From positions 186,001 to 250,000 of the forward strand of contig JAUWAC010000001.1 of NCBI GenBank assembly GCA_030602245.1: DNA of 64,000 bases. The letters run 5' to 3'. The notes under the pieces were generated by a model. It was not told the origin of the DNA. It made no database searches and saw only the letters and a list, made by a program, of their open reading frames with translations. Position 1 is the stretch's first letter. Each line of letters opens with the position of its first letter. Made by a program: the position numbers and the translations under genes. The stretch comes from Marinobacterium sp. GTDB taxonomy: Bacteria; Pseudomonadota; Gammaproteobacteria; Pseudomonadales; Balneatricaceae. Shown piece after piece: positions 1 through 64,000 of this stretch.

Positions 1-282
1 TTTCATTACCGGATCGTCAAGGGCAGCAAGAACGCCAAGCTCGAAGAGCTGCTCGGCGACGATCTTTACCACCTGGTACGCATGTACCGTTACCAATTCA
101 GCGTGTCCAGCTCACGCCCGAAACGGGCGCTCAAGGAGCATCGCCAGATTGTCGATGCGATTGAAGCGCGCGATGCGGAGCTTGCCGAGATGCTGATGCG
201 TCGTCATATCAGTGCCGCGCGTCAGAATATCGAGGACAAGCTGAATTCCGTGACCACACCTCAAGGGGATAACAATGGCTGA
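1..282 (+). CDS. GntR-family transcriptional regulator, FCD domain (C-terminal part)
   Basis: Only the last 93 codons are in the window; the frame is open from base 1 to the TGA at 280-282. The visible part is helical and carries the FCD-type ending in which a conserved Arg/His-rich stretch ([19 protein letters not shown]) closes the ligand-binding bundle. Its stop overlaps the start of prpB (ATGGCTGA), so it is the first gene of the methylcitrate operon. GntR/FCD regulators sit in this position in Pseudomonas-like prp operons, where they respond to a pathway intermediate; autoregulation with the operon is inferred. The DNA-binding domain lies outside the window. Confidence 0.85.
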
Positions 283-1168
283 GAAACTGACTGCGGGTGC
301 GCGCTTCCGTAAAGCGCTGGCTGAGAACCAGCCGCTGCAGATCGTTGGTACCATCAATGCTTACCACGCAATGATGGCTTCACGCGTCGGACACCAGGCG
401 ATCTACCTGTCCGGTGGCGGCGTTGCCAACGCATCCTACGGCCTGCCTGACCTGGGCATGACCTCCATGAACGACGTACTGGAAGACGTACGCCGTATCA
501 CCAGCGCTGTCGATACGCCGCTGCTGGTCGACATCGACACCGGTTGGGGGGGCGCGTTCAACATCGCCCGTACCGTCAAGGAGATGATCAAGGGTGGCGC
601 GGCAGCCGTGCACATCGAAGATCAGGTCGCGCAGAAGCGTTGCGGTCATCGTCCGAACAAGGAAATCGTGTCCCTCGAAGAGATGGTCGATCGCGTCAAG
701 GCAGCGGTCGATGCCAAGACCGATGATGACTTCTTCGTCATGGCGCGTACCGACGCGTTCCAGCAGGAAGGTCTCAACGCCGCCGTCGAGCGCGCGCAGG
801 CCTGCCTCGAAGCCGGTGCCGACGGTATCTTCGCCGAAGCGGTGCATACGCTGGAAGACTACACCGCGTTCTCCAAGGGCATCGGCGGTGCGCACCTGCT
901 CGCCAATATCACCGAATTCGGCGCCACACCGCTGTTCAACAAGAAAGAGCTGGCCGAACACGGTGCCACCATGGTGCTGTACCCGCTGTCCGCATTCCGC
1001 GCTGCCAACAAGGCCGCACTGAATGTCTATGAACACATCCTCAAGGATGGCGACCAGAAGGCGGTTGTCGACACCATGCAGACCCGCATGGAGCTGTACG
1101 ATTTCCTCAACTATCACGATTTCGAACAGAAGCTCGACGCACTCTTCGCCGAAGGCAAGAACAAGTAA
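275..1168 (+). CDS. prpB: Methylisocitrate lyase PrpB
   Basis: Cleaves 2-methylisocitrate to pyruvate and succinate, the last step of the methylcitrate cycle for propionyl-CoA in the cytosol. The 297-residue protein has the usual family length. The signature KRCGHR with catalytic Cys123 is present, preceded by the metal-binding VDIDTGWG segment (Asp86, Asp88). It starts inside the end of the regulator gene (overlap of 8 bases), which implies translational coupling, and is followed 63 bases later by prpC with its own AAGGAG-like ribosome site. All family hallmarks are intact. Confidence 0.97.
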
Positions 1169-1231
1169 TCCGGCGTCCGCTGAATAGAGGGGCGCGACAG
1201 ATGCCCCGGTGACAAGATTAAGGAGACAACC

Positions 1232-2362
1232 ATGGCAGAAGCGAAGAAACTCGGGGGTGCAGGTCTGCGCGGGCAGTCAGCCGGCGAAACCGCCCTCTGT
1301 ACCGTTGGCAAGACCGGTGCCGGTCTCACCTACCGTGGCTATGACATCAAGGAGCTGGCCGACAACGCCCAGTTCGAGGAAGTAGCCTACCTGCTGCTGT
1401 ACGGCAAACTGCCGAACCGCACCGAGCTGGATGCCTACAAGGCGAAGCTGAAGAGCATGCGCGGCCTGCCGCAGGCGCTGAAAACCGTGCTCGAGCAGAT
1501 CCCCGCCAGTGCGCATCCGATGGATGTCATGCGCACCGGTTGCTCGATGCTGGGTAACCTGGAGACCGAACAGGACTTCAGCGAGCAGCACGACAAGATC
1601 GACCGTATGCTGGCCGTGTTCCCGTCGATCATCAACTACTGGTACAACTTCGCCCATCACGGCAAGCGCATCGATACCGAAACCGATGCCGACTCCATCG
1701 GTGAGCACTTCCTCTGGACCCTGCACGACAAGCAGCCGGACCCGCTGCACGTGAAAGTGATGCATGCATCGCTGATCCTGTACGCGGAGCATGAGTTCAA
1801 TGCGTCGACCTTCACCGCGCGTGTCTGTGCCTCCACGCTGTCCGATATTCACAGCTGTGTGACCGGTGCGATCGGCTCGCTGCGTGGCCCGCTGCACGGC
1901 GGGGCCAACGAAGCCGCGATGGCGATGATCGAGCAGTGGCAGAGCCCGGACGAAGCTGAGCAGGCGATCATGGGCATGCTCGAGCGCAAGGAAAAGATCA
2001 TGGGCTTCGGCCACGCGATCTACCGTGAGTCCGACCCGCGCAACGCGATCATCAAGAAGTGGTCGAAGCAGCTCGCCGAGCAGGTGGGCGATACCGTGCT
2101 GTACCCGGTCTCCGAGCGTGTCGAGGCGGTCATGTGGCGCGAGAAGAAGCTGTTCTGTAACGCGGACTTCTTCCACGCATCGGCCTACCACTTCATGGGT
2201 ATCCCGACCGAGCTGTTCACGCCGATCTTCGTCTGCTCGCGTGTCGCCGGCTGGACCGCTCACGTCATGGAGCAGCGCGCCAACAACCGCATTATCCGTC
2301 CGTCCGCCGACTACACGGGTCCCGAGTCGGCCGAGTGGGTACCGATCGATCAGCGCCCCTGA
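1232..2362 (+). CDS. prpC: 2-methylcitrate synthase PrpC
   Basis: Condenses propionyl-CoA with oxaloacetate to 2-methylcitrate. The 376-residue protein is a citrate-synthase fold enzyme of the short 2-methylcitrate type. Active-site residues can be placed at His222 (LHGGANEA), His261 (GFGHAIYR) and Asp312 (CNADFFHA). The start follows AAGGAGACAACC at good spacing. It lies between prpB and acnD in the same orientation. The prp context, rather than a TCA cluster, is the main reason for calling methylcitrate rather than citrate synthase. Confidence 0.96.
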   Translation: MAEAKKLGGAGLRGQSAGETALCTVGKTGAGLTYRGYDIKELADNAQFEEVAYLLLYGKLPNRTELDAYKAKLKSMRGLPQALKTVLEQIPASAHPMDVMRTGCSMLGNLETEQDFSEQHDKIDRMLAVFPSIINYWYNFAHHGKRIDTETDADSIGEHFLWTLHDKQPDPLHVKVMHASLILYAEHEFNASTFTARVCASTLSDIHSCVTGAIGSLRGPLHGGANEAAMAMIEQWQSPDEAEQAIMGMLERKEKIMGFGHAIYRESDPRNAIIKKWSKQLAEQVGDTVLYPVSERVEAVMWREKKLFCNADFFHASAYHFMGIPTELFTPIFVCSRVAGWTAHVMEQRANNRIIRPSADYTGPESAEWVPIDQRP

Positions 2363-2450
2363 GTCGCACGATCCCGTAGCCAAGGGCAGCGGTCGCGTTG
2401 GCGGCCGCTGCCACCCAAGCCCCTGAACAGATCCGATGGACACCTGTCAT

Positions 2451-5060
<2,610 letters not shown>

Positions 5061-5077
5061 GGCGTCGAAGCGAACAG

Positions 5078-5102
5078 GATACCCGTGCCCGACGCGGGTA
5101 TC
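5078..5102 (+). other. Hairpin 1 between acnD and prpF
   Basis: GATACCCG and CGGGTATC form an 8-bp stem in the acnD-prpF spacer, 17 bases after the acnD stop. There is no T run, so it is more likely an mRNA processing or stability element than a complete terminator. Confidence 0.5.
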
Positions 5103-5105
5103 TGA

Positions 5106-5146
5106 CCGTCCGCGGGCCTCTTGGCGACTGAGAGGCCCGCGGACGG
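5106..5146 (+). other. Hairpin 2 between acnD and prpF (16-bp perfect stem)
   Basis: Bases 5106-5121 and 5131-5146 are perfect reverse complements with a 9-base loop. The stem is very GC-rich and no T run follows. It lies 3 bases after hairpin 1 and 25 bases before the prpF start, so it could lower prpF expression relative to acnD or protect the upstream mRNA end. The role is inferred from structure only. Confidence 0.6.
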
Positions 5147-5170
5147 CCATAACAACAACGGAGCATTTTC

Positions 5171-6349
5171 ATGTCCAGTGTTCCCCAGATCAAAATTCCC
5201 GCCACCTATATGCGCGGCGGGACCAGCAAAGGCGTGTTCTTCAACCTCACCGATCTGCCGGAAGCGGCGCAGGTGCCGGGCCCGGCCCGGGATGCGCTGC
5301 TGCTGCGTGTGATCGGCAGCCCCGATCCCTATGGCAAGCAGATCGACGGTATGGGCGGTGCGACCTCCAGCACCAGCAAGACGGTGATCCTGTCCAAAAG
5401 CGACAGCCCCGACCATGACGTCAACTACCTGTTCGGTCAGGTATCGATCGACAAGCCGTTTGTCGACTGGAGCGGCAACTGCGGCAACCTGACCGCGGCC
5501 GTCGGCGCCTTTGCGATCAACTCGGGCCTTGTGGACCCGAGCCGGATTCCGGACAACGGTATTGCCACGGTGCGAATCTGGCAGGTCAATATCGAAAAAA
5601 CGATCATCGCCCGGGTGCCCATCACCAATGGCGAAGTGCAGGAAACCGGTGATTTCGAGCTCGACGGCGTGACGTTCCCGGCGGCCGAAGTGCAGGTCGA
5701 ATTCATGGACCCGGCCGACGGCGAAGGGGCCATGTTCCCGACCGGCAATCTGGTGGACGACCTTGAGGTGCCGGGGATCGGCACGCTGAAGGCGACCATG
5801 ATCAATGCCGGCATCCCGACCATCTTCCTCAATGCCGAGGAGATCGGTTACACCGGTACCGAACTGCAGGACGCGATCAACAACGACAGCAAGGCGTTGG
5901 AGATGTTCGAAACCATCCGGGCGCACGGCGCGATCCGTATGGGGCTGATCAACAGCGTTGATGAGGCGGCAGGCCGGCAGCACACGCCGAAGATCGCGTT
6001 TGTCGCCAGGCCGCAGAGCTATGTGGCGTCCAGCGGTAAGGAGGTCGGTGCCGACGAGATCGACCTGCTGGTGCGAGCCCTGTCGATGGGCAAGCTGCAT
6101 CATGCCATGATGGGGACCGCAGCTGTTGCCATCAGCGCCGCGGCGGTCGTGCCGGGCACGCTGGTGAATCAGGCCGCCGGTGGCGGTGAGCGCAACTTCG
6201 TGCGCTTCGGACATCCGTCCGGCACGCTGCGCGTCGGTGCCGAGGCCAAACAGATTAACGGCGACTGGACCGTGACCAAGGCGATCATGAGTCGCAGTGC
6301 CCGTGTCCTCATGGAGGGCTGGGTGCGCATCCCGGGTGATGCATTCTGA
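5171..6349 (+). CDS. prpF: 2-methylaconitate cis-trans isomerase PrpF
   Basis: Converts trans-2-methylaconitate made by AcnD to the cis isomer, allowing return to 2-methylisocitrate. The 392-residue protein has the N-terminal family motif YMRGGTSKGVFF at about residues 13-24 and the WSGNCGNLTAAVGAF segment with the conserved Cys near residue 107. Last gene of the operon; a strong terminator follows at 6466. No prpD homologue is present in the window, consistent with the acnD/prpF version of the pathway. Confidence 0.95.
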   Translation: MSSVPQIKIPATYMRGGTSKGVFFNLTDLPEAAQVPGPARDALLLRVIGSPDPYGKQIDGMGGATSSTSKTVILSKSDSPDHDVNYLFGQVSIDKPFVDWSGNCGNLTAAVGAFAINSGLVDPSRIPDNGIATVRIWQVNIEKTIIARVPITNGEVQETGDFELDGVTFPAAEVQVEFMDPADGEGAMFPTGNLVDDLEVPGIGTLKATMINAGIPTIFLNAEEIGYTGTELQDAINNDSKALEMFETIRAHGAIRMGLINSVDEAAGRQHTPKIAFVARPQSYVASSGKEVGADEIDLLVRALSMGKLHHAMMGTAAVAISAAAVVPGTLVNQAAGGGERNFVRFGHPSGTLRVGAEAKQINGDWTVTKAIMSRSARVLMEGWVRIPGDAF

Positions 6350-6465
6350 GCGGCAGGGATTGCCGCTAAACCTCGAGTCGACGTGTTAAGGGACGACCGG
6401 TTGCGTGCAATCGGTCCAACCGCTGGCCACCCGGGTCACCTGTCAGCCCGGTCGGCCAGAACTTG

Positions 6466-6491
6466 AGCCCGCACATTTTGCGGGCTTTTTT
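6466..6491 (+). terminator. Rho-independent terminator of the prp operon
   Basis: AGCCCGC and GCGGGCT form a 7-bp stem around an ACATTTT loop, followed by six T residues. It lies 117 bases after the prpF stop and before the next gene on the same strand. Confidence 0.9.
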
Positions 6492-6574
6492 CTTGTGACT
6501 CCGGTTTGAGACGTTAATATGTCTTTTATACGCTCCTGACCGGCCGTCGCCGGCGACTGATGTGTTGGAGTTCG

Positions 6575-7945
6575 ATGGCCAGGCCTCATTTCATTCAGAC
6601 CAAACGCCGCTTTCTGCCGTATCTGGCAGTGACGCTGGTAGTACTGACCGGCATCCCCATTACCGAGTACTTTCATCGTCTCGTTGTTGAACGGGCGGCC
6701 CAGGTTCAGCGCGTCGAAGCGCTCGGGGTACTGGCGCAGCTGCGCGCGCAGATTGAGAGCGAGGTCAACTCGGTACTGTTTCTGACCAGCGGCCTGATCA
6801 GCTACGTCACGGTGGAGCCGAACAGCTCGCCGGAACAGTGGCGTGCGCTGGCCGCTGAGATCGTCCGCTCCAGCCGTCATGTCCGCAATATCGGTCTGGC
6901 GCCCGGCAATGTGATCCGTTTTGTCTATCCGTTACACGGCAACGAAAACGCCATCGGTCTCGATTACGCCAAGAATGAACAGCAGTGGCCGGCGGTCGAG
7001 CGCGCCATCACGCTGGGCGGTACCGTGCTCGCCGGCCCGCTGCAGCTGGTGCAGGGCGGCCTTGGTCTGATCGCCCGTACGCCGATCTACGCCCGCCCGG
7101 ATCCGGCGGAGACTGCCCGCTACTGGGGGCTGGCATCGGTGGTCATCGATGCCGATAGCCTGTTTGCCGACGCCGGTATTCGGCCTGACGTCAGCGGTTA
7201 CGAGATCGCGATCATCGGCCGTGACGGACTGGGTCTGAAAGGGGAGATGGTGTTCGGCTCGCCGGACGTGTTCGATGACAGTATCGCCAGACTCAATGTC
7301 GTGTTCCCCAACGGACACTGGGTACTGGCCGCACGCGCGGTAGAGACAGTCGGCTCCTATTGGGCCGGCGGACAGGTGGTACGTTTGGTCGGGTACGGCT
7401 TTCTGACCGTGCTGACGATTCTGCTGGTCATTCTGGTACGCCTCTATCACGGCAGTCGCGGTGAAGCGATGCATGATCCACTGACCGGCCTGCCCAACCG
7501 CCGTCTGCTGATGGAACGGCTGATCCAGCTGGCCGTGCTGCATCAGCGCACCGGCGTCGGGTTTGCGCTCTATTTCATCGATCTTAACCGCTTCAAGCCG
7601 ATCAACGATCACTACGGACATGCGGCCGGCGATGCGGTGCTGAAAGAAGTGGGACGGCGTCTTGGCGCGCATGTACGCAGCACCGATACCGTGGCACGTA
7701 CCGGTGGCGACGAATTCATGGTGCTGCAGCCGGCGATGGGCAGTGCGGCAGCGGCGCAGATCGTTGCCGATAAACTGGAGCAGGCGCTGGCGGCGCCGTT
7801 CATTTATCACGCACAGGAGCTGAACCTGTCGGCAGCGGTTGGCTGCTCGGTGTACCCGGACGATGCCGATTCGGTCGATAAGCTGATCATGCTGGCCGAT
7901 GATCGCATGTATGAGCGCAAGGCGAAGAGCAGGGCCGAGCAGTGA
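6575..7945 (+). CDS. Membrane diguanylate cyclase, CHASE-type sensor plus GGDEF
   Basis: Predicted to make cyclic di-GMP in response to a periplasmic signal. The 456-residue protein has an N-terminal membrane segment (about residues 12-32), a periplasmic CHASE-like region, a second membrane segment near residue 280, and a C-terminal GGDEF domain with an intact RTGGDEF active site. RSTD five residues before it is the RxxD product-inhibition site. The start was set at the ATG preceded by GGAG at 6567; an ATG five codons upstream lacks that site. It stands alone, with no phosphodiesterase partner beside it. The sensed ligand is not known. Confidence 0.88.
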   Translation: MARPHFIQTKRRFLPYLAVTLVVLTGIPITEYFHRLVVERAAQVQRVEALGVLAQLRAQIESEVNSVLFLTSGLISYVTVEPNSSPEQWRALAAEIVRSSRHVRNIGLAPGNVIRFVYPLHGNENAIGLDYAKNEQQWPAVERAITLGGTVLAGPLQLVQGGLGLIARTPIYARPDPAETARYWGLASVVIDADSLFADAGIRPDVSGYEIAIIGRDGLGLKGEMVFGSPDVFDDSIARLNVVFPNGHWVLAARAVETVGSYWAGGQVVRLVGYGFLTVLTILLVILVRLYHGSRGEAMHDPLTGLPNRRLLMERLIQLAVLHQRTGVGFALYFIDLNRFKPINDHYGHAAGDAVLKEVGRRLGAHVRSTDTVARTGGDEFMVLQPAMGSAAAAQIVADKLEQALAAPFIYHAQELNLSAAVGCSVYPDDADSVDKLIMLADDRMYERKAKSRAEQ

Positions 7946-7958
7946 CCCCGGGTACGGA

Positions 7959-7984
7959 CAAAAAAATGCCGCACAGTGTGCGGC
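7959..7984 (-). terminator. Terminator for leftward transcription (possibly bidirectional)
   Basis: GCCGCAC (7968-7974) and GTGCGGC (7978-7984) form a 7-bp stem with an AGT loop. Read on the minus strand it is followed by ATTTTTTT, the layout of an intrinsic terminator for the leftward EamA gene. It also lies 22 bases after the cyclase stop on the plus strand. Confidence 0.7.
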
Positions 7985-8161
7985 AGTACGATAACTAGAG
8001 ATAACGCAAGGAAAAGCAAAAAACCGAAAGGAAGCGCGGGATAGGAATCCTTACATCAGCGCGTGTACCCCAACAACAACGACAGGATGCGCGCCTCCCT
8101 CGGAATAGTTGTAATGCTAAAGTCTGATTCCGTTGGCGACAAATGATGCTTTGTCTGGCAT

Positions 8162-8182
8162 TAGTTGAGTTTTACTCAACTA
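8162..8182. repeat. 9-bp inverted repeat downstream of the EamA gene
   Basis: TAGTTGAGT and ACTCAACTA are perfect complements around TTT. It lies 10 bases beyond the stop of the leftward transporter gene. The stem is AT-rich and lacks a T run on either strand, so it may be a weak terminator or a protein site. Confidence 0.45.
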
Positions 8183-8192
8183 TTCGGGCGTC

Positions 8193-9074
8193 TCATGGCG
8201 CCCCTCGGCGTCGGCGCTGCTGACGGATCGCCAGCACTGCATTCAGCGCGATGGCACCAACGATCAGTGTCCCGCCGAGCAGCGTCGGGCCCGGCAGTTC
8301 CTCACCTAACGCCCACCAGACCCACAGCGGCCCGAGAATTGTCTCAATCAGCAGAAACAGACTGACCTCGGCCGAGGGCAGGTGGCGGGTTGCACTGAAG
8401 ATCAGCAGCGTGGCCAGTGGCATCTGAAGCAGCCCCATCAGCGCCAGCCAGCCGTAGCTGGCGGCCTCCAGCTGCAACGGTGCCGCAAACGGCCAGCACA
8501 TCAGGGCAGTGGCAACCCCCGATCCTGCGACCAGCGGCAGGCGTGGCAGCTGGGGTACGCGCCGCAGCAGTGCCAGCGACAGTGCCATGCAGACGGCCAG
8601 AATCAGCGCCAGCAGATCGCCGAGCTGCCCCGGCTGACCCAGTGATGCAGAAAATACGATCAGCACGCCGATAATCGAGACGACGATCGCCACCAGCGTG
8701 CGGCGCGGTGTTGCTTCGCGAAATGCCAGCCACGAGATCGCGGCGGCAAACAGCGGTGAGCTGGCGAGAATCACGACGGTATTGGCGACATGGGTGTGGT
8801 TGATCGAAAACACGAACAACGCCGAGTTGAAGCCGTACAAGACCGAGGCGAACACGGCGGCGAGCCAGAGCCGGGGGGTGGCAGGCCAGTGGATCCGGTC
8901 ACGGCGCAGGTAGCAGATGAATCCGGCGGAGAGCAGGATCAGGGTGCCGCGCCAGAACGCGATATCGGCCCCTGCGGCGGAGGTCAGGCGCACCAGCAAT
9001 GCATCGAAGCTCAATACCAGCACGCCGGTTGTGGCGAGCAGCATGCCCTGTTGGCGTTCGCTTGAGTGTGTCAT
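8193..9074 (-). CDS. DMT superfamily transporter (two EamA domains)
   Basis: A 293-residue integral membrane protein with about ten hydrophobic segments arranged as two EamA repeats, the plan of drug/metabolite exporters such as RhtA-like and YdcZ-like proteins. The N-terminus MTHSSERQQGMLLAT leads straight into the first membrane segment. Substrate cannot be read from the sequence. It lies downstream of, and in the same orientation as, the DAHP synthase gene but 100 bases away with a hairpin between, so co-transcription is uncertain. Confidence 0.88.
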   Translation of the reverse strand: MTHSSERQQGMLLATTGVLVLSFDALLVRLTSAAGADIAFWRGTLILLSAGFICYLRRDRIHWPATPRLWLAAVFASVLYGFNSALFVFSINHTHVANTVVILASSPLFAAAISWLAFREATPRRTLVAIVVSIIGVLIVFSASLGQPGQLGDLLALILAVCMALSLALLRRVPQLPRLPLVAGSGVATALMCWPFAAPLQLEAASYGWLALMGLLQMPLATLLIFSATRHLPSAEVSLFLLIETILGPLWVWWALGEELPGPTLLGGTLIVGAIALNAVLAIRQQRRRRGAP

Positions 9075-9135
9075 CAGCCCCTTCCGTGTCGGTTGAGTGT
9101 TACGGATTCAAGGGCGGCGGTGGTGCAGGCGGACA

Positions 9136-9163
9136 GGGTGTCGGCGCCTGCACGCCGACACCC
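9136..9163 (-). terminator. Hairpin after DAHP synthase, no T run
   Basis: GGGTGTCGGCG and CGCCGACACCC form a perfect 11-bp stem with a 6-base loop, starting 12 bases after the stop of the leftward DAHP synthase gene. No T run follows on the minus strand, so terminator function is inferred from position and stem strength. Confidence 0.5.
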
Positions 9164-9175
9164 GTAAAGTTGGGA

Positions 9176-10243
9176 TCAGCGCGTGGGCAGCACGTCCGAG
9201 AGCTTGGCACTCATCTCGCGCAGGCAGCGCTCCGTGGTCTTCCAGTCGATGCAGGCATCGGTCACGGAGACGCCGTACTTGAGATCCTCGAGCTTGTCCG
9301 GAATCGACTGGTTACCCCATTCGAGGTTGCTTTCGATCATCAGGCCGATGATCGAGCGGTTGCCCTCGAGAATCTGGTTGGCGACGTTTTCCGCGACCAG
9401 GGGCTGCAGACCCGGATCCTTGTTGGAGTTGGCGTGGCTGCAGTCGACCATGATGTTCTGGCTAAGCCCCGCCTTTTCCAGCGCCTGTTCGCACAGCTTG
9501 ACGCTGACGGAGTCGTAGTTCGGCTTGCCGTTGCCACCGCGCAGTACCACGTGACCGTATGCGTTACCCCGGGTCCGTACGATCGATACCTGGCCCTGTG
9601 CGTTGATACCGAGGAAGTTGTGCGGATGGCTGACCGACTTCATCGCGTTGACGGCGACGTCGAGGCTGCCGTCGGTGCCGTTCTTGAAGCCGACCGCACA
9701 GGACAGGCCGGAGGACATTTCGCGGTGCGTCTGGGATTCGGTGGTACGGGCGCCGATGGCAGACCAGGCGATCAGATCCTGAATGTACTGCGGCGAGATC
9801 GGGTCCAGCGCCTCGGTGGCCAGCGGCAGACCGAGCTCGGACAGATCGATCAGCAGCTTGCGGGCGATGTGCAGCCCCTCTTCGATATCGAAGGAATCGT
9901 TCAGATGCGGGTCGTTGATCAGGCCTTTCCAGCCCACGGTGGTACGCGGCTTTTCAAAATAGACGCGCATGACGATATAGAGCGTATCCTTGACCTCATC
10001 GGCCAGCGCCTTGAGCTTGCGGCCATATTCCAGGGCGGCTTCCGGGTCGTGGATCGAGCAGGGGCCCACAACGATCACCAGACGCTTGTCCTTGTGATCG
10101 AGGATATCCTTGATCACCTGACGGCCTTCCATGACGGTACGGGCAGCGGCTTCGCTGATCGGCAGCTTCTGTTTCAGCTGATCCGGCGATACGAGCGCCG
10201 TGTTGGATTCGATATTAAGGTCTTCTACGCGTTTATCGGTCAT
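9176..10243 (-). CDS. aroG: Class I 3-deoxy-7-phosphoheptulonate (DAHP) synthase
   Basis: Joins phosphoenolpyruvate and erythrose 4-phosphate, the first step of the shikimate pathway. The 355-residue protein matches the AroF/AroG/AroH class. The metal- and substrate-binding motifs GPCSIHDP, RTTVGWKGLINDP, ARTTESQTHREM and DCSHANSNKDP are all present. The choice between AroF, AroG and AroH (which amino acid inhibits it) cannot be settled by eye, so the symbol is provisional. It is transcribed leftward, divergent from dsbD. Confidence 0.9.
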   Translation of the reverse strand: MTDKRVEDLNIESNTALVSPDQLKQKLPISEAAARTVMEGRQVIKDILDHKDKRLVIVVGPCSIHDPEAALEYGRKLKALADEVKDTLYIVMRVYFEKPRTTVGWKGLINDPHLNDSFDIEEGLHIARKLLIDLSELGLPLATEALDPISPQYIQDLIAWSAIGARTTESQTHREMSSGLSCAVGFKNGTDGSLDVAVNAMKSVSHPHNFLGINAQGQVSIVRTRGNAYGHVVLRGGNGKPNYDSVSVKLCEQALEKAGLSQNIMVDCSHANSNKDPGLQPLVAENVANQILEGNRSIIGLMIESNLEWGNQSIPDKLEDLKYGVSVTDACIDWKTTERCLREMSAKLSDVLPTR

Positions 10244-10329
10244 TTTCCTGTCCTGACGACGATCGTGAGGCTGGGGTGGGGCGTCCTTTCACGCCAAGGA
10301 CGATCTTTTTACCATAAGCGCGGTGTCGA

Positions 10330-10343
10330 TATACAGCTGTACA
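10330..10343. promoter_or_regulatory. Near-palindrome upstream of DAHP synthase
   Basis: TATACAG|CTGTACA matches its reverse complement at six of seven positions. It lies 87 bases upstream of the DAHP synthase start, in the 296-base divergent spacer to dsbD, where an aromatic amino acid repressor site might be expected. The sequence does not closely match the TyrR or TrpR consensus, so the role is unknown. Confidence 0.25.
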
Positions 10344-10539
10344 TAGGTTTTAGGAGCGCGGTCGGGTTACGCCGAATAAGGGCCGGTGAACGCAAGGCCG
10401 TGCTGGCGTTGTTGTCATCGATGCCATGCACGAGTCGGCAGTGGCAGTGGTACACTGTGCCCCGCGGTATCGAACCTGGCGACGGAATAACAGTCACAGG
10501 TTCTGCCAACCCCGTTTGCTGTACAGAAGGATAACCGTC

Positions 10540-12426
10540 TTGCACCTCAATGTTTGCCTCTTCCGACCGCTTTTGAGCCTGGTTGCGACGCTGCTGCTGA
10601 TGGTCAGCCCGTTGGCGCATGCCGGTCTGCTTGACAGTCTGGGTGGACGCAGCAGCGATCAGCCACTGCCGGTCAGCGAAGCCTACCGCCTGCACAGTGA
10701 AGCGGTGGCGCCGGGCCGGGTCGATCTGGTGTGGCAGATAGAGCCGAATTATTACCTGTATCTGGATAAGGTTGTGGTGGTGCCGGGCGAGGGGATCGAT
10801 CTGGTCGGGCGGCGCGATGCGCCGACGGTGACCAAGGATGATCCGCTGTTCGGCAGTGTCGAGGTGTATTACGACGAGGCACGGGTGTCGCTGCTGCTGG
10901 GCAGTACCGATGGCCGCAGCAGCGGGGTGCTGGAGGTCAGCTATCAGGGCTGCTGGGAGGGCGGAATCTGCTATCCACCGGTCACCGAAACCCTCAGTGT
11001 GGATGCGCTGGTTGCCGCCGCGGGCCTGACCTGGCCCGATGCCGATACCGCAGTCGACACGAATTCAGCCGGCACCACCCAAGCCTCAGCTGACAGCACG
11101 GGGGCTGCGGTATCCGAGCAGGCGCGGTTTGCGGCGCTGTTGGGCGGTGCGTCGCTGCCGGTCGTGCTCGGTGCTTTCTTCGTCGCCGGGCTGGCGCTGT
11201 CGCTGACGCCCTGCGTGTTCCCGATGATCCCGATTCTTTCCGGCATCATCGTCGGCTCCGGCCATCGCATGAGCACGGGGCGCGCCTTCATGCTGTCGCT
11301 GGTGTACGTGCTGGCAATGGCGCTGACCTATGCGCTGGCCGGCATCCTGGTGGGTCTGTTCGGTGCCAACGTGCAGGCGGCGTTACAGAACCCCTGGGTC
11401 ATCTCGACCTTTGCGGCGCTGTTCGTGCTGCTGTCGCTGTCGATGTTCGGTTTTTACGAACTGCAGATGCCGGGCTGGTTGCAGGGGCGTCTGGCGCAGG
11501 CCAGTGCACAGCAGAAGGGCGGTTCGCTCACTGGCGTTGCGGTCATGGGCGTACTGTCGGCACTGATCGTCGGCCCCTGTATGGCGGCGCCGCTGGCCGG
11601 GGCGCTGCTCTATATCGGCCAGACCGGCGATCCGCTGCTGGGCGGAACGGCCCTGTTCATCCTCTCCCTCGGCATGGGCGTGCCCCTGCTGCTGGTGGGC
11701 GCGTCAGCCGGACGGCTGTTGCCGAAGGCGGGCCGCTGGATGGAAGGGGTCAAGGCGGCGTTTGGTGTGGTGCTGTTGCTGATGGCGGTATGGATGCTGG
11801 ATCGGATCGTACCGACGCAGGTGACGATGGCGCTGACCGGCATTATTCTCGTTGTCAGCGCCGTGTACCTGAATGTCTTTGAACGTCTTGGCGAGCACAC
11901 CGGGGGCTGGCACCGGCTCTGGAAAGGCGTCGGTATCATCCTGCTGGTGTATGGCGTCGCGTTGCTGATCGGGCTGCTCGCGGGCGGTCGCAGTCTGGTG
12001 TACCCGCTGCAGGGTATCGTTGCGGCACAGGCCGGCGCGACTGGCGCGCAGGGCGTACGCTCGCAGCTTGACTTCACAACCGTCACCAGCCTTGAGGAGC
12101 TGCAGCCGCTGCTCACGCAGGCGGCGAATCGCGGTCAGCCGGTGATGCTCGACTTTTATGCCGACTGGTGCGTGAGCTGTGTCGAGCTTGAGTACGTGAC
12201 CTTTGCCGATCCGGCGGTACAGCAGCGGCTGGCGGCCTTTGAGCTGATCAAGGTGGACGTCACCGCCAACGACGCCAGCGCCAAGGCGCTGAACCGGCGC
12301 TATCAGGTGTTCGGGCCGCCGGTACTGATCTTCCACGATGGCCGTGGGCAGGCACGCCCGGAGATGACAATGGTCGGGGTGATTCAGCCCGAGGATTTCC
12401 TCGCGACGATTCGCGCCCTCGACTGA
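10540..12426 (+). CDS. dsbD: Thiol:disulfide interchange protein DsbD
   Basis: Inner-membrane protein that passes electrons from cytosolic thioredoxin to periplasmic DsbC/DsbG-type partners. About 628 residues. The start is a TTG preceded by AGAAGG nine bases upstream; it gives a clean signal peptide ending LAHA near residue 28. Then come the periplasmic alpha domain (paired Cys in CWEGGIC), eight membrane segments with the redox cysteines in LTPCVFPM and GPCMAAP, and a C-terminal thioredoxin domain with WCVSC. Longer in-frame starts upstream give no signal peptide. Its oxidising counterpart dsbB lies at 26.3 kb. Confidence 0.93.
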   Translation: MHLNVCLFRPLLSLVATLLLMVSPLAHAGLLDSLGGRSSDQPLPVSEAYRLHSEAVAPGRVDLVWQIEPNYYLYLDKVVVVPGEGIDLVGRRDAPTVTKDDPLFGSVEVYYDEARVSLLLGSTDGRSSGVLEVSYQGCWEGGICYPPVTETLSVDALVAAAGLTWPDADTAVDTNSAGTTQASADSTGAAVSEQARFAALLGGASLPVVLGAFFVAGLALSLTPCVFPMIPILSGIIVGSGHRMSTGRAFMLSLVYVLAMALTYALAGILVGLFGANVQAALQNPWVISTFAALFVLLSLSMFGFYELQMPGWLQGRLAQASAQQKGGSLTGVAVMGVLSALIVGPCMAAPLAGALLYIGQTGDPLLGGTALFILSLGMGVPLLLVGASAGRLLPKAGRWMEGVKAAFGVVLLLMAVWMLDRIVPTQVTMALTGIILVVSAVYLNVFERLGEHTGGWHRLWKGVGIILLVYGVALLIGLLAGGRSLVYPLQGIVAAQAGATGAQGVRSQLDFTTVTSLEELQPLLTQAANRGQPVMLDFYADWCVSCVELEYVTFADPAVQQRLAAFELIKVDVTANDASAKALNRRYQVFGPPVLIFHDGRGQARPEMTMVGVIQPEDFLATIRALD

Positions 12427-12432
12427 TGCGAA

Positions 12433-12978
12433 TCAGCGCAGGAACTCGCGGCTGATGTGACGGAAGCGGTCGTCGCCGGCCCGGCGCAGCCATTCGAACG
12501 CGACCATCTCCCGTGTCACGATCTGTACACCGCACTGGCGCAGGCGGGCGAGGGCCGCGGTCTTGTTGGCCGGGTCGCGTGAGCCGACACAATCCTCGAC
12601 AACATACACCTCCCGTGCCTGCTGCTTCAGCTCGATCGCACTCTGCAGCACGCAGACGTGCGCCTCCATGCCCGCCACGACCACCTGTCCCGGTCTGAGC
12701 GCATTGATCGCATCGGTGCAGGCCGCCTCGCTGGCGCAGGAAAACGCGGTCTTCTCGACAATCTGCTCCGGCGGTACCCGCGAGCGCAGCGGCTCGACGG
12801 TATGGCCAAGCCCCTGCGGATACTGCTCGCTGATCAGCACCGGCACATTCAACCGGGACGCGATATCCGCCAGCCAGCAGCAGTTGTCGATGATCGCGGT
12901 GCCCTCATGAATGGCGGGCGCCAGCTTCTCCTGAATATCGACCAGCAGCAGACAGGATTTGTCGGGATGTATCAGCAT
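12433..12978 (-). CDS. Isochorismatase-family cysteine hydrolase
   Basis: A 181-residue cytosolic hydrolase. The Asp-Lys-Cys triad of the family is visible as LLLVDIQEKL (Asp near residue 13), the EKTAFSC region, and VVVAGMEAHVCVLQSA with the nucleophilic Cys. The start is the ATG preceded by GGAGGATCACG; the open frame extends further upstream but without a ribosome site. The family includes nicotinamidases and YcaC-like enzymes, and the substrate is not identifiable here. It converges on dsbD with 6 bases between stops. Confidence 0.88.
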   Translation of the reverse strand: MLIHPDKSCLLLVDIQEKLAPAIHEGTAIIDNCCWLADIASRLNVPVLISEQYPQGLGHTVEPLRSRVPPEQIVEKTAFSCASEAACTDAINALRPGQVVVAGMEAHVCVLQSAIELKQQAREVYVVEDCVGSRDPANKTAALARLRQCGVQIVTREMVAFEWLRRAGDDRFRHISREFLR

Positions 12979-12997
12979 CGTGATCCTCCGTGGGCGG

Positions 12998-13570
12998 TCA
13001 GCCCTCGCCCTCGTTGTGCGGCTTGTAGTGGGCCGGCCAGTGGCTGCGGACCACCTCCGAGTCCTCGGCAAAGGCGTGGCAGCTGTTCAGCATCGGCGGC
13101 GGGTTGCTGCTGCCCGCCTGCCATTCATCCATATACTGGCGTTCATGGTGGGTCGCCTGGAACGCTGTCGTGGCCAGCGGGCCGAGCAGCTCGAGCAGGT
13201 GCGTACAGCCCTGTACGCCGCCGAACATATCGCGGGTCTTGCGGGTAAAACCGCGCGCGATTTTGAGGCCGGCCAGCGCCTTGAAGCGCTCGGCGATACT
13301 CGGACACATCCGGAACGGGGTGTTCTCCATCACGGCTTCCGCGTCGATGATGTTCAGCTCCAGATCGACGGTGATGCGAATCGCCATCTCGTGCAGCGGT
13401 TCGCCGACGGGGATCTTGCCGCCGGGACGCTCGCTCATCTGCATCTCGTAGGTCTTGGTGTCGACCAGCGTGGCCTCGATATCCCAAAGCCCGTCCTGGC
13501 GCTTGTAACCGCGACAGACCACCTGACGGGTGTGTAACAAGGTACGTTCTACCGGTTCGGAAAGCGGCAT
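12998..13570 (-). CDS. DUF2889 family protein
   Basis: A 190-residue protein recognised from the family pattern: LHTRQVVCRGYKRQDGLWDIEATLVDTKTY at the N-terminus (shown in part), GEPLHEMAIRITVD and a FRMCPSIAERF segment near the middle, and a conserved GCTHLLELLGPLATTA helix. No signal peptide or membrane segment. Function is unknown. DUF2889 genes often neighbour amidohydrolase or aromatic-degradation genes. Here the next gene in the same direction, 19 bases on, is the cysteine hydrolase, so they probably form a two-gene operon. Confidence 0.85.
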   Translation of the reverse strand: MPLSEPVERTLLHTRQVVCRGYKRQDGLWDIEATLVDTKTYEMQMSERPGGKIPVGEPLHEMAIRITVDLELNIIDAEAVMENTPFRMCPSIAERFKALAGLKIARGFTRKTRDMFGGVQGCTHLLELLGPLATTAFQATHHERQYMDEWQAGSSNPPPMLNSCHAFAEDSEVVRSHWPAHYKPHNEGEG

Positions 13571-13664
13571 GGGTGACTCCTGAAAGCGATACCAACGTCA
13601 TATTATGGCAGAAGCGCTGCCGGTGCTGCAGATGCGAAAGCGGCAACGCTCTCTTTCCGGCGCG

Positions 13665-14483
13665 TCAGTCGCCGCGCCGGTTAATGCCCGTATGCGCCAT
13701 GATGCGCGTCGAGATCTCCTCGATGGAGAAGTTGGTGGTATTGATGAACGGCAGGTTATGCAGCTGGAACAGACGCTCCACGGTACGCACTTCGAAGTCA
13801 CACTGATCGAGTGATGCGTAGCGGCTGTTGGGGCGCCGTTCATGGCGGATGGCGGCGAGCTGGAACGGATCGATCGTCAGCCCGTAGAGCTTGTGCCGAT
13901 GCTTCTGCAGCACCTCGGGCAGCTTTGGCGACTCCAGATCCTCGTCGGTCAGCGGGTAGTTGGCGGCGCGGATGCCGAACTGCAGCGCCATGTAGAGGCA
14001 GGTCGGGGTTTTGCCGCAGCGGGAGACGCCGACCAGGATGATGTCGGCGCGATCGTACTGCTGGGTGCGGGCGCCGTCGTCGTTATCGAGCGCGAAGTTG
14101 ACCGAGTCGATGCGCTCTTTGTAACGATTCATCTCGATAATCGCGTGGGACTTGCCGACGGTGTAGGAGGAGTGGGTTTTCAGCTCCTTTTCCAGCGGCT
14201 TGAGAAAGGTCGAGAACACGTCGATCTTGAAGCCCTGACTCTTCGCCAGCTCGTTACTGACCGCTTCGTCGACGATAGTGTCGAGCACGATGGCCGGTTC
14301 GCCATCGGCCTCGCAGGCGGCATTGATCTTTTCAACGGTTTGCCGGGCCTTCTCGACCGTGTCGATATAGGGCAGGGTGATTTTCTTGAACTGTATCGCT
14401 TCGAACTGAGACAGCAGGCTGTTGCCGAGGGTTTCGGCGGTGATGCCGGTCCCGTCGGAGATAAAGAACGCGGTTCGTTTCAT
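13665..14483 (-). CDS. ppsR: PEP synthase regulatory protein PpsR (kinase/pyrophosphorylase)
   Basis: Bifunctional regulator that phosphorylates PEP synthase on Thr using ADP and reverses this by pyrophosphorolysis. The 272-residue protein has the family N-terminus [18 protein letters not shown] and the P-loop [10 protein letters not shown] at about residues 154-163. It is divergent from its target gene ppsA across about 250 bases, the usual arrangement, so control of gluconeogenic flux is the clear role. Confidence 0.95.
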
Positions 14484-14736
14484 GGGGTCGTCTTGCCGAT
14501 TCCGTTTCGTCGTCTTTTCGCACCGAACGATGTTTTTAGCTGCAGCTTCGCCGATGTTTTGTAGTTAAATTACATTTCTTTGCACCGGCGATTTTTGTTT
14601 TCAACTGCAGTATCATCCATGCCTTCGGTGATAATAACAACAACTCGCGATCTGGCACCGTCCCGTGAGAGAGCACGATTGGGCCGGGAGCGCAGGTTCC
14701 AGTTTCAGGTGGACGTTCAATTCAGGAGTAACGGCT

Positions 14737-17124
<2,388 letters not shown>

Positions 17125-17132
17125 GCCGCTTC

Positions 17133-17157
17133 CGGTCCGCCCCTGCGGCGGACCGGG
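17133..17157 (+). terminator. Hairpin directly after ppsA, no T run
   Basis: CCGGTCCGCC and GGCGGACCGG form a perfect 10-bp stem around CCTGC, 8 bases after the ppsA stop. It lacks a T run but is the first of two strong stems before the next gene. Confidence 0.6.
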
Positions 17158-17168
17158 AGAATGCCGCG

Positions 17169-17205
17169 AACATGCCGAAAACGTCGACCGCGTTTTCGGC
17201 ATGTT
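17169..17205 (+). terminator. Second hairpin after ppsA
   Basis: Bases 17169-17183 and 17191-17205 are perfect 15-base complements with a 7-base loop; a short TTT ends the right arm. Together with the previous stem this separates ppsA from the ferredoxin gene. Confidence 0.65.
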
Positions 17206-17374
17206 TACCGGGCGTCAGCGTGGCCGACTGTCACCTTTTCCACGCCGAATGCGGGGGCTTTTCTAACGGCACGGCCATTGATCCGGCCCATCCTGCCGCT
17301 TATCCTTTCCTGCATATCAACCTGCGCCGGGCGCTGCAATGCGCCCGGATCGACCCACCAGCCGGAATTTCATC

Positions 17375-17698
17375 ATGGTTCATATCAAGTATGTCGAGGC
17401 TGACGGCCGCACCCATGAAGTGGACGCCCCGGAGGGCTGGAGCCTGATGGAAGCCGCGTTCCACAACGGCGTCGAGGGTATCGAGGCCGAATGCGGTGGC
17501 GCCTGTTGCTGCGCGACCTGCCACGTCTATGTCGATGAGCGCTATCTCGACAAGCTCAAGCCGGTCGAAGCCAACGAAGACGAGATGCTCGACTGTGCCG
17601 CTGCCGAGCGCAAGGCTACCAGCCGTCTTTCCTGTCAGGTCGAGATCAGCGCCGAGCTCGATGGCATGGTCGTCAACATCCCCGAAACCCAGATATGA
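17375..17698 (+). CDS. [2Fe-2S] ferredoxin, adrenodoxin/putidaredoxin type
   Basis: A 107-residue electron carrier. The cluster ligands are in AECGGACCCATCHVYV (C-x5-C-x2-C) plus a later Cys in MLDCAAAER, the spacing of vertebrate-type ferredoxins that serve cytochromes P450 or similar oxygenases. The start was set at the ATG of MVHIKYVEAD with CCGGA upstream. It is followed 10 bases later by a ferredoxin reductase gene. No oxygenase is encoded nearby, so the final electron acceptor is unknown. Confidence 0.92.
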   Translation: MVHIKYVEADGRTHEVDAPEGWSLMEAAFHNGVEGIEAECGGACCCATCHVYVDERYLDKLKPVEANEDEMLDCAAAERKATSRLSCQVEISAELDGMVVNIPETQI

Positions 17699-17708
17699 GA
17701 GGCCGCCT

Positions 17709-18944
17709 GTGAGTACGCAGCGCATTGTCGTACTCGGCGCCGGTCATGCCGGGCTCAGTATCGCGGAGACGCTGAGGCGCAAAGGGTTTGCAGGCTCGCT
17801 CGCGCTGGTCGGGGCGGAACCGGGTTTGCCCTATCAGCGCCCGCCACTGTCCAAGCAATACCTGAACGGCGAATGGGACGAGAGCCGTCTGGTACAGCGC
17901 AATGCCGAATTCTTCCAGCGCCAGGCGATCGACTGTGTCAGTGGCGATCCTGTGCAGGCGATCGATCCGCACGCCCGGCGTCTGCATCTGGCGTCCGGCC
18001 GAGAGCTTGCGTGGGATCAGCTCGCCATCGCGACCGGCTCCCGGGTGCGCCGACTGAGTGTGCCCGGCGCCGATCTGGTGGGTGTGCACTACCTGCAGAC
18101 ACTGGCGCAGGCCCGCGCACTGCGCGCACAGATGGCGGCTGCACGCCATGTGGTGGTTATCGGTGGCGGCTACATCGGGCTGGAGGGCGCCGCGGCCTTT
18201 GCCCGCGCCGGCAAACAGGTCACGCTGCTCAACCGTGGCAGCGAGCTGCTGTCGCGCGCCGCCGGCGCCACGGTATCGGATTTTCTGCGCCGCCTGCACG
18301 AAGCCAATGGCGTGCAGATGGAGATCGGGCAGGTGGTGCGCGCCATCGACGGCGATAACGACCGGGTGCGTGCGGTGGTGCTGGCCGATGGCCGCACGCT
18401 GGCGGCCGATCTGGTGCTGGTCGGGATCGGCGCGGAGCCGGAAACGACGCTGGCCGCGTCGGCAGGGCTGCAATGTCGCGACGGTATTCTGGTCGATGGC
18501 TGCTGTCGAACCTCTGTTAACGGCATCGTTGCGGCCGGGGATTGTGCCCGTTTCGAACATCCGCTCTACGACGGACGTTCGGTGCGCCTCGAGTCGATTC
18601 AGAATGCGGTCGAACAGGGCCGTGTCGCGGCCGCGACCCTGCTCGGCGAGGAACAGCACTACGCGGCTGTACCCTGGTTCTGGAGCGACCAGTATGACAC
18701 CAAATTTCAGATCGCCGGGCTGAGCGAGGGGCACAGCATCGAAGTGGTACGGGGCGATATCGAAACCGGCCGTTTCTCGGTGTTTTGCTATGCCCGCAAG
18801 CGGCTGGTCGCGGTGGAGTCGATCAACGCTCCGGCCGACCACATGATGGCGCGCAAGCTGATCATGGCGGGCGTGTCACCGACGCCAGACGAGGCCGCAG
18901 ATCCGGCGTGTGCGCTGCGTGACCTGCTTGCACGCGCAGGCTGA
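17709..18944 (+). CDS. FAD-dependent ferredoxin reductase
   Basis: A 411-residue flavoprotein of the putidaredoxin/rubredoxin reductase class that moves electrons from NAD(P)H to a small Fe-S protein. The FAD motif IVVLGAGHAGLSIAE is at the N-terminus, the NAD(P)H-binding VVIGGGYIGLEGAAAFARAG lies near residue 150 and the second FAD motif near VAAGDCARF. The start is GTG after AGAGG at 17698. Its position 10 bases after the ferredoxin makes that protein the likely partner. Confidence 0.9.
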   Translation: MSTQRIVVLGAGHAGLSIAETLRRKGFAGSLALVGAEPGLPYQRPPLSKQYLNGEWDESRLVQRNAEFFQRQAIDCVSGDPVQAIDPHARRLHLASGRELAWDQLAIATGSRVRRLSVPGADLVGVHYLQTLAQARALRAQMAAARHVVVIGGGYIGLEGAAAFARAGKQVTLLNRGSELLSRAAGATVSDFLRRLHEANGVQMEIGQVVRAIDGDNDRVRAVVLADGRTLAADLVLVGIGAEPETTLAASAGLQCRDGILVDGCCRTSVNGIVAAGDCARFEHPLYDGRSVRLESIQNAVEQGRVAAATLLGEEQHYAAVPWFWSDQYDTKFQIAGLSEGHSIEVVRGDIETGRFSVFCYARKRLVAVESINAPADHMMARKLIMAGVSPTPDEAADPACALRDLLARAG

Positions 18945-19053
18945 CCCGCCTCCAGGCACCATTCGCAGCCGCGCCGAGCGCGCCCCTCGGCGTTGTTGAA
19001 CCGCCGTGTTAAAGTGGCACCCCTTTACAACAGTCAGGTACAGAGAGAGTTCC

Positions 19054-19881
19054 GTGGTCGAGATTGGACAGTTCAACAGGCTCAAGGTGATGCGCGAAGT
19101 GCCGTTCGGGGTCTACCTCGACGGCGGTGAGGCTGGCGGGATTCTGCTGCCCAGGCGCGAGGTCCCCGAAGATACCCGGATCGGCGACAGCCTGCAGGTG
19201 TTCATCTATCTGGATTCGGACGATTTTCTGATCGCCTCGACCCGCAAGCCGCGGGCGCTGGTCGGGCAGTTTGCCCGCCTCAAGGTCACCGACGTCAACA
19301 AGGTCGGTGCGTTTCTTGACTGGGGTATGCCGAAGGAGCTGTTTCTGCCGTTCGCCGAGCAGCTGCGCCCGCTCAAACCCGGCGAGTGGGTTACGGTATA
19401 CCTCTATATCGACAACTCGGAACGGATCGCCGCGTCAGCTAGAACCGAGCGCTTCCTGGAGAAGAATCCGACCGATCTGAAACCGGGTCAGCTGGTGGAG
19501 CTGCTGGTGCTGCGCCGCACCGACCTTGGCTATCCGGTCATCATCGACCACCGCTACGAAGGGCTGCTGCATCATCAGGACCTGTTCCGGGAGATCAGGC
19601 CGGGGCAACGTCTGAGCGGCTTCATCAAGCAGCTGCTGCCCGATGGCAAGATCGATGTCATGCTCGACAAACCGGGCTATGCCCGTGTCGACCCGTTGGC
19701 GCAGCAGATTCTCGACTATCTCGACACCCACGGCGGCCACTGCCCGCTCGGTGACAAGAGCGACCCGGATGCTATCCGCGAGATGTTTGGCGTCAGCAAA
19801 AAAGCCTACAAAATGGCACTGGGCGCGCTGATGAAAGCCGGGCAGATCACGCAGGACGAGACGGGCGTCCATCGGCGCTGA
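19054..19881 (+). CDS. CvfB/YitL-like S1-domain RNA-binding protein
   Basis: A 275-residue protein beginning VEIGQFNRLKVMREVPFGVYLDGG, the family pattern of CvfB, which has several S1-like RNA-binding domains followed by a winged-helix domain. The C-terminal winged helix is seen around DPDAIREMFGVSKKAYKMALGALMKAG (in part). The start is GTG with GAGAGAG upstream. CvfB influences virulence factor expression in staphylococci; in Gram-negative bacteria the role is not established. Monocistronic as far as can be seen. Confidence 0.85.
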   Translation: MVEIGQFNRLKVMREVPFGVYLDGGEAGGILLPRREVPEDTRIGDSLQVFIYLDSDDFLIASTRKPRALVGQFARLKVTDVNKVGAFLDWGMPKELFLPFAEQLRPLKPGEWVTVYLYIDNSERIAASARTERFLEKNPTDLKPGQLVELLVLRRTDLGYPVIIDHRYEGLLHHQDLFREIRPGQRLSGFIKQLLPDGKIDVMLDKPGYARVDPLAQQILDYLDTHGGHCPLGDKSDPDAIREMFGVSKKAYKMALGALMKAGQITQDETGVHRR

Positions 19882-19952
19882 AGCCGGATCGACCACTCCC
19901 TCAAGAGGCATTTTCTCGCCGTGCATCAGGCGGTGGCTGCAGACCGCGCTCT

Positions 19953-20900
19953 TCACCCGGCCGCGGACACCTGTACCCCTTCAGGCAGTGACATGCGCGC
20001 CAGATGTTCGCGCACGCACGCCAGCAGTGCTGCCGCGGCGGGGCTCAGCGCGCGGCCGCGGCGGGTGATGATGCAGATCTCTCGCTCCAGTTCGGGCTGC
20101 GCGAGCGGAATGAAGCGCAGCTCGGCGAAGGCGTGGGTGTCGGCGGCCAGTGCCGGCAGTACCGAAACGCCCAGATTCTGTGTAATCAGTGCCGCCAGTC
20201 CCGCCGGGTTGGTGGCTTCGATCAGCGGCGCGCCGAGCGTGATCGGCAGCTGGCCGCTGTCGGAAAAGCGTTCCAGCTGCGCCCTGATACCGGTGTCCGG
20301 GCTCAACAGGATCAGTTCGCGCACCGGTATCGCCGGCCAATTCAGCGTCTGCGCCCGCGCGAGGGGGTGCTGGTGCGAAACCACCAGACCGTAACGGTCG
20401 CGCAACAGTGGACGATACTCAAGATCCGGTTGATTCGAGTGGTTGCCGGCGATGGCGAAATCGACCTCGTTATTCAGTACCCGTTGTTCGAGACTGCCGG
20501 CACTGTCGTCGCGGATGTGCACGCTGATGGTGGGGTGTTCGGTGTGGAAACGTGCCAGTGCGCTGGGCAGAAAACGGGTCACCACCGAGGGTGAGCCGGC
20601 CAGATTGACGTGGCCCTGTTTCAGCTCGGCCCGCGATTCAAGATCGGTCAGCGCGGCGGTGAAATCGGAAATCAGCCGTTCCGCCACCGGCAGAAAGCGC
20701 TCGCCCTCGGCGGTCAGCAGCACCCGGCGCGTGGTGCGATCGAGCAGCTTGAGGCCGGCCTGAGTTTCCAGCTGCTGAATCTGTGCGGTCAGCGTCGATT
20801 GCGTCAGGTGCAACCCTTCGGCGGCGCGGGTAAAGCTGCCGCTGCGGGCGACCTCGACAAACGCCTGCAGCTGACGCATGGAGATACGGTTGGCGAGCAT
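19953..20900 (-). CDS. LysR-family transcriptional regulator
   Basis: A 315-residue regulator with an N-terminal helix-turn-helix (MRQLQAFVEVARSGSFTRAAEGLHLTQSTLTAQIQQLE, shown by its family pattern at residues 8-45) and a C-terminal periplasmic-binding-like effector domain. It is divergent from the YdiJ-type dehydrogenase gene, the classical arrangement for a LysR regulator and its target, with an AT-rich 134-base spacer containing repeated ATATCG motifs. The effector is unknown; a 2-hydroxy acid would fit the neighbour. Confidence 0.92.
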   Translation of the reverse strand: MLANRISMRQLQAFVEVARSGSFTRAAEGLHLTQSTLTAQIQQLETQAGLKLLDRTTRRVLLTAEGERFLPVAERLISDFTAALTDLESRAELKQGHVNLAGSPSVVTRFLPSALARFHTEHPTISVHIRDDSAGSLEQRVLNNEVDFAIAGNHSNQPDLEYRPLLRDRYGLVVSHQHPLARAQTLNWPAIPVRELILLSPDTGIRAQLERFSDSGQLPITLGAPLIEATNPAGLAALITQNLGVSVLPALAADTHAFAELRFIPLAQPELEREICIITRRGRALSPAAAALLACVREHLARMSLPEGVQVSAAG

Positions 20901-20923
20901 TATTTAAATATATCTATTAATTA

Positions 20924-20957
20924 ATCGAAATATATCGTTTGAATGATAAATATCGAT
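20924..20957. promoter_or_regulatory. Candidate LysR operator in the divergent spacer
   Basis: Two related AT-rich blocks, AAATATATCG (20928-20937) and AAATATCG (20948-20955), are flanked by ATCGA (20924) and TCGAT (20953), giving an imperfect inverted repeat. This is the only strongly AT-rich, repeat-bearing stretch between the LysR gene and the dehydrogenase gene, so it is the likely site of LysR binding and promoter control. Confidence 0.4.
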
Positions 20958-21034
20958 TTTGCATCATACGCCGCATTCTGACCATATTGCCGTTGAACGC
21001 GGATCGCGTTTAACCAGAGCTGACGGGGCGCACC

Positions 21035-24000
21035 ATGATTCCACGCATCGCCGAAACCGATACGATCAAGGAGATCTATCTCGACTTCATTGACGCGCTC
21101 AGGAGCGCCGGATTCGAGGGTGATCTGAACCCGGACTATGCCAACCGCGTCGTGCTGTCCACCGACAACAGCATTTACCAGATTCTGCCGCAGGCGGTGC
21201 TGTATCCGCGTAATACGCAGGATCTTGTGCGCATTGCCGAGCTGGCGGATTCACCGCGTTTTCGCGACATTGTGCTCAGCGCGCGCGGCGGCGGCACCGG
21301 TACCAACGGCCAGTCGCTGACCGACGGGCTGGTGGTCGATGTATCGCGCCACATGAACCGCATTCTCGAGATCAACCCGGATGAGCGCTGGGTGCGCGTG
21401 CAGGGCGGGGTGGTCAAGGATCAGCTCAACGCCGCGCTCAAGCCGTACGGTCTGTTCTTTGCGCCGGAGCTGTCGACCAGTAACCGCGCCACCGTCGGCG
21501 GCATGATCAATACCGATGCCAGCGGTCAGGGATCGGTGATGTACGGCAAAACCCGTGACCACGTACTCGAGCTGACCAGCGTCTGGCTCGGCGGTGAGCT
21601 GTGGACCTCCGGTCCGATCGACGACGGCGAGCTGGAGCAGATCAAGGCACGGGACGATCGCATCGGTGAAGTGCACCGCGTGGTCGACGAGATCTATGCC
21701 GGCAACCGCGAGCTGATCGAGGCGACCTTCCCGAAACTGAACCGCTGCCTGACCGGGTACGATCTTGCCCATATCCGCGATGAGGAGGGGCGCTTCAACC
21801 TGAATTCCGTGCTCTGCGGCGCCGAGGGCTCGCTGGCCTTTATCGCCGAGGCCAGGCTCAACGTGCTGCCGATCCCGAAATATTCGGCGCTGGTCAACAT
21901 CAAGTACGACAGTTTCGAAGCCTCGCTGCGCGATGCGCAGGCGCTGATGCAGTGGGGACCGACCTCGATCGAGACCGTCGATTCGAAAGTGCTGAACCTG
22001 GCGATGGAGGATATCGTCTGGGACAGCGTGGCCGACTATTTCCCCAGCCACGCGGGTGAGCCGGAGATTCGCGGTATCAACCTGGTCGAGTACACCGGTG
22101 ACGATGACGCGCAGCTCAAGCGCGAAGTCGAGGCGCTGTGTCAGCATCTGGAGTCGGTCAAGGGGCAGGCGGGCGCCAGTTTCGGCTATACCGTTGCCTA
22201 CGGCGCCGGCGAGATCAACAAGATCTGGGCGATGCGCAAGCGCGCGGTCGGGCTGCTCGGCAATGCCAAGGGGCAGAAGCGACCGATCCCGTTTGTCGAG
22301 GATACGGCGGTACCGCCGGAGCATCTGGCCGACTACATCATGGAGTTCCGGGCGCTGCTGGACAGCCATGGGCTCGCCTACGGCATGTTCGGTCACGTCG
22401 ATTGCGGCGTGCTGCATGTGCGTCCCGCCATCGATATGAAGGATCCGCAGCAGGAAACCCTGATTCGGACCCTCTCCGACGGTGTCGCGGCACTGACGAA
22501 GAAGTACAAAGGGCTGCTGTGGGGTGAGCACGGCAAGGGGGTGCGCTCCGAATACGCGCCCGAGTTCTTTGGCCCGCTCTACCCGCAGCTGCAGAAACTC
22601 AAGGGGGCCTTCGACCCGCGTAACCAGCTCAATCCGGGCAAGATTGCGACGCCCGCGATCGCAGGGGCTGAGCTGCTCAGGATCGATGCCGTGCAGACCC
22701 GTGGTCAGCTCGACCGCGAGGTACCGGAGATCGTGCGCGAACAGTACGACTCGGCGATGAACTGTAACGGTAACGGCGCCTGCTACAACTACGATCCGAA
22801 CGATGCGATGTGTCCGTCCTGGAAGGGCACCCGCGAGCGCAAGCACTCGCCGAAGGGGCGCGCGTCGCTGATTCGTGAATGGCTGCGCCTGATGAGCCGT
22901 CAGGGGGTGGATCCGGTGGCGCAGGCACGTGAACTCCGTGCCTCCAGTGGTCTGCTGAGCTGGCCGGCACGGTTGCGCAACACCCTGGCGCGCAATCGCG
23001 GCGAGTACGATTTCTCGCATGAGGTGCACGAGGCGATGATGGGCTGTCTGGCGTGCAAATCCTGTGTTGCGCAGTGCCCGATCAAGGTTAACGTGCCGGA
23101 TTTTCGCGCCCGGTTCCTTGAGCTGTACTACAGCCGTTATCTGCGCCCGCTGAAGGACTATCTGGTCGGCAGTCTGGAATTCATGATCCCGACATTGGCC
23201 CGTTTCCCGGCGCCGTACAACTGGCTGATGCGCAACTCGCTGTCGCGCGCCGTCATGCGTCGCATCGTCGGTATGGTCGACAGCCCGGTGATCTGTACCA
23301 ACAGCCTGCGTCAGGGCATGCTGGAGCGGGGCATCGAGTGGGCCACGCCGGAGCGGATCAACGCCCTCAGCGACACCCAGCGTGAGCGTGCCGTGGTGAT
23401 CGTTCAGGATGCCTTCACCAGCTACTTCGAAACTCAGCTGGTGCTCGATCTGATCGATCTGCTCGGCCATTTCGGCTACTACGTGCTCGTGGCGCCGTTT
23501 ATGCCGAACGGAAAACCGCTTCACGTTCATGGTTTTATGAAGGCTTTCTCAGGGGTCGCACAACGTAACGCGAAGATGTTGAGCGCACTCGAGGCCACCG
23601 GGGTACCGCTGATCGGTGTCGATCCCTCGATGACGCTGACCTACCGTCAGGAGTATCAGGATGCGGTGGAGGGCGAGCTGCCCCGGGTCGCCCTGATTCA
23701 GGAGTGGCTGGTCGGCGAACTCGGTCGTATCCGGCTGGAGCGCGATCTGCCGCAGGGCCGTTACAAGCTGCTGGCACACTGTACCGAGAAGACATCGGTA
23801 CCGGCATCGCTGAAGCAGTGGCAGGCGATCTTCGATGCCCTCGGGCAGACGCTCGAGATCATGCCAGCAGGCTGTTGCGGCATGTCCGGCACCTTCGGTC
23901 ACGAGACAGCAAACTACCAGCGCTCGCGGGATATCTACGATCTCAGCTGGCGTGAGCTGGTCAACACGCCGGAGCATCGCGGCGAACTGATGGCGACTGG

Positions 24001-24091
24001 CTACTCCTGCCGCTCGCAGGTCAAACGGATGGACGATCAGCAGCTGCCGCATCCGCTGCAGGTGCTGCTGCGTCTCGTCGGCGACAGCTGA
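21035..24091 (+). CDS. ydiJ: FAD-binding and Fe-S dehydrogenase, YdiJ/D-2-hydroxyglutarate dehydrogenase type
   Basis: A 1018-residue fusion: an N-terminal PCMH-type FAD domain (SARGGGTGTNGQSLTDG around residue 85), an FAD-oxidase C domain ending with GKGVRSEYAPEFFG, then a ferredoxin-like region with Cys577, Cys583 and Cys593 (C-x5-C-x9-CP), a CLACKSCVAQCP cluster, and CCG-type motifs (GCCGMSGTFGHE, YSCRSQV) at the end. E. coli YdiJ-type enzymes oxidise D-2-hydroxyglutarate or related 2-hydroxy acids at the membrane. Divergent from a LysR regulator. The substrate is inferred from family only. Confidence 0.88.
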   Translation: MIPRIAETDTIKEIYLDFIDALRSAGFEGDLNPDYANRVVLSTDNSIYQILPQAVLYPRNTQDLVRIAELADSPRFRDIVLSARGGGTGTNGQSLTDGLVVDVSRHMNRILEINPDERWVRVQGGVVKDQLNAALKPYGLFFAPELSTSNRATVGGMINTDASGQGSVMYGKTRDHVLELTSVWLGGELWTSGPIDDGELEQIKARDDRIGEVHRVVDEIYAGNRELIEATFPKLNRCLTGYDLAHIRDEEGRFNLNSVLCGAEGSLAFIAEARLNVLPIPKYSALVNIKYDSFEASLRDAQALMQWGPTSIETVDSKVLNLAMEDIVWDSVADYFPSHAGEPEIRGINLVEYTGDDDAQLKREVEALCQHLESVKGQAGASFGYTVAYGAGEINKIWAMRKRAVGLLGNAKGQKRPIPFVEDTAVPPEHLADYIMEFRALLDSHGLAYGMFGHVDCGVLHVRPAIDMKDPQQETLIRTLSDGVAALTKKYKGLLWGEHGKGVRSEYAPEFFGPLYPQLQKLKGAFDPRNQLNPGKIATPAIAGAELLRIDAVQTRGQLDREVPEIVREQYDSAMNCNGNGACYNYDPNDAMCPSWKGTRERKHSPKGRASLIREWLRLMSRQGVDPVAQARELRASSGLLSWPARLRNTLARNRGEYDFSHEVHEAMMGCLACKSCVAQCPIKVNVPDFRARFLELYYSRYLRPLKDYLVGSLEFMIPTLARFPAPYNWLMRNSLSRAVMRRIVGMVDSPVICTNSLRQGMLERGIEWATPERINALSDTQRERAVVIVQDAFTSYFETQLVLDLIDLLGHFGYYVLVAPFMPNGKPLHVHGFMKAFSGVAQRNAKMLSALEATGVPLIGVDPSMTLTYRQEYQDAVEGELPRVALIQEWLVGELGRIRLERDLPQGRYKLLAHCTEKTSVPASLKQWQAIFDALGQTLEIMPAGCCGMSGTFGHETANYQRSRDIYDLSWRELVNTPEHRGELMATGYSCRSQVKRMDDQQLPHPLQVLLRLVGDS

Positions 24092-24276
24092 TACGACCCG
24101 CCGCCACGTCTTAGCGGACCGACCCTGCCTGTTGTGACGCGCAGGGCCGGTTACGCCGGGCGCCTCGTGCCGCGATCCTGCGGCATGGTCTGAAAGTTGT
24201 AGTGCAACTGCACAACGGATCCGCGATCATGGGTGCCTGTCCATCCAATCTTGCAAGCGTTCAAAAGGAGTCTGCT

Positions 24277-24762
24277 GTGGAAGATCTGTTGCCTGAGCTT
24301 TGTGATCAGTTCCCGGAATGGGTGCAGGTTGTCGAGCCGATGTTCGCCAACTTCGGCGGCCGTGAAGCCTTTGGTGGTGAAATCGTTACGATCAAGGCGT
24401 TCGAAGACAACTCGCTGGTGCGCGAGCAGGTCGCTCAGCCCGGCGCCGGTAAAGTGCTGGTGGTCGATGGCGGTGGTTCCATGCGCCGTGCGATGCTCGG
24501 TGACATGCTGGCCGAGAAAGCCAGTCAGAACGGCTGGGAGGGGATCATCATCTACGGCTGCATCCGTGACGTGAACGCCATCGGCAACACCGATATCGGC
24601 GTCCAGGCGCTGGGTACGCACCCGATGAAAACCGATAAGCGGGGCCTTGGCGACCTGAACGTCGAGGTGACATTCGGCGGCGTGACCTTCCGCCCCGGTG
24701 ACTACGTCTATGCCGACAACAACGGCATTCTGGTTTCCCCGCAGAAGCTCGAACTCGCCTGA
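24277..24762 (+). CDS. rraA: Ribonuclease E activity regulator RraA
   Basis: 161 residues, the same length as E. coli RraA, starting at a GTG preceded by AAGGAG at 24265-24270 with 6-base spacing. Family motifs include [17 protein letters not shown] near the N-terminus, [26 protein letters not shown] and [20 protein letters not shown]. RraA binds RNase E and lowers its activity. The same fold also includes 4-hydroxy-4-methyl-2-oxoglutarate aldolases, but the N-terminal pattern and length favour RraA. It follows the dehydrogenase gene at 185 bases and is probably separately transcribed. Confidence 0.9.
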
Positions 24763-24771
24763 GTGAGCGAT

Positions 24772-24793
24772 GGCACGGCGCGTCCGCCGTGCC
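24772..24793 (+). terminator. Hairpin after rraA, no T run
   Basis: GGCACGGCG and CGCCGTGCC form a perfect 9-bp stem around CGTC, beginning 9 bases after the rraA stop. No T run follows. Confidence 0.5.
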
Positions 24794-25114
24794 GATCCCC
24801 ACCGTTAATTCCCACGCCCGATCAATGGCTACTTTCGACGCCCGATAACCTCCGTTCGCAGCGGGTCAGGGGTCGATATGCCCGAATTTCACCACCTGCA
24901 ATGGTCGTGCGCCCCAAGTGCAGTAGTCGTGTGGAGGGAGGCTGCTCTCTTTCGTGCCCGCCCGTTTTTGCCGCTTTGGCCGCGCACCGAAAACCCGATC
25001 AAAACGGTGCCACGGTCGAATACAGCGCAACGCCCACCGCACCAATAATCGCTCCCCATCAGGCAGGGCAACGGGCTCATGCCTGACTGTCATGACCAAA
25101 CACAAGGGGATGCC
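24794..25114 (+). other. Intergenic region upstream of the porin remnant
   Basis: About 320 bases with no convincing gene on either strand. Short open frames here lack ribosome sites and family resemblance. The region presumably holds the promoter of the porin remnant at 25115. No tRNA, hairpin with T run or repeat was seen. Confidence 0.5.
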
Positions 25115-25510
25115 ATGAACAACAATAAAATGACCCGCTCACTGCTGGCGCTGGCCATTGCGGTTTCAGCCAGTGCCGCGCAGGCCGAGATTGTGCTCTA
25201 CGATCAGAACGACACCACGTTCTCCGCCGATGGCCTGCTGAACGCCTTTTACACCTATCAGGATCAGGGCGATCAGACCGTGTCCCGTGTGCGGATGGGG
25301 TTTCTGCCCAACTACATCGGTTTTAACGTCAGCAAGCAGCAGGGCGACCTGAAACTGGGTGGCCGTTCGTCGCTCTGGGTGACGATCAACGATTCCAACG
25401 ACCTTGGCAGTGACAATGCCAGCAAGACCGACAGCGCCATCGATGTGCGTCAGTTCTACGCCACCGTCGACGGCGATTGGGCAAAGCGCGGCCCCCGAAT
25501 CTATGCTTAA
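25115..25510 (+). pseudogene. Truncated Gram-negative porin (N-terminal third only)
   Basis: Encodes 131 residues: a signal peptide ending SAAQA, then EIVLYDQNDTTFSADGLLNAFY, SRVRMGFLPNYIGFN and IDVRQFYATVDGDW, the first beta strands of a trimeric porin-like outer-membrane protein. Family members run to about 350 residues and continue after DGDW with a GRQFGLYGR-like segment. Here the frame turns into AKRGPRIYA and stops. No C-terminal strands, including the terminal aromatic residue needed for barrel assembly, were found downstream, so a functional barrel is not expected. The start has AAGGGG upstream. Confidence 0.7.
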
Positions 25511-25691
25511 AGAGCACTGAACAGGTCGTGCGAGCGCTCGCCGGATCTCGCGGCCGGGGCGTGTCCGGTGGCCATGCTTCCTCTGGCGTGTTCAGCGCTG
25601 TTGTCGGTTGTCCCGTGCTGAGCACAGGGCATCAGGTGTCATACAGGGAGGCGTCTGACGTCAAGATCCATCCAGACGAGAGGCTATTGCC

Positions 25692-26156
25692 ATGTCCATT
25701 TCCTCCACCGTGCAGAGTTACCTCGAGCGCGAAAACGTGCACTACCATCTGCGGCATCACCCCTACACCGAAACCGCCATGACGTCGGCGTTCGCCGCCC
25801 GGGTACCGGCGCACCGCGTCGCCAAAGGCGTCGTGTTGAAGGACGAAGAGGGGTTCGTCATGGCCGTGGTGCCATCGGACCGCAAGGTCGATATCGAAGC
25901 GGTCAACCGCTCACTGAACCGCCTGCTGGCACCGGCTACGCAGAAGGATGTCAAAATCCTGTTTCGCGACTGCCAGGCCGGCGCGGTCCCGTCTCTGGGG
26001 CAGGCGTACAACATGAAAGTCATCTGGGACGACAGTCTGGCCACTGAACAGTGCTGTTACCTCGAAAGCGGCGACCACAGCGAACTGCTGGAGGTCGACA
26101 AGGAGAGTTTCGTGCGTCTGATGGCGCAGCAGCCCCACGGCATGATCTGCCATTGA
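25692..26156 (+). CDS. YbaK/EbsC-type aminoacyl-tRNA deacylase
   Basis: A 154-residue single YbaK domain protein that hydrolyses mischarged aminoacyl-tRNA in trans. The family pattern includes the N-terminal HPYTETAMTSAFAARVPAHRVAKGVVLKDEEG region with the catalytic Lys (shown in part), VVPSDRKVDIEAVN, and the ending GDHSELLEVDKESFVRLMA. Starts at the ATG following GAGAGGCTATTGCC. Which mischarged tRNA it clears is not identifiable. A hairpin follows the stop. Confidence 0.85.
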   Translation: MSISSTVQSYLERENVHYHLRHHPYTETAMTSAFAARVPAHRVAKGVVLKDEEGFVMAVVPSDRKVDIEAVNRSLNRLLAPATQKDVKILFRDCQAGAVPSLGQAYNMKVIWDDSLATEQCCYLESGDHSELLEVDKESFVRLMAQQPHGMICH

Positions 26157-26162
26157 TGCCGT

Positions 26163-26185
26163 CCCGGCAGACCGCCGCTGCCGGG
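26163..26185 (+). terminator. Hairpin after the YbaK gene, no T run
   Basis: CCCGGCAG and CTGCCGGG form a perfect 8-bp stem with a 7-base loop, 6 bases after the stop. No T run follows. Confidence 0.45.
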
Positions 26186-26291
26186 TGGCCGTTTCCCGTC
26201 CCTGACATCCCCGGGGTTGCACTTTACTTGCAGTCAGCAATAATCACTGACTATGTATTCTTTCATACCCCTTTGAATCGACGGGAAAAAT

Positions 26292-26816
26292 ATGCTGAAC
26301 AGACTCGCGATCATCGCCCGCAGCCGGCTCTACTGGTTTCTCGTCCTGCTCGCCTGCCTCGCGCTTGAAGGTGTCGCGCTGTACTACCAGTACATTCTCG
26401 ACTACGGGCCCTGCGTGCTCTGTGTGCATATCCGCGCCTGGATCGCCGGTATCGCGCTGGTGGCATTGCTGATGATGATCGTTGGCGGGCCGTTGGCGGC
26501 ACTGGGGCATCTGGCGTCGCTCGGGCTTGCACTGGGGATGCTGCGCAGCAGCTATGTGACGCTGGGTGTCGAGCGCGGCACCATCATCGACGCCTGCACC
26601 ATGGACCCGCAGTTCCCGTCGTGGTTACCGCTGCACCAGTGGTTGCCAACCCTGTTCGAACCCTGGGAGCCGTGCGGCTATACGCCGATGCTGGCATTCA
26701 ACGTATCGATGGCGGAGGCGCTGATCGTGATTTCGCTGCTGTGGGTGCTGGTGTCGCTGGTACTGCTGCTGGGCAGCTTCAAAAAACCGCGGCGAGAGAA
26801 GGGGCTGTTCCTGTAA
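26292..26816 (+). CDS. dsbB: Disulfide bond formation protein DsbB
   Basis: Inner-membrane quinone reductase that reoxidises DsbA. The 174-residue protein has four membrane segments, the first periplasmic Cys pair as CVLC after YYQYILDYGP, and the second pair as Cys in IDACTMDP and WEPCGYTP. All four catalytic cysteines are present. It is relevant to the periplasmic quinoproteins and c-type cytochromes of the following island, which depend on disulfide handling. DsbA itself is not in the window. Confidence 0.95.
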   Translation: MLNRLAIIARSRLYWFLVLLACLALEGVALYYQYILDYGPCVLCVHIRAWIAGIALVALLMMIVGGPLAALGHLASLGLALGMLRSSYVTLGVERGTIIDACTMDPQFPSWLPLHQWLPTLFEPWEPCGYTPMLAFNVSMAEALIVISLLWVLVSLVLLLGSFKKPRREKGLFL

Positions 26817-27031
26817 CGAGCCCGCGCGTAACCGAATAGTCCCCATCACCGGCCGGGCCCGTCATGACCCGGCAATCGGCTCGATGACGCTGAATCTGTC
26901 GGCCAGCCTGCTCGGGCCCGATATCCGCTTTGCCGATGCGCCGGCCACGGCGCTGATGAAGCCTTTGTCCTGACAACCCTCTCGCACCTCTTCTGTTGTC
27001 CTCAGCGATCGCCACGTGTGTGTCTGTTAGC

Positions 27032-27045
27032 GTAATCATCATTAC
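27032..27045. promoter_or_regulatory. Palindrome upstream of the MFS gene
   Basis: GTAAT-CATC-ATTAC is a perfect 5+5 palindrome 57 bases before the chosen MFS start, beside a TTTATC element that could be a -10 box. The position suits a repressor operator for an efflux gene. No regulator gene is adjacent. Confidence 0.35.
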
Positions 27046-27102
27046 ACTTTATCGTCGGGCAGCGTTAGAATGGCACTCCATCCATTGGAACGCATCGCCT
27101 GC

Positions 27103-28515
27103 ATGACGACAGACACCAGATCAGCACTGGAATCCTCTTCGGCCCGCTGGCTGACACTGATCAGCATCTGTGTGGCCACCTTTCTGATGCCGATGAGTCT
27201 GTCGGCGGTCAATGTCGCGCTGCCGGCGATCGCCCGGGATCTGCAGGCGGATGCGGTACTGGTCAGCTGGGTACCGACCATGAACCTGCTCGGTGCCGTT
27301 GCGCTGCAGCTGCCGGCGGGACGGATTGCCGACATGATCGGTCGCAAGCGCGTATTTCAGGCCGGCGTGCTGTTGTTCGCACTCAGCTCGCTGGCGGTAC
27401 TAACGGTCAGTGATATTCGTGTGTTTCTGCTGCTGCGTCTGCTGCAGGGCGTCGCCGGCGCGATGATCTTCGGCACCGGCATGGCGATCATCAGTCAGGT
27501 GTTCAGCGGCCACAACCGCGGTATGGCGCTGGGACTGACATCGGCTTCGGTCTATCTGGGGCTGACCTGCGGGCCGATGATCGGCGGCTGGCTGACCGAA
27601 TTCTGGGGCTGGCACGCGGTCTTTCTTGCACCGTTACCGCTGACGGTGCTGACCCTCGTGCTGGTGGGCATGTTCGTGCAGGAATCTGCGCGCAATCCTG
27701 ACGAACGGCTCGACTGGCTGGGCAGCCTGATCTTTACCTGTGCCGCCAGTACGCTGTTTATCGGTATCTCGGCACTGCCGCGCCTGTCCGGCGTACTGCT
27801 GTCACTGCTGGGACTGGCGGCCGCTGGTTTGTTTATCTATCAGCAGGAGCGCTCACCGCACCCGCTGATCCGGGTCCGCCGTCTGGTCGCCAATCGCGTG
27901 TTCTTTCGCTCGATACAGTCCAGTTTCCTGATGTACGGCGCCAACTACCCGTTGCAGTTCATGCTCAGCCTCTACCTGCAATACATTCAGGCGCTGACGC
28001 CTTCCGAGGCGGGACAGCTGATGCTGTTGCAGGCACTGGTGATGGTGGTTGTGGCCCCATTATCGGGGCGTCTGTCGGACTGGCTGGAACCACGGATTCC
28101 CGCCACCCTCGGCTGCATGCTGTTTGCCGGCGGCTTTGTCAGTCTGTCGCTGCTGCACACCAGCAGTCCGCTGACGCAGGTGGCCTTTACGCTGCTGGCG
28201 ATGGGGCTTGGTTTTGGTCTGTTTTCATCACCCAACAACAATGCGGCGCTCTCGTCCGTGGCACCGGAGCGGCTTGGCGTTGCCTCGTCGCTGCTGAATA
28301 TATCGCGCAGCATGGGCAACATGCTGGGCATGGCGGTGGTGGTGTTCCTGTTCAACCTGCTGATCGGCAAGGCGCAGATCGAGCCGGCGCAATACCCGGC
28401 GCTGATGGCTGCGCTGCGGATCGCGTTTCTGATCTGTGCCGGCTACGCGCTGATCGCGGCGATCACCTCATGGCGCCGTGGCCGACTCCATCCCGCAGCG
28501 GACAGCGCGCCCTGA
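27103..28515 (+). CDS. MFS transporter, DHA2-like drug exporter family
   Basis: A 470-residue membrane protein from this start with about 14 hydrophobic segments. Motif A appears as GRIADMIGRKRVF between segments 2 and 3 and motif C-like GLTCGPMIGGWLTEFWGWHAVF near segment 5 (in part), as in proton-driven multidrug exporters such as EmrB relatives. An ATG at 27070 is also in frame; neither has a strong ribosome site, and 27103 gives the more typical short leader. Substrate unknown. Convergent with the ABC permease gene, 9 bases between stops. Confidence 0.88.
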   Translation: MTTDTRSALESSSARWLTLISICVATFLMPMSLSAVNVALPAIARDLQADAVLVSWVPTMNLLGAVALQLPAGRIADMIGRKRVFQAGVLLFALSSLAVLTVSDIRVFLLLRLLQGVAGAMIFGTGMAIISQVFSGHNRGMALGLTSASVYLGLTCGPMIGGWLTEFWGWHAVFLAPLPLTVLTLVLVGMFVQESARNPDERLDWLGSLIFTCAASTLFIGISALPRLSGVLLSLLGLAAAGLFIYQQERSPHPLIRVRRLVANRVFFRSIQSSFLMYGANYPLQFMLSLYLQYIQALTPSEAGQLMLLQALVMVVVAPLSGRLSDWLEPRIPATLGCMLFAGGFVSLSLLHTSSPLTQVAFTLLAMGLGFGLFSSPNNNAALSSVAPERLGVASSLLNISRSMGNMLGMAVVVFLFNLLIGKAQIEPAQYPALMAALRIAFLICAGYALIAAITSWRRGRLHPAADSAP

Positions 28516-28524
28516 GGTGTCATC

Positions 28525-29328
28525 TCAGCCGCGCGCCGGTGCAGCGCGCACGGTGCGTTCCGGGTTGAAGCTCAGAATCGCCAGCAGCGTGAACAGCACA
28601 GTGCAGCCAAGCGTGATCGCCAGTGCCGGCAGATTGAGCTGCTGATAGAGCGCAAAACGCACCAGCTCCACGGCATGGGTAAAGGGGTTGTACTGACAGA
28701 CCCAGTACAGCCATTCGCTGGACTCACGCATCTTCCACAACGGGTAGAGTGCCGAGGACAGGAAGAACATCGGAAAGATGACGAAATTCATCACGCCGGC
28801 GAAGTTTTCCAGCTGCCGGATGCGGGCGGACAGAAAGAGCCCGATTGCGCCCAGCAGCAGTGCCACCAGTACCAGTGCCGGCAGCACCGTCACCAGTCCC
28901 CACAGCGGTGGTTCGACGCCGGCGAGCCAGGCCAGCCCCAGAAACGCATAGACCTGAAGGATCGAGATCAGCGCGATCGCCAGCAGTTTGCTTACCAGCA
29001 GCCAGCTGCGCGGCACCGGACTCATCAGCAGCACTTTCATGCTGCCCATCTCCCGGTCGTAGACCATCGACAGTGAACTCTGCATGCCGTTGAACAGCAG
29101 GATCATGCAGCAAAGCCCCGGCGCGATATAGGTTTCGTAGGTGATGTAGGTCTGGTAGGGCGGGATGATCGCCACCCCCAGCGCGGCGCGAAAACCGGCG
29201 GCAAACACCACCAGCCAGAGCAGGGGGCGTACCAGCGCGCTGAGAAAACGGCTGCGTTGCTGGATGAAACGCCAGAACTCCCGTTTGACGACACCGTTGA
29301 ACGCGTACAGGCAGGTGTTCAGATTCAT
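28525..29328 (-). CDS. ABC-2 type permease, PQQ alcohol dehydrogenase-associated (PedC-like)
   Basis: A 267-residue membrane protein with six hydrophobic segments and the ABC-2 pattern (PGLCCMILLFNGMQ, ALYPLWKM, NPFTHAVELVRFALY). It overlaps the ATPase gene by 4 bases and closes a four-gene leftward operon of permease, ATPase, beta-propeller and binding protein, the composition described as PedA1A2BC in Pseudomonas putida. That transporter has been reported as important for rare-earth-dependent growth. Whether this permease imports metal or exports something else is not settled by sequence. Confidence 0.87.
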   Translation of the reverse strand: MNLNTCLYAFNGVVKREFWRFIQQRSRFLSALVRPLLWLVVFAAGFRAALGVAIIPPYQTYITYETYIAPGLCCMILLFNGMQSSLSMVYDREMGSMKVLLMSPVPRSWLLVSKLLAIALISILQVYAFLGLAWLAGVEPPLWGLVTVLPALVLVALLLGAIGLFLSARIRQLENFAGVMNFVIFPMFFLSSALYPLWKMRESSEWLYWVCQYNPFTHAVELVRFALYQQLNLPALAITLGCTVLFTLLAILSFNPERTVRAAPARG

Positions 29329-30065
29329 GCGGCAGGTGCTCCGGTCAGACGCTCGAACAGCTCGGTAACAGAGTCGATCCCCTGCTCACGGCAGATCGCT
29401 GCGCCGCTACCGCGCGCACAGACGCGGCCGCGATGCAGGATGATCAGCGGATCATCCGGCGCCACCTCCTCCAGCAGGTGGGTGGCCCAGAGCACGGTGA
29501 GTCCGCGCTCGTTGCAGAGCGATCGCACCGCGCGGTTGATCGTCTGCCGCGAGGCGATATCGAGACCGGCACTGGCCTCATCGAGCAGCAGTACCGACGG
29601 CTGGTGCAGCAGGGCGCGGGCAATCTCTACGCGCCGGCGATGGCCGCCATTGAGCGCCCGTACCCGGTCATGCCGTCGCTCAGCGAGACCGAGCCACTCC
29701 AGTTCGCAGGCCGCCCGTGCGCGTATCTGACGGCTGGAGAGTCCGTGCAGCGCACCGTGATATTCAAGGTTCTGCTGCACCGTCAGGTCCAGATCCAGCG
29801 TGCTTTGCTGGAACACGACACCGAGGTGGCCAAGATAGTGTCGCGGCGCCTCGTCTACCGGCACACCCTCGAACAGGATGTCGCCCTGCTGGATGCGGTA
29901 GAGTCGGGTGAGCAACGCGAACAACGTCGATTTGCCGGCGCCGTTCGGGCCCAGCAGCGCATTGAAGCCGCCGCGCTGCAACGTCAGGCTGACCCGGTCG
30001 AGCGCGAGGCGGGCGCCGTAACGGTGGCTCAGATGGCGGACCTCAATGGCCGGCTGCTCGTTCAT
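29325..30065 (-). CDS. ABC transporter ATP-binding protein, PQQ-associated (PedB-like)
   Basis: A 246-residue ATPase with Walker A GPNGAGKST near residue 38, a signature region reading LNGGHRRRVEIARALLHQP (the usual LSGGQ is LNGGH here) and Walker B VLLLDEAS. The start was placed at the ATG of MNEQPAIEVRHLSHRYG because GGAG lies six bases upstream; a longer frame exists. It is coupled to the permease by a 4-base overlap and sits 17 bases downstream of the beta-propeller gene, so it belongs to the same operon. Confidence 0.9.
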   Translation of the reverse strand: MNEQPAIEVRHLSHRYGARLALDRVSLTLQRGGFNALLGPNGAGKSTLFALLTRLYRIQQGDILFEGVPVDEAPRHYLGHLGVVFQQSTLDLDLTVQQNLEYHGALHGLSSRQIRARAACELEWLGLAERRHDRVRALNGGHRRRVEIARALLHQPSVLLLDEASAGLDIASRQTINRAVRSLCNERGLTVLWATHLLEEVAPDDPLIILHRGRVCARGSGAAICREQGIDSVTELFERLTGAPAA

Positions 30066-30082
30066 GCTGCGCTCCATTGCTG

Positions 30083-31054
30083 TCACGGGGTGGTGACGAC
30101 GCCCCACGGATAACGGCCGACCTTGATTGAGCGTTCGACCTTCAGATCGTCCACATTGATGACCGACACATCACCGCTGACGCCGTTGGTGGTCAGCAGG
30201 TAACGGCCATCCGGCGTGAACGCCATATGCCAGACCCGGCGTCCTACCAGCAGATAGTCGAGCACCTCGTAGCTGTTGGCGTCGACTACCGCCACGTGGT
30301 TGGCCGGCCCGAGCGCAACAAACGCATAGCGGCCATCGCGGGAGAGCTTGACCCCGACCGGCTGGATCTTGTCCGGATGGATGCCCTTGATCTCGAACGT
30401 CAGCTTTTTGATGATCTGTCGACTGGGGACATCGACCACCGATACGGTGCCGCCAATCTCGGCCGATGCCCACAGCAGCTGTCCGTCCTCACGGAACTCC
30501 ACGTGACGCGGACGCTGATCCACCAATGTGTTGTCCACCAGCGCGTGCGTCTGCGTATCGATCCAGTGCAGCATGTTGGTGGTTTCACTGGTATTCACCG
30601 CCCAGCGGCCATCGGGGCTCACCGCCATGCCTTCCGGCTCGACGCCGACTTCGATCTGCGCCAGCACCTCGTGGGTCTGCGTATCCACCACCGTCACCAG
30701 GGCATCGTCTTCGTTGGAGATGTAGAGCTTGCGGTTATCCGGGTGCAGGGCGAACTGCTCCGGGTCTGCCCCGGAGGGCAGGTTGGCGATGATGCGCCGG
30801 GTTGCCAGATCCATCACCTGTACGGTGTCGGAGTCGCTGGCGCAGATATAGAGCTTGCTGCCATCCTTTGACAGTGCGATGCCGCGCGGGCGCTCGCCGA
30901 CCTCGATGGTTTCGACAACCTGCCAGCTGTTCAGATCCAGCACCGACAGGGTGTCGTCCTTCTCATTGGAAATATAGGCGACACTGGCATGGGCGGTGCC
31001 GGCGGCGGCCAGTGCGCCGGCCAGCAGTGACATCACGAATCGGCTGCGTTTCAT
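30083..31054 (-). CDS. YVTN beta-propeller protein, PQQ-dependent catabolism-associated (PedA2-like)
   Basis: A 323-residue secreted protein: a signal peptide ending AGTAHA near residue 23, then seven or so repeats of the form AVSPDGRWAVNTSETTN and LSKDGSKLYICASDSD, typical of YVTN propellers. The family is strongly associated with quinoprotein alcohol dehydrogenase clusters. The start follows AAGGATTTAGCT. In the P. putida PedA1A2BC set the equivalent gene occupies the same place between the binding protein and the ATPase. Its exact role, perhaps as a periplasmic component of the transporter, is unknown. Confidence 0.9.
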   Translation of the reverse strand: MKRSRFVMSLLAGALAAAGTAHASVAYISNEKDDTLSVLDLNSWQVVETIEVGERPRGIALSKDGSKLYICASDSDTVQVMDLATRRIIANLPSGADPEQFALHPDNRKLYISNEDDALVTVVDTQTHEVLAQIEVGVEPEGMAVSPDGRWAVNTSETTNMLHWIDTQTHALVDNTLVDQRPRHVEFREDGQLLWASAEIGGTVSVVDVPSRQIIKKLTFEIKGIHPDKIQPVGVKLSRDGRYAFVALGPANHVAVVDANSYEVLDYLLVGRRVWHMAFTPDGRYLLTTNGVSGDVSVINVDDLKVERSIKVGRYPWGVVTTP

Positions 31055-31071
31055 AGCTAAATCCTTCCTGC

Positions 31072-32241
31072 TTATTCGACGACCCGGCAACCGCTCTCCG
31101 GCTCATCGAAGCCGAGCGTATCCAGATCGGTATGGGGGTGAAGAAAGCCATCCTGGGGGGACTGCGAGACCAGCGCGCGCGGATGCACCAGCGCAATGGG
31201 CTGGCGCAGCTGGCCGCTCCAGTGGCGGAAGTTGAGCTTGCGGCCCTTGAACGCCGCCAGCTCGAATTGATCCGACAGGATGTAGTCGCGCAGCCGGGCA
31301 GGGTCATTGCTGCCGGTACGGGTCACCGCCTCGGCGAGGGTGCGCACACCGGCCCAGCTGGCGTAGTCCTTCTCGTTCATCCAGCGCTGCGCCTGCGCCT
31401 CGAAGCGGCTGTGCAACTGAGCCGCGCCCCAGGCCTCGATCATCTTGTGCCAACCCACCGGCATCAGCCCCTGGGTGCCGACGACCGGGCGCGGCAGGCC
31501 GGTGTTGTAGGGCAGGTATTCGCCGAAATCACCGCGTTCGTCGGCGACCACGACGACGTCATACTCGGCGCCGGCGGTAAACGGCGGCAGTTCTTTCTGA
31601 GCGGTGCGGCGCAGGTCGGTATCGAAACTCCACGCCTTTTCGGCGACGATGCGGCCGCCAAATCGTTTCGCGGCGCGTCGGATGGCATCGGCAAATGCCT
31701 GATCATCGGCCGTGTTGCCACGCACCAGCAGCCAGCGATTCCAGCGCCGATAGATCAGCCATTGCGCCAGTGCGTCGGCCAGCATCGCCCGCGACGGGAT
31801 CGTATGCAGCAGCTGATCGATGCACTGATCGGTGCGCAGGGCGTCAGCGCGGCTGCCCGCGTTGATCAGCAGGCTATCGTCCGGCAGGGCCTCGCGCAGG
31901 GCTGCCAGTGTCGCTGCGTCGGTGTTGAGCACGAACAGGCGCAGGCCGCGGTCGTACAGTGCCCGCGAATCGGCAACCAGTTGCCGGGCGTCCTCACCCT
32001 CGATTGTGTGCAGTTCATAGTGGTGCTTCAGGAAGCGCCCGGTGGTGTTGCTGTCGGCGATCGCCAGCTGTGCCCCCTGACGACCGGCATCGTCGGGTTC
32101 GGGAATGATATTGGAGAGCACAGGTCCGCGATCAATGATCTGGCCGACGTAGGCGACATCCACATTCAGGGCGGACCTGGCGGCCGGGCTGAAGGGCAAC
32201 AGGCAGGCGATACCTGCAGCCAGAAGGCGGTTTCTCAGCAT
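31072..32241 (-). CDS. ABC transporter substrate-binding protein, PQQ alcohol dehydrogenase system (PedA1-like)
   Basis: A 389-residue periplasmic protein with a signal peptide (MLRNRLLAAGIACLLPFSPAARSA) and a two-lobed, Leu/Ile/Val-binding-protein-like fold; recognisable stretches are VDVAYVGQIIDRGP, IAEKAWSFDTDLRRTAQ-like (here IVAEKAWSFDTD) and WMNEKDYASWAGVRTLAEAV. The frame runs on upstream across a plus-strand gene, but the signal peptide fixes the start near 32241. First gene of the leftward operon. The substrate could be a lanthanide complex by analogy with PedA1; that is an inference. Confidence 0.85.
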   Translation of the reverse strand: MLRNRLLAAGIACLLPFSPAARSALNVDVAYVGQIIDRGPVLSNIIPEPDDAGRQGAQLAIADSNTTGRFLKHHYELHTIEGEDARQLVADSRALYDRGLRLFVLNTDAATLAALREALPDDSLLINAGSRADALRTDQCIDQLLHTIPSRAMLADALAQWLIYRRWNRWLLVRGNTADDQAFADAIRRAAKRFGGRIVAEKAWSFDTDLRRTAQKELPPFTAGAEYDVVVVADERGDFGEYLPYNTGLPRPVVGTQGLMPVGWHKMIEAWGAAQLHSRFEAQAQRWMNEKDYASWAGVRTLAEAVTRTGSNDPARLRDYILSDQFELAAFKGRKLNFRHWSGQLRQPIALVHPRALVSQSPQDGFLHPHTDLDTLGFDEPESGCRVVE

Positions 32242-32325
32242 AGTCGATCGTATTGTTGTTATGGATGCATTCAGCTTAGGGAGGGGGTGACGTCGGTGAA
32301 ATATGCTGAAGGTCGCAAACAAATG

Positions 32326-32340
32326 GTACTCAAGTAGCAT
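32326..32340 (+). promoter_or_regulatory. PQQ-regulon box, cupredoxin-like gene (divergent region)
   Basis: GTACTCAAGTAGCAT matches the pqqA box (GTTCCAAAGTACCAT) at 11 of 15 positions. A TAGCAT sequence at 32362, 36 bases after the box start, is the candidate -10 element. Bases 32323-32340 are also a near palindrome (ATGGTACT-CA-AGTAGCAT, 7 of 8 paired), so one site could serve the leftward ABC operon too. Confidence 0.5.
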
Positions 32341-32412
32341 TTTGCGCAGCGGGGCCGCCTCTAGCATGGGAAGGCAATCGAATCCGAACCTTTCAGCGAC
32401 AGGAGCCCGACG

Positions 32413-32844
32413 ATGATCTCTGCACGCAACACCCTGCTGGCGTTCGCCGCAACGACACTGATGGCCGGCCCGCTGCATGCCGCCGGTGACCTGACCACCC
32501 GCCCCGAGGCGCTGCCGGATCTGGTGCTTGGCAGCGAGCAGAGCGACTACGCGATGTCGCAGACGGTCTACGAGATGGAAACCGGACAGGCGTACAGCCT
32601 CAGGATCATCTCCACCGGACGCAAGGAATACGCGATCCGCGCACCGGAGTTCTTCACCTCGATCTACCTGCGCAAGGTCGAGGCCGGTGATATGGAGATC
32701 AAGGCGATGACGCTGACCGAGCTTGAGTTTGAGCAGGAGGGGGAAGCCGAGATCTACTTCGTGCCGATCAAGCCCGGTACCTTCGAGTTTTACTCCGATG
32801 GTCTCGAAAACAAGGGGATGGTGGGCCAGTTTCGCGTCAAATGA
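32413..32844 (+). CDS. Periplasmic cupredoxin-like protein without copper ligands
   Basis: A 143-residue secreted protein: signal peptide ending GPLHAA, then a beta-rich domain whose C-terminal part reads FVPIKPGTFEFYSDGLENKGMVG, the layout of a cupredoxin ligand loop (normally PGTYEFYCxxxxHxxxM). The Cys is replaced by Ser and the mature protein has no Cys and no His at all; only the Met of KGM remains. Copper binding of type 1 is therefore not expected. It lies between the divergent ABC operon and cytochrome c550, with GACAGGAG upstream. Function unknown; similar genes accompany PQQ alcohol dehydrogenases. Confidence 0.75.
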   Translation: MISARNTLLAFAATTLMAGPLHAAGDLTTRPEALPDLVLGSEQSDYAMSQTVYEMETGQAYSLRIISTGRKEYAIRAPEFFTSIYLRKVEAGDMEIKAMTLTELEFEQEGEAEIYFVPIKPGTFEFYSDGLENKGMVGQFRVK

Positions 32845-32858
32845 TCCCGCTCGGGCTA

Positions 32859-32873
32859 CTACCATCGGACCAT
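32859..32873 (+). promoter_or_regulatory. PQQ-regulon box upstream of cytochrome c550
   Basis: CTACCATCGGACCAT matches the exaC box CTGCCAAGGGACCAT at 12 of 15 positions, and both are followed by five bases and then GTCTG. The position expected for a -10 element (32896-32901) reads CCAATA, a weak match. Confidence 0.5.
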
Positions 32874-33020
32874 CTTTTGTCTGCCAAGGTGCAATCCAAT
32901 ACGCGCGGCCGCTGCGCCATGATGACGTCAGTTCCATGCTCTCGTGTACCCAACCTCGAAGCATATCTGGCGTTTAACCGGCTGCTAACGGCCGCTCCAT
33001 AACAAGAACGGGTGAGTATT

Positions 33021-33464
33021 ATGGCAAAGCATTTTCATATCCCTGCACTGGCGCTGTCTGCACTGATCGCATCGGGCATCAGCTCTCAGGCGATGGCGCA
33101 CGGCGATGTGACGCCACAGGCGGTCAACGTTGAGGGGCTGACGCCGCTCGGTGACGAGTGGGCCGACACCAACCCCTACCGCAAACCCAGCGACGACTTC
33201 GAGCTGGCCGTCGAGATCGGCTCCTCTGCCTACAACCAGAACTGCGCGCGCTGTCACGGTCTGGAAGCGATTTCCGGCGGTATCGCGCCGGATCTGCGCC
33301 TGTTGACGCCGGACTTCGATGGCGACGACTGGTACAAGTACCGTGTCATCAACGGCGCGGTGCGCGATGGCAAGGTGTACATGCCGAAGATGGCCGAGAC
33401 GCTGAGCCAGGAAGCGCTGTGGGCAATCAAGACCTACCTGGATGTAAGGCATGAAGAGATGTAA
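33021..33464 (+). CDS. pedF: Cytochrome c550, PedF type
   Basis: A 147-residue periplasmic electron carrier that takes electrons from the quinoprotein alcohol dehydrogenase. Signal peptide ending AMAHG near residue 27, one haem site CARCH (Cys75, Cys78, His79) and a candidate axial Met in VYMPKMAE (Met121 or Met124). The start is the ATG after GGTGAG; a GTG three codons upstream is also in frame. Its end overlaps the next gene by 14 bases. Upstream lies a copy of the shared regulatory box. Confidence 0.9.
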   Translation: MAKHFHIPALALSALIASGISSQAMAHGDVTPQAVNVEGLTPLGDEWADTNPYRKPSDDFELAVEIGSSAYNQNCARCHGLEAISGGIAPDLRLLTPDFDGDDWYKYRVINGAVRDGKVYMPKMAETLSQEALWAIKTYLDVRHEEM

Positions 33465-34362
33465 GGCGCTTGGCTGGCTGCTTGCGCTCTGTCTGCTGAT
33501 CGGTGGACAGGCGCAGGCGCGCCTCTACGATGATGTCATCGCGTCCGGCTATGTTCGCATCGGCGTCTACCGCGACTTCCCGCCGTACTCCTGGGAGCAG
33601 GATGGCAACGCCCACGGCATCGACGTCGCGCTCGGACAGGCGATTGCGGATGCGCTCGGCGTTGAGCTGCGCCTGCACTGGATGACGCCGGACGAGACGC
33701 TTGATGACGATCTGCGTAACAACGTCTGGAAGGGGCATTACCTCGACAAGGACGAGGACAACCCGCTGGCGCTGAAGAACGTGGCCGACGTCATGCTGCG
33801 CGTCCCCTACGATCGTGACTTCTCCTATAAGCGCGATGCCCTCGGCCTGCTCGTCAACGAGCTGGTGGTGATGATGTCGCCGTACCATCAGGAGCGCTGG
33901 CAGCTCGCGTTCGATACCGAAAAGCTGGATGCCGTGCGCACGCTGGCCAAGTTCCAATACCACCCGATCGGAGTCGAGATCGACAGCCTGCCGGCGTTTT
34001 ACCTGACCTCGGCACTGCAGGGTCGCATGCGTGAGCAGACGCACCACTACGCCAATGCGCGTGAGGCGTTTGCAGCGATGCAGCAGGGGCGGGTGAGTGC
34101 CGTCATGGCGATGCGTTCGGAGATCGACTGGTTGCTGCATGAAACAGGCGGTGCGCGCTATCGCCGCGCCGAAAACGGCTTTCCGGCGATGGGCAAACAG
34201 GCCTGGGACATCGGCATCGCGGTGGCCGAGGACAGCCGTGATCTGGGCTACGCCGTCGAGGCGCTGTTCGATCGCATGATCCGCGACGGCAGCATGGCGC
34301 AGCTGTTTGCCCGCTATGGCGTCACCTACGAGCGACCCTCTCTGTACATGGCGGGTTCCTGA
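33451..34362 (+). CDS. Quinoprotein dehydrogenase-associated SBP, MoxJ-like
   Basis: A 303-residue periplasmic protein of the extracellular solute-binding family 3: signal peptide ending GQAQA, then SGYVRIGVYRDFPPYSWEQDG and GIDVALGQAIADALG, the type II binding fold seen in MoxJ/XoxJ proteins. In methylotrophs such proteins act as partners of the quinoprotein dehydrogenase, not as transporters. It starts inside the cytochrome c gene (14-base overlap), so the two are translated together, which supports a role with the dehydrogenase. No dedicated permease is adjacent in frame. Confidence 0.85.
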   Translation: MKRCKALGWLLALCLLIGGQAQARLYDDVIASGYVRIGVYRDFPPYSWEQDGNAHGIDVALGQAIADALGVELRLHWMTPDETLDDDLRNNVWKGHYLDKDEDNPLALKNVADVMLRVPYDRDFSYKRDALGLLVNELVVMMSPYHQERWQLAFDTEKLDAVRTLAKFQYHPIGVEIDSLPAFYLTSALQGRMREQTHHYANAREAFAAMQQGRVSAVMAMRSEIDWLLHETGGARYRRAENGFPAMGKQAWDIGIAVAEDSRDLGYAVEALFDRMIRDGSMAQLFARYGVTYERPSLYMAGS

Positions 34363-34447
34363 GCGGCCGGCGGCCTGGGGCATGACGCCCCGCGCCGACC
34401 GTCGCTTGATACCCGCACTGGCACAATAACAACAATCAGGTGCTGCC

Positions 34448-35401
34448 ATGTTTGTAACCGTGGTCAGAATCACGCTGCTGTTCATTCTCTCTCTGCCCGC
34501 CGCGCTCTCTGCGCAGGAGCTGCCGAGCGTGCGTGTCGGCATGTTGCAGTTCGGTACCGCGCATTGGGAGCTGGCCCATATCCGCAATGCCGGCCTTGAC
34601 CGTCACTACGGCTACCGTCTCGAGCTGATACCGCTGGCCAACTCATCCGCCGGGCGTCTGGCACTCAGTGCCGGCAGCGTCGACTGGATCGTTTCCGACT
34701 GGGTCTGGGCGGCACAGCGCACGCTGGCGGGAGAAGCGCTGCGCTTTATCCCGTTCTCGACCCGAATCGGTGAATTGCTCGTGCCCAGCGCCAGCCCGGT
34801 GCGGTCACTGGCGGATCTGTCTGGAAAACGCATCGGCGTCGCGGGCGGCCCTCAGGGCAAGAGCTGGCAACTGTTACAGGCGGCGGCCCGGTTGCAGGGT
34901 GTCGATCTGACCACGGCGGCCTCGGTCAGCTTCGGCTCGCCGCCGCTGCTCGGGAGAGAGCTGCAGCAGGGGCGGATCGATGCGCTGCTGACCTTCTGGC
35001 ACTTTGCCGCCCGCCTGCGGGCACGCGGTGATTACCGCACGCTGATCGGCGCCGACGAGATTGCCGCGCAACTGGGACTGGACCCGGCACTGCCGATGCT
35101 CGGCTACCTGGCCAGGGCATCATTTGTAGTTGAAAAACATGCGCTTGCGAACGCTTTTGCATCCTCAGTCTACGCTGCAAAACGCCAACTGCGCGACGAT
35201 CGCCACTGGCCTGCACTCCGGCCGTTGATGCGCGCCGACGCGGAGGCGGATTTCGCGGCGCTGCGCCACGGCTACCGTGCGGGAGAGCCGCAGGCACGCC
35301 TGTCACCGGCGCTGATCGACTCGGCTGTCCGTGCCTGGCCGCTGCTCGGTGACCCGGACAGGCCGCTGCCGCGTGACATCTTTATCGGCGTGGGTGAGTG
35401 A
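34448..35401 (+). CDS. ABC transporter substrate-binding protein, NMT1/SsuA-like
   Basis: A 317-residue secreted protein: signal peptide ending ALSAQ, then VRVGMLQFGTAHWELAHIRNAGLD and IVSDWVWAAQRTL in the pattern of sulfonate/nitrate/thiamine-precursor binding proteins, with RSLADLSGKRIGVAGGPQGKSW in the middle (in part). Its TGA shares bases with the ATG of the permease gene. It is the first gene of a three-gene importer set embedded in the PQQ island, directly before the alcohol dehydrogenase. The ligand is not evident. Confidence 0.85.
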   Translation: MFVTVVRITLLFILSLPAALSAQELPSVRVGMLQFGTAHWELAHIRNAGLDRHYGYRLELIPLANSSAGRLALSAGSVDWIVSDWVWAAQRTLAGEALRFIPFSTRIGELLVPSASPVRSLADLSGKRIGVAGGPQGKSWQLLQAAARLQGVDLTTAASVSFGSPPLLGRELQQGRIDALLTFWHFAARLRARGDYRTLIGADEIAAQLGLDPALPMLGYLARASFVVEKHALANAFASSVYAAKRQLRDDRHWPALRPLMRADAEADFAALRHGYRAGEPQARLSPALIDSAVRAWPLLGDPDRPLPRDIFIGVGE

Positions 35402-36159
35402 TGCTGGCCCGCCTGCGTGACTACCTCTGCGTCATCACTGGCCTTGTCCTGATCTGGCAGCTGTTTGCGCTGGTGCTCGCCGATCCGCTGCTGCCGGGCC
35501 CTGTACAGGTGGCCGCCACGATCGGCAGTGAGTGGCAAAGCGGTGCCTTGTCGCATCATCTGTTGGTGACGCTGCGCCGGGTGCTGATCGCGTTTGTGTT
35601 TGCCATGCTGCTCGGCAGCCTGATGGGGTGGGTGATGGGGCGCTCGGTGCGCAGCGACCGGTTGCTGGATCCGATACTGGTGCTGATGCTCAACCTGCCG
35701 GCACTGGTGCTGATTATCCTGCTCTACGTCTGGATGGGGCTGGTCGAGTCGGCCGCGGTTCTGGCAGTGATCCTCAACAAGCTGCCCAATGTGGCGGTGA
35801 CGATGCGCGAGGGCGTGCGCAGTCTCGATCCTCAGCTGGAGGAGATGGCCCGTATCTACCGTTTCAATGGCCGGCAGCGGGTGATGGATCTCTGGCTGCC
35901 GCAGCTGTTTCCCTACCTGATGGCAGCCACCCGCGGCGGCCTTGCGCTGATCTGGAAGATCGTCCTCGTGGTCGAGCTGCTCGGCCGTTCGGATGGGGTC
36001 GGCTTCCAGCTGCACCTGGCGTTTCAGCTGTTTGATGTCGCGGCGATTCTCGCCTACAGCCTCAGTTTTATTCTCGTCGTGCAGGCGGTCGAGTGGCTGT
36101 TACTGCAGCCGCTGGAGCGGCGTGCACGGCGCTGGCAGGGGGCGGTGCAGGGTGCTTGA
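35401..36159 (+). CDS. ABC transporter permease, SsuC/TauC-like
   Basis: A 252-residue inner-membrane permease with about six hydrophobic segments and the BPD-type coupling loop EMARIYRFNGRQRVMDLWLPQLFPYLMAATRGG (shown by its family pattern around residue 160). It starts at the ATG overlapping the stop of the binding-protein gene (TGATG) and overlaps the ATPase gene by 8 bases, so the three genes form one importer. Close relatives move sulfonates or taurine, but the context is alcohol oxidation. Confidence 0.88.
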   Translation: MLARLRDYLCVITGLVLIWQLFALVLADPLLPGPVQVAATIGSEWQSGALSHHLLVTLRRVLIAFVFAMLLGSLMGWVMGRSVRSDRLLDPILVLMLNLPALVLIILLYVWMGLVESAAVLAVILNKLPNVAVTMREGVRSLDPQLEEMARIYRFNGRQRVMDLWLPQLFPYLMAATRGGLALIWKIVLVVELLGRSDGVGFQLHLAFQLFDVAAILAYSLSFILVVQAVEWLLLQPLERRARRWQGAVQGA

Positions 36160-36784
36160 GCTGATGGTACGACACAAGGCGTATGACCGCGTGCTGCTCG
36201 AATCCCTGCAGCTGCAGATCCGTGCAGGGGAGCGTGTTGCCCTGATCGGGCCCTCCGGCAGCGGCAAAACCACGCTGCTGAACATCATTGCCGGCCTCGA
36301 TTCGGCGTTTGACGGCCATCGCCGCTGCACACCATCGCTGCGGATCGCCTACATGTTTCAGGAGCCGAGGCTGCTGCCGTGGCGCACCGTGGCGCAGAAC
36401 CTGAGACTGGCCGGGGCCGCGCCAAACCAGATAGTGCAGTTGTTGCGCGAGGTCGAGCTCGAAGCGGTCGAGGATCTGTATCCGCGTCAGCTGTCGCTGG
36501 GCATGGCGCGACGGGTCGCACTGGCCCGGGCGCTGGCGCTGCAGCCCGATCTTCTGCTACTGGATGAGCCCCTCGTTTCGCTGGATCCGGCGACCGCCGA
36601 GCGCATGCGACAGTTGCTGTGCCGCCTGCTGGCGCGTCGTCCCGGTCTCAGTCTGGTGCTTGTCTCCCATGACCCCCGCGATGCCGATGCGCTGGCCACG
36701 CGGACCCTCGCGCTGACGCCGAATGCTGCCCCGAGCGATGTGCGCGACAACGACCGCGCCAGGCAGGGTATTACTACCAAGTAA
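36152..36784 (+). CDS. ABC transporter ATP-binding protein, SsuB-like
   Basis: A 210-residue ATPase with Walker A GPSGSGKTT, a Q-loop MFQEPRLLPW, the signature region as LSLGMARRVALARAL (LSLGM instead of LSGGQ) and Walker B LLLLDEPLVSLD. It is shorter than typical SsuB (about 255). The start is GTG at 36152, which gives LELMVRHKAYDRVL as first strand; an ATG at 36164 is an alternative. Last gene of the importer set; the next gene is the quinoprotein dehydrogenase, 132 bases on. Confidence 0.87.
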   Translation: MLELMVRHKAYDRVLLESLQLQIRAGERVALIGPSGSGKTTLLNIIAGLDSAFDGHRRCTPSLRIAYMFQEPRLLPWRTVAQNLRLAGAAPNQIVQLLREVELEAVEDLYPRQLSLGMARRVALARALALQPDLLLLDEPLVSLDPATAERMRQLLCRLLARRPGLSLVLVSHDPRDADALATRTLALTPNAAPSDVRDNDRARQGITTK

Positions 36785-36788
36785 CGAG
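36774..36788 (+). promoter_or_regulatory. Candidate PQQ-regulon box upstream of the alcohol dehydrogenase
   Basis: CTACCAAGTAACGAG matches the exaC box at 10 of 15 positions and sits in the inverted repeat TTACT-ACCA-AGTAA (36771-36784). It overlaps the stop of the upstream ATPase gene and no good -10 element lies at the spacing seen for exaC and pqqA, so this is the weakest of the sites. Confidence 0.3.
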
Positions 36789-36916
36789 AAAACTGCTTCG
36801 GCCGGTCAATTGTTGGAAATCGGGCCGGCAACAAGAATAGCTGCAGAATCGGGCGCATGTCCCGATCGCGGGTAGCTCCCGAATCCAATAAGAATGATTC
36901 CGTTAAGGAGACGACA

Positions 36917-38695
36917 ATGAAACGAATCGGGCTCAGTACAGGCTTTGCAGTTACTGCCCTCGTTGCAGCGATGTCCACGGCCAGCGTTGCACAGGCCGGT
37001 GTAACCGACGAAGACATTTTGAACGATCAGATGACGACAGACGATGTCGTCTCCAATGGCCTTGGTCCGCGCGGGCAGCGCTTCAGTCCGCTGACCAGGG
37101 TGAATACCGATACCGTCAAGGAGCTGCGCCCGGTCTGGTCGTTCTCGTTCGGCGGCGAGAAGCAGCGCGGTCAGGAATCGCAGCCGATGGTGAAGGACGG
37201 TGTCATGTACGTCACCGCATCCTACTCCCGTGTCTTTGCGATCGACGTCAAAACCGGCGAAGAGCTGTGGGAGTACAACGCCCGTCTGCCGGACGGCATC
37301 ATGCCGTGCTGTGACGTGATCAACCGCGGCGTCGCACTGTATGACGATCTGGTTATCTTCGGCACGCTCGATGCCAAGCTGGTGGCGCTGAACAAGGACA
37401 CCGGCAAGACGGTGTGGAAGAAAACCGTGGCCGACTATCAGGAAGGCTACTCGCTGACCGCAGCGCCGATGATCGTCAAGGGCAAGGTCATCACCGGCGT
37501 ATCCGGCGGTGAATTCGGTGTCGTCGGCAAGGTCGAAGCCTACGATGCGAAAACCGGCGATCTGGTCTGGACCCGTCCGACCGTCGAAGGTCACATGGGG
37601 TACGTCTACAAGGACGGCAAGCCGGTTGAAAACGGCATCTCCGGTGGCCAGCCGGGCCAGACCTGGCCGGGCGATCTGTGGAAGACCGGCGGCGCGGCCA
37701 CCTGGCTCGGCGGCTACTACGACCCGGATACCGACAGCATCCTGATCGGCACCGGTAACCCGGCACCCTGGAACTCTCATATGCGTCCGGGTGACAACCT
37801 GTTCTCCTCATCGCGTCTGGCGATCGACCCGGATGACGGCTCGATCAAATGGCACTTCCAGTCCACCCCGCATGACGGCTGGGATTACGACGGCGTCAAC
37901 GAGCTGATCGCGTTCGACTACGAGGACAACGGCAAGACCGTCAAGGCCGCAGCCACCGCCGACCGTAACGGCTTCTTCTACGTCCTGAACCGCGAAAACG
38001 GTGATTTCATCCGTGGCTTCCCGTTCGTCGACAAGATCACCTGGGCCAAAGGCCTTGATGACAACGGTCGTCCGATCTACGACGACAGCATGCGCCCGGG
38101 CAACCCGGCAGATGCGAAGAAGGGCGAAACCGTCGTCGCCGCACCATCCTTCCTCGGCGGCAAGAACTGGATGCCGATGGCCTACAGTCAGGAAACCGGC
38201 TACTTCTACGTGCCCTCCAATGAGTGGGAGATGAATATCTGGAACGAGCCGGTCAACTACAAGAAGGGTGCCGCCTATCTGGGTGCCGGCTTCACCATCC
38301 GCGCCATCAACGAGGATTACATCGGCGTACTGCGCGCGATCGACCCCAAAAATGGCAAGGAAGTGTGGCGCTACACCAACTACGCACCGCTGTGGGGTGG
38401 TGTGCTGGCGACGGCCGGTGGCCTTGTCTTTACCGGTAACCCGGAAGGCTACCTGATGGCGTTTGACGCCAAGTCCGGCGAGATGCTGTACAAGTTCAAC
38501 ACCGGCTCCGGTATCGTCGGCTCGCCGATCACCTGGGAGATGGATGGCGAACAGTACGTCTCCGTTGTCTCCGGCTGGGGTGGTGCGGTACCGCTGTGGG
38601 GCGGCGAAGTCGCCAAGCGCGTCAAGCACTTCAACCAGGGCGGTTCGGTCTGGACCTTCAAGCTGCCGGCCAGCGCCGAGATGGCCAGCCGCTGA
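36917..38695 (+). CDS. PQQ-dependent alcohol dehydrogenase, predicted lanthanide type
   Basis: Periplasmic quinoprotein that oxidises methanol, ethanol or larger alcohols and reduces cytochrome c. 592 residues, signal peptide ending VAQA (about residue 27), start after AAGGAGACGACA. Eight-bladed propeller hallmarks: the adjacent cysteines Cys131-Cys132 (MPCCD), metal ligands Glu199 (SGGEFG) and Asn281 (GTGNPAPWN), and catalytic Asp323 in GWDYDGVNE. Asp325, two residues later, is the extra acidic ligand characteristic of XoxF and PedH lanthanide enzymes; calcium enzymes have Ala, Ser or Thr there. No MxaI-type small subunit is encoded. A terminator follows, so it is monocistronic. Confidence 0.92.
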
Positions 38696-38718
38696 GCACG
38701 CCTTCCTGCGTACATCAC

Positions 38719-38741
38719 AAAGGGCCTGCGGGCCCTTTTTT
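38719..38741 (+). terminator. Rho-independent terminator of the alcohol dehydrogenase gene
   Basis: AAAGGGCC and GGCCCTTT form an 8-bp stem around TGCG with six Ts from 38736, 23 bases after the stop codon. Confidence 0.92.
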
Positions 38742-38773
38742 GCGTGTGGGGCTGAACAGTGGCGCGCAGTGTG

Positions 38774-39514
38774 TTAACGCCCGTTGGCGTAGCGCTGATG
38801 CAGGATGCCGACCCGCTCCACATAGGCGCGGGTTTCCTGATAGGGCGGGATACCGGCATAGCGATCGACGGCGCCGGGGCCTGCGTTGTATGCCGCGGTG
38901 GCGAGACGGACATCGCCGTTGAAGCGCTGCAGCAGCGCCGCCAGATAGCGCACGCCGCCATCGATGTTCTGCTCCTCATCGAGTGCATTGCTGACGCCAA
39001 GATCCGCGGCGGTCTGTGGCATCAGCTGCATCAGACCCAGCGCGCCCTTATTGGAACGCGCATCGGCACGAAAGGCGGATTCCGCATGGATCACGGCACG
39101 TACCAGTGCCGGGTCCACCTGGTAGCTGTTGGCAGCACGGCGGATCGGATCGGCGTAGGCGGTCAGATTCAGTGGCGTACGGTGCCAGTCCACGGTCGAT
39201 CCCACCCTGCAGGCGTAACAGTCGAACCGCAGCACTTCGTAATCGCGGATATGGGTTGGCTTCTGATCGGTAAAGGTAAGGGTGCCGTTGGGCCGCCGGT
39301 ACTTGTAGATTGTTTCCGACTTGCCGCCCTGACGCAGGTTCTGCCGCTCGGCCGGAACGTTGGTGTACTCGATACGCCCGTCCGGATGGACAATGCGTCG
39401 AATCTCGTCCGCCGTGACCAGCGGCGCGCTCAGACACAGCAGCACGAGGGCTGCCGGTGCATAGCGATGCCGGCCATGGTGCGAAGCTGAGAAAATACGT
39501 CCGAGTCCTGTCAT
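38774..39514 (-). CDS. Lytic murein transglycosylase (SLT domain) with N-terminal DUF4124-like region
   Basis: Secreted or membrane-anchored enzyme that cleaves peptidoglycan glycan strands. About 246 residues: hydrophobic N-terminal segment, then a DUF4124-like module (RRIVHPDGRIEYTNVPAE, YKYRRPNGTLTFTDQKP), then the SLT domain with catalytic Glu in HAESAFRADARSNKGALGLMQ and the AAYNAGPGAVDRYAG and PPYQETRAYVERV motifs. The start is uncertain because the ribosome site at 39514 is poor. It precedes none of the PQQ genes in operon and appears unrelated to them. Confidence 0.88.
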   Translation of the reverse strand: MTGLGRIFSASHHGRHRYAPAALVLLCLSAPLVTADEIRRIVHPDGRIEYTNVPAERQNLRQGGKSETIYKYRRPNGTLTFTDQKPTHIRDYEVLRFDCYACRVGSTVDWHRTPLNLTAYADPIRRAANSYQVDPALVRAVIHAESAFRADARSNKGALGLMQLMPQTAADLGVSNALDEEQNIDGGVRYLAALLQRFNGDVRLATAAYNAGPGAVDRYAGIPPYQETRAYVERVGILHQRYANGR

Positions 39515-39585
39515 ACCCTGAGAATACCAGCAGGCCCGCAAAGCTGGCCAGATTGGCCCGGCGGTCTGTCGCGGGCGATGGTGCA

Positions 39586-39903
39586 TCAGCCGATGCGGTG
39601 CGGTGCGACGCTGAAGCCGGTGACGCGCGTGCCGAGCGTAATGACCTCACCGCTGTAGCGTTCATCACCGGTGGAGGTGAATTCGAAACGGTAGCGGCGC
39701 CACGGCCGCATACGACCATTATCGTCGCGGCGCAGCCAGATCGCACGCAGTGCCACGCTGTCATCGAGCAGTTGCAGATCCATTGCGGCACATTCGCGCC
39801 GGGCATGGCGCAGCGCGATCTCGCGCACTTTCTGTCCCTGCCACCAGATCAGGCAGACGAGCCCGACAAGGGTCAACCAGAAAAGGTCTTTCAGTTCGAT
39901 CAT
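39586..39903 (-). CDS. DUF3301 family membrane protein
   Basis: A 105-residue protein with one N-terminal membrane segment (LFWLTLVGLVCLIWWQGQKVRE) and a basic cytosolic domain containing RHARRECAAMDLQLLDDSVAL and RRYRFEFTSTGDERYSGEV, the DUF3301 pattern. Function is unknown. The start was taken at the ATG of MIELKDLFW; an ATG 12 codons upstream is possible. It lies 71 bases upstream of the transglycosylase gene on the same strand. Confidence 0.8.
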   Translation of the reverse strand: MIELKDLFWLTLVGLVCLIWWQGQKVREIALRHARRECAAMDLQLLDDSVALRAIWLRRDDNGRMRPWRRYRFEFTSTGDERYSGEVITLGTRVTGFSVAPHRIG

Positions 39904-40117
39904 CCATCCATCTCGCTTGCGCGGGTCTGGGGCGATCATACCGGATGGGATTCAATACCGACACAGGTTGTCGGTTTTGTCACAGGCGCGCGTCACCCTG
40001 TCCGGCATCCGTCGGTTAACTGATTGTTTTATCGGCCCGGGTCTGCGCGGCGCCGCTGGCCGGGGTTTTGCTTCTGAACCGGTGCATACCCTCATGACCA
40101 ACCGGAGATCTGGGCCG

Positions 40118-40411
40118 ATGAACACGTTCAAGACCGTCACCGTCGATGAGGTCAAGCCGCTGCTGGCGCATCCCGAAACGATGCTGCTCGACTGCCGCGA
40201 CCTGCGCGATTACCGTGCCGGGCATATCGACAATGCGATGCATCTGCACGAAGGCCTTCGCGAAACCCTGCTGCTGAAAGGCGACAAGCAACGTCCATTG
40301 GTGATCTACTGTTATCACGGCCACGCCAGCGAACATGTCGCCGAGATGTTTACCGATTTCGGTTTTCAGAATGTGTACAGCCTCAAGGGCGGTTTCGCGG
40401 CCTGGCAGTGA
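40118..40411 (+). CDS. glpE: Thiosulfate sulfurtransferase, GlpE-like rhodanese
   Basis: A 97-residue single-domain rhodanese that transfers sulfane sulfur to cyanide or thiols. The active loop is CYHGHAS with Cys65, the same number as the catalytic Cys of E. coli GlpE, and the ending VYSLKGGFAAWQ is typical. The start was placed at MNTFKTVTVDEV; an ATG eight codons upstream is also in frame. Its divergent neighbour is the DUF3301 gene. GlpE is the best match, though no glp genes are nearby. Confidence 0.82.
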   Translation: MNTFKTVTVDEVKPLLAHPETMLLDCRDLRDYRAGHIDNAMHLHEGLRETLLLKGDKQRPLVIYCYHGHASEHVAEMFTDFGFQNVYSLKGGFAAWQ

Positions 40412-40549
40412 CCCGAGCGCTCAGGCTTATCGGATACCCCTGCAGTTGATGCGGTTTCGACTGTTGACTATCCTGATTTCGGCGCTTTTTGGATACAGAT
40501 TGCCGCGTCGGGCGCTCTGTGTATTTCCACCTCCAGCCGGATCGAACGG

Positions 40550-42295
40550 ATGCTGCCCAGACGGGATCTGAGTTGTTCTGCCCTGATGAGCCTGCTGCTG
40601 GCTGTGCTGCTGCTCGCACAGCCGGCCCAGGCCACTGACGATCACCTGCTGCTCGGAGCGGCCGAGGCGAACGGGCTGCTCGGACAGCGCCTGTATTACC
40701 TGCAGGAAAGCGCCGGTCCGCTGAGCTGGCGCGGCGCACTGGCCGCCTTTGAGCGCGGCGATTTCCAGCGTAGCGAGCGTGATACGCCCGGCTTTGGCAT
40801 CGGCTCGGCACCGGTGTGGCTGACGCTGGCGATCGATAACCCGAGCGGGGCCGCGATGGCCAGAACGCTGCTGCTCGACACGCCCTGGATCGATCAGGTC
40901 GAGGTGTATCTCGTGCAGGCCGGGCATCTGGTCACGCGTGTCGTGACCGGCGATGCCTACCCCGATACGCAGGCCGGGCAGGGGGTGCCGGGCTTTCGTG
41001 TTCCGCTTGCACTCCCCGCAGGCGAGAGCCGCCTGCTGGTGCGGCTTAGCACCGCCGATCCGCTGATCGTACCGCTCTATCTGCTCGACAGCCGGGCGCT
41101 GGAAACCCACACCCTGACGCGGCTGTTTACCTACGGTCTCAGCTACGGCTATCTGCTCGCGCTGATGTTCTATAACGCGACGCTGGCGCTCGGTATCCGC
41201 GACCGCCGTCACCTGCTGTACGCGCTTTATCTCGGCGTATTCACGCTGACCAATTTTTCCTATACCGGCTTCGGCGCAACCTGGCTCTGGGGCGAAGCGG
41301 TGGTCTGGCAACGCTGGGCGCAGCCACTGCTGATATGGTGCTTTGGCGCCAGCGGCCTGCTGTTTGCCACCAGCTTTCTCGACCTGCGCCGGCACTGGCC
41401 TGACGGGCGTCGTCTTGCCGCGGCAGTGGCAGTGGTGCCCGGCGCAGGCGTCATGCTCGGTATTCTCACCGGCCAGCAGACGCTGGCGTTGCTCAGCGCC
41501 TTCGGTTTTATGACGCTGTTCACTGCGCTGATGTTGCTGCTCGGCATCATCTCAGTGCGCCGAGGGATACCGGGCGCGCGCTGCTTTCTGACCGCGATCA
41601 GCGCCGGGGCGATCGGCACGATTCTGACCACGCTGAGCACCTGGGGCGTACTGCCCGGGCACGAGCTGCTGTTCCGCACGGCCGAGGTCGGCATGTTGCT
41701 GGAGGCGACGCTGTTGGCACTGGCGCTGGCCGCGCGTCTGCGTCAGGTGCATGCCGAGCGGGTGCGGGCGGAGGCCGACGCCAACACCGATGCGCTGACA
41801 CAGCTCAGCAACCGGCGTGCGCTGTACCGCCATTCCGAGGGACTCTGGTCGCAGCGCAGACAGCAGCAGGCGCTGAGTCTCGTGGTGCTCGATATCGATC
41901 ACTTCAAGCACCTGAATGACCGCTTCGGGCACAGCTGCGGTGACGAGGTACTCCGCCAGATCGGCGGCCTGATTGCGCGTTCGACGCGGGGACAGGATGT
42001 TGCTGCGCGCTGGGGCGGTGAAGAGTTCACCATTCTGCTCGATCACTGCAACATCGAGTCCGGTGTCCAGTTTGCCGAGCGTCTGCGTGGCGAGATCGCC
42101 GCCATGGTGATTGTGGCCGGGGGACAGGAACTGTACGTGACAGCCAGTTTCGGTGTCGCGCAGGTCGGCCCGCAAGACGGCACCCTCGATGCCCTCATCG
42201 AACGGGCGGATCAGGCGCTCTATCGTGCCAAGCGGGAAGGGCGCAACCGTGTCTGCAGCGCCGCCGATTCGCTCGCCACGGGCGCACCGGCGTAA
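40550..42295 (+). CDS. Diguanylate cyclase with 7TMR-DISM sensor
   Basis: 581 residues: signal peptide ending PAQA, a periplasmic beta-sandwich 7TMR-DISM extracellular domain (GIGSAPVWLTLAIDNPS), seven membrane segments from about residue 195 to 395, a short helix and a GGDEF domain with the active site WGGEEF. RGQD five residues before it is a complete RxxD inhibitory site, so active cyclic di-GMP synthesis is expected. Such sensors are thought to read periplasmic carbohydrates or other ligands. It is the second cyclase in the window and is not adjacent to a phosphodiesterase. Confidence 0.9.
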   Translation: MLPRRDLSCSALMSLLLAVLLLAQPAQATDDHLLLGAAEANGLLGQRLYYLQESAGPLSWRGALAAFERGDFQRSERDTPGFGIGSAPVWLTLAIDNPSGAAMARTLLLDTPWIDQVEVYLVQAGHLVTRVVTGDAYPDTQAGQGVPGFRVPLALPAGESRLLVRLSTADPLIVPLYLLDSRALETHTLTRLFTYGLSYGYLLALMFYNATLALGIRDRRHLLYALYLGVFTLTNFSYTGFGATWLWGEAVVWQRWAQPLLIWCFGASGLLFATSFLDLRRHWPDGRRLAAAVAVVPGAGVMLGILTGQQTLALLSAFGFMTLFTALMLLLGIISVRRGIPGARCFLTAISAGAIGTILTTLSTWGVLPGHELLFRTAEVGMLLEATLLALALAARLRQVHAERVRAEADANTDALTQLSNRRALYRHSEGLWSQRRQQQALSLVVLDIDHFKHLNDRFGHSCGDEVLRQIGGLIARSTRGQDVAARWGGEEFTILLDHCNIESGVQFAERLRGEIAAMVIVAGGQELYVTASFGVAQVGPQDGTLDALIERADQALYRAKREGRNRVCSAADSLATGAPA

Positions 42296-42352
42296 CCCTG
42301 ACTACACTGCAGGCGACACAGATCACACCGCAACCGGCCACGAGGAGGTGAC

Positions 42353-42685
42353 ATGTCGCTGTCTGACCGACGCTGCGTACCCTGCAATAAGGGCGAACCG
42401 CCATTGACGGTGGAAAAAGCGCGGGCGCTGAGCCAGCAGGTGCCGCAATGGACGTTGTCGGAGCATGCCACGCGGCTGCGACGCCGCTACCGCTTCGACG
42501 ACTTTCAGCAGGCGCTGGCGTTCGTCAACACCGTCGGCGAACTGGCAGAAGAGGAAGGACACCATCCGGAGATCAGCTTTGGCTGGGGCCACGCCGAGAT
42601 CGAGATCTGGACCCACAAGATTGATGGTCTGCACCAGAACGACTTTATCCTCGCCGCGCGCATCGATGCACGCAGCGGCCTCTGA
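42353..42685 (+). CDS. phhB: Pterin-4a-carbinolamine dehydratase
   Basis: Recycles the tetrahydrobiopterin-type cofactor of phenylalanine hydroxylase. 110 residues, with the family core ATRLRRRYRFDDFQQALAFVN, the active-site histidines in EEGHHPEISFGWG and WTHKIDGLHQNDFILAARID. GAGGTG precedes the ATG. PhhB is usually beside phhA, but no phenylalanine hydroxylase gene lies here. Convergent with luxS, with a shared terminator between. Confidence 0.92.
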   Translation: MSLSDRRCVPCNKGEPPLTVEKARALSQQVPQWTLSEHATRLRRRYRFDDFQQALAFVNTVGELAEEEGHHPEISFGWGHAEIEIWTHKIDGLHQNDFILAARIDARSGL

Positions 42686-42724
42686 CCGCCCGCTGAACGG
42701 CAGCCAGGCAGCGTCTTTAACGCA

Positions 42725-42749
42725 AAACGCCCGCACGGGGCGGGCGTTT
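42725..42749. terminator. Bidirectional terminator between phhB and luxS
   Basis: AAACGCCCGC and GCGGGCGTTT form a perfect 10-bp stem with a 5-base loop. TTT closes the plus-strand side and TTTT the minus-strand side, so it can end both convergent genes. Confidence 0.8.
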
Positions 42750-42770
42750 ACAGCCGGATCGGCACAGCCA

Positions 42771-43283
42771 TCAGCTGTGTTCCTTGAGGAACTCCTCGCT
42801 GAGGCTCAGGGCTTCGTTGCTGTTGATCTCGATGCCGCGATCGAGAATGTTGCGTGCGATCTGCTTGGCCTCATCCAGTGAGTGCATGGTGTAGGTGCCG
42901 CACTGATACTGATTCAGCTCCGGAATATCGGCTTCGCTTTTCACGTTCAGCACGTCCTCCATGGCAGCACGCCATGCTGCGGCAACGTCCTTCTCGCCCG
43001 GTGCGCCAATCAGGCTCATGTAGAACCCGGTGCGGCAACCCATCGGCGAGATGTCGATGATTTCGACCCGGTCGCTGTTCAGGTGGTCGCGCATGAAGCC
43101 GGCAAACAGGTGCTCGAGCGTGTGAATGCCTTTCTCCGACAGGATCTCCTGGTTCGGCAGGCAGAAGCGCAGATCGAACACGGTGATCGGGTCGCCCTTG
43201 GGCGTATTCATCGTCTTGGCGATGCGCACAGCCGGCGCGTGCATACGGGTGTGATCGACGGTGAAGCTGTCTAGGAGAGGCAT
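42771..43283 (-). CDS. luxS: S-ribosylhomocysteine lyase LuxS
   Basis: Converts S-ribosylhomocysteine to homocysteine and the precursor of autoinducer 2, in the activated methyl cycle. 170 residues, with the metal-binding HTLEH motif near residues 54-58, the catalytic Cys in MGCRTGFYM near residue 83, and the third metal ligand Cys in [17 protein letters not shown]. Everything needed for activity is present. It stands alone; whether the product is used for signalling cannot be told, since no LuxP or Lsr receptor is in the window. Confidence 0.97.
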
Positions 43284-43435
43284 AGATAATCCTTTCAGAC
43301 TCGGGTGTTGAATGAATCGGTTGTCAGGCCGTGAGTATATCCGCTATCCGAGCGTTTTGCTCGGACTTGCCCCGGTGCGTGAACGACAGACGCATCCGGC
43401 GTGTGGCGATTCAGTACCAAAGTATCGCTTCTTCG

Positions 43436-43450
43436 CTGCCAAGGGACCAT
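43436..43450 (+). promoter_or_regulatory. PQQ-regulon box, exaC promoter
   Basis: CTGCCAAGGGACCAT begins 37 bases before the -10-like TAAGAT at 43473-43478, exactly as at pqqA. The box would overlap the -35 region, as expected for an activator site. An AGTACCAA half-match lies upstream at 43413, and GGTCTGG-CAGG-CCAGACC (43455-43472) is a 7-bp inverted repeat between box and -10. Confidence 0.6.
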
Positions 43451-43566
43451 ACCGGGTCTGGCAGGCCAGACCTAAGATGCCAGTGTCGAATACGAAAGGG
43501 CCCGCCTGAGGGGCGCGGCCTTCGAACACGAAAACTCTGCACATAAAAACAACGAGGCTTACGACA

Positions 43567-45087
43567 ATGATCTACGCACAGCCCGGTACAGAAGGTTCTG
43601 TTGTCTCTTTCAAACAGCGCTACGGCAACTACATTGGCGGCGAGTGGGTTGCGCCGGTGAAAGGCCAGTACTTCACCAACGTGACGCCGGTGACCGGCGA
43701 GGCGATCTGCGAAATCCCGCGCTCATCCGCCGAAGATATCGATCTGGCACTGGATGCGGCACACAAGGCAAAAGACGCCTGGGGCCGTACCTCCGTGACC
43801 GAGCGCTCCAACATCCTGCTCAAGATCGCTGATCGCATCGAAGCCAATCTGGAAAAGCTGGCCGTTGCCGAAACCTGGGATAACGGCAAGGCCGTTCGTG
43901 AAACCCTGGCCGCCGACGTGCCGCTGTCGGCCGATCACTTCCGTTACTTCGCCGGCTGTATCCGTGCGCAGGAAGGCACCATCGGCGAGATCGACGAGAA
44001 CACCGTGGCCTATCATTTCCATGAGCCGCTGGGTGTGGTCGGTCAGATCATTCCGTGGAACTTTCCGCTGCTGATGGCGGCGTGGAAACTGGCACCGGCA
44101 CTGGCTGCCGGCAACTGCATCGTGCTCAAGCCGGCCGAGCAGACCCCTGCCTCCATTCTGGTACTGGCGGAAATCATCGGTGATCTGCTGCCGCCGGGCG
44201 TACTGAACATCGTCAACGGCTACGGTGCCGAGGCCGGTCAGGCGCTGGCCACCAGCACCCGTATCGCCAAGATCGCGTTCACCGGTTCCACTCCGGTCGG
44301 CTCCCACATCCTCAAGTGCGCGGCCGAAAACATCATCCCGTCCACCGTTGAACTGGGCGGCAAGTCGCCGAACATCTACTTCGAAGATGTGATGAATCAC
44401 GAAGACAGCTTCCTGAGCAAGTGTGTCGAGGGCACCGTGCTGGCGTTCTTCAACCAGGGCGAAGTGTGCACCTGTCCGTCGCGCCTGCTGATCCAGGAGA
44501 GCATCTACGACGACTTCATCTCGCTGGTCATCGACCGTATCAAGCAGATCAAGCGCGGCAATCCGCTGGATACCGAAACCATGGTCGGCGCGCAGGCGTC
44601 TCAGGAGCAGTATGACAAGATCCTGGGCTACCTCGAGATCGGCCGTCAGGAGGGTGCGGAGTGCCTGATCGGTGGTGCTGCCGAGCAGCTGGGCGACAAG
44701 CTCAACAACGGCTACTACATCCAGCCGACGCTGCTGAAAGGCCGCAACGACATGCGCGTATTCCAGGAAGAGATCTTCGGCCCGGTTGTCGCCGTGACCA
44801 CCTTCAAGGACGAGGCTGAAGCGCTGGCGATCGCCAACGATACCGAATTCGGTCTCGGTGCCGGTGTCTGGTCACGCGATATGAACCGTTCATGCCGTAT
44901 GGGTCGTGGCATTCAGGCCGGCCGCGTCTGGACCAACTGCTACCACGCCTACCCGGCACATGCCGCATTCGGTGGCTACAAGAAATCCGGCGTCGGGCGC
45001 GAGACCCACAAGATGATGCTGGATCACTATCAGCAGACCAAGAACATGCTGGTCAGCTACAGCACTGATCCGCTCGGTTTCTTCTGA
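43567..45087 (+). CDS. exaC: NAD-dependent aldehyde dehydrogenase, ExaC type
   Basis: Oxidises the acetaldehyde (or other aldehyde) made by the quinoprotein alcohol dehydrogenase to the acid in the cytosol. 506 residues, class 3-like ALDH fold: NAD-binding IPWNFPLLM and [11 protein letters not shown], general base Glu262 in VELGGKSP, catalytic Cys301 in [11 protein letters not shown] and C-terminal [15 protein letters not shown]. Length and pattern match ExaC/AldB acetaldehyde dehydrogenases. It is preceded by the shared regulatory box and followed by a terminator, then pqqA. Confidence 0.93.
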
Positions 45088-45199
45088 TCCCTCTGTCCGT
45101 TGTGCTCGCACAGGGTCGTGTCAGGGAGGCCGGGTAACCGCCTCCCGTGCTTTCAGGCCTCGTACCCCCACGAGGCTGCCGTCATGCCAAAGCACTTTT

Positions 45200-45226
45200 A
45201 TCGGCTCCCCCGGGAGCCGATTTTTT
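45200..45226 (+). terminator. Rho-independent terminator after exaC
   Basis: ATCGGCTCCC and GGGAGCCGAT pair around CC, giving at least 8 usable base pairs, followed by six Ts (45221-45226). It lies 113 bases after the exaC stop and separates exaC from the pqq operon. Confidence 0.9.
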
Positions 45227-45231
45227 ATGTA

Positions 45232-45361
45232 CAGGACGTACGGTATGCCGCGAAGGACAAGGATGTCCGGGAGCGGCTATGTCAGGACGTACGGTATGCC
45301 GCGCAGGACAAGGATGTCCGAGAGCGGCGATGGTCAGGACGTACGCTATGCCGCGAAGGAG
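45232..45361. repeat. Tandem repeat of 51-52 bp, about 2.5 copies
   Basis: Copies begin at 45232, 45283 and 45335 with CAGGACGTAC(G)GTATGCCGCG; the third is partial. The first two contain GGACA-AGGA-TGTCC, a small hairpin. Copies differ at few bases. The period changes from 51 to 52, so it does not preserve a reading frame. It lies between the exaC terminator and the pqqA promoter. Confidence 0.85.
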
Positions 45362-45409
45362 GGGCTGCATGACCGCGCCTGGGAGGGCTACCATTTCCGG
45401 TCAATTTTA

Positions 45410-45424
45410 GTTCCAAAGTACCAT
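45410..45424 (+). promoter_or_regulatory. PQQ-regulon box, pqqA promoter
   Basis: GTTCCAAAGTACCAT, followed at the same 37-base offset as at exaC by TAAGAT (45447-45452, in CCTAAGAT). The pqqA start lies 36 bases after this -10-like element. It agrees with the exaC box at 11 of 15 positions. Confidence 0.6.
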
Positions 45425-45487
45425 ATGGCCCGGTCGCGCCCGCTCCTAAGATCAAGGAACCGTCACAATAACAAAGAGGTAATGATC

Positions 45488-45559
45488 ATGTGGACCAAAC
45501 CCGCTTACACCGATCTGCGCATTGGCTTTGAAGTTACCATGTACTTCGCCAACCGCTGA
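45488..45559 (+). CDS. pqqA: PQQ precursor peptide PqqA
   Basis: A 23-residue peptide, [20 protein letters not shown] plus ANR, whose Glu15 and Tyr19 (spacing E-x3-Y) are joined by PqqE to form the PQQ skeleton. It matches the usual 22-24 residue PqqA. The ATG at 45488 has AGAGG with 8-base spacing; an ATG two codons earlier is too close to that site. Ninety bases with a hairpin separate it from pqqB. Confidence 0.96.
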
Positions 45560-45575
45560 TCCGCTCTGAGCGAAG

Positions 45576-45597
45576 CTGCCGGCGGCATTGCCGGCAG
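45576..45597 (+). other. Hairpin between pqqA and pqqB
   Basis: CTGCCGGC and GCCGGCAG form a perfect 8-bp stem around GGCATT, 17 bases after the pqqA stop, followed by TCTTC. It could act as a partial terminator or mRNA stabiliser, giving more pqqA than pqqB-E transcript, as the stoichiometry of a peptide precursor demands. Confidence 0.6.
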
Positions 45598-45649
45598 TCT
45601 TCCCGCCCGGAACATCCTCTCTCCCGTAATCTCTGGGCATACAATAACA

Positions 45650-46570
45650 ATGAACGTTCAGATTCTGGGTTCTGCCGCCGGCGGTGGTTTCCCGCAGTGG
45701 AACTGCAACTGCGACAACTGCAGCGGCGTCAGAAACGGCACCCTCAACGCCACGCCCCGCACCCAATCATCGATTGCCGTATCCAGTAATGGCATCGACT
45801 GGGTACTGTTCAACGCATCCCCCGATATTCGGGCTCAGCTGGCCGATTTCGCGCCGATGCAGCCGGCCCGCGCCCGGCGTGATACCGGCATTGGCGCCAT
45901 CGTGCTGATGGACAGCCAGATCGACCACACCACCGGGTTGCTGATGCTGCGCGAAGGCTGTCCGCACGAGGTCTGGTGCACCGATATGGTGTATCAGGAT
46001 CTCACCACCGGATTCCCGATCTTCAACATGCTCGAGCACTGGAACGGTGGCCTGCAGCGCAAACGGATCCGCGTCGATGAGGCGGTCAACCGGTTCAGCA
46101 TCGACTGCGCGCCGGGGCTCGAATTCATTGCCGTGCCGCTGATCTCCAGCGCGCCGCCATATTCTCCCCATCGCAACGATCCGCACCCGGGCGATAACAT
46201 CGGCATCCTGATCCGCGATACCCGGAGCCAGAAGTCGCTGTTCTATGCCCCCGGCCTTGGTCGCATCGAGCCACATCTGCCGCAACTGATGGCGGAAGCG
46301 GACTGCCTGCTGGTGGATGGCACGCTGTGGCGCGAGGATGAAATGATCCACGCCGGTGTCGGCGACAAGCTCGGCGTGCATATGGGGCATCTGCCGCAAT
46401 CCGGCGAGAACGGCATGATCGCGTTCCTCGATACCCTCGAGAAGCCGCGCAAGGTGCTGATTCACATCAACAACACCAACCCCATCCTGATTGAGGACTC
46501 GCCCGAGCGCGCCACGCTGGCCGCACACGGGATCGAGGTCTCGTACGATGGCATGAGCATCGAACTCTAG
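45650..46570 (+). CDS. pqqB: PQQ biosynthesis protein PqqB
   Basis: Metallo-beta-lactamase-fold protein, reported to hydroxylate the Glu-Tyr-derived intermediate. 306 residues with the family N-terminus [19 protein letters not shown], the CxCxxC zinc site in CNCDNC, the altered metal site [16 protein letters not shown], and [14 protein letters not shown]. No clear ribosome site precedes the ATG. Second gene of the pqq operon. Confidence 0.97.
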
Positions 46571-46579
46571 GAGCACGAC

Positions 46580-47335
46580 ATGAGCACACAGGAACCGATG
46601 AGCCGTGAAGCGTTCGAGCAGGCCCTGCGCGCCAAAGGCGAGCTGTACCATATCCATCACCCGTTTCATGTCGACATGTACGAGGGGCGCTCGACGCCGG
46701 AACAGATCCGCGGTTGGGTTGCCAACCGCTTCTACTATCAGATCAATATTCCGCTCAAGGATGCGGCGATCATGGCCAACTGCCCGGATCGTGACGTGCG
46801 CCGCCAGTGGGTACAGCGCATTCTCGACCACGATGGCTATGACGGTGCCGAGGGTGGCATCGAAGCCTGGCTGCGTCTCGGCGAAGCGGTGGGGCTGACG
46901 CGTGAGGAGATCCTGTCGCAGGAACACGTCCTGCCCGGGGTGCGTTTTGCCGTCGATGCCTACGTCAACTTTGCGCGCCGCGCGAGCTGGGAGGAGGCGG
47001 CCAGTTCGTCGCTGACCGAGCTGTTCGCGCCCACCATCCATCAATCGCGGCTGGATACCTGGCCCGGCCACTATCCGTGGATCAAGCAGGAGGGGTACCA
47101 GTACTTCCGTAACCGTCTCACCGAAGCGCGCCGCGACGTGAAGCATGGCCTGACCATCACGCTTGATTTCTACAAGACCCGCGAGCAGCAGGAGCGCATG
47201 CTGGAGATCCTGCAGTTCAAGCTCGATGTGCTCTGGACCATGCTCGATGCCATGAGCATGGCGTATGAACTGGAGCGTCCGCCGTATCACACCGTGACCC
47301 GTGAGCGGGTCTACCACCGGGGGCTGTTGCGATGA
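46580..47335 (+). CDS. pqqC: Pyrroloquinoline-quinone synthase PqqC
   Basis: Cofactorless oxidase that performs the final ring closure and eight-electron oxidation to PQQ. 251 residues, all helical, with [28 protein letters not shown] (in part), the active-site [10 protein letters not shown] and the [16 protein letters not shown] region. It starts 10 bases after pqqB with GGAG upstream, and its end overlaps pqqD by 4 bases. Confidence 0.97.
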
Positions 47336-47628
47336 GTGCGCCAGCCAGCCAGCCCGACAAGATGGCGGCGGTCCCGGTGCTGGAGCGGATGTTCCGCTTC
47401 CAGTGGGAGGAAGCGCAGCAGTGCTACGTGCTGCTTTACCCGGAAGGGATGGTCAGGCTCAACGACAGCGCCGGCGAGATTCTGGCACTGGTCGACGGCG
47501 CGCGCTCGGTGGCCCGGATCTGCAGCCAGCTGGAGCAGAAGTTCCCGGCGGCCGGCGATCTGAGCGGCGATATCCTGGAGTTTATGGAGGTGGCCCTTGA
47601 GCAGCGTTGGATCCACTACCGCCGCTAA
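47332..47628 (+). CDS. pqqD: PqqA-binding chaperone PqqD
   Basis: Small winged-helix protein that presents PqqA to PqqE. 98 residues, with the RiPP-recognition fold: [30 protein letters not shown] (in part), then [25 protein letters not shown]. Starts within the pqqC stop (ATGA) and overlaps pqqE by 32 bases, so the three are translationally coupled. Confidence 0.96.
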
Positions 47629-48766
47629 GCTCGCACGCGAGCGCCAGCCACACGGGCAGCCCCTGTGGCTGCTCGCCGAGCTGACCTACAAGTGTCCGCT
47701 GCAGTGTCCCTACTGCAGCAATCCGCTCGATTTTGCCGACACCGGAGCCGAACTGAGCACCGAACAATGGATCGATGTGTTCCGTCAGGCCCGCCGCCTG
47801 GGCGCCGCCCAGCTCGGCTTCTCCGGCGGAGAGCCGCTGGTGCGGCGCGACCTTGAACGCCTGATCGCCGAAGCGCGGCAACTGGGCTACTACACCAACC
47901 TCATTACCTCCGGCATCGGCCTGGATGCGGCGCGAATCGCCGCGTTCCGGGAGGCGGGGCTGGATCATATCCAGGTCAGCTTTCAGGCCGCGGACGAGGA
48001 GGTCAATAACCTGCTCGCCGGCTCGAAAAAGGCGTTTGCGCAGAAGCTGGCGATGGCGCGGGAGGTCAAGGCGCAGGGCTATCCGATGGTGCTCAACTTC
48101 GTCACCCATCGGCACAACATCGACCGTATCGATCGCATCATCGAACTGTGCGTCGAGCTGGAAGCCGATTACGTCGAACTCGCCACCTGCCAGTATTACG
48201 GCTGGGCCTACGAAAACCGCGAGCAGCTGCTGCCCACCCGGGCTCAGCTCGAACGTGCCGAGCACATCACCAACGAATACCGTGCCCGCCTGGCCGAGCA
48301 GGGCAATCCGATCAGGCTGATCTTCGTCACGCCCGACTATTACGAAGAGCGACCGAAAAAGTGCATGAACGGCTGGGGCGAAATCTTTCTCACGGTCACG
48401 CCGGACGGCACCGCGCTGCCGTGTCACAGCGCGCGCATGCTGCCGATCGCGTTCCCCAATGTGAAGCAGCAGTCGCTGGAACAGATCTGGAACGAGTCCA
48501 GCGGCTTCAACCACTTCCGCGGTGATGACTGGATGCAGGAGCCCTGTCGCTCCTGCGATGAAAAAGCGCACGACCACGGCGGCTGCCGCTGTCAGGCGTA
48601 TCTGCTGACCGGCGATATGAACGCGGCCGATCCGGTCTGCGCCAAGTCGCCGCATCATGACACAATTCTCGCCGCCCGGCAGGCGGCTGAAGCGCCGGCG
48701 CACGAGACCGACGTCACCTACCGTAACGAGCGCAACTCCCGTGTCTTTGCCCGCTCCATCGACTGA
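47597..48766 (+). CDS. pqqE: Radical SAM PQQ synthase component PqqE
   Basis: Forms the Glu-Tyr carbon bond in PqqA. 389 residues from a TTG start preceded by GGAGGT with 5-base spacing. The radical SAM cluster is CPLQCPYC (Cys33, Cys37, Cys40); SPASM-domain cysteines are in [16 protein letters not shown] and [19 protein letters not shown]. It overlaps pqqD and is followed by the S9 peptidase gene, whose probable start lies inside its last codons. Confidence 0.96.
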
Positions 48767-50726
48767 CACTGGTACTGACAAAGGCGCGCCGATCAGCGCC
48801 GATGACGCCGTCACGGCGCTGGCCGATTACGCTGCGCTCAGCCTGCACGACGGCGTCGTCTATGGCGTGCGCTATGAGCCGCACAGCGGGCGTAACCGAC
48901 TCTGCCGTTTTCAGGAGGGTCAGGCTCAGTCGCTGTTGCCCGAGCGTTTCAGCGTGCGCAGTCGGGTCCATGAATACGGCGGCGGCGCCTGGTGTCGGGG
49001 CGGGACACGCTGGCTGTTTGTCAACGACGAAGACCAGCAGATCTGGCAGCTCGATGCAGGAGCCACCGAGCCCTCGCGCGTGACGACTCACCTTAATACC
49101 CGCTTCGCCGATCTGCACTGGGATCGCCATCGCCACCGCCTGATCGCCGTCAGCGAGCAGCATGGCGGCTGCGACAGCCACGCCGAACTCGCGCACGCGA
49201 GCGACGAACCGATCAACCGTCTGGTGGCCATCGATCTGCAGGGACAACTGACGGTGCTGGCGGAAGGTGCCGATTTCTATTCATCGCCGGCGCTGAGCCC
49301 CGATGGGCGCTATCTGGCATGGATCGAATGGGATCATCCGCAGCAACCGTGGCGCGGCACCCGGCTGTGCCGGGTGGCGCTGGACCGGGCCGGACGTGCG
49401 GGTTCCCGGCAACTGTTGTCCGACATTGACGCGGCCTGGGCACAGCCGCGGTTTTCCCGCAACGGCGTCCTGCATGCCGTCGTCGATCGTGACAACTGGT
49501 GGCGTATCGAACACTATGACGGTGTTCGCTTTGTGCCACTGCCGGGTGCCGCTCCCGAGCGCACCGAGTTCACCACCGCCCCCTGGCAATTCGGCCTCGC
49601 CACTTATGGCTGGAGCGACGACGGCACGCTGTATGCGACCGGGCAGCGCGATGGGTACTCAACCCTGTATCGCTACCGCAGCGCGTGCTGGGAACCGCTC
49701 ACACTGACACTGCCCGCGACGCGTCTGCATGCGCTGTGCAGTGATGGCGAACGCCTGGCCTGTGTCGCCGAGTGTGCCGACCGTCTGCCGGCGGTGCTCA
49801 TGCTGCACCCGGCACCCGACGCCAATACCCGACCTGACTGCACCCTCGTGCAGGGTGGTGAACAGCCCACGACCCGTATCAGTGTGCCACGCCTGTGCCG
49901 TATCCGATTACCGCACGCGGCGACGACGGACATTCCCTGTTTTCTCTACCGTCCTCAGCCGTCGGGAGATGATCGCCCACGGCCGCTGCTGATCTGGCTC
50001 CACGGCGGGCCGACCGCCGCGACGGCACCGGTATACCGACCGGCGATCCAGTACTGGACCCAACGCGGCTTCATGGTCGCCGACGTGAACTACCGAGGCA
50101 GTACCGGATTCGGTCGCGACTACCGCCTGCAGCTGGCGGGGCAGTGGGGACGGGCGGACGTCGAGGATGTCGAGGCCGTTGCGCGGCAGCTGATTGAGCA
50201 GGGGCTGGCCGATCCTGAGGCAATCTTCATCCGCGGCAACAGCGCCGGCGGTTACACGACGCTGGCGGCACTGGCTCACTCAGCGTTGTTCGTGGGCGGA
50301 GCGAGCCTGTACGGCGTGTCCGACCCGGCGCGCCTCAACGCCGTGACACACAAGTTCGAGTCCCGTTATCTGCACTGGCTGATCGCCGATCCGGCCATCG
50401 ATCCCGCGCGTTATCGCCAACGCTCGCCGCTGCATAACGCCGCGGCTATCCGCGTGCCCGTTATCTTTTTTCAGGGCGAGAACGACCGGGTGGTATTGCC
50501 GGAGCAGACCCGGCAGATGGTGGCGCAGTTGCGGGAGAACGGGGTCGAGGTCGAGGCGCACTACTTTGCCGATGAGGGGCACGGCTTTCGCAAGGCGGGC
50601 AATCAGGCGCGGGTGCTGGCGCGGGAGTGGGCGTTTTATCGCCGCCTGATGGGCCAGGTCTTGCCGCGGGCGAGAATGATCGGAATAAAGCGATCGGGGA
50701 ACAGCGGGCCCTTGGCGTCTTCGTAA
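48741..50726 (+). CDS. S9-family peptidase, PqqH-like
   Basis: Prolyl-oligopeptidase-type serine hydrolase of about 661 residues: an N-terminal beta-propeller, then an alpha/beta hydrolase with LIWLHGGPT, the nucleophile in [15 protein letters not shown], Asp in [14 protein letters not shown] and His in DEGHGFRK. In Pseudomonas an S9 peptidase (PqqH) follows pqqE, possibly helping to trim PqqA. The start is uncertain: GTG at 48741 or TTG at 48747 overlap pqqE slightly, while an ATG at 48657 would overlap it by 110 bases. The last 20 or so residues run into an EAL gene remnant and look like read-through. Confidence 0.85.
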
Positions 50727-51540
50727 CGGGCCAGCACCTCACAGCCGATGATCCTGCCGCTGCACAGTTCGACGATCGGCTGGTACAGGCAGTAGAACGC
50801 ATCCCGGCTCAGCCCGCGCATCACCCTCGCCTCGGTCGAGCGGTACCGATTCAGGCCGTGGCTGCCGAGCAGCATGCTCAGCGTGAACACCAGCAGCGCG
50901 ATGATGCCCCAGCCGATCAGGGTCGGTCGGTATTGGTGCCAGAAATCGGCCTCCGTCGCGGCCACCGTAATGCAGTAGGGGAGTGAGGAGTGACACTGGC
51001 GCTGCCAGAAGCTGAACATATCGCGATCAATCAGATCAGTGCCAGGCTCCTCGGCGCTGCCGGAGATCGGCACCGTGGAACTCATCGCAACGAACTCCAG
51101 CATCCAGTCGACGTCACCGCCGATCAGGTCATCGAGAAAGTCCCGCCGTAGCACGGCATTGAAATCACCGACTTCCACGACCAGCGCGCTGACGTCGCCG
51201 TCGGTCAGCATGATCGGCAGACGGGTCCAGACTTTCGCGCCGCGGGGGCCGACAAAGTCCGGTAACGGGGAGGGCACCGGTTCATCCAGCACCCCCATGC
51301 CGGTACTGCAGATCAGCGCGCCGTTGCGCAGGTAGCCCATATCGATGATGCGGGATGATACGAACACGGTACGGCGCATCTCCAACAGCGCCTCGTCGTC
51401 GCAGTATTCAATGCCCAGCGCGTTAATTCCCGCAGATGAGAGAGCACCTCGTCGGAGATCGACATGATGGTATCGAACGCGCTGGCGACCTGCGCCTGTA
51501 GTTGACGTTCGAAGTCTCGCTTGAGCATCTTTTCGGCGAT
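50636..51540 (-). pseudogene. Degenerate EAL-domain protein with CSS-motif sensor region
   Basis: Remains of a cyclic di-GMP phosphodiesterase. From 51385 leftward the frame reads RRTVFVSSRIIDMGYLRNGALICSTGMG (in part), a membrane segment IIALLVFTLSMLL and the first part of an EAL domain, [23 protein letters not shown], then loses homology and stops; the remaining 200 or so residues of the domain are missing. Upstream, NALGIEYCDDEALLEM lies in another frame from the preceding KRDFERQLQAQVASAFDTIM, indicating a one-base frameshift near 51428. The N-terminal membrane segment is not found. Confidence 0.75.
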
Positions 51541-51930
51541 GAAGTCGTCCACCTGACAGCGCTGCGGCAGGTACGCTTTGTGCTGTTCAGCGCCGATGCG
51601 CTGACGGTGTTTGAAGCGGCGCTGGCAGAACAGGCGCACTGATCCGCAGCGGGTGTTCGCACCTGCAGATGGACGCATCGGGAAACCCGGCGCGGTATTC
51701 GGGTCTAATCCTCGCATCCACTGCGCCGCGTTCCTTATCTGCGAGGGAGCGGCTATGATGGATCGACCGACTCTTTTGAGGGTCTTTTGTCTGGCTCCGG
51801 GGACATTTTCTCCCGATGCAGTACGAAAGAGGCAGGGCATTTGCGACCAAATGCCCGCATACTCTGCCCCGGCTATCGATAAGAATAATTATGAGCGGCA
51901 CTGAGAGGTGTCGCCGCGAGGCAAGGAACC
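51541..51930 (+). other. Intergenic region upstream of ercA
   Basis: Holds no convincing intact gene. A 46-codon plus-strand frame (51502-51642) beginning TTG and ending LAEQAH is well-formed in codon use but lies over the EAL remnant and is probably its shadow. The region contains the inverted repeat at 51835-51856 and must carry the ercA promoter. Confidence 0.5.
51835..51856. promoter_or_regulatory. Inverted repeat upstream of ercA
   Basis: GGGCATTTG and CAAATGCCC are perfect 9-base complements with a CGAC spacer, 75 bases before the ercA start. The short spacer and symmetry fit a dimeric regulator site better than a terminator. Confidence 0.45.
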
Positions 51931-53094
51931 ATGACCCAGGAAGTATCCAGTCTGCGCAAGTTCGTTGCGCCGGAAATCATCTTCGGCAGCGGCGCACGCC
52001 GCATGGTCGCGAACTACGCGAAAACCTTTGGCGCCCACAGGGTGTTGCTGGTCTCCGATCCGGGCGTGCTCAACGCCGGTTGGGTGCTGGAGATCGAGCA
52101 GTTGCTGCACGAACAGGGGCTTGGCGTGGTGCGCTTTATCGATGTCTCCCCCAATCCGCGCAGCGAAGAGGTGATGCGCGGCGCACAGGTCTATCAAGAA
52201 GCCGGCTGCGATGTCATCGTCGCGGTGGGCGGAGGCAGCCCGATGGACTGTGCCAAGGGGATCGGCATTGTCAGCGCCCACGGTGAACAGATCCGCCACT
52301 TCGAGGGTATCGATCGCACCACAAATCCGATTCCGCCGCTGATCTTTATTCCGACCACGGCCGGCACCTCGGCTGATGTCTCCCAGTTCGCCATCATTTC
52401 CGATCAGCAGGATCGGGTGAAGTTTTCCATCGTCAGCAAATCGGTGGTGCCGGATGTCTCGCTGATCGACCCGGATACCACCAGTACCATGTCGCCGTTC
52501 CTGACCGCCTGTACCGGTGTCGACGCGCTGGTGCATGCCATTGAAGCGTTCGTCTCAACCGGCAGCGGCCCGCTGACCGACATGCATGCATTGGATGCAA
52601 TTCGCCTGATAAACAGTCACTTGGCACTGCTTGTTGAACAGCCGGATGATAAATATCTGCGCGAACAGATCATGCTCGGATCGATGAAAGCAGGGCTCGC
52701 GTTCTCCAATGCGATCCTCGGCGCGGTGCATGCGATGTCGCACAGCCTCGGCGGCTACCTCGATCTGCCGCACGGGCTCTGTAACGCGATCCTCGTCGAG
52801 CATGTGATCGACTACAACTACCGCGCCGCCGAAGACCGCTTTGCGATCATTGCGCAGACAATGGGGATCGACACGCGAGGGCTGACCAGCAACCAGATCC
52901 GCAAGCGTCTGCGCAACCATGTCACTGCGCTGAAACGGGACGTGGGGCTGGCCGACTCCCTGGGCAAGTTCGGCGTCAGTGTCAGTGACATTCCCTACCT
53001 CAGCGCCAATGCCATCAAGGACCCCTGCATCCTGACCAACCCGCGTCGCTCCAATGTGCGCGATGTTGAGATCGTCTATGAAGAAGCCCTCTGA
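51931..53094 (+). CDS. ercA: Iron-containing alcohol dehydrogenase, ErcA type
   Basis: A 387-residue group III alcohol dehydrogenase: NAD-binding VAVGGGSPMDCAKG near residue 97, iron ligands Asp and His in TGVDALVHAIEAF and two His in GAVHAMSHSLGGYLDLPHGLCNA (in part). In Pseudomonas, ErcA belongs to the ethanol oxidation regulon and is thought to act in signalling, not in bulk ethanol oxidation. The start has AAGGAA two bases upstream of the ATG spacing. It overlaps the sensor kinase gene by 17 bases, the arrangement expected for ErcA with its kinase. Confidence 0.87.
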   Translation: MTQEVSSLRKFVAPEIIFGSGARRMVANYAKTFGAHRVLLVSDPGVLNAGWVLEIEQLLHEQGLGVVRFIDVSPNPRSEEVMRGAQVYQEAGCDVIVAVGGGSPMDCAKGIGIVSAHGEQIRHFEGIDRTTNPIPPLIFIPTTAGTSADVSQFAIISDQQDRVKFSIVSKSVVPDVSLIDPDTTSTMSPFLTACTGVDALVHAIEAFVSTGSGPLTDMHALDAIRLINSHLALLVEQPDDKYLREQIMLGSMKAGLAFSNAILGAVHAMSHSLGGYLDLPHGLCNAILVEHVIDYNYRAAEDRFAIIAQTMGIDTRGLTSNQIRKRLRNHVTALKRDVGLADSLGKFGVSVSDIPYLSANAIKDPCILTNPRRSNVRDVEIVYEEAL

Positions 53095-54835
53095 CAGCCC
53101 CGCTGATAACCCGGTCTCGATCGATGATCTGATCGGGCTCGGCGGGCAGTCGGCCCGCAAGAGCTATTACCCGGCGCTGCAGCGCAAGGTCGAGGAGCTC
53201 GAAGCGGAGCGAAACCGCTACAAATGGCTGTTCGACAATGCCTTTCACGGCATCTTTCAGGCCAGCCTGCAGGGTGTCATCGAGCAGGCCAACCCGGCAT
53301 TGGCGCGTATCTGCGGGTACAGCGCCCACACCACGCTCGAGCAGACCGCATCGCTGAGCGACCTCGTCGCCGGCGGCGAGCCGGAGTTTGTTCGGATCCG
53401 CACACGGTTGCTCAGCGAAGGGCAGCTGTTTCTGTACGAGACGCGGTTGCGCACGCGGGACGGAGGCGAAATCGACGTGTCGATGAACCTGCTGCTGCGC
53501 CCGGATAACGATACGCCGATCATCGAGGGCTTTGTCGCCGATATCACCGAGCGCAAACGGATGCAGAATCAGGTGCTGGCCATGAACGAAGTGCTGGAGC
53601 AGCGCGTCGATGCCCGCACCGCCGAGCTGGTGGCACTGACCGAGCGGCTGCGCGAGGAGATCAGCGAACGTGAAACCGCCCAGCACGAGATGACGCTGGC
53701 GAAAGAGGCCGCCGAGCAGGCCAACCGCAGCAAGGACAAATATCTCGCCGCGGCCAGTCATGACCTGCTGCAACCGCTGAATGCCGCCCGACTGCTGGTG
53801 TCGGCACTGCGCGAACGCGAGCTGCCCCGGTATGAGGGCGATCTGGTGGAGCGGGTGCATCTGGCCCTGTCCGGCGCCGAGCATTTGCTCTCCGATCTGC
53901 TGGATATTTCCAGGCTCGATCAGAACGCGGTGCAGGCCGATATTCAGACCTTCCCGATCTGGCAGCTGCTGCGAAATCTGCAAGCGGAGTTCCAGCCGCT
54001 GGCCGATGAGGCCGGGCTTGCCCTGCGTGTGCGGGCGCCGAACGTCCATGTCCGTTCCGACATGCGCCTGTTGTCGCGCATCCTGCGTAACCTGATCGGC
54101 AATGCGATCCGCTACACCGACAGCGGCGGTGTGCTGCTCGCACTGCGCCGGCGCGGCGATGAATTGCTGATTGAGGTCTGGGACACAGGGCCGGGCATCC
54201 CGCCCGATCAGCGCGAAGAGATCTTCCTCGAATTTCGCCAGATCGGCCGTCGCTCGGGTCAGCGGGGCGGGGTTGGTCTGGGGCTTGCGATCGTCGATCG
54301 TATCGCCCGGGTGCTGGACTACCGGATCCGCGTCGATTCCCGCGAGGGTATCGGCTCGCGTTTCAGCCTGCGCATCCCGTTGGCTGAGAACGACCCAGGC
54401 GCACAGCGCTATGAACCCCGGACACTGGAAGCAGGCAGCTTCAACCAGCTGGACGTGCTGGTGATCGACAATGAACCCGAAATACTGGTCAGCATGCGGG
54501 CCTTGTTGCAGGGCTGGGGGTGCCGCGTTGCAACACTGGCCGATGCCACTGATCCCGCGCAGCTGGCCGACCTGGCGACACCTGCGCTGATTCTGGCCGA
54601 TTACCATCTCGATGCCGGTCGCACGGGGCTGGATGCGATTGATGCGCTGCGCACCCATTTCGCGGCGCAGATACCGGCCGCCATTCTGACCGCCGATCGC
54701 AGTGATGACACCCGCCGCCTGTTCCGCAGCCGCGGACTGGCCGTGCTGAACAAACCGATCAAGCCCGGCAAGCTGAGGGCGCTGATCAGCCACCTTGCCG
54801 AACAGCCCGAACCTGATGTCCACGTGGAGGCATGA
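53078..54835 (+). CDS. Soluble hybrid histidine kinase, ErcS-prime/PedS2-like
   Basis: 585 residues with no membrane segment. A coiled coil leads into a PAS domain (LFDNAFHGIFQASLQGVIEQANPA, residues about 51-155, in part), a second coiled coil (about 165-220), a HisKA domain with phospho-His228 in AAASHDLLQPLNAARLL, an ATPase domain (NLIGNAIRYTD, DTGPGIP, GGVGLGLAIV) and a C-terminal receiver with phospho-acceptor Asp508 in LILADYHLDAG. It is coupled to ercA and likely controls the alcohol oxidation genes. Its output response regulator is not encoded in this window. Confidence 0.88.
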   Translation: MKKPSDSPADNPVSIDDLIGLGGQSARKSYYPALQRKVEELEAERNRYKWLFDNAFHGIFQASLQGVIEQANPALARICGYSAHTTLEQTASLSDLVAGGEPEFVRIRTRLLSEGQLFLYETRLRTRDGGEIDVSMNLLLRPDNDTPIIEGFVADITERKRMQNQVLAMNEVLEQRVDARTAELVALTERLREEISERETAQHEMTLAKEAAEQANRSKDKYLAAASHDLLQPLNAARLLVSALRERELPRYEGDLVERVHLALSGAEHLLSDLLDISRLDQNAVQADIQTFPIWQLLRNLQAEFQPLADEAGLALRVRAPNVHVRSDMRLLSRILRNLIGNAIRYTDSGGVLLALRRRGDELLIEVWDTGPGIPPDQREEIFLEFRQIGRRSGQRGGVGLGLAIVDRIARVLDYRIRVDSREGIGSRFSLRIPLAENDPGAQRYEPRTLEAGSFNQLDVLVIDNEPEILVSMRALLQGWGCRVATLADATDPAQLADLATPALILADYHLDAGRTGLDAIDALRTHFAAQIPAAILTADRSDDTRRLFRSRGLAVLNKPIKPGKLRALISHLAEQPEPDVHVEA

Positions 54836-54890
54836 TGACCCCGATACCTGCCCGAAACCGACCTGCGCGCCCGTTCAGAGGAGATCGCCG

Positions 54891-56204
54891 ATGAGTCAGG
54901 CAAACCGGTATGAGCAACATGTCATCATCGTCGGCGGTGGCGCCGGGGGCCTGGAGCTGGCGACGCGGCTGGGGCGGCGCTATGCCCGCAAGGGGCTGCG
55001 GGTCACGCTGGTGGATCGGGAGACAACCCATGTCTGGAAGCCGCTGCTGCACGAGGTCGCCACCGGGCGGCTGGATCCCGGTATCGACGAGGTCAACTAC
55101 CGGGCACAGGCCCGCCTGGCCGGGTTCCAGTTTCAGATCGGCAGCCTTGAAGGCGTCGATCGCGCCGCGCGCACGATCCGACTCGCCCCGGTGGTCAGCA
55201 GCGACGGCGAAGTACTGCTGCCCGAGCGCACCCTGGCGTATGACTATCTGGTGATCGCCGTCGGTAGCCGCACCAACGACTTCGGGACGCCGGGGGTTGC
55301 CGAACACTGCTGCTTTCTGGATGACCGCCGCCAGGCGGACAACTTCCACCATCAGCTGCTCGATGCCTGTCTGAAGATGAGTCAGCGCACCGACGGCAGT
55401 CCGCTGCGCGTCGCGATCGTTGGGGGCGGCGCCACCGGCGTCGAACTCTCGGCGGAGCTCTATAACGCGGCGCAACAGCTGGTGTCATACGGGTTCTCCA
55501 ACGTGGACCCGCAACACATGGCGGTCACGTTGATCGAGGCGGGCCCCAATATCCTGGGCGCGCTGCCGACCCGCATCGTCAACGCAGCCCGCACCGAGTT
55601 GAAAAAACTCGGGGTCGACGTGCGGGAACAGACCCAGATCGTCGAGGCCCGCGAGGGTGCGCTGATTACCCGCACGGGTGAGGAGATCGCGGCGGACATG
55701 ATGGTCTGGGCCGCCGGCGTCAAGGCGCCGGAGCTGATGACACGGCTGGACGGGCTGGAGACCAACGCTCGCAACCAGCTCGTCGTCGGGCCCGATCTGC
55801 GTACCAGCCGGGACGAGCATATCTTCGCCATCGGCGACTGTGCTCAGTGCGAGCGCCGCGACGAGGAGGGCGGTTTCGTGCCACCACGGGCGCAGGCCGC
55901 GCACCAGATGGCCAGCCACCTTTACCGTCACTTCGACAGCATACTCAGCGGTGAGGATATTCCGGCCTACGTTTACAAGGACTACGGCTCGCTGGTGTCG
56001 CTGAGCAAATATTCCACCGTCGGCAACCTGATGGGCAATCTGACCCGGGGCAGCATCATGCTGGAAGGTCATCTTGCCCGGCTGGTGTATGTCTCCCTGT
56101 ACCGCATGCATCAGGTCGCGCTGTACGGCTATATCAAGACCGCGCTGGTAACACTGGTGTCGCGGATCAACCGGGTGATCCGCCCCCGTCTCAAGCTGCA
56201 CTGA
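54891..56204 (+). CDS. ndh: Type II NADH dehydrogenase (NDH-2)
   Basis: Membrane-associated flavoprotein that oxidises NADH and reduces quinone without pumping protons. 437 residues (E. coli Ndh has 434), with FAD motif HVIIVGGGAGGLELATRLG at the N-terminus, NAD motif VAIVGGGATGVELSAEL near residue 170, IFAIGDCAQC and the quinone-site-like RAQAAHQMASHL. The start follows AGAGGAG at 7-base spacing. Lying 55 bases after the sensor kinase gene, it may be co-expressed to recycle NADH from aldehyde oxidation. Confidence 0.9.
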   Translation: MSQANRYEQHVIIVGGGAGGLELATRLGRRYARKGLRVTLVDRETTHVWKPLLHEVATGRLDPGIDEVNYRAQARLAGFQFQIGSLEGVDRAARTIRLAPVVSSDGEVLLPERTLAYDYLVIAVGSRTNDFGTPGVAEHCCFLDDRRQADNFHHQLLDACLKMSQRTDGSPLRVAIVGGGATGVELSAELYNAAQQLVSYGFSNVDPQHMAVTLIEAGPNILGALPTRIVNAARTELKKLGVDVREQTQIVEAREGALITRTGEEIAADMMVWAAGVKAPELMTRLDGLETNARNQLVVGPDLRTSRDEHIFAIGDCAQCERRDEEGGFVPPRAQAAHQMASHLYRHFDSILSGEDIPAYVYKDYGSLVSLSKYSTVGNLMGNLTRGSIMLEGHLARLVYVSLYRMHQVALYGYIKTALVTLVSRINRVIRPRLKLH

Positions 56205-56483
56205 GCGATAGCAACCTGCTGCCCTCTGGCGACAGTGCGGCGGGCAGGTCGCCTTTGCGTCACCCGCGCGCAGAGCAGAATGACTGGTTCGCTTCTTGCA
56301 AGTCCTGACTGCCAGGCATGCCAGAGCTGTTTGCGGCTTTGCACCTCCTTTCCCCTGACCGGTCACGAGCAGCTCCGGCTCGCCTGCATCCCATTGGCCT
56401 GAAACCCGCGCCCGGCGGCCCCTGCGATTGCACCGGACGCACCCGGATCAGGTCGCTTCATGGCCGCTATGCAGGAACGATCG

Positions 56484-57014
56484 ATGGACAACATTGCGCT
56501 GATCGACGGGAGCCAGCGTTACTTTTCCGACAATGTGCCCGACGCACTGGGGCTTGCGCTGTATCAGGCGTCGACGCAGACAGACCCCGCACGCAAGGAA
56601 CGCCTGCTGCTGGACGCGCTGGCACGCTGGCCTCACGCGCTCGATACCCATATCGCGCTGTACAAGCTGTATTTCCGTACCGCCCGTTACGCGGCGGCCG
56701 AACGTCAGGTCTGGCGCACGCTGACCGAAGCCGCGCGTCAGGGCGGCTTTACCCGCAACTACCGCCGTCTGCGCATCGACAGCGCCCCCTGGCTGCAGGA
56801 TCAGTCCGTGGCCCGGCTCTACCTGTTCAGCCTCAAGGCGCTGGGGGTGATTCGTCTGCGTCGAGGGCGTGTGATGGCCGCGCATCGGGTGTTGAGCAAG
56901 CTGCTTGAACTTGATCCGACGGATGAGATCGGCGGCAGCAATTTTCTTGGCATTGCCCGCCGCTTCCTGATTGAAGAGGGGGGTGATCCATTGCTTAAAG
57001 GAGAGAACCTGTGA
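56484..57014 (+). CDS. Helical TPR-like protein of unknown function
   Basis: A 176-residue protein without signal peptide. It looks all-helical, with TPR-like spacing in ARKERLLLDALARWPHALDTHIALYKLYFRTARYAAAERQVWRTL (partly shown by pattern) and AAHRVLSKLLELDPTDEIGG. It overlaps the Fe-S protein gene by 4 bases (GTGA), so the two are coupled, and it might be an assembly or docking partner of that protein. The start was set at MDNIALIDG, with GGA eight bases upstream. I do not recognise a named family. Confidence 0.65.
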   Translation: MDNIALIDGSQRYFSDNVPDALGLALYQASTQTDPARKERLLLDALARWPHALDTHIALYKLYFRTARYAAAERQVWRTLTEAARQGGFTRNYRRLRIDSAPWLQDQSVARLYLFSLKALGVIRLRRGRVMAAHRVLSKLLELDPTDEIGGSNFLGIARRFLIEEGGDPLLKGENL

Positions 57015-58303
57015 AGCCACAGCTGGACTGGTCCGCATACGAAAATGCCGGCATGGGTGATGCCTACGCCGACATCCCGAAAACCGGCGGTGATTACGCC
57101 AAGGCCGTGGCCGTCTGTATCAACAGCATGGTCTGCCTGCGCCCGATCGATCGCGGCGTCATGTGCCCGAGTTTTCGCGTTCATCAGGATGCCGCCTACA
57201 CGCCGGGCGGGCGCAGTCGCCTGATCAAGAAACTGTTGAACGGCGAGATCAGTGCCGAGGAGCAGGCGACGCTGGACCGAGCGATGGACGCCTGTGTCGC
57301 CTGCAAAGGCTGCAAGCGCGAGTGCGACACCAATCTGGATATCGCCACCATCAGGACCGAGTATCTGGCCCAGCGTTACCGCCAGCAAGCGGTCGGGTTA
57401 CGCCAGCGACTGTTCGCGCAACTGCCGGCGCTGCTGCGCCACTCCGTCCTGATGCGCCCGGCGATCAAGGCGGCCAATGCGTTGCCGGCGCTGACCCGTC
57501 GTCTCGGCCTGAACCCTGACCATCCGCTGCCGTTGCCGCAGCCGTCGCCCCGGCTTGAGCCGCGCCACGACCAGCCGGGTACGCCGCTGCTGCTGTGGGT
57601 CGACAGCTTTACCGCCCATTTTGCGCCGGATACCGCTCGCGCGGCACTGCGCGTGCTCGAGGCGGGCGGCTATCGGGTGTATCTGCTTGATGAAGAGCAC
57701 TGTGGTGGTCGCAGCGCCTACTCTCAGGGGCTGGTCGGGTTGGCACGCGAACAGGCCGCGGCGTTGCTGGAGCAGTTGCACCCGCACGTGGAAGCCGGTC
57801 ATCCGATCATCGGGCTCGAGCCCTCGACGCTGCTGATGTTGCGCGATGAACTGTTGACCCTGGGTCTGGGGGAAGCCGCACATGCCGTGGCAGCACAGGC
57901 GCTGCTGTTCGAGGAGTTTCTGGCGCGCGAAATCGCGGCCGGACGCCTTGAACTGCCGTTGCAGGCACGGCCCGGTGCGGCGCCGGTGCTGGTCCACGGT
58001 CACTGCCACCAGAAGGCGGTCGGTGCCATGAAATCGGTGCGTAAGGTGCTCAAGCTGATCCCGGCACTGGAGTTCGACTTCATCGAGGCATCCTGTTGCG
58101 GCGGGGCAGGCAGCTTCAGCTTCGAAGCTGAAAACGCCGAGGACTCGCGCGCCATGGCGGAACTCGCGCTGCTGCCGGCGCTGGCGGCGCGACCGGACGC
58201 GGAGCTGCTCGCCAACGGTTTCTCATGCCGGGAGCAGGTCGCCCGGCTGGGCGGTCCGCGCGGCCTTCATCTTGCCGATCTGCTCGCCCGTCATCTGGCC
58301 TGA
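57011..58303 (+). CDS. Stand-alone (Fe-S)-binding protein, like the C-terminal half of YdiJ/GlpC
   Basis: 430 residues beginning at GTG. Cysteine groups: Cys36-x5-Cys42-x9-Cys52-Pro, then CVACKGCKREC (Cys95, 98, 101, 105), then CCG motifs HGHCHQKAVGAM, EASCCGGAGSFSFE and NGFSCREQV. The order and spacing match the Fe-S half of the YdiJ-type dehydrogenase at 21-24 kb, but no FAD oxidase half is present here or next to it. Probably an electron-transfer subunit of a membrane-associated dehydrogenase; its flavin partner is unknown. Confidence 0.82.
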   Translation: MKPQLDWSAYENAGMGDAYADIPKTGGDYAKAVAVCINSMVCLRPIDRGVMCPSFRVHQDAAYTPGGRSRLIKKLLNGEISAEEQATLDRAMDACVACKGCKRECDTNLDIATIRTEYLAQRYRQQAVGLRQRLFAQLPALLRHSVLMRPAIKAANALPALTRRLGLNPDHPLPLPQPSPRLEPRHDQPGTPLLLWVDSFTAHFAPDTARAALRVLEAGGYRVYLLDEEHCGGRSAYSQGLVGLAREQAAALLEQLHPHVEAGHPIIGLEPSTLLMLRDELLTLGLGEAAHAVAAQALLFEEFLAREIAAGRLELPLQARPGAAPVLVHGHCHQKAVGAMKSVRKVLKLIPALEFDFIEASCCGGAGSFSFEAENAEDSRAMAELALLPALAARPDAELLANGFSCREQVARLGGPRGLHLADLLARHLA

Positions 58304-58390
58304 CACCGTTCGTCCGCTGTCGCGGGGTTGTGCTGCCCCACGCTTTTCCGATATACAGGGCTTCGACAACGCTGTTGCAAGGAGCCTTTT

Positions 58391-59080
58391 TTGTACAAAC
58401 TGCTGATTTTCGACTGGGACGGCACCATCATCGACTCTCAGGCCCGCATCATCGCCAGCATGCAGGCGGCGGCGGACGAGCTTGGCCATGATCCGTTATG
58501 CCCGGAAGCGGTCCGTAACATCATCGGACTGGGATTGCCGGAAGCGATCCGGGCGCTGATCCCCCACATCGACGAGCCCGGCCTGAAGCGGATGCGCGAG
58601 CGTTACAGCCACCACTTTCTCGAGCAGAACACGACTCCCACCGAGCTCTACCCCGGTGCCGAGGAGACCCTGCGCCGGCTCAGGGCGCGCGGCTATCGAC
58701 TGGCCGTGGCGACCGGCAAAAGCCGGCGAGGGCTCGACCGGGTGCTGGATGAAACCGGCCTGGGCGAGCTGTTCGAGCTGACCCGCTGTGCCGATGAGAC
58801 CCGCTCCAAACCCGATCCGCTGATGTTGCTCGAGATCCTTGAGGAAACCGGCATGAGTGCGGCCGAGGCGGTGATGATCGGCGATACCGAGTATGATCTT
58901 GAAATGGGATACCGCATCGGCATGGGGCGCGTCGCGGTCAGCTATGGCGCGCACGATCTCGAGCGCCTGCGGCGTTTCGAGCCGCTGGCGGAGATTCATC
59001 AGTTCCCCGAACTTGAAGCCTGGCTGGACAGCCTTGGAACCACCACCGAACCGATGTCAGGACAGAGGATTGTATCGTGA
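58391..59080 (+). CDS. HAD-family phosphatase (Gph-like)
   Basis: A 229-residue cytosolic phosphatase. HAD motif I is FDWDGTIIDS with nucleophile Asp9, motif II is VATGKS, motif III the Lys in RSKPDPLML and motif IV MIGDTEYDLEMG. The cap between motifs I and II is of the phosphoglycolate-phosphatase type, but the true substrate is unknown. The start is TTG with AAGGAG six bases upstream. Its end overlaps the peptidase gene by 4 bases (GTGA). The gene order HAD-sppA before yceF-rpmF is as in Pseudomonas. Confidence 0.88.
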   Translation: MYKLLIFDWDGTIIDSQARIIASMQAAADELGHDPLCPEAVRNIIGLGLPEAIRALIPHIDEPGLKRMRERYSHHFLEQNTTPTELYPGAEETLRRLRARGYRLAVATGKSRRGLDRVLDETGLGELFELTRCADETRSKPDPLMLLEILEETGMSAAEAVMIGDTEYDLEMGYRIGMGRVAVSYGAHDLERLRRFEPLAEIHQFPELEAWLDSLGTTTEPMSGQRIVS

Positions 59081-60123
59081 GCAAGAATCCGTGGGGTGAA
59101 GAGGAGGGCACCACCGAGGCCCCCGAGCCCGTCAACACCGATCAGCCCGAGCGTCAGCAGGAGAAGGAACGCAAACGCAAGGAGTCCAAAGAGTGGCGCC
59201 TGATCGAGAAGATGGTCAACAGCCTGCACGTCGAACACCGCCGTGCTCGTCGCTGGGGTATCTTCTTCAAGCTGCTGACCTTTACCTATCTGTTTGCGCT
59301 GATCGGTCTGTTCTTCTATGCGCAGGAGCCCGACGTGAAACTGGCAACCGCCAGCGATCATGTCGCCGTGGTGCGGGTTGAAGGTCCGATTGCCGATGGC
59401 GAGAAGGCCAGCGCCGACGCGATCATCTGGGCCTTGCGCCGCGCCTTTGAGAACACCCATGCAAGGGCGGTCATCCTGCGCATCAACAGCCCCGGTGGCA
59501 GCCCGGTGCAGGCCGGCTACGTGTACGATGAGATTGACCGGCTGCAGGCGAAATACCCGGAGAAGAAGGTGTATGCCGTCATCACCGATATCGGTGCCTC
59601 GGGCGCCTATTATATGGCGGCCGCCGCTGACGAGATCTACGCCGACAAGGCCAGCCTGGTTGGCTCCATCGGTGTCGTCTCGGCCGGTTTCGGCTTTGTC
59701 GATCTGATGGACAAACTCGGGGTCGAGCGCCGCATGATGACCGCCGGCGAACACAAGGGTCTGCTGGATCCGTTCCAGCCGTTGCAGGACGCCGAGCGCC
59801 AGTTCTGGCTCGAGGTGCTGAATACCACGCACGAGCAGTTCATCGAGCAGGTCAGAAAAGGCCGGGGTGAGCGTCTCAACGAGAATGAACAGCTGTTCTC
59901 GGGGCTGGTCTGGACCGGAGAACAGGCACTGGAGCTCGGTCTGATTGACGGGCTGGGCAGTGCCAGTCAGGTCGCGCGTGAGCGTGTCGGCGTGGAAAGC
60001 CTCGTCGACTACAGTGCGAAGCCGAACCCGTTCGAGCAGCTGATCGATCGTCTCGGCGTCAGCATGGCATCGCATCTGGCCAGCCTCGTGGGGCTGGGAG
60101 CGGCACCGGTACAGCTGCGCTGA
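59077..60123 (+). CDS. sppA: S49-family signal peptide peptidase, SppA-like
   Basis: 348 residues from a GTG start. A charged cytosolic leader is followed by one membrane segment (WGIFFKLLTFTYLFALIGLFF, residues about 66-87, shown in part) and a single S49 domain facing the periplasm, with the catalytic Ser in ITDIGASGAYYMAAA and the general-base Lys in GEHKGLLDPF. It is the short SppA form that acts as an oligomer to degrade leftover signal peptides. Translationally coupled to the HAD gene. The 32-base gap to the convergent yceF has no strong terminator. Confidence 0.88.
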   Translation: MSKNPWGEEEGTTEAPEPVNTDQPERQQEKERKRKESKEWRLIEKMVNSLHVEHRRARRWGIFFKLLTFTYLFALIGLFFYAQEPDVKLATASDHVAVVRVEGPIADGEKASADAIIWALRRAFENTHARAVILRINSPGGSPVQAGYVYDEIDRLQAKYPEKKVYAVITDIGASGAYYMAAAADEIYADKASLVGSIGVVSAGFGFVDLMDKLGVERRMMTAGEHKGLLDPFQPLQDAERQFWLEVLNTTHEQFIEQVRKGRGERLNENEQLFSGLVWTGEQALELGLIDGLGSASQVARERVGVESLVDYSAKPNPFEQLIDRLGVSMASHLASLVGLGAAPVQLR

Positions 60124-60155
60124 TTCATCTTTTTTACATACCGGCTCGGAGCCGC

Positions 60156-60746
60156 TCAAACGGTTCCGAGCACATCCACCCCCATATTCTGCAGCATCCG
60201 CGTCAGGCGAATCAGCGGCAGCCCGATCAGGGTATTGGGATCGTCACCCCGCAGCCGCTCAAACAGCACGATGCCCAACCCTTCCGATTTAAAGCTGCCG
60301 GCACAGTGTAACGGCTGCTCCCGACGGACATAGTTCACGATCTGCGTGTCGCTGAGCGGGCGAAACTCCACGTCAAACGGCACGGCCTCCAGCTGATAAT
60401 CGCCCGTGGCACTGTCCAGCAGGCAGAGCCCGGTATAAAAGCGGACCGTTTTGCCCGATGCGGCCTGCAGCTGCTCGATGGCGCGGGCCTCGGTCAGCGG
60501 TTTGCCCAGAATGCGGCCGTCGAGTGTCGCAACCTGATCGGACCCGATAATCAACGCATCAGGTTCGGACGCGGCAACCGCCTGCGCCTTGCTCAGCGCC
60601 AGACGGCGCACCAACGCGTCGGCGCGCTCGTCCGGGTGTGCTGTTTCATCCACCTCTGGCGAGACGCAGCTGTACGCGATACCCAGCTTGTCGAGCAGGG
60701 CGCGGCGGTAGACTGAACTGGAGGCCAGTACGAGGCGACGAGTCAT
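60156..60746 (-). CDS. yceF: Maf-family nucleotide pyrophosphatase YceF
   Basis: Hydrolyses non-canonical nucleoside triphosphates; E. coli YceF prefers 7-methyl-GTP. 196 residues, with the N-terminal [18 protein letters not shown], the catalytic [12 protein letters not shown] and [11 protein letters not shown]. The position divergent from yceD-rpmF-plsX is that of YceF in enterics and pseudomonads, which separates it from the Maf paralogue near mreB. The start has AGGGAG upstream. Confidence 0.92.
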
Positions 60747-60852
60747 CGAAAATTCTCCCTGTGGCGTGGTTCTTTCGGGGCCGCATGATAGCGTGATTTT
60801 TCTGTCACTTCCCTTTGACAGCATGGGGGTTCGCGCCTAGAATTGCGCGCTT

Positions 60853-61380
60853 ATGTCGTACGGTCCTTTACCGAAAAGAGTTGACCCGCGCAAATTTGCC
60901 GAGCGGGAAGCGAAAATCGAAGGTGTTGCTTCGGTATCAGCAATGCCACGTCTTGCTTCGCTTCTGGCCGACGGTTCCGGTGATATCCTGGTATCGTTGC
61001 AGTTTGCGTTGGATGAGCAGCGTTTACGCACCGTCTCCGGATCGGCGCGCGGCACGGTTACGCAAACCTGTCAGCGCTGCCTCGAACCGGTTGCGGTCGA
61101 AGTTGAAGCCAACGTCAATCTGGCGATGGTGCTCAACGAAGAACAGGCGAAAAATCTGCCCCGGTATTACGATCCCTTGATCGTCGAGGCTGAGGATGTC
61201 GAGCTGCTGTCTCTGATCGAGGATGAACTGATTCTGAGCCTGCCGCTGGTCGCGTACCACGACGATTGCTCGATTCAGACCTCCTTTGGTGACGCTGATG
61301 AGGCGGCCCGGACGCAGGAAACCAAACCCAACCCATTCAGTGTATTGGCCGAACTCAAGCAAAAGGCCGATAAGAGTTGA
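60853..61380 (+). CDS. yceD: YceD (DUF177) ribosome assembly-related protein
   Basis: 175 residues with the DUF177 pattern: an N-terminal PKRVDPRKFAERE, a middle VTQTCQRCLEPVAVEVE with a Cys-x2-Cys pair, and an acidic VELLSLIEDELILSLPLVAYHDDC (in part). YceD is linked to 23S rRNA accumulation and always precedes rpmF, as here with 18 bases between. There is little ribosome-binding sequence at the ATG. Confidence 0.92.
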   Translation: MSYGPLPKRVDPRKFAEREAKIEGVASVSAMPRLASLLADGSGDILVSLQFALDEQRLRTVSGSARGTVTQTCQRCLEPVAVEVEANVNLAMVLNEEQAKNLPRYYDPLIVEAEDVELLSLIEDELILSLPLVAYHDDCSIQTSFGDADEAARTQETKPNPFSVLAELKQKADKS

Positions 61381-61398
61381 ACTAGGAGCTACACAACC

Positions 61399-61578
61399 AT
61401 GGCAGTACAGCAGAACAAAAAGTCTCGTTCACGTCGCGATATGCGCCGTTCACACGACGCCCTGACCAACCCGACTCTGTCTGTCGACGCGACTACCGGC
61501 GAAACTCACCGTCGTCACCACGTCAGCGCTGACGGTTTCTACCGTGGCCGCCAGGTCATCGAGAAAGGTGACGAGTAA
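61399..61578 (+). CDS. rpmF: 50S ribosomal protein L32
   Basis: A 59-residue basic protein starting [21 protein letters not shown] after Met and containing [19 protein letters not shown]. It lacks the zinc-binding cysteines of the C+ type, as usual for gammaproteobacterial L32. CTAGGAG lies upstream with 11-base spacing. It sits between yceD and plsX, its conserved place. It is shorter than 60 residues and easily missed. Confidence 0.97.
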
Positions 61579-61580
61579 GC

Positions 61581-62630
61581 TTGACGGCTTCATATTGCAT
61601 CAGCGTTGATGCAATGGGCGGGGACTTCGGTCCCCGCGTTACCGTTACGGCTGCCTGTGATGCACTCAGGCGCCATCCGCAGCTTGAAATCGTCCTCGTC
61701 GGGCAAGCCGACGCTATCAATTCCCATCTTCGTCGCCAGCGCGGCGACCATCTGCAACGCCTGCACCTGATCCATGCCGACGATGTCGTGCCGATGGATG
61801 AAAAACCGTCTCAGGCATTACGCAAACGACAGCACACCTCGATGAGCAAGGCGCTCGAACTCGTGGCCGAGGGGCGGGCACAGGCCTGCATCAGTGCCGG
61901 CAATACCGGCGCACTGATGGCGATGAGCCGTGCGGTACTCGGTATGCTGCCGTGTATTGAACGTCCCGCCATTACCACCGCGATTCCGACGCTCAAGGGG
62001 CACAGCTACATGCTGGATCTGGGCGCCAACGTGGATTGCAGTGCCGAACAGCTGCTGCAGTTTGCGATTATGGGGTCAGTCATGGTGGAGGCGATCGAAC
62101 AGAGTGAACGCCCCGCCATCGGGCTGCTGAATGTCGGCTCCGAGCAGCACAAGGGGAATGACCAGGTGCGCGAGGCAAGTCGACTGATCGGCGCCCATGC
62201 CGGACTCAATTTTATCGGCTATCTTGAGGGCGACGACCTGTTCAACGGTCGCGCCGATGTCATCGTCTGCGACGGCTTTGTCGGCAATATCGCGCTGAAA
62301 AGCTGCGAAGGCTTGTCCAAGCTGCTGGTTCGCCGTGTGCAGGGCAGTTTCAGACGCAATCTCTATCGCCGTCTGGTGGCACTGCTGGCAACGCCGATTC
62401 TGCGCGATCTCAAGGCACAGCTGGACCCGGGTCGTCTTAACGGCGCCTCACTGCTCGGGCTGCAGGGCGTGGTGATCAAGAGTCACGGCGGGGCCAATCG
62501 CAACTACTTCGGCTATGCCATCGATGTGGCGCTGGAGGAAGCGCGCATGAACGTGCCGGCCCGGATTCGTGATCGCGTGCGCGACGAGATGGCCCGCTGT
62601 GGCGAGCAGACCGATCCGCAACCGTTCTAA
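61581..62630 (+). CDS. plsX: Phosphate acyltransferase PlsX
   Basis: Makes acyl-phosphate from acyl-ACP for phospholipid synthesis. 349 residues, with CISVDAMGGDFGPRVTV at the N-terminus, ISAGNTGALMA, and LNVGSEQHKGN. No ATG suits the N-terminus; the TTG two bases after the rpmF stop gives the family start, so it is probably coupled to rpmF. FabH, which follows plsX in E. coli, is absent; fabD follows directly. Confidence 0.95.
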   Translation: MTASYCISVDAMGGDFGPRVTVTAACDALRRHPQLEIVLVGQADAINSHLRRQRGDHLQRLHLIHADDVVPMDEKPSQALRKRQHTSMSKALELVAEGRAQACISAGNTGALMAMSRAVLGMLPCIERPAITTAIPTLKGHSYMLDLGANVDCSAEQLLQFAIMGSVMVEAIEQSERPAIGLLNVGSEQHKGNDQVREASRLIGAHAGLNFIGYLEGDDLFNGRADVIVCDGFVGNIALKSCEGLSKLLVRRVQGSFRRNLYRRLVALLATPILRDLKAQLDPGRLNGASLLGLQGVVIKSHGGANRNYFGYAIDVALEEARMNVPARIRDRVRDEMARCGEQTDPQPF

Positions 62631-62728
62631 AATCAGACGAATACTGTAAACTACGCCTCCCTTGTACCTGCCGCCCCCTCAGGGTGGTCGCGGCGGGATA
62701 AGAAGAAACCGGTAAGATAGAGGACGCC

Positions 62729-63661
62729 ATGTCGCAGTCGCTTGCTTTCGTTTTCCCCGGTCAGGGCTCCCAGCATCTTGGCATGCTGTCGGAACTGGCC
62801 GGCGAGCATCCGATCATTGAACAGACTTTCGAGGAAGCCTCGGATGCCCTCGGTCTCGACTTGTGGAAGATGGCCCAGTCCGGGCCCGAAGACGCCCTCA
62901 ACAGTACAGAGAACACTCAGCCGGCACTGCTGACCGCGGGTGTTGCGCTCTGGCGTCTGTGGAACCAGCTCGATGGCACTACGCCGTCGGTGATGGCCGG
63001 TCACAGCCTGGGGGAATACACCGCTCTGGTCTGCGCTGACGCGATCAACTTCGCTGACGGTGTGCGCCTCGTCCGGGCACGCGGCCAGTATATGCAGCAG
63101 GCCGTCCCGGCGGGTGCCGGCGCCATGGCTGCCATCCTGGGTCTCGATGACGCAGCTGTTGCCGCCGCGTGTGAAGCGGCCGCTCAGGGTGCCGTGGTCG
63201 CGCCGGTCAACTACAACTGCCCCGGTCAGGTCGTCATTGCCGGCGAGAAGGATGCCGTGGAACGCGCCATGGCCGCCTGCAAGGACGCCGGCGCCAAACG
63301 CGCCATCGCACTGTCGGTCAGCGTGCCGTCCCATTGCGAACTGATGAAACCGGCTGCCGAGCGCATGGCGGAAACCCTCGCCGGCATCGAGTTGCGCATG
63401 CCGATTATCAAGGTTATTCAGAACGTGACCGCCGAGGCGCCGGCCGATATCGACGAGCTCAAGGCGAACCTGCTGTCGCAGCTGTACAGCCCGGTACTCT
63501 GGACCACCAGCGTCCAGAACATGGTAACCTGCGGCGTCACGACGACGCTCGAGTGCGGCCCGGGCAAGGTGCTGGCCGGCCTCAACAAGAAGATCGACCG
63601 CTCCCTGACCGTCGCCGCGATCAACGATCCGGATGGCCTGGCCAAGGCGCTGGCGCTCTGA
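62729..63661 (+). CDS. fabD: Malonyl-CoA:ACP transacylase FabD
   Basis: Loads malonate onto acyl carrier protein for fatty acid synthesis. 310 residues with the N-terminal [14 protein letters not shown], the oxyanion [10 protein letters not shown], nucleophile Ser in [14 protein letters not shown] near residue 92 and the His in [17 protein letters not shown] 98 bases after plsX, in the same orientation, in the conserved plsX-fabD-fabG order. Confidence 0.97.
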
Positions 63662-63688
63662 TCAGATCGAGAACTAAGGAACACCTGC

Positions 63689-64000
63689 ATGAGTATTGAA
63701 GGTAAAGTTGCCCTGGTGACCGGGGCTACCCGTGGCATCGGCAAGGCGATCGCCGAAAATCTGGCCGCCCAGGGCGCGCTGGTCATCGGTACCGCTACCA
63801 GCGAGAAGGGTGCCGCGGCCATCAGCGAGTATCTGGCGGCCGCCGGTAATAAAGGCTGCGGCATGGTCCTGAATGTGGCCGATGCCGAGTCCGTGGACAG
63901 CGTGCTGAAGTCGATCCAGAGTGAGTACGGCGCGATCGAGATTCTGGTCAATAACGCCGGTATCACCCGCGACAACCTGATGATGCGGATGAAGGACGAC
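63689..64000 (+). CDS. fabG: 3-oxoacyl-ACP reductase FabG (N-terminal part)
   Basis: The first 104 codons are in the window; the gene is cut at base 64000. Short-chain dehydrogenase with the NADP(H) motif VTGATRGIGKAIAENLA and the ILVNNAGITRDNLMMRMKDD stretch, characteristic of FabG. AAGGA lies upstream of the ATG. It continues the fab operon after fabD. Confidence 0.95.
   Translation, partial: MSIEGKVALVTGATRGIGKAIAENLAAQGALVIGTATSEKGAAAISEYLAAAGNKGCGMVLNVADAESVDSVLKSIQSEYGAIEILVNNAGITRDNLMMRMKDD

Follow-up and report, generated by a model that had tools for sequence, protein, structure and literature searches.

The window (the whole 64,000-nucleotide stretch of Marinobacterium DNA that was analysed) carries a gene for a predicted PQQ alcohol dehydrogenase of the PedH type, together with candidate genes for metal transport, electron transfer, PQQ synthesis, aldehyde oxidation and regulation (Table 1). 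Members of the families TIGR03863, TIGR03866, TIGR03864 and TIGR03861 lie side by side at 28525-32964 and are divergent from pedF, and a three-gene ABC importer (34448-36784, plus strand) sits between pedG and pedH. The 592-aa dehydrogenase begins with a signal-like stretch; an in-frame ATG upstream, at 36857, would give a product of 612 aa. Between the pedH segment and the exaC and pqq segments lie genes for LuxS and pterin-carbinolamine dehydratase, at 42774-43283 (minus strand) and 42353-42682 (plus strand). A tandem array at 45226-45360 (51-base unit, 2.6 copies, 91% matches) lies about 130 bases before pqqA. A nearby rhodanese was considered as the PQQ-associated family TIGR03865 and rejected, since its score for that family was 20 bits (cut-off, 128) and it was nearest to GlpE. 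A search for the SoxYZ-fusion family gave no match in the genome and none in the controls either.

Table 1. Predicted features of the pedH region (positions are those of the window)
Feature	Position	Strand	Basis or remark
PedC/LutF-type permease	28525-29328	-	TIGR03861, over cut-off
PedB/LutE-type ATPase	29325-30107	-	TIGR03864, over cut-off
YVTN beta-propeller protein of PQQ-ADH/Lut cluster	30083-31090	-	TIGR03866, over cut-off
PedA/LutA-type binding protein	31072-32964	-	TIGR03863, 493.8 bits, over cut-off
PedF cytochrome c-550, predicted electron acceptor of the dehydrogenase	33021-33464	+	TIGR04494, 204.6 bits, over cut-off
PedG-type periplasmic SBP_bac_3 protein, XoxJ/MxaJ-like role by synteny	33451-34362	+	No specific NCBIfam model matched
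PqqT-like periplasmic binding protein, NMT1/SsuA-type	34448-35401	+	PDB 9b1u/9b1v/9ooz, E 2e-58
SsuC-like permease, same ABC importer	35398-36159	+	Family model
SsuB-like ATPase, same ABC importer	36164-36784	+	ATG 36164; alternatives GTG 36152, longer ORF from 35993
PedH-type lanthanide-dependent PQQ alcohol dehydrogenase (predicted)	36917-38695	+	592 aa; E199, N281, D323, D325; adjacent Cys131-Cys132
Codons 323-325: catalytic Asp323, Tyr324, lanthanide-signature Asp325	37883-37891	+	Computed from start 36917
ExaC acetaldehyde dehydrogenase	43567-45087	+	NF050026, over cut-off
pqqA precursor peptide, 23 aa	45488-45559	+	Recognised by eye from peptide
pqqB	45650-46570	+	TIGR02108, over cut-off
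pqqC	46580-47335	+	TIGR02111, over cut-off
pqqD candidate, 98 aa	47332-47628	+	Position and length
pqqE, start uncertain	47597-48766	+	TIGR02109, over cut-off
ErcA Fe-ADH-like regulatory protein	51931-53094	+	NF041833
NahK/ErcS-family hybrid sensor kinase	53054-54835	+	NF041832

Class and metal ligands of the dehydrogenase

The dehydrogenase scored 796 bits against the NCBIfam profile for PQQ methanol/ethanol dehydrogenases (TIGR03075; cut-off, 480) and has a full-length quinoprotein domain. In a sequence search of the PDB, the best matches were the Pseudomonas putida PedH entries 6zcv and 6zcw (1037 bits for 6zcv), followed by calcium-type ExaA (682 bits) and then by a type II enzyme and XoxF (6dam), at about 373 bits each; on these scores, an assignment as a XoxF methanol dehydrogenase was rejected. 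Foldseek, queried with a moderate predicted model, also returned 6zcw as the top match (75% identity over 558 columns). In a tree of 39 rows (quick method, no bootstraps), the window enzyme shared a group (99, starred) with six PedH rows from the same genus, the PDB PedH fell in the same D-x-D branch (93), and ExaA and all D-x-S rows formed a separate branch (100, starred); the position of XoxF says little, since it is represented by a single row on a long branch. Checked by phylogeny against PedH, ExaA and XoxF, the enzyme thus lies within the PedH branch and apart from ExaA/PedE. The calcium-type ExaA/PedE assignment was rejected, both because Asp325 stands where Ser or Thr would be expected and because the D-x-S rows branch apart. 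Judged from its sequence, the window enzyme is a PedH orthologue and belongs to the PedH/ExaF class (PQQ-ADH type 2b).

The original prediction had read the catalytic segment as GWDYDGVNE, with Asp325 two positions beyond the catalytic Asp323, and had described the remaining metal ligands, Glu199 and Asn281, as intact. The D-x-D reading proved correct to the residue, and both other ligands are present, Glu199 as the last residue of SGGE and Asn281 within GNP. All four match the Pr3+ ligands of P. putida PedH (6ZCW) as given in the accessible part of a review (PMC11845868). To place the motif among relatives, we used a table in which some genes were entered twice, the window's own locus was included and matches with fewer than 400 aligned residues were dropped. 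D-x-D was found in 103 of 103 rows with at least 76% identity and DFSGNNE in 34 of 34 rows at 52 to 57%, while five rows at 35 to 40% had neither. Because each motif is uniform in its range of identity, D-x-D in the window enzyme is not a product of chance. The adjacent pair Cys131 and Cys132 was invariant across 20 aligned rows. A structure prediction from a shallow alignment reached a mean pLDDT of 69.8 and fell below 50 at residues 198 to 203 (including Glu199) and 282 to 295, leaving the geometry of the metal site unreadable.

An ABC importer resembling PqqT between pedG and pedH

Gene order was compared across 80 named pedH loci, 63 of which had nearly full 8-kb flanks (shortest, 6.1 kb overall). 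Plus-strand matches were counted, except that the PqqT-type protein was sought on both strands; matches covering less than 35 to 50% of the query were dropped, and matches to the false ORF x155 were due to its overlap with pedF on the opposite strand. Of the 80 loci, some of which were cut short, 69 had a PedG-type gene in the orientation of pedH, and the pedG-pedH gap in those 69 ranged from 85 to 5162 bases. The binding protein was found in just 3 of the 80, namely, the three Marinobacterium loci; in other genomes it may still be encoded away from pedH, as the family sample below shows. Within the genus, the importer occupies the pedG-pedH interval in all seven genomes inspected (all but G005), namely, that of the window and six others, represented by loci L033, L035 and L191-L194.

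The binding protein of this importer matched the PDB entries 9b1u/9b1v (PqqT) and 9ooz at E values of 2e-58 to 7e-58, and the next match, a sulfonate binder, had an E value of 0.009. A plain sulfonate importer of the SsuABC kind is weakened as an identification by this difference. We conclude from the sequence comparison that the binding protein is a PqqT homologue, and its ligand may well be PQQ. Residues 28 to 288 align with PqqT, and Lys138 stands opposite the Lys at chain index 115 of 9b1u, which would correspond to K142 of PqqT, a residue that we take to have a role beside PQQ. In a 53-row alignment of the binding protein, Lys138 was kept in 96% of rows, and Lys138, Trp40, Trp87, Trp140 and Trp184 as a set were kept in 96 to 100%; this pattern would suit an aromatic ligand. 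The predicted structure (pLDDT, 55.6; shallow alignment) gave no usable ligand site.

Co-occurrence of the binding protein with lanthanide-type enzymes

The distribution of the binding protein was examined in three overlapping genome samples. Among 274 Gammaproteobacteria, it was present in 15 (E 1e-20) and the D-x-D DNA pattern, which is an exact pattern and misses variants, in 32; all 15 were among those 32. Among 398 Pseudomonadota, the corresponding numbers were 38 (E 1e-10; weakest match, 5e-46) and 65, and again all 38 lay within the 65. The TIGR03075 cut-off was exceeded in 95 of these 398 genomes, including all 65 with the D-x-D pattern, so that among PQQ-ADH-bearing Pseudomonadota the binding protein occurred in 38 of 65 genomes with the pattern versus 0 of 30 without it (Fisher 3e-9, kinship not corrected). 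In the family sample (n = 74), for which D-x-D status was assigned by identity to PedH and not by motif, 23 genomes had the binding protein; every one of these belonged to the 49 that carry a PedH-type enzyme, and none to the 25 that do not. Taken together, all 73 different genomes with the binding protein also had a lanthanide-type enzyme. Thus, the PqqT-type protein occurs only with lanthanide-type enzymes in the genomes sampled, although kinship inflates the counts. Three family-sample genomes carried a second, weaker copy of the binding protein, down to E 6e-27. In G082 and G087, a second, weaker PqqT-like copy (35 to 36% identity) shares its contig with a PQQ-ADH relative of 34% identity, at a distance of about 9 to 10 kb.

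We then inspected 34 neighbourhoods outside the genus, comprising all 14 other class-sample hits and a hand-chosen 20 of the 37 other phylum-sample hits; the false ORFs x155, x130, x138 and x156 were dropped from these tables. Importer-type permease and ATPase genes stood beside the binding protein in 11 of the 14 class-sample and 19 of the 20 phylum-sample neighbourhoods; neither was detected in L181, L183 and L184, and no permease in L286. Genes like pedB and pedC were both present on the same 12- to 20-kb stretch in 22 of the 34 (10 of 14 and 12 of 20, respectively). In L181 and L184, which belong to one genus, the PqqT-like protein adjoins pedB/pedC-like genes, and no SsuBC-type permease or ATPase was found directly beside it, so it might there serve the pedB/pedC-type transporter.

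Two other accounts of this association deserve weight. The importer may carry a cargo different from free PQQ, whether a sulfonate, a Ln-PQQ complex or a chelator of lanthanides, and this cargo would then explain the link to lanthanide enzymes. This account draws on the NMT1/SsuA-type classification of the binding protein by both Pfam and NCBIfam and on the frequent presence of pedB- and pedC-like genes nearby; however, the nearest solved relatives are PqqT and stand far above the sulfonate binders, and the SsuA family model scored well under its cut-off (28.8 versus 163.5 bits). We regard a different cargo as a serious minority possibility. The co-occurrence could also have arisen through common descent and comparable lifestyles, with no functional link, given that the sampled genomes are related, that counts are therefore not independent and that the binding protein is absent from 27 of the 65 D-x-D genomes. 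Against this, the positives of the class and phylum samples are spread over 23 family codes, and no more than 20 kb separate the binding protein from a D-x-D site in 29 of the 38 phylum-sample genomes (in the other nine the two are farther apart or on different contigs). A by-product of this kind appears rather unlikely to us, somewhat more so than a different cargo.

In the literature covered, in which subscription journals are mostly missing and which is therefore weak evidence of absence, no text linked lanthanide-type enzymes through genome co-occurrence to either PqqT or an importer of the NMT1/SsuA type; for the importer type, the same held for the accessible parts of PMC12482762, PMC6277846, PMC10728633 and PMC10848612. 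The last of these reports, in its accessible text, lanthanide-dependent expression of ssuABCDE, for which its authors suggest possible oxidative stress. The term "PqqT" in the available portion of PMC13088180 is a chemical abbreviation in the reference list, not the protein.

Paralogues and distribution in the family

The original prediction had noted that no calcium-type paralogue is present in the window. This holds, and the TIGR03075 search extends it to the whole genome (90.67% complete; a missed copy is possible), in which the window enzyme was the single match over the cut-off. The remaining weak matches all fell in one 390-aa frame on contig C20, which we take to be of the size of BamB. 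The genome comprises 2.39 Mb in 26 contigs, compared to 3.5 to 5.6 Mb for seven other genomes of the genus, and so is either reduced or incompletely assembled. The nearest named relatives, at 91 to 92%, are Marinobacterium lutimaris, M. zhoushanense and M. mangrovicola. A D-x-S paralogue was found in four of the eight genus genomes (G001, G003, G004 and G005) and in none of the other four (G000, the genome studied here, G002, G006 and G007). G006, apparently M. zhoushanense, yielded no further PQQ-ADH above the TIGR03075 cut-off.

For the family (n = 116), we assigned types by identity (PedH-type, at least 76%, fragments counted; PedE-type, 55 to 59%). PedH-type enzymes were present in 73 genomes, PedE-type enzymes in 28 and both in 27. 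Thus, 46 of the 73 PedH-bearing genomes had no PedE-type enzyme, and 38 genomes with a PedH-type enzyme had no further PQQ-ADH match at E 1e-60. One genome (G086) had a PedE-type without a PedH-type enzyme, and one (G044) had solely a more distant type. After removal of eight genomes that were less than 90% complete or more than 5% contaminated, the PedE-type enzyme was still absent from 41 of 65 PedH-type genomes (at least 90% complete, at most 5% contaminated). In the family sample, the lanthanide-type enzyme is therefore the commonest PQQ alcohol dehydrogenase, and it frequently has no calcium-type twin. The idea that the PedH-only state is a rarity was rejected on these counts, and the earlier inference from a missing calcium-type paralogue is sound but not remarkable. 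According to the accessible part of a 2025 survey (PMC11996626), lanthanide PQQ enzymes occur in 20% of marine microbial genomes.

Discussion

We are confident of the following overall explanation. The PedH orthologue would act in the periplasm, oxidising alcohols and aldehydes with the help of PQQ and of a light lanthanide bound by Glu199, Asn281, Asp323 and Asp325; its electrons would go to PedF, the cytochrome whose gene lies upstream. Import of the lanthanide into the cytoplasm is probably the task of the divergent PedABC/Lut-type operon, the PedG-type protein may aid maturation of the enzyme, the pqq genes would supply the cofactor, and ExaC would oxidise the resulting aldehyde. The PqqT-like importer in the pedG-pedH interval most likely recaptures PQQ from the periplasm; according to the accessible text of PMC12124388, PqqT helps M. 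extorquens to retain and capture PQQ. The direct observations are the sequence, its orthology, the ligands, the order of the genes and the co-occurrence in the samples. From them we infer lanthanide dependence, substrate range, the functions in transport and maturation, and that the importer's ligand is PQQ.

A lanthanide enzyme, as originally proposed, is favoured by the PedH orthology, the four ligands, the linked Lut/PedABC-type importer genes and PedF/PedG. The further suggestion, a possible reliance of the organism on rare earths in this route, is borne out as far as a 90.67%-complete genome shows. Strict dependence of the enzyme on lanthanides is probable rather than established, because the case is built on sequence and because PedH, according to the accessible part of a review (PMC11845868), is apparently able to coordinate Ca2+ when rare earths are absent. 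If the enzyme preferred lanthanides and could also use Ca2+ in seawater, a missing calcium-type paralogue would not equal rare-earth dependence. Besides that review, the title of PMC10409515, which refers to broad metal selectivity of a PedE-type enzyme, leans this way. However, purified PedH was reported to be inactive under PedE conditions and to gain activity with La, Ce, Pr, Nd, Sm, Gd or Tb (PMC5487730, accessible text), and we consider such promiscuity improbable, more so than either alternative account of the importer.

The enzyme itself is ordinary and extends a known case, being a PedH orthologue whose lineage is frequently without the calcium-type twin. The importer beside pedH is the unexpected part and the one worth following. 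What the analysis adds is a connection of PqqT-type capture of PQQ to lanthanide-type enzymes, and with it a testable idea of why PQQ recapture should matter for lanthanide enzymes particularly. Tentatively, and against the odds as we now see them, PqqT-type ABC importers might be a dedicated part of lanthanide alcohol oxidation across Pseudomonadota, recapturing PQQ (possibly as Ln-PQQ) for D-x-D dehydrogenases only, with PedH-only Marinobacterium lineages joining metal import, cofactor recapture and the enzyme in one locus.

Among known systems, PedH of P. putida KT2440 (6zcv/6zcw) shares the four metal ligands and the adjacent Cys pair, and the P. putida ped cluster likewise has pedF/pedG- and PedABC-type genes (PMC12997753, accessible part). 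P. putida differs in also having the calcium-type PedE (PMC5487730), none being detected in the Marinobacterium genome, and its ped cluster, as described in the available text of PMC12997753, is without the PqqT-type importer seen here between pedG and pedH. ExaF of Methylorubrum extorquens AM1, a lanthanide ethanol dehydrogenase, is likened by its PQQ-ADH type 2b class (PMC11996626, accessible part), not by sequence. The lanthanide importer PedA1A2BC/LutAEF has the same four TIGR families as the 28525-32964 segment; for such PedABC/Lut-type genes in P. putida, see PMC6839425. Here, unlike in PedA1A2BC/LutAEF, the genes diverge from the pedF-pedG-pqqT-pedH stretch, and they would serve import. 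Finally, PqqT of Methylobacterium extorquens AM1 (9b1u/9b1v) is homologous to the binding protein; unlike pqqT of that organism, the gene described here is encoded with a permease and an ATPase inside the pedH region, where its product would probably bind PQQ.
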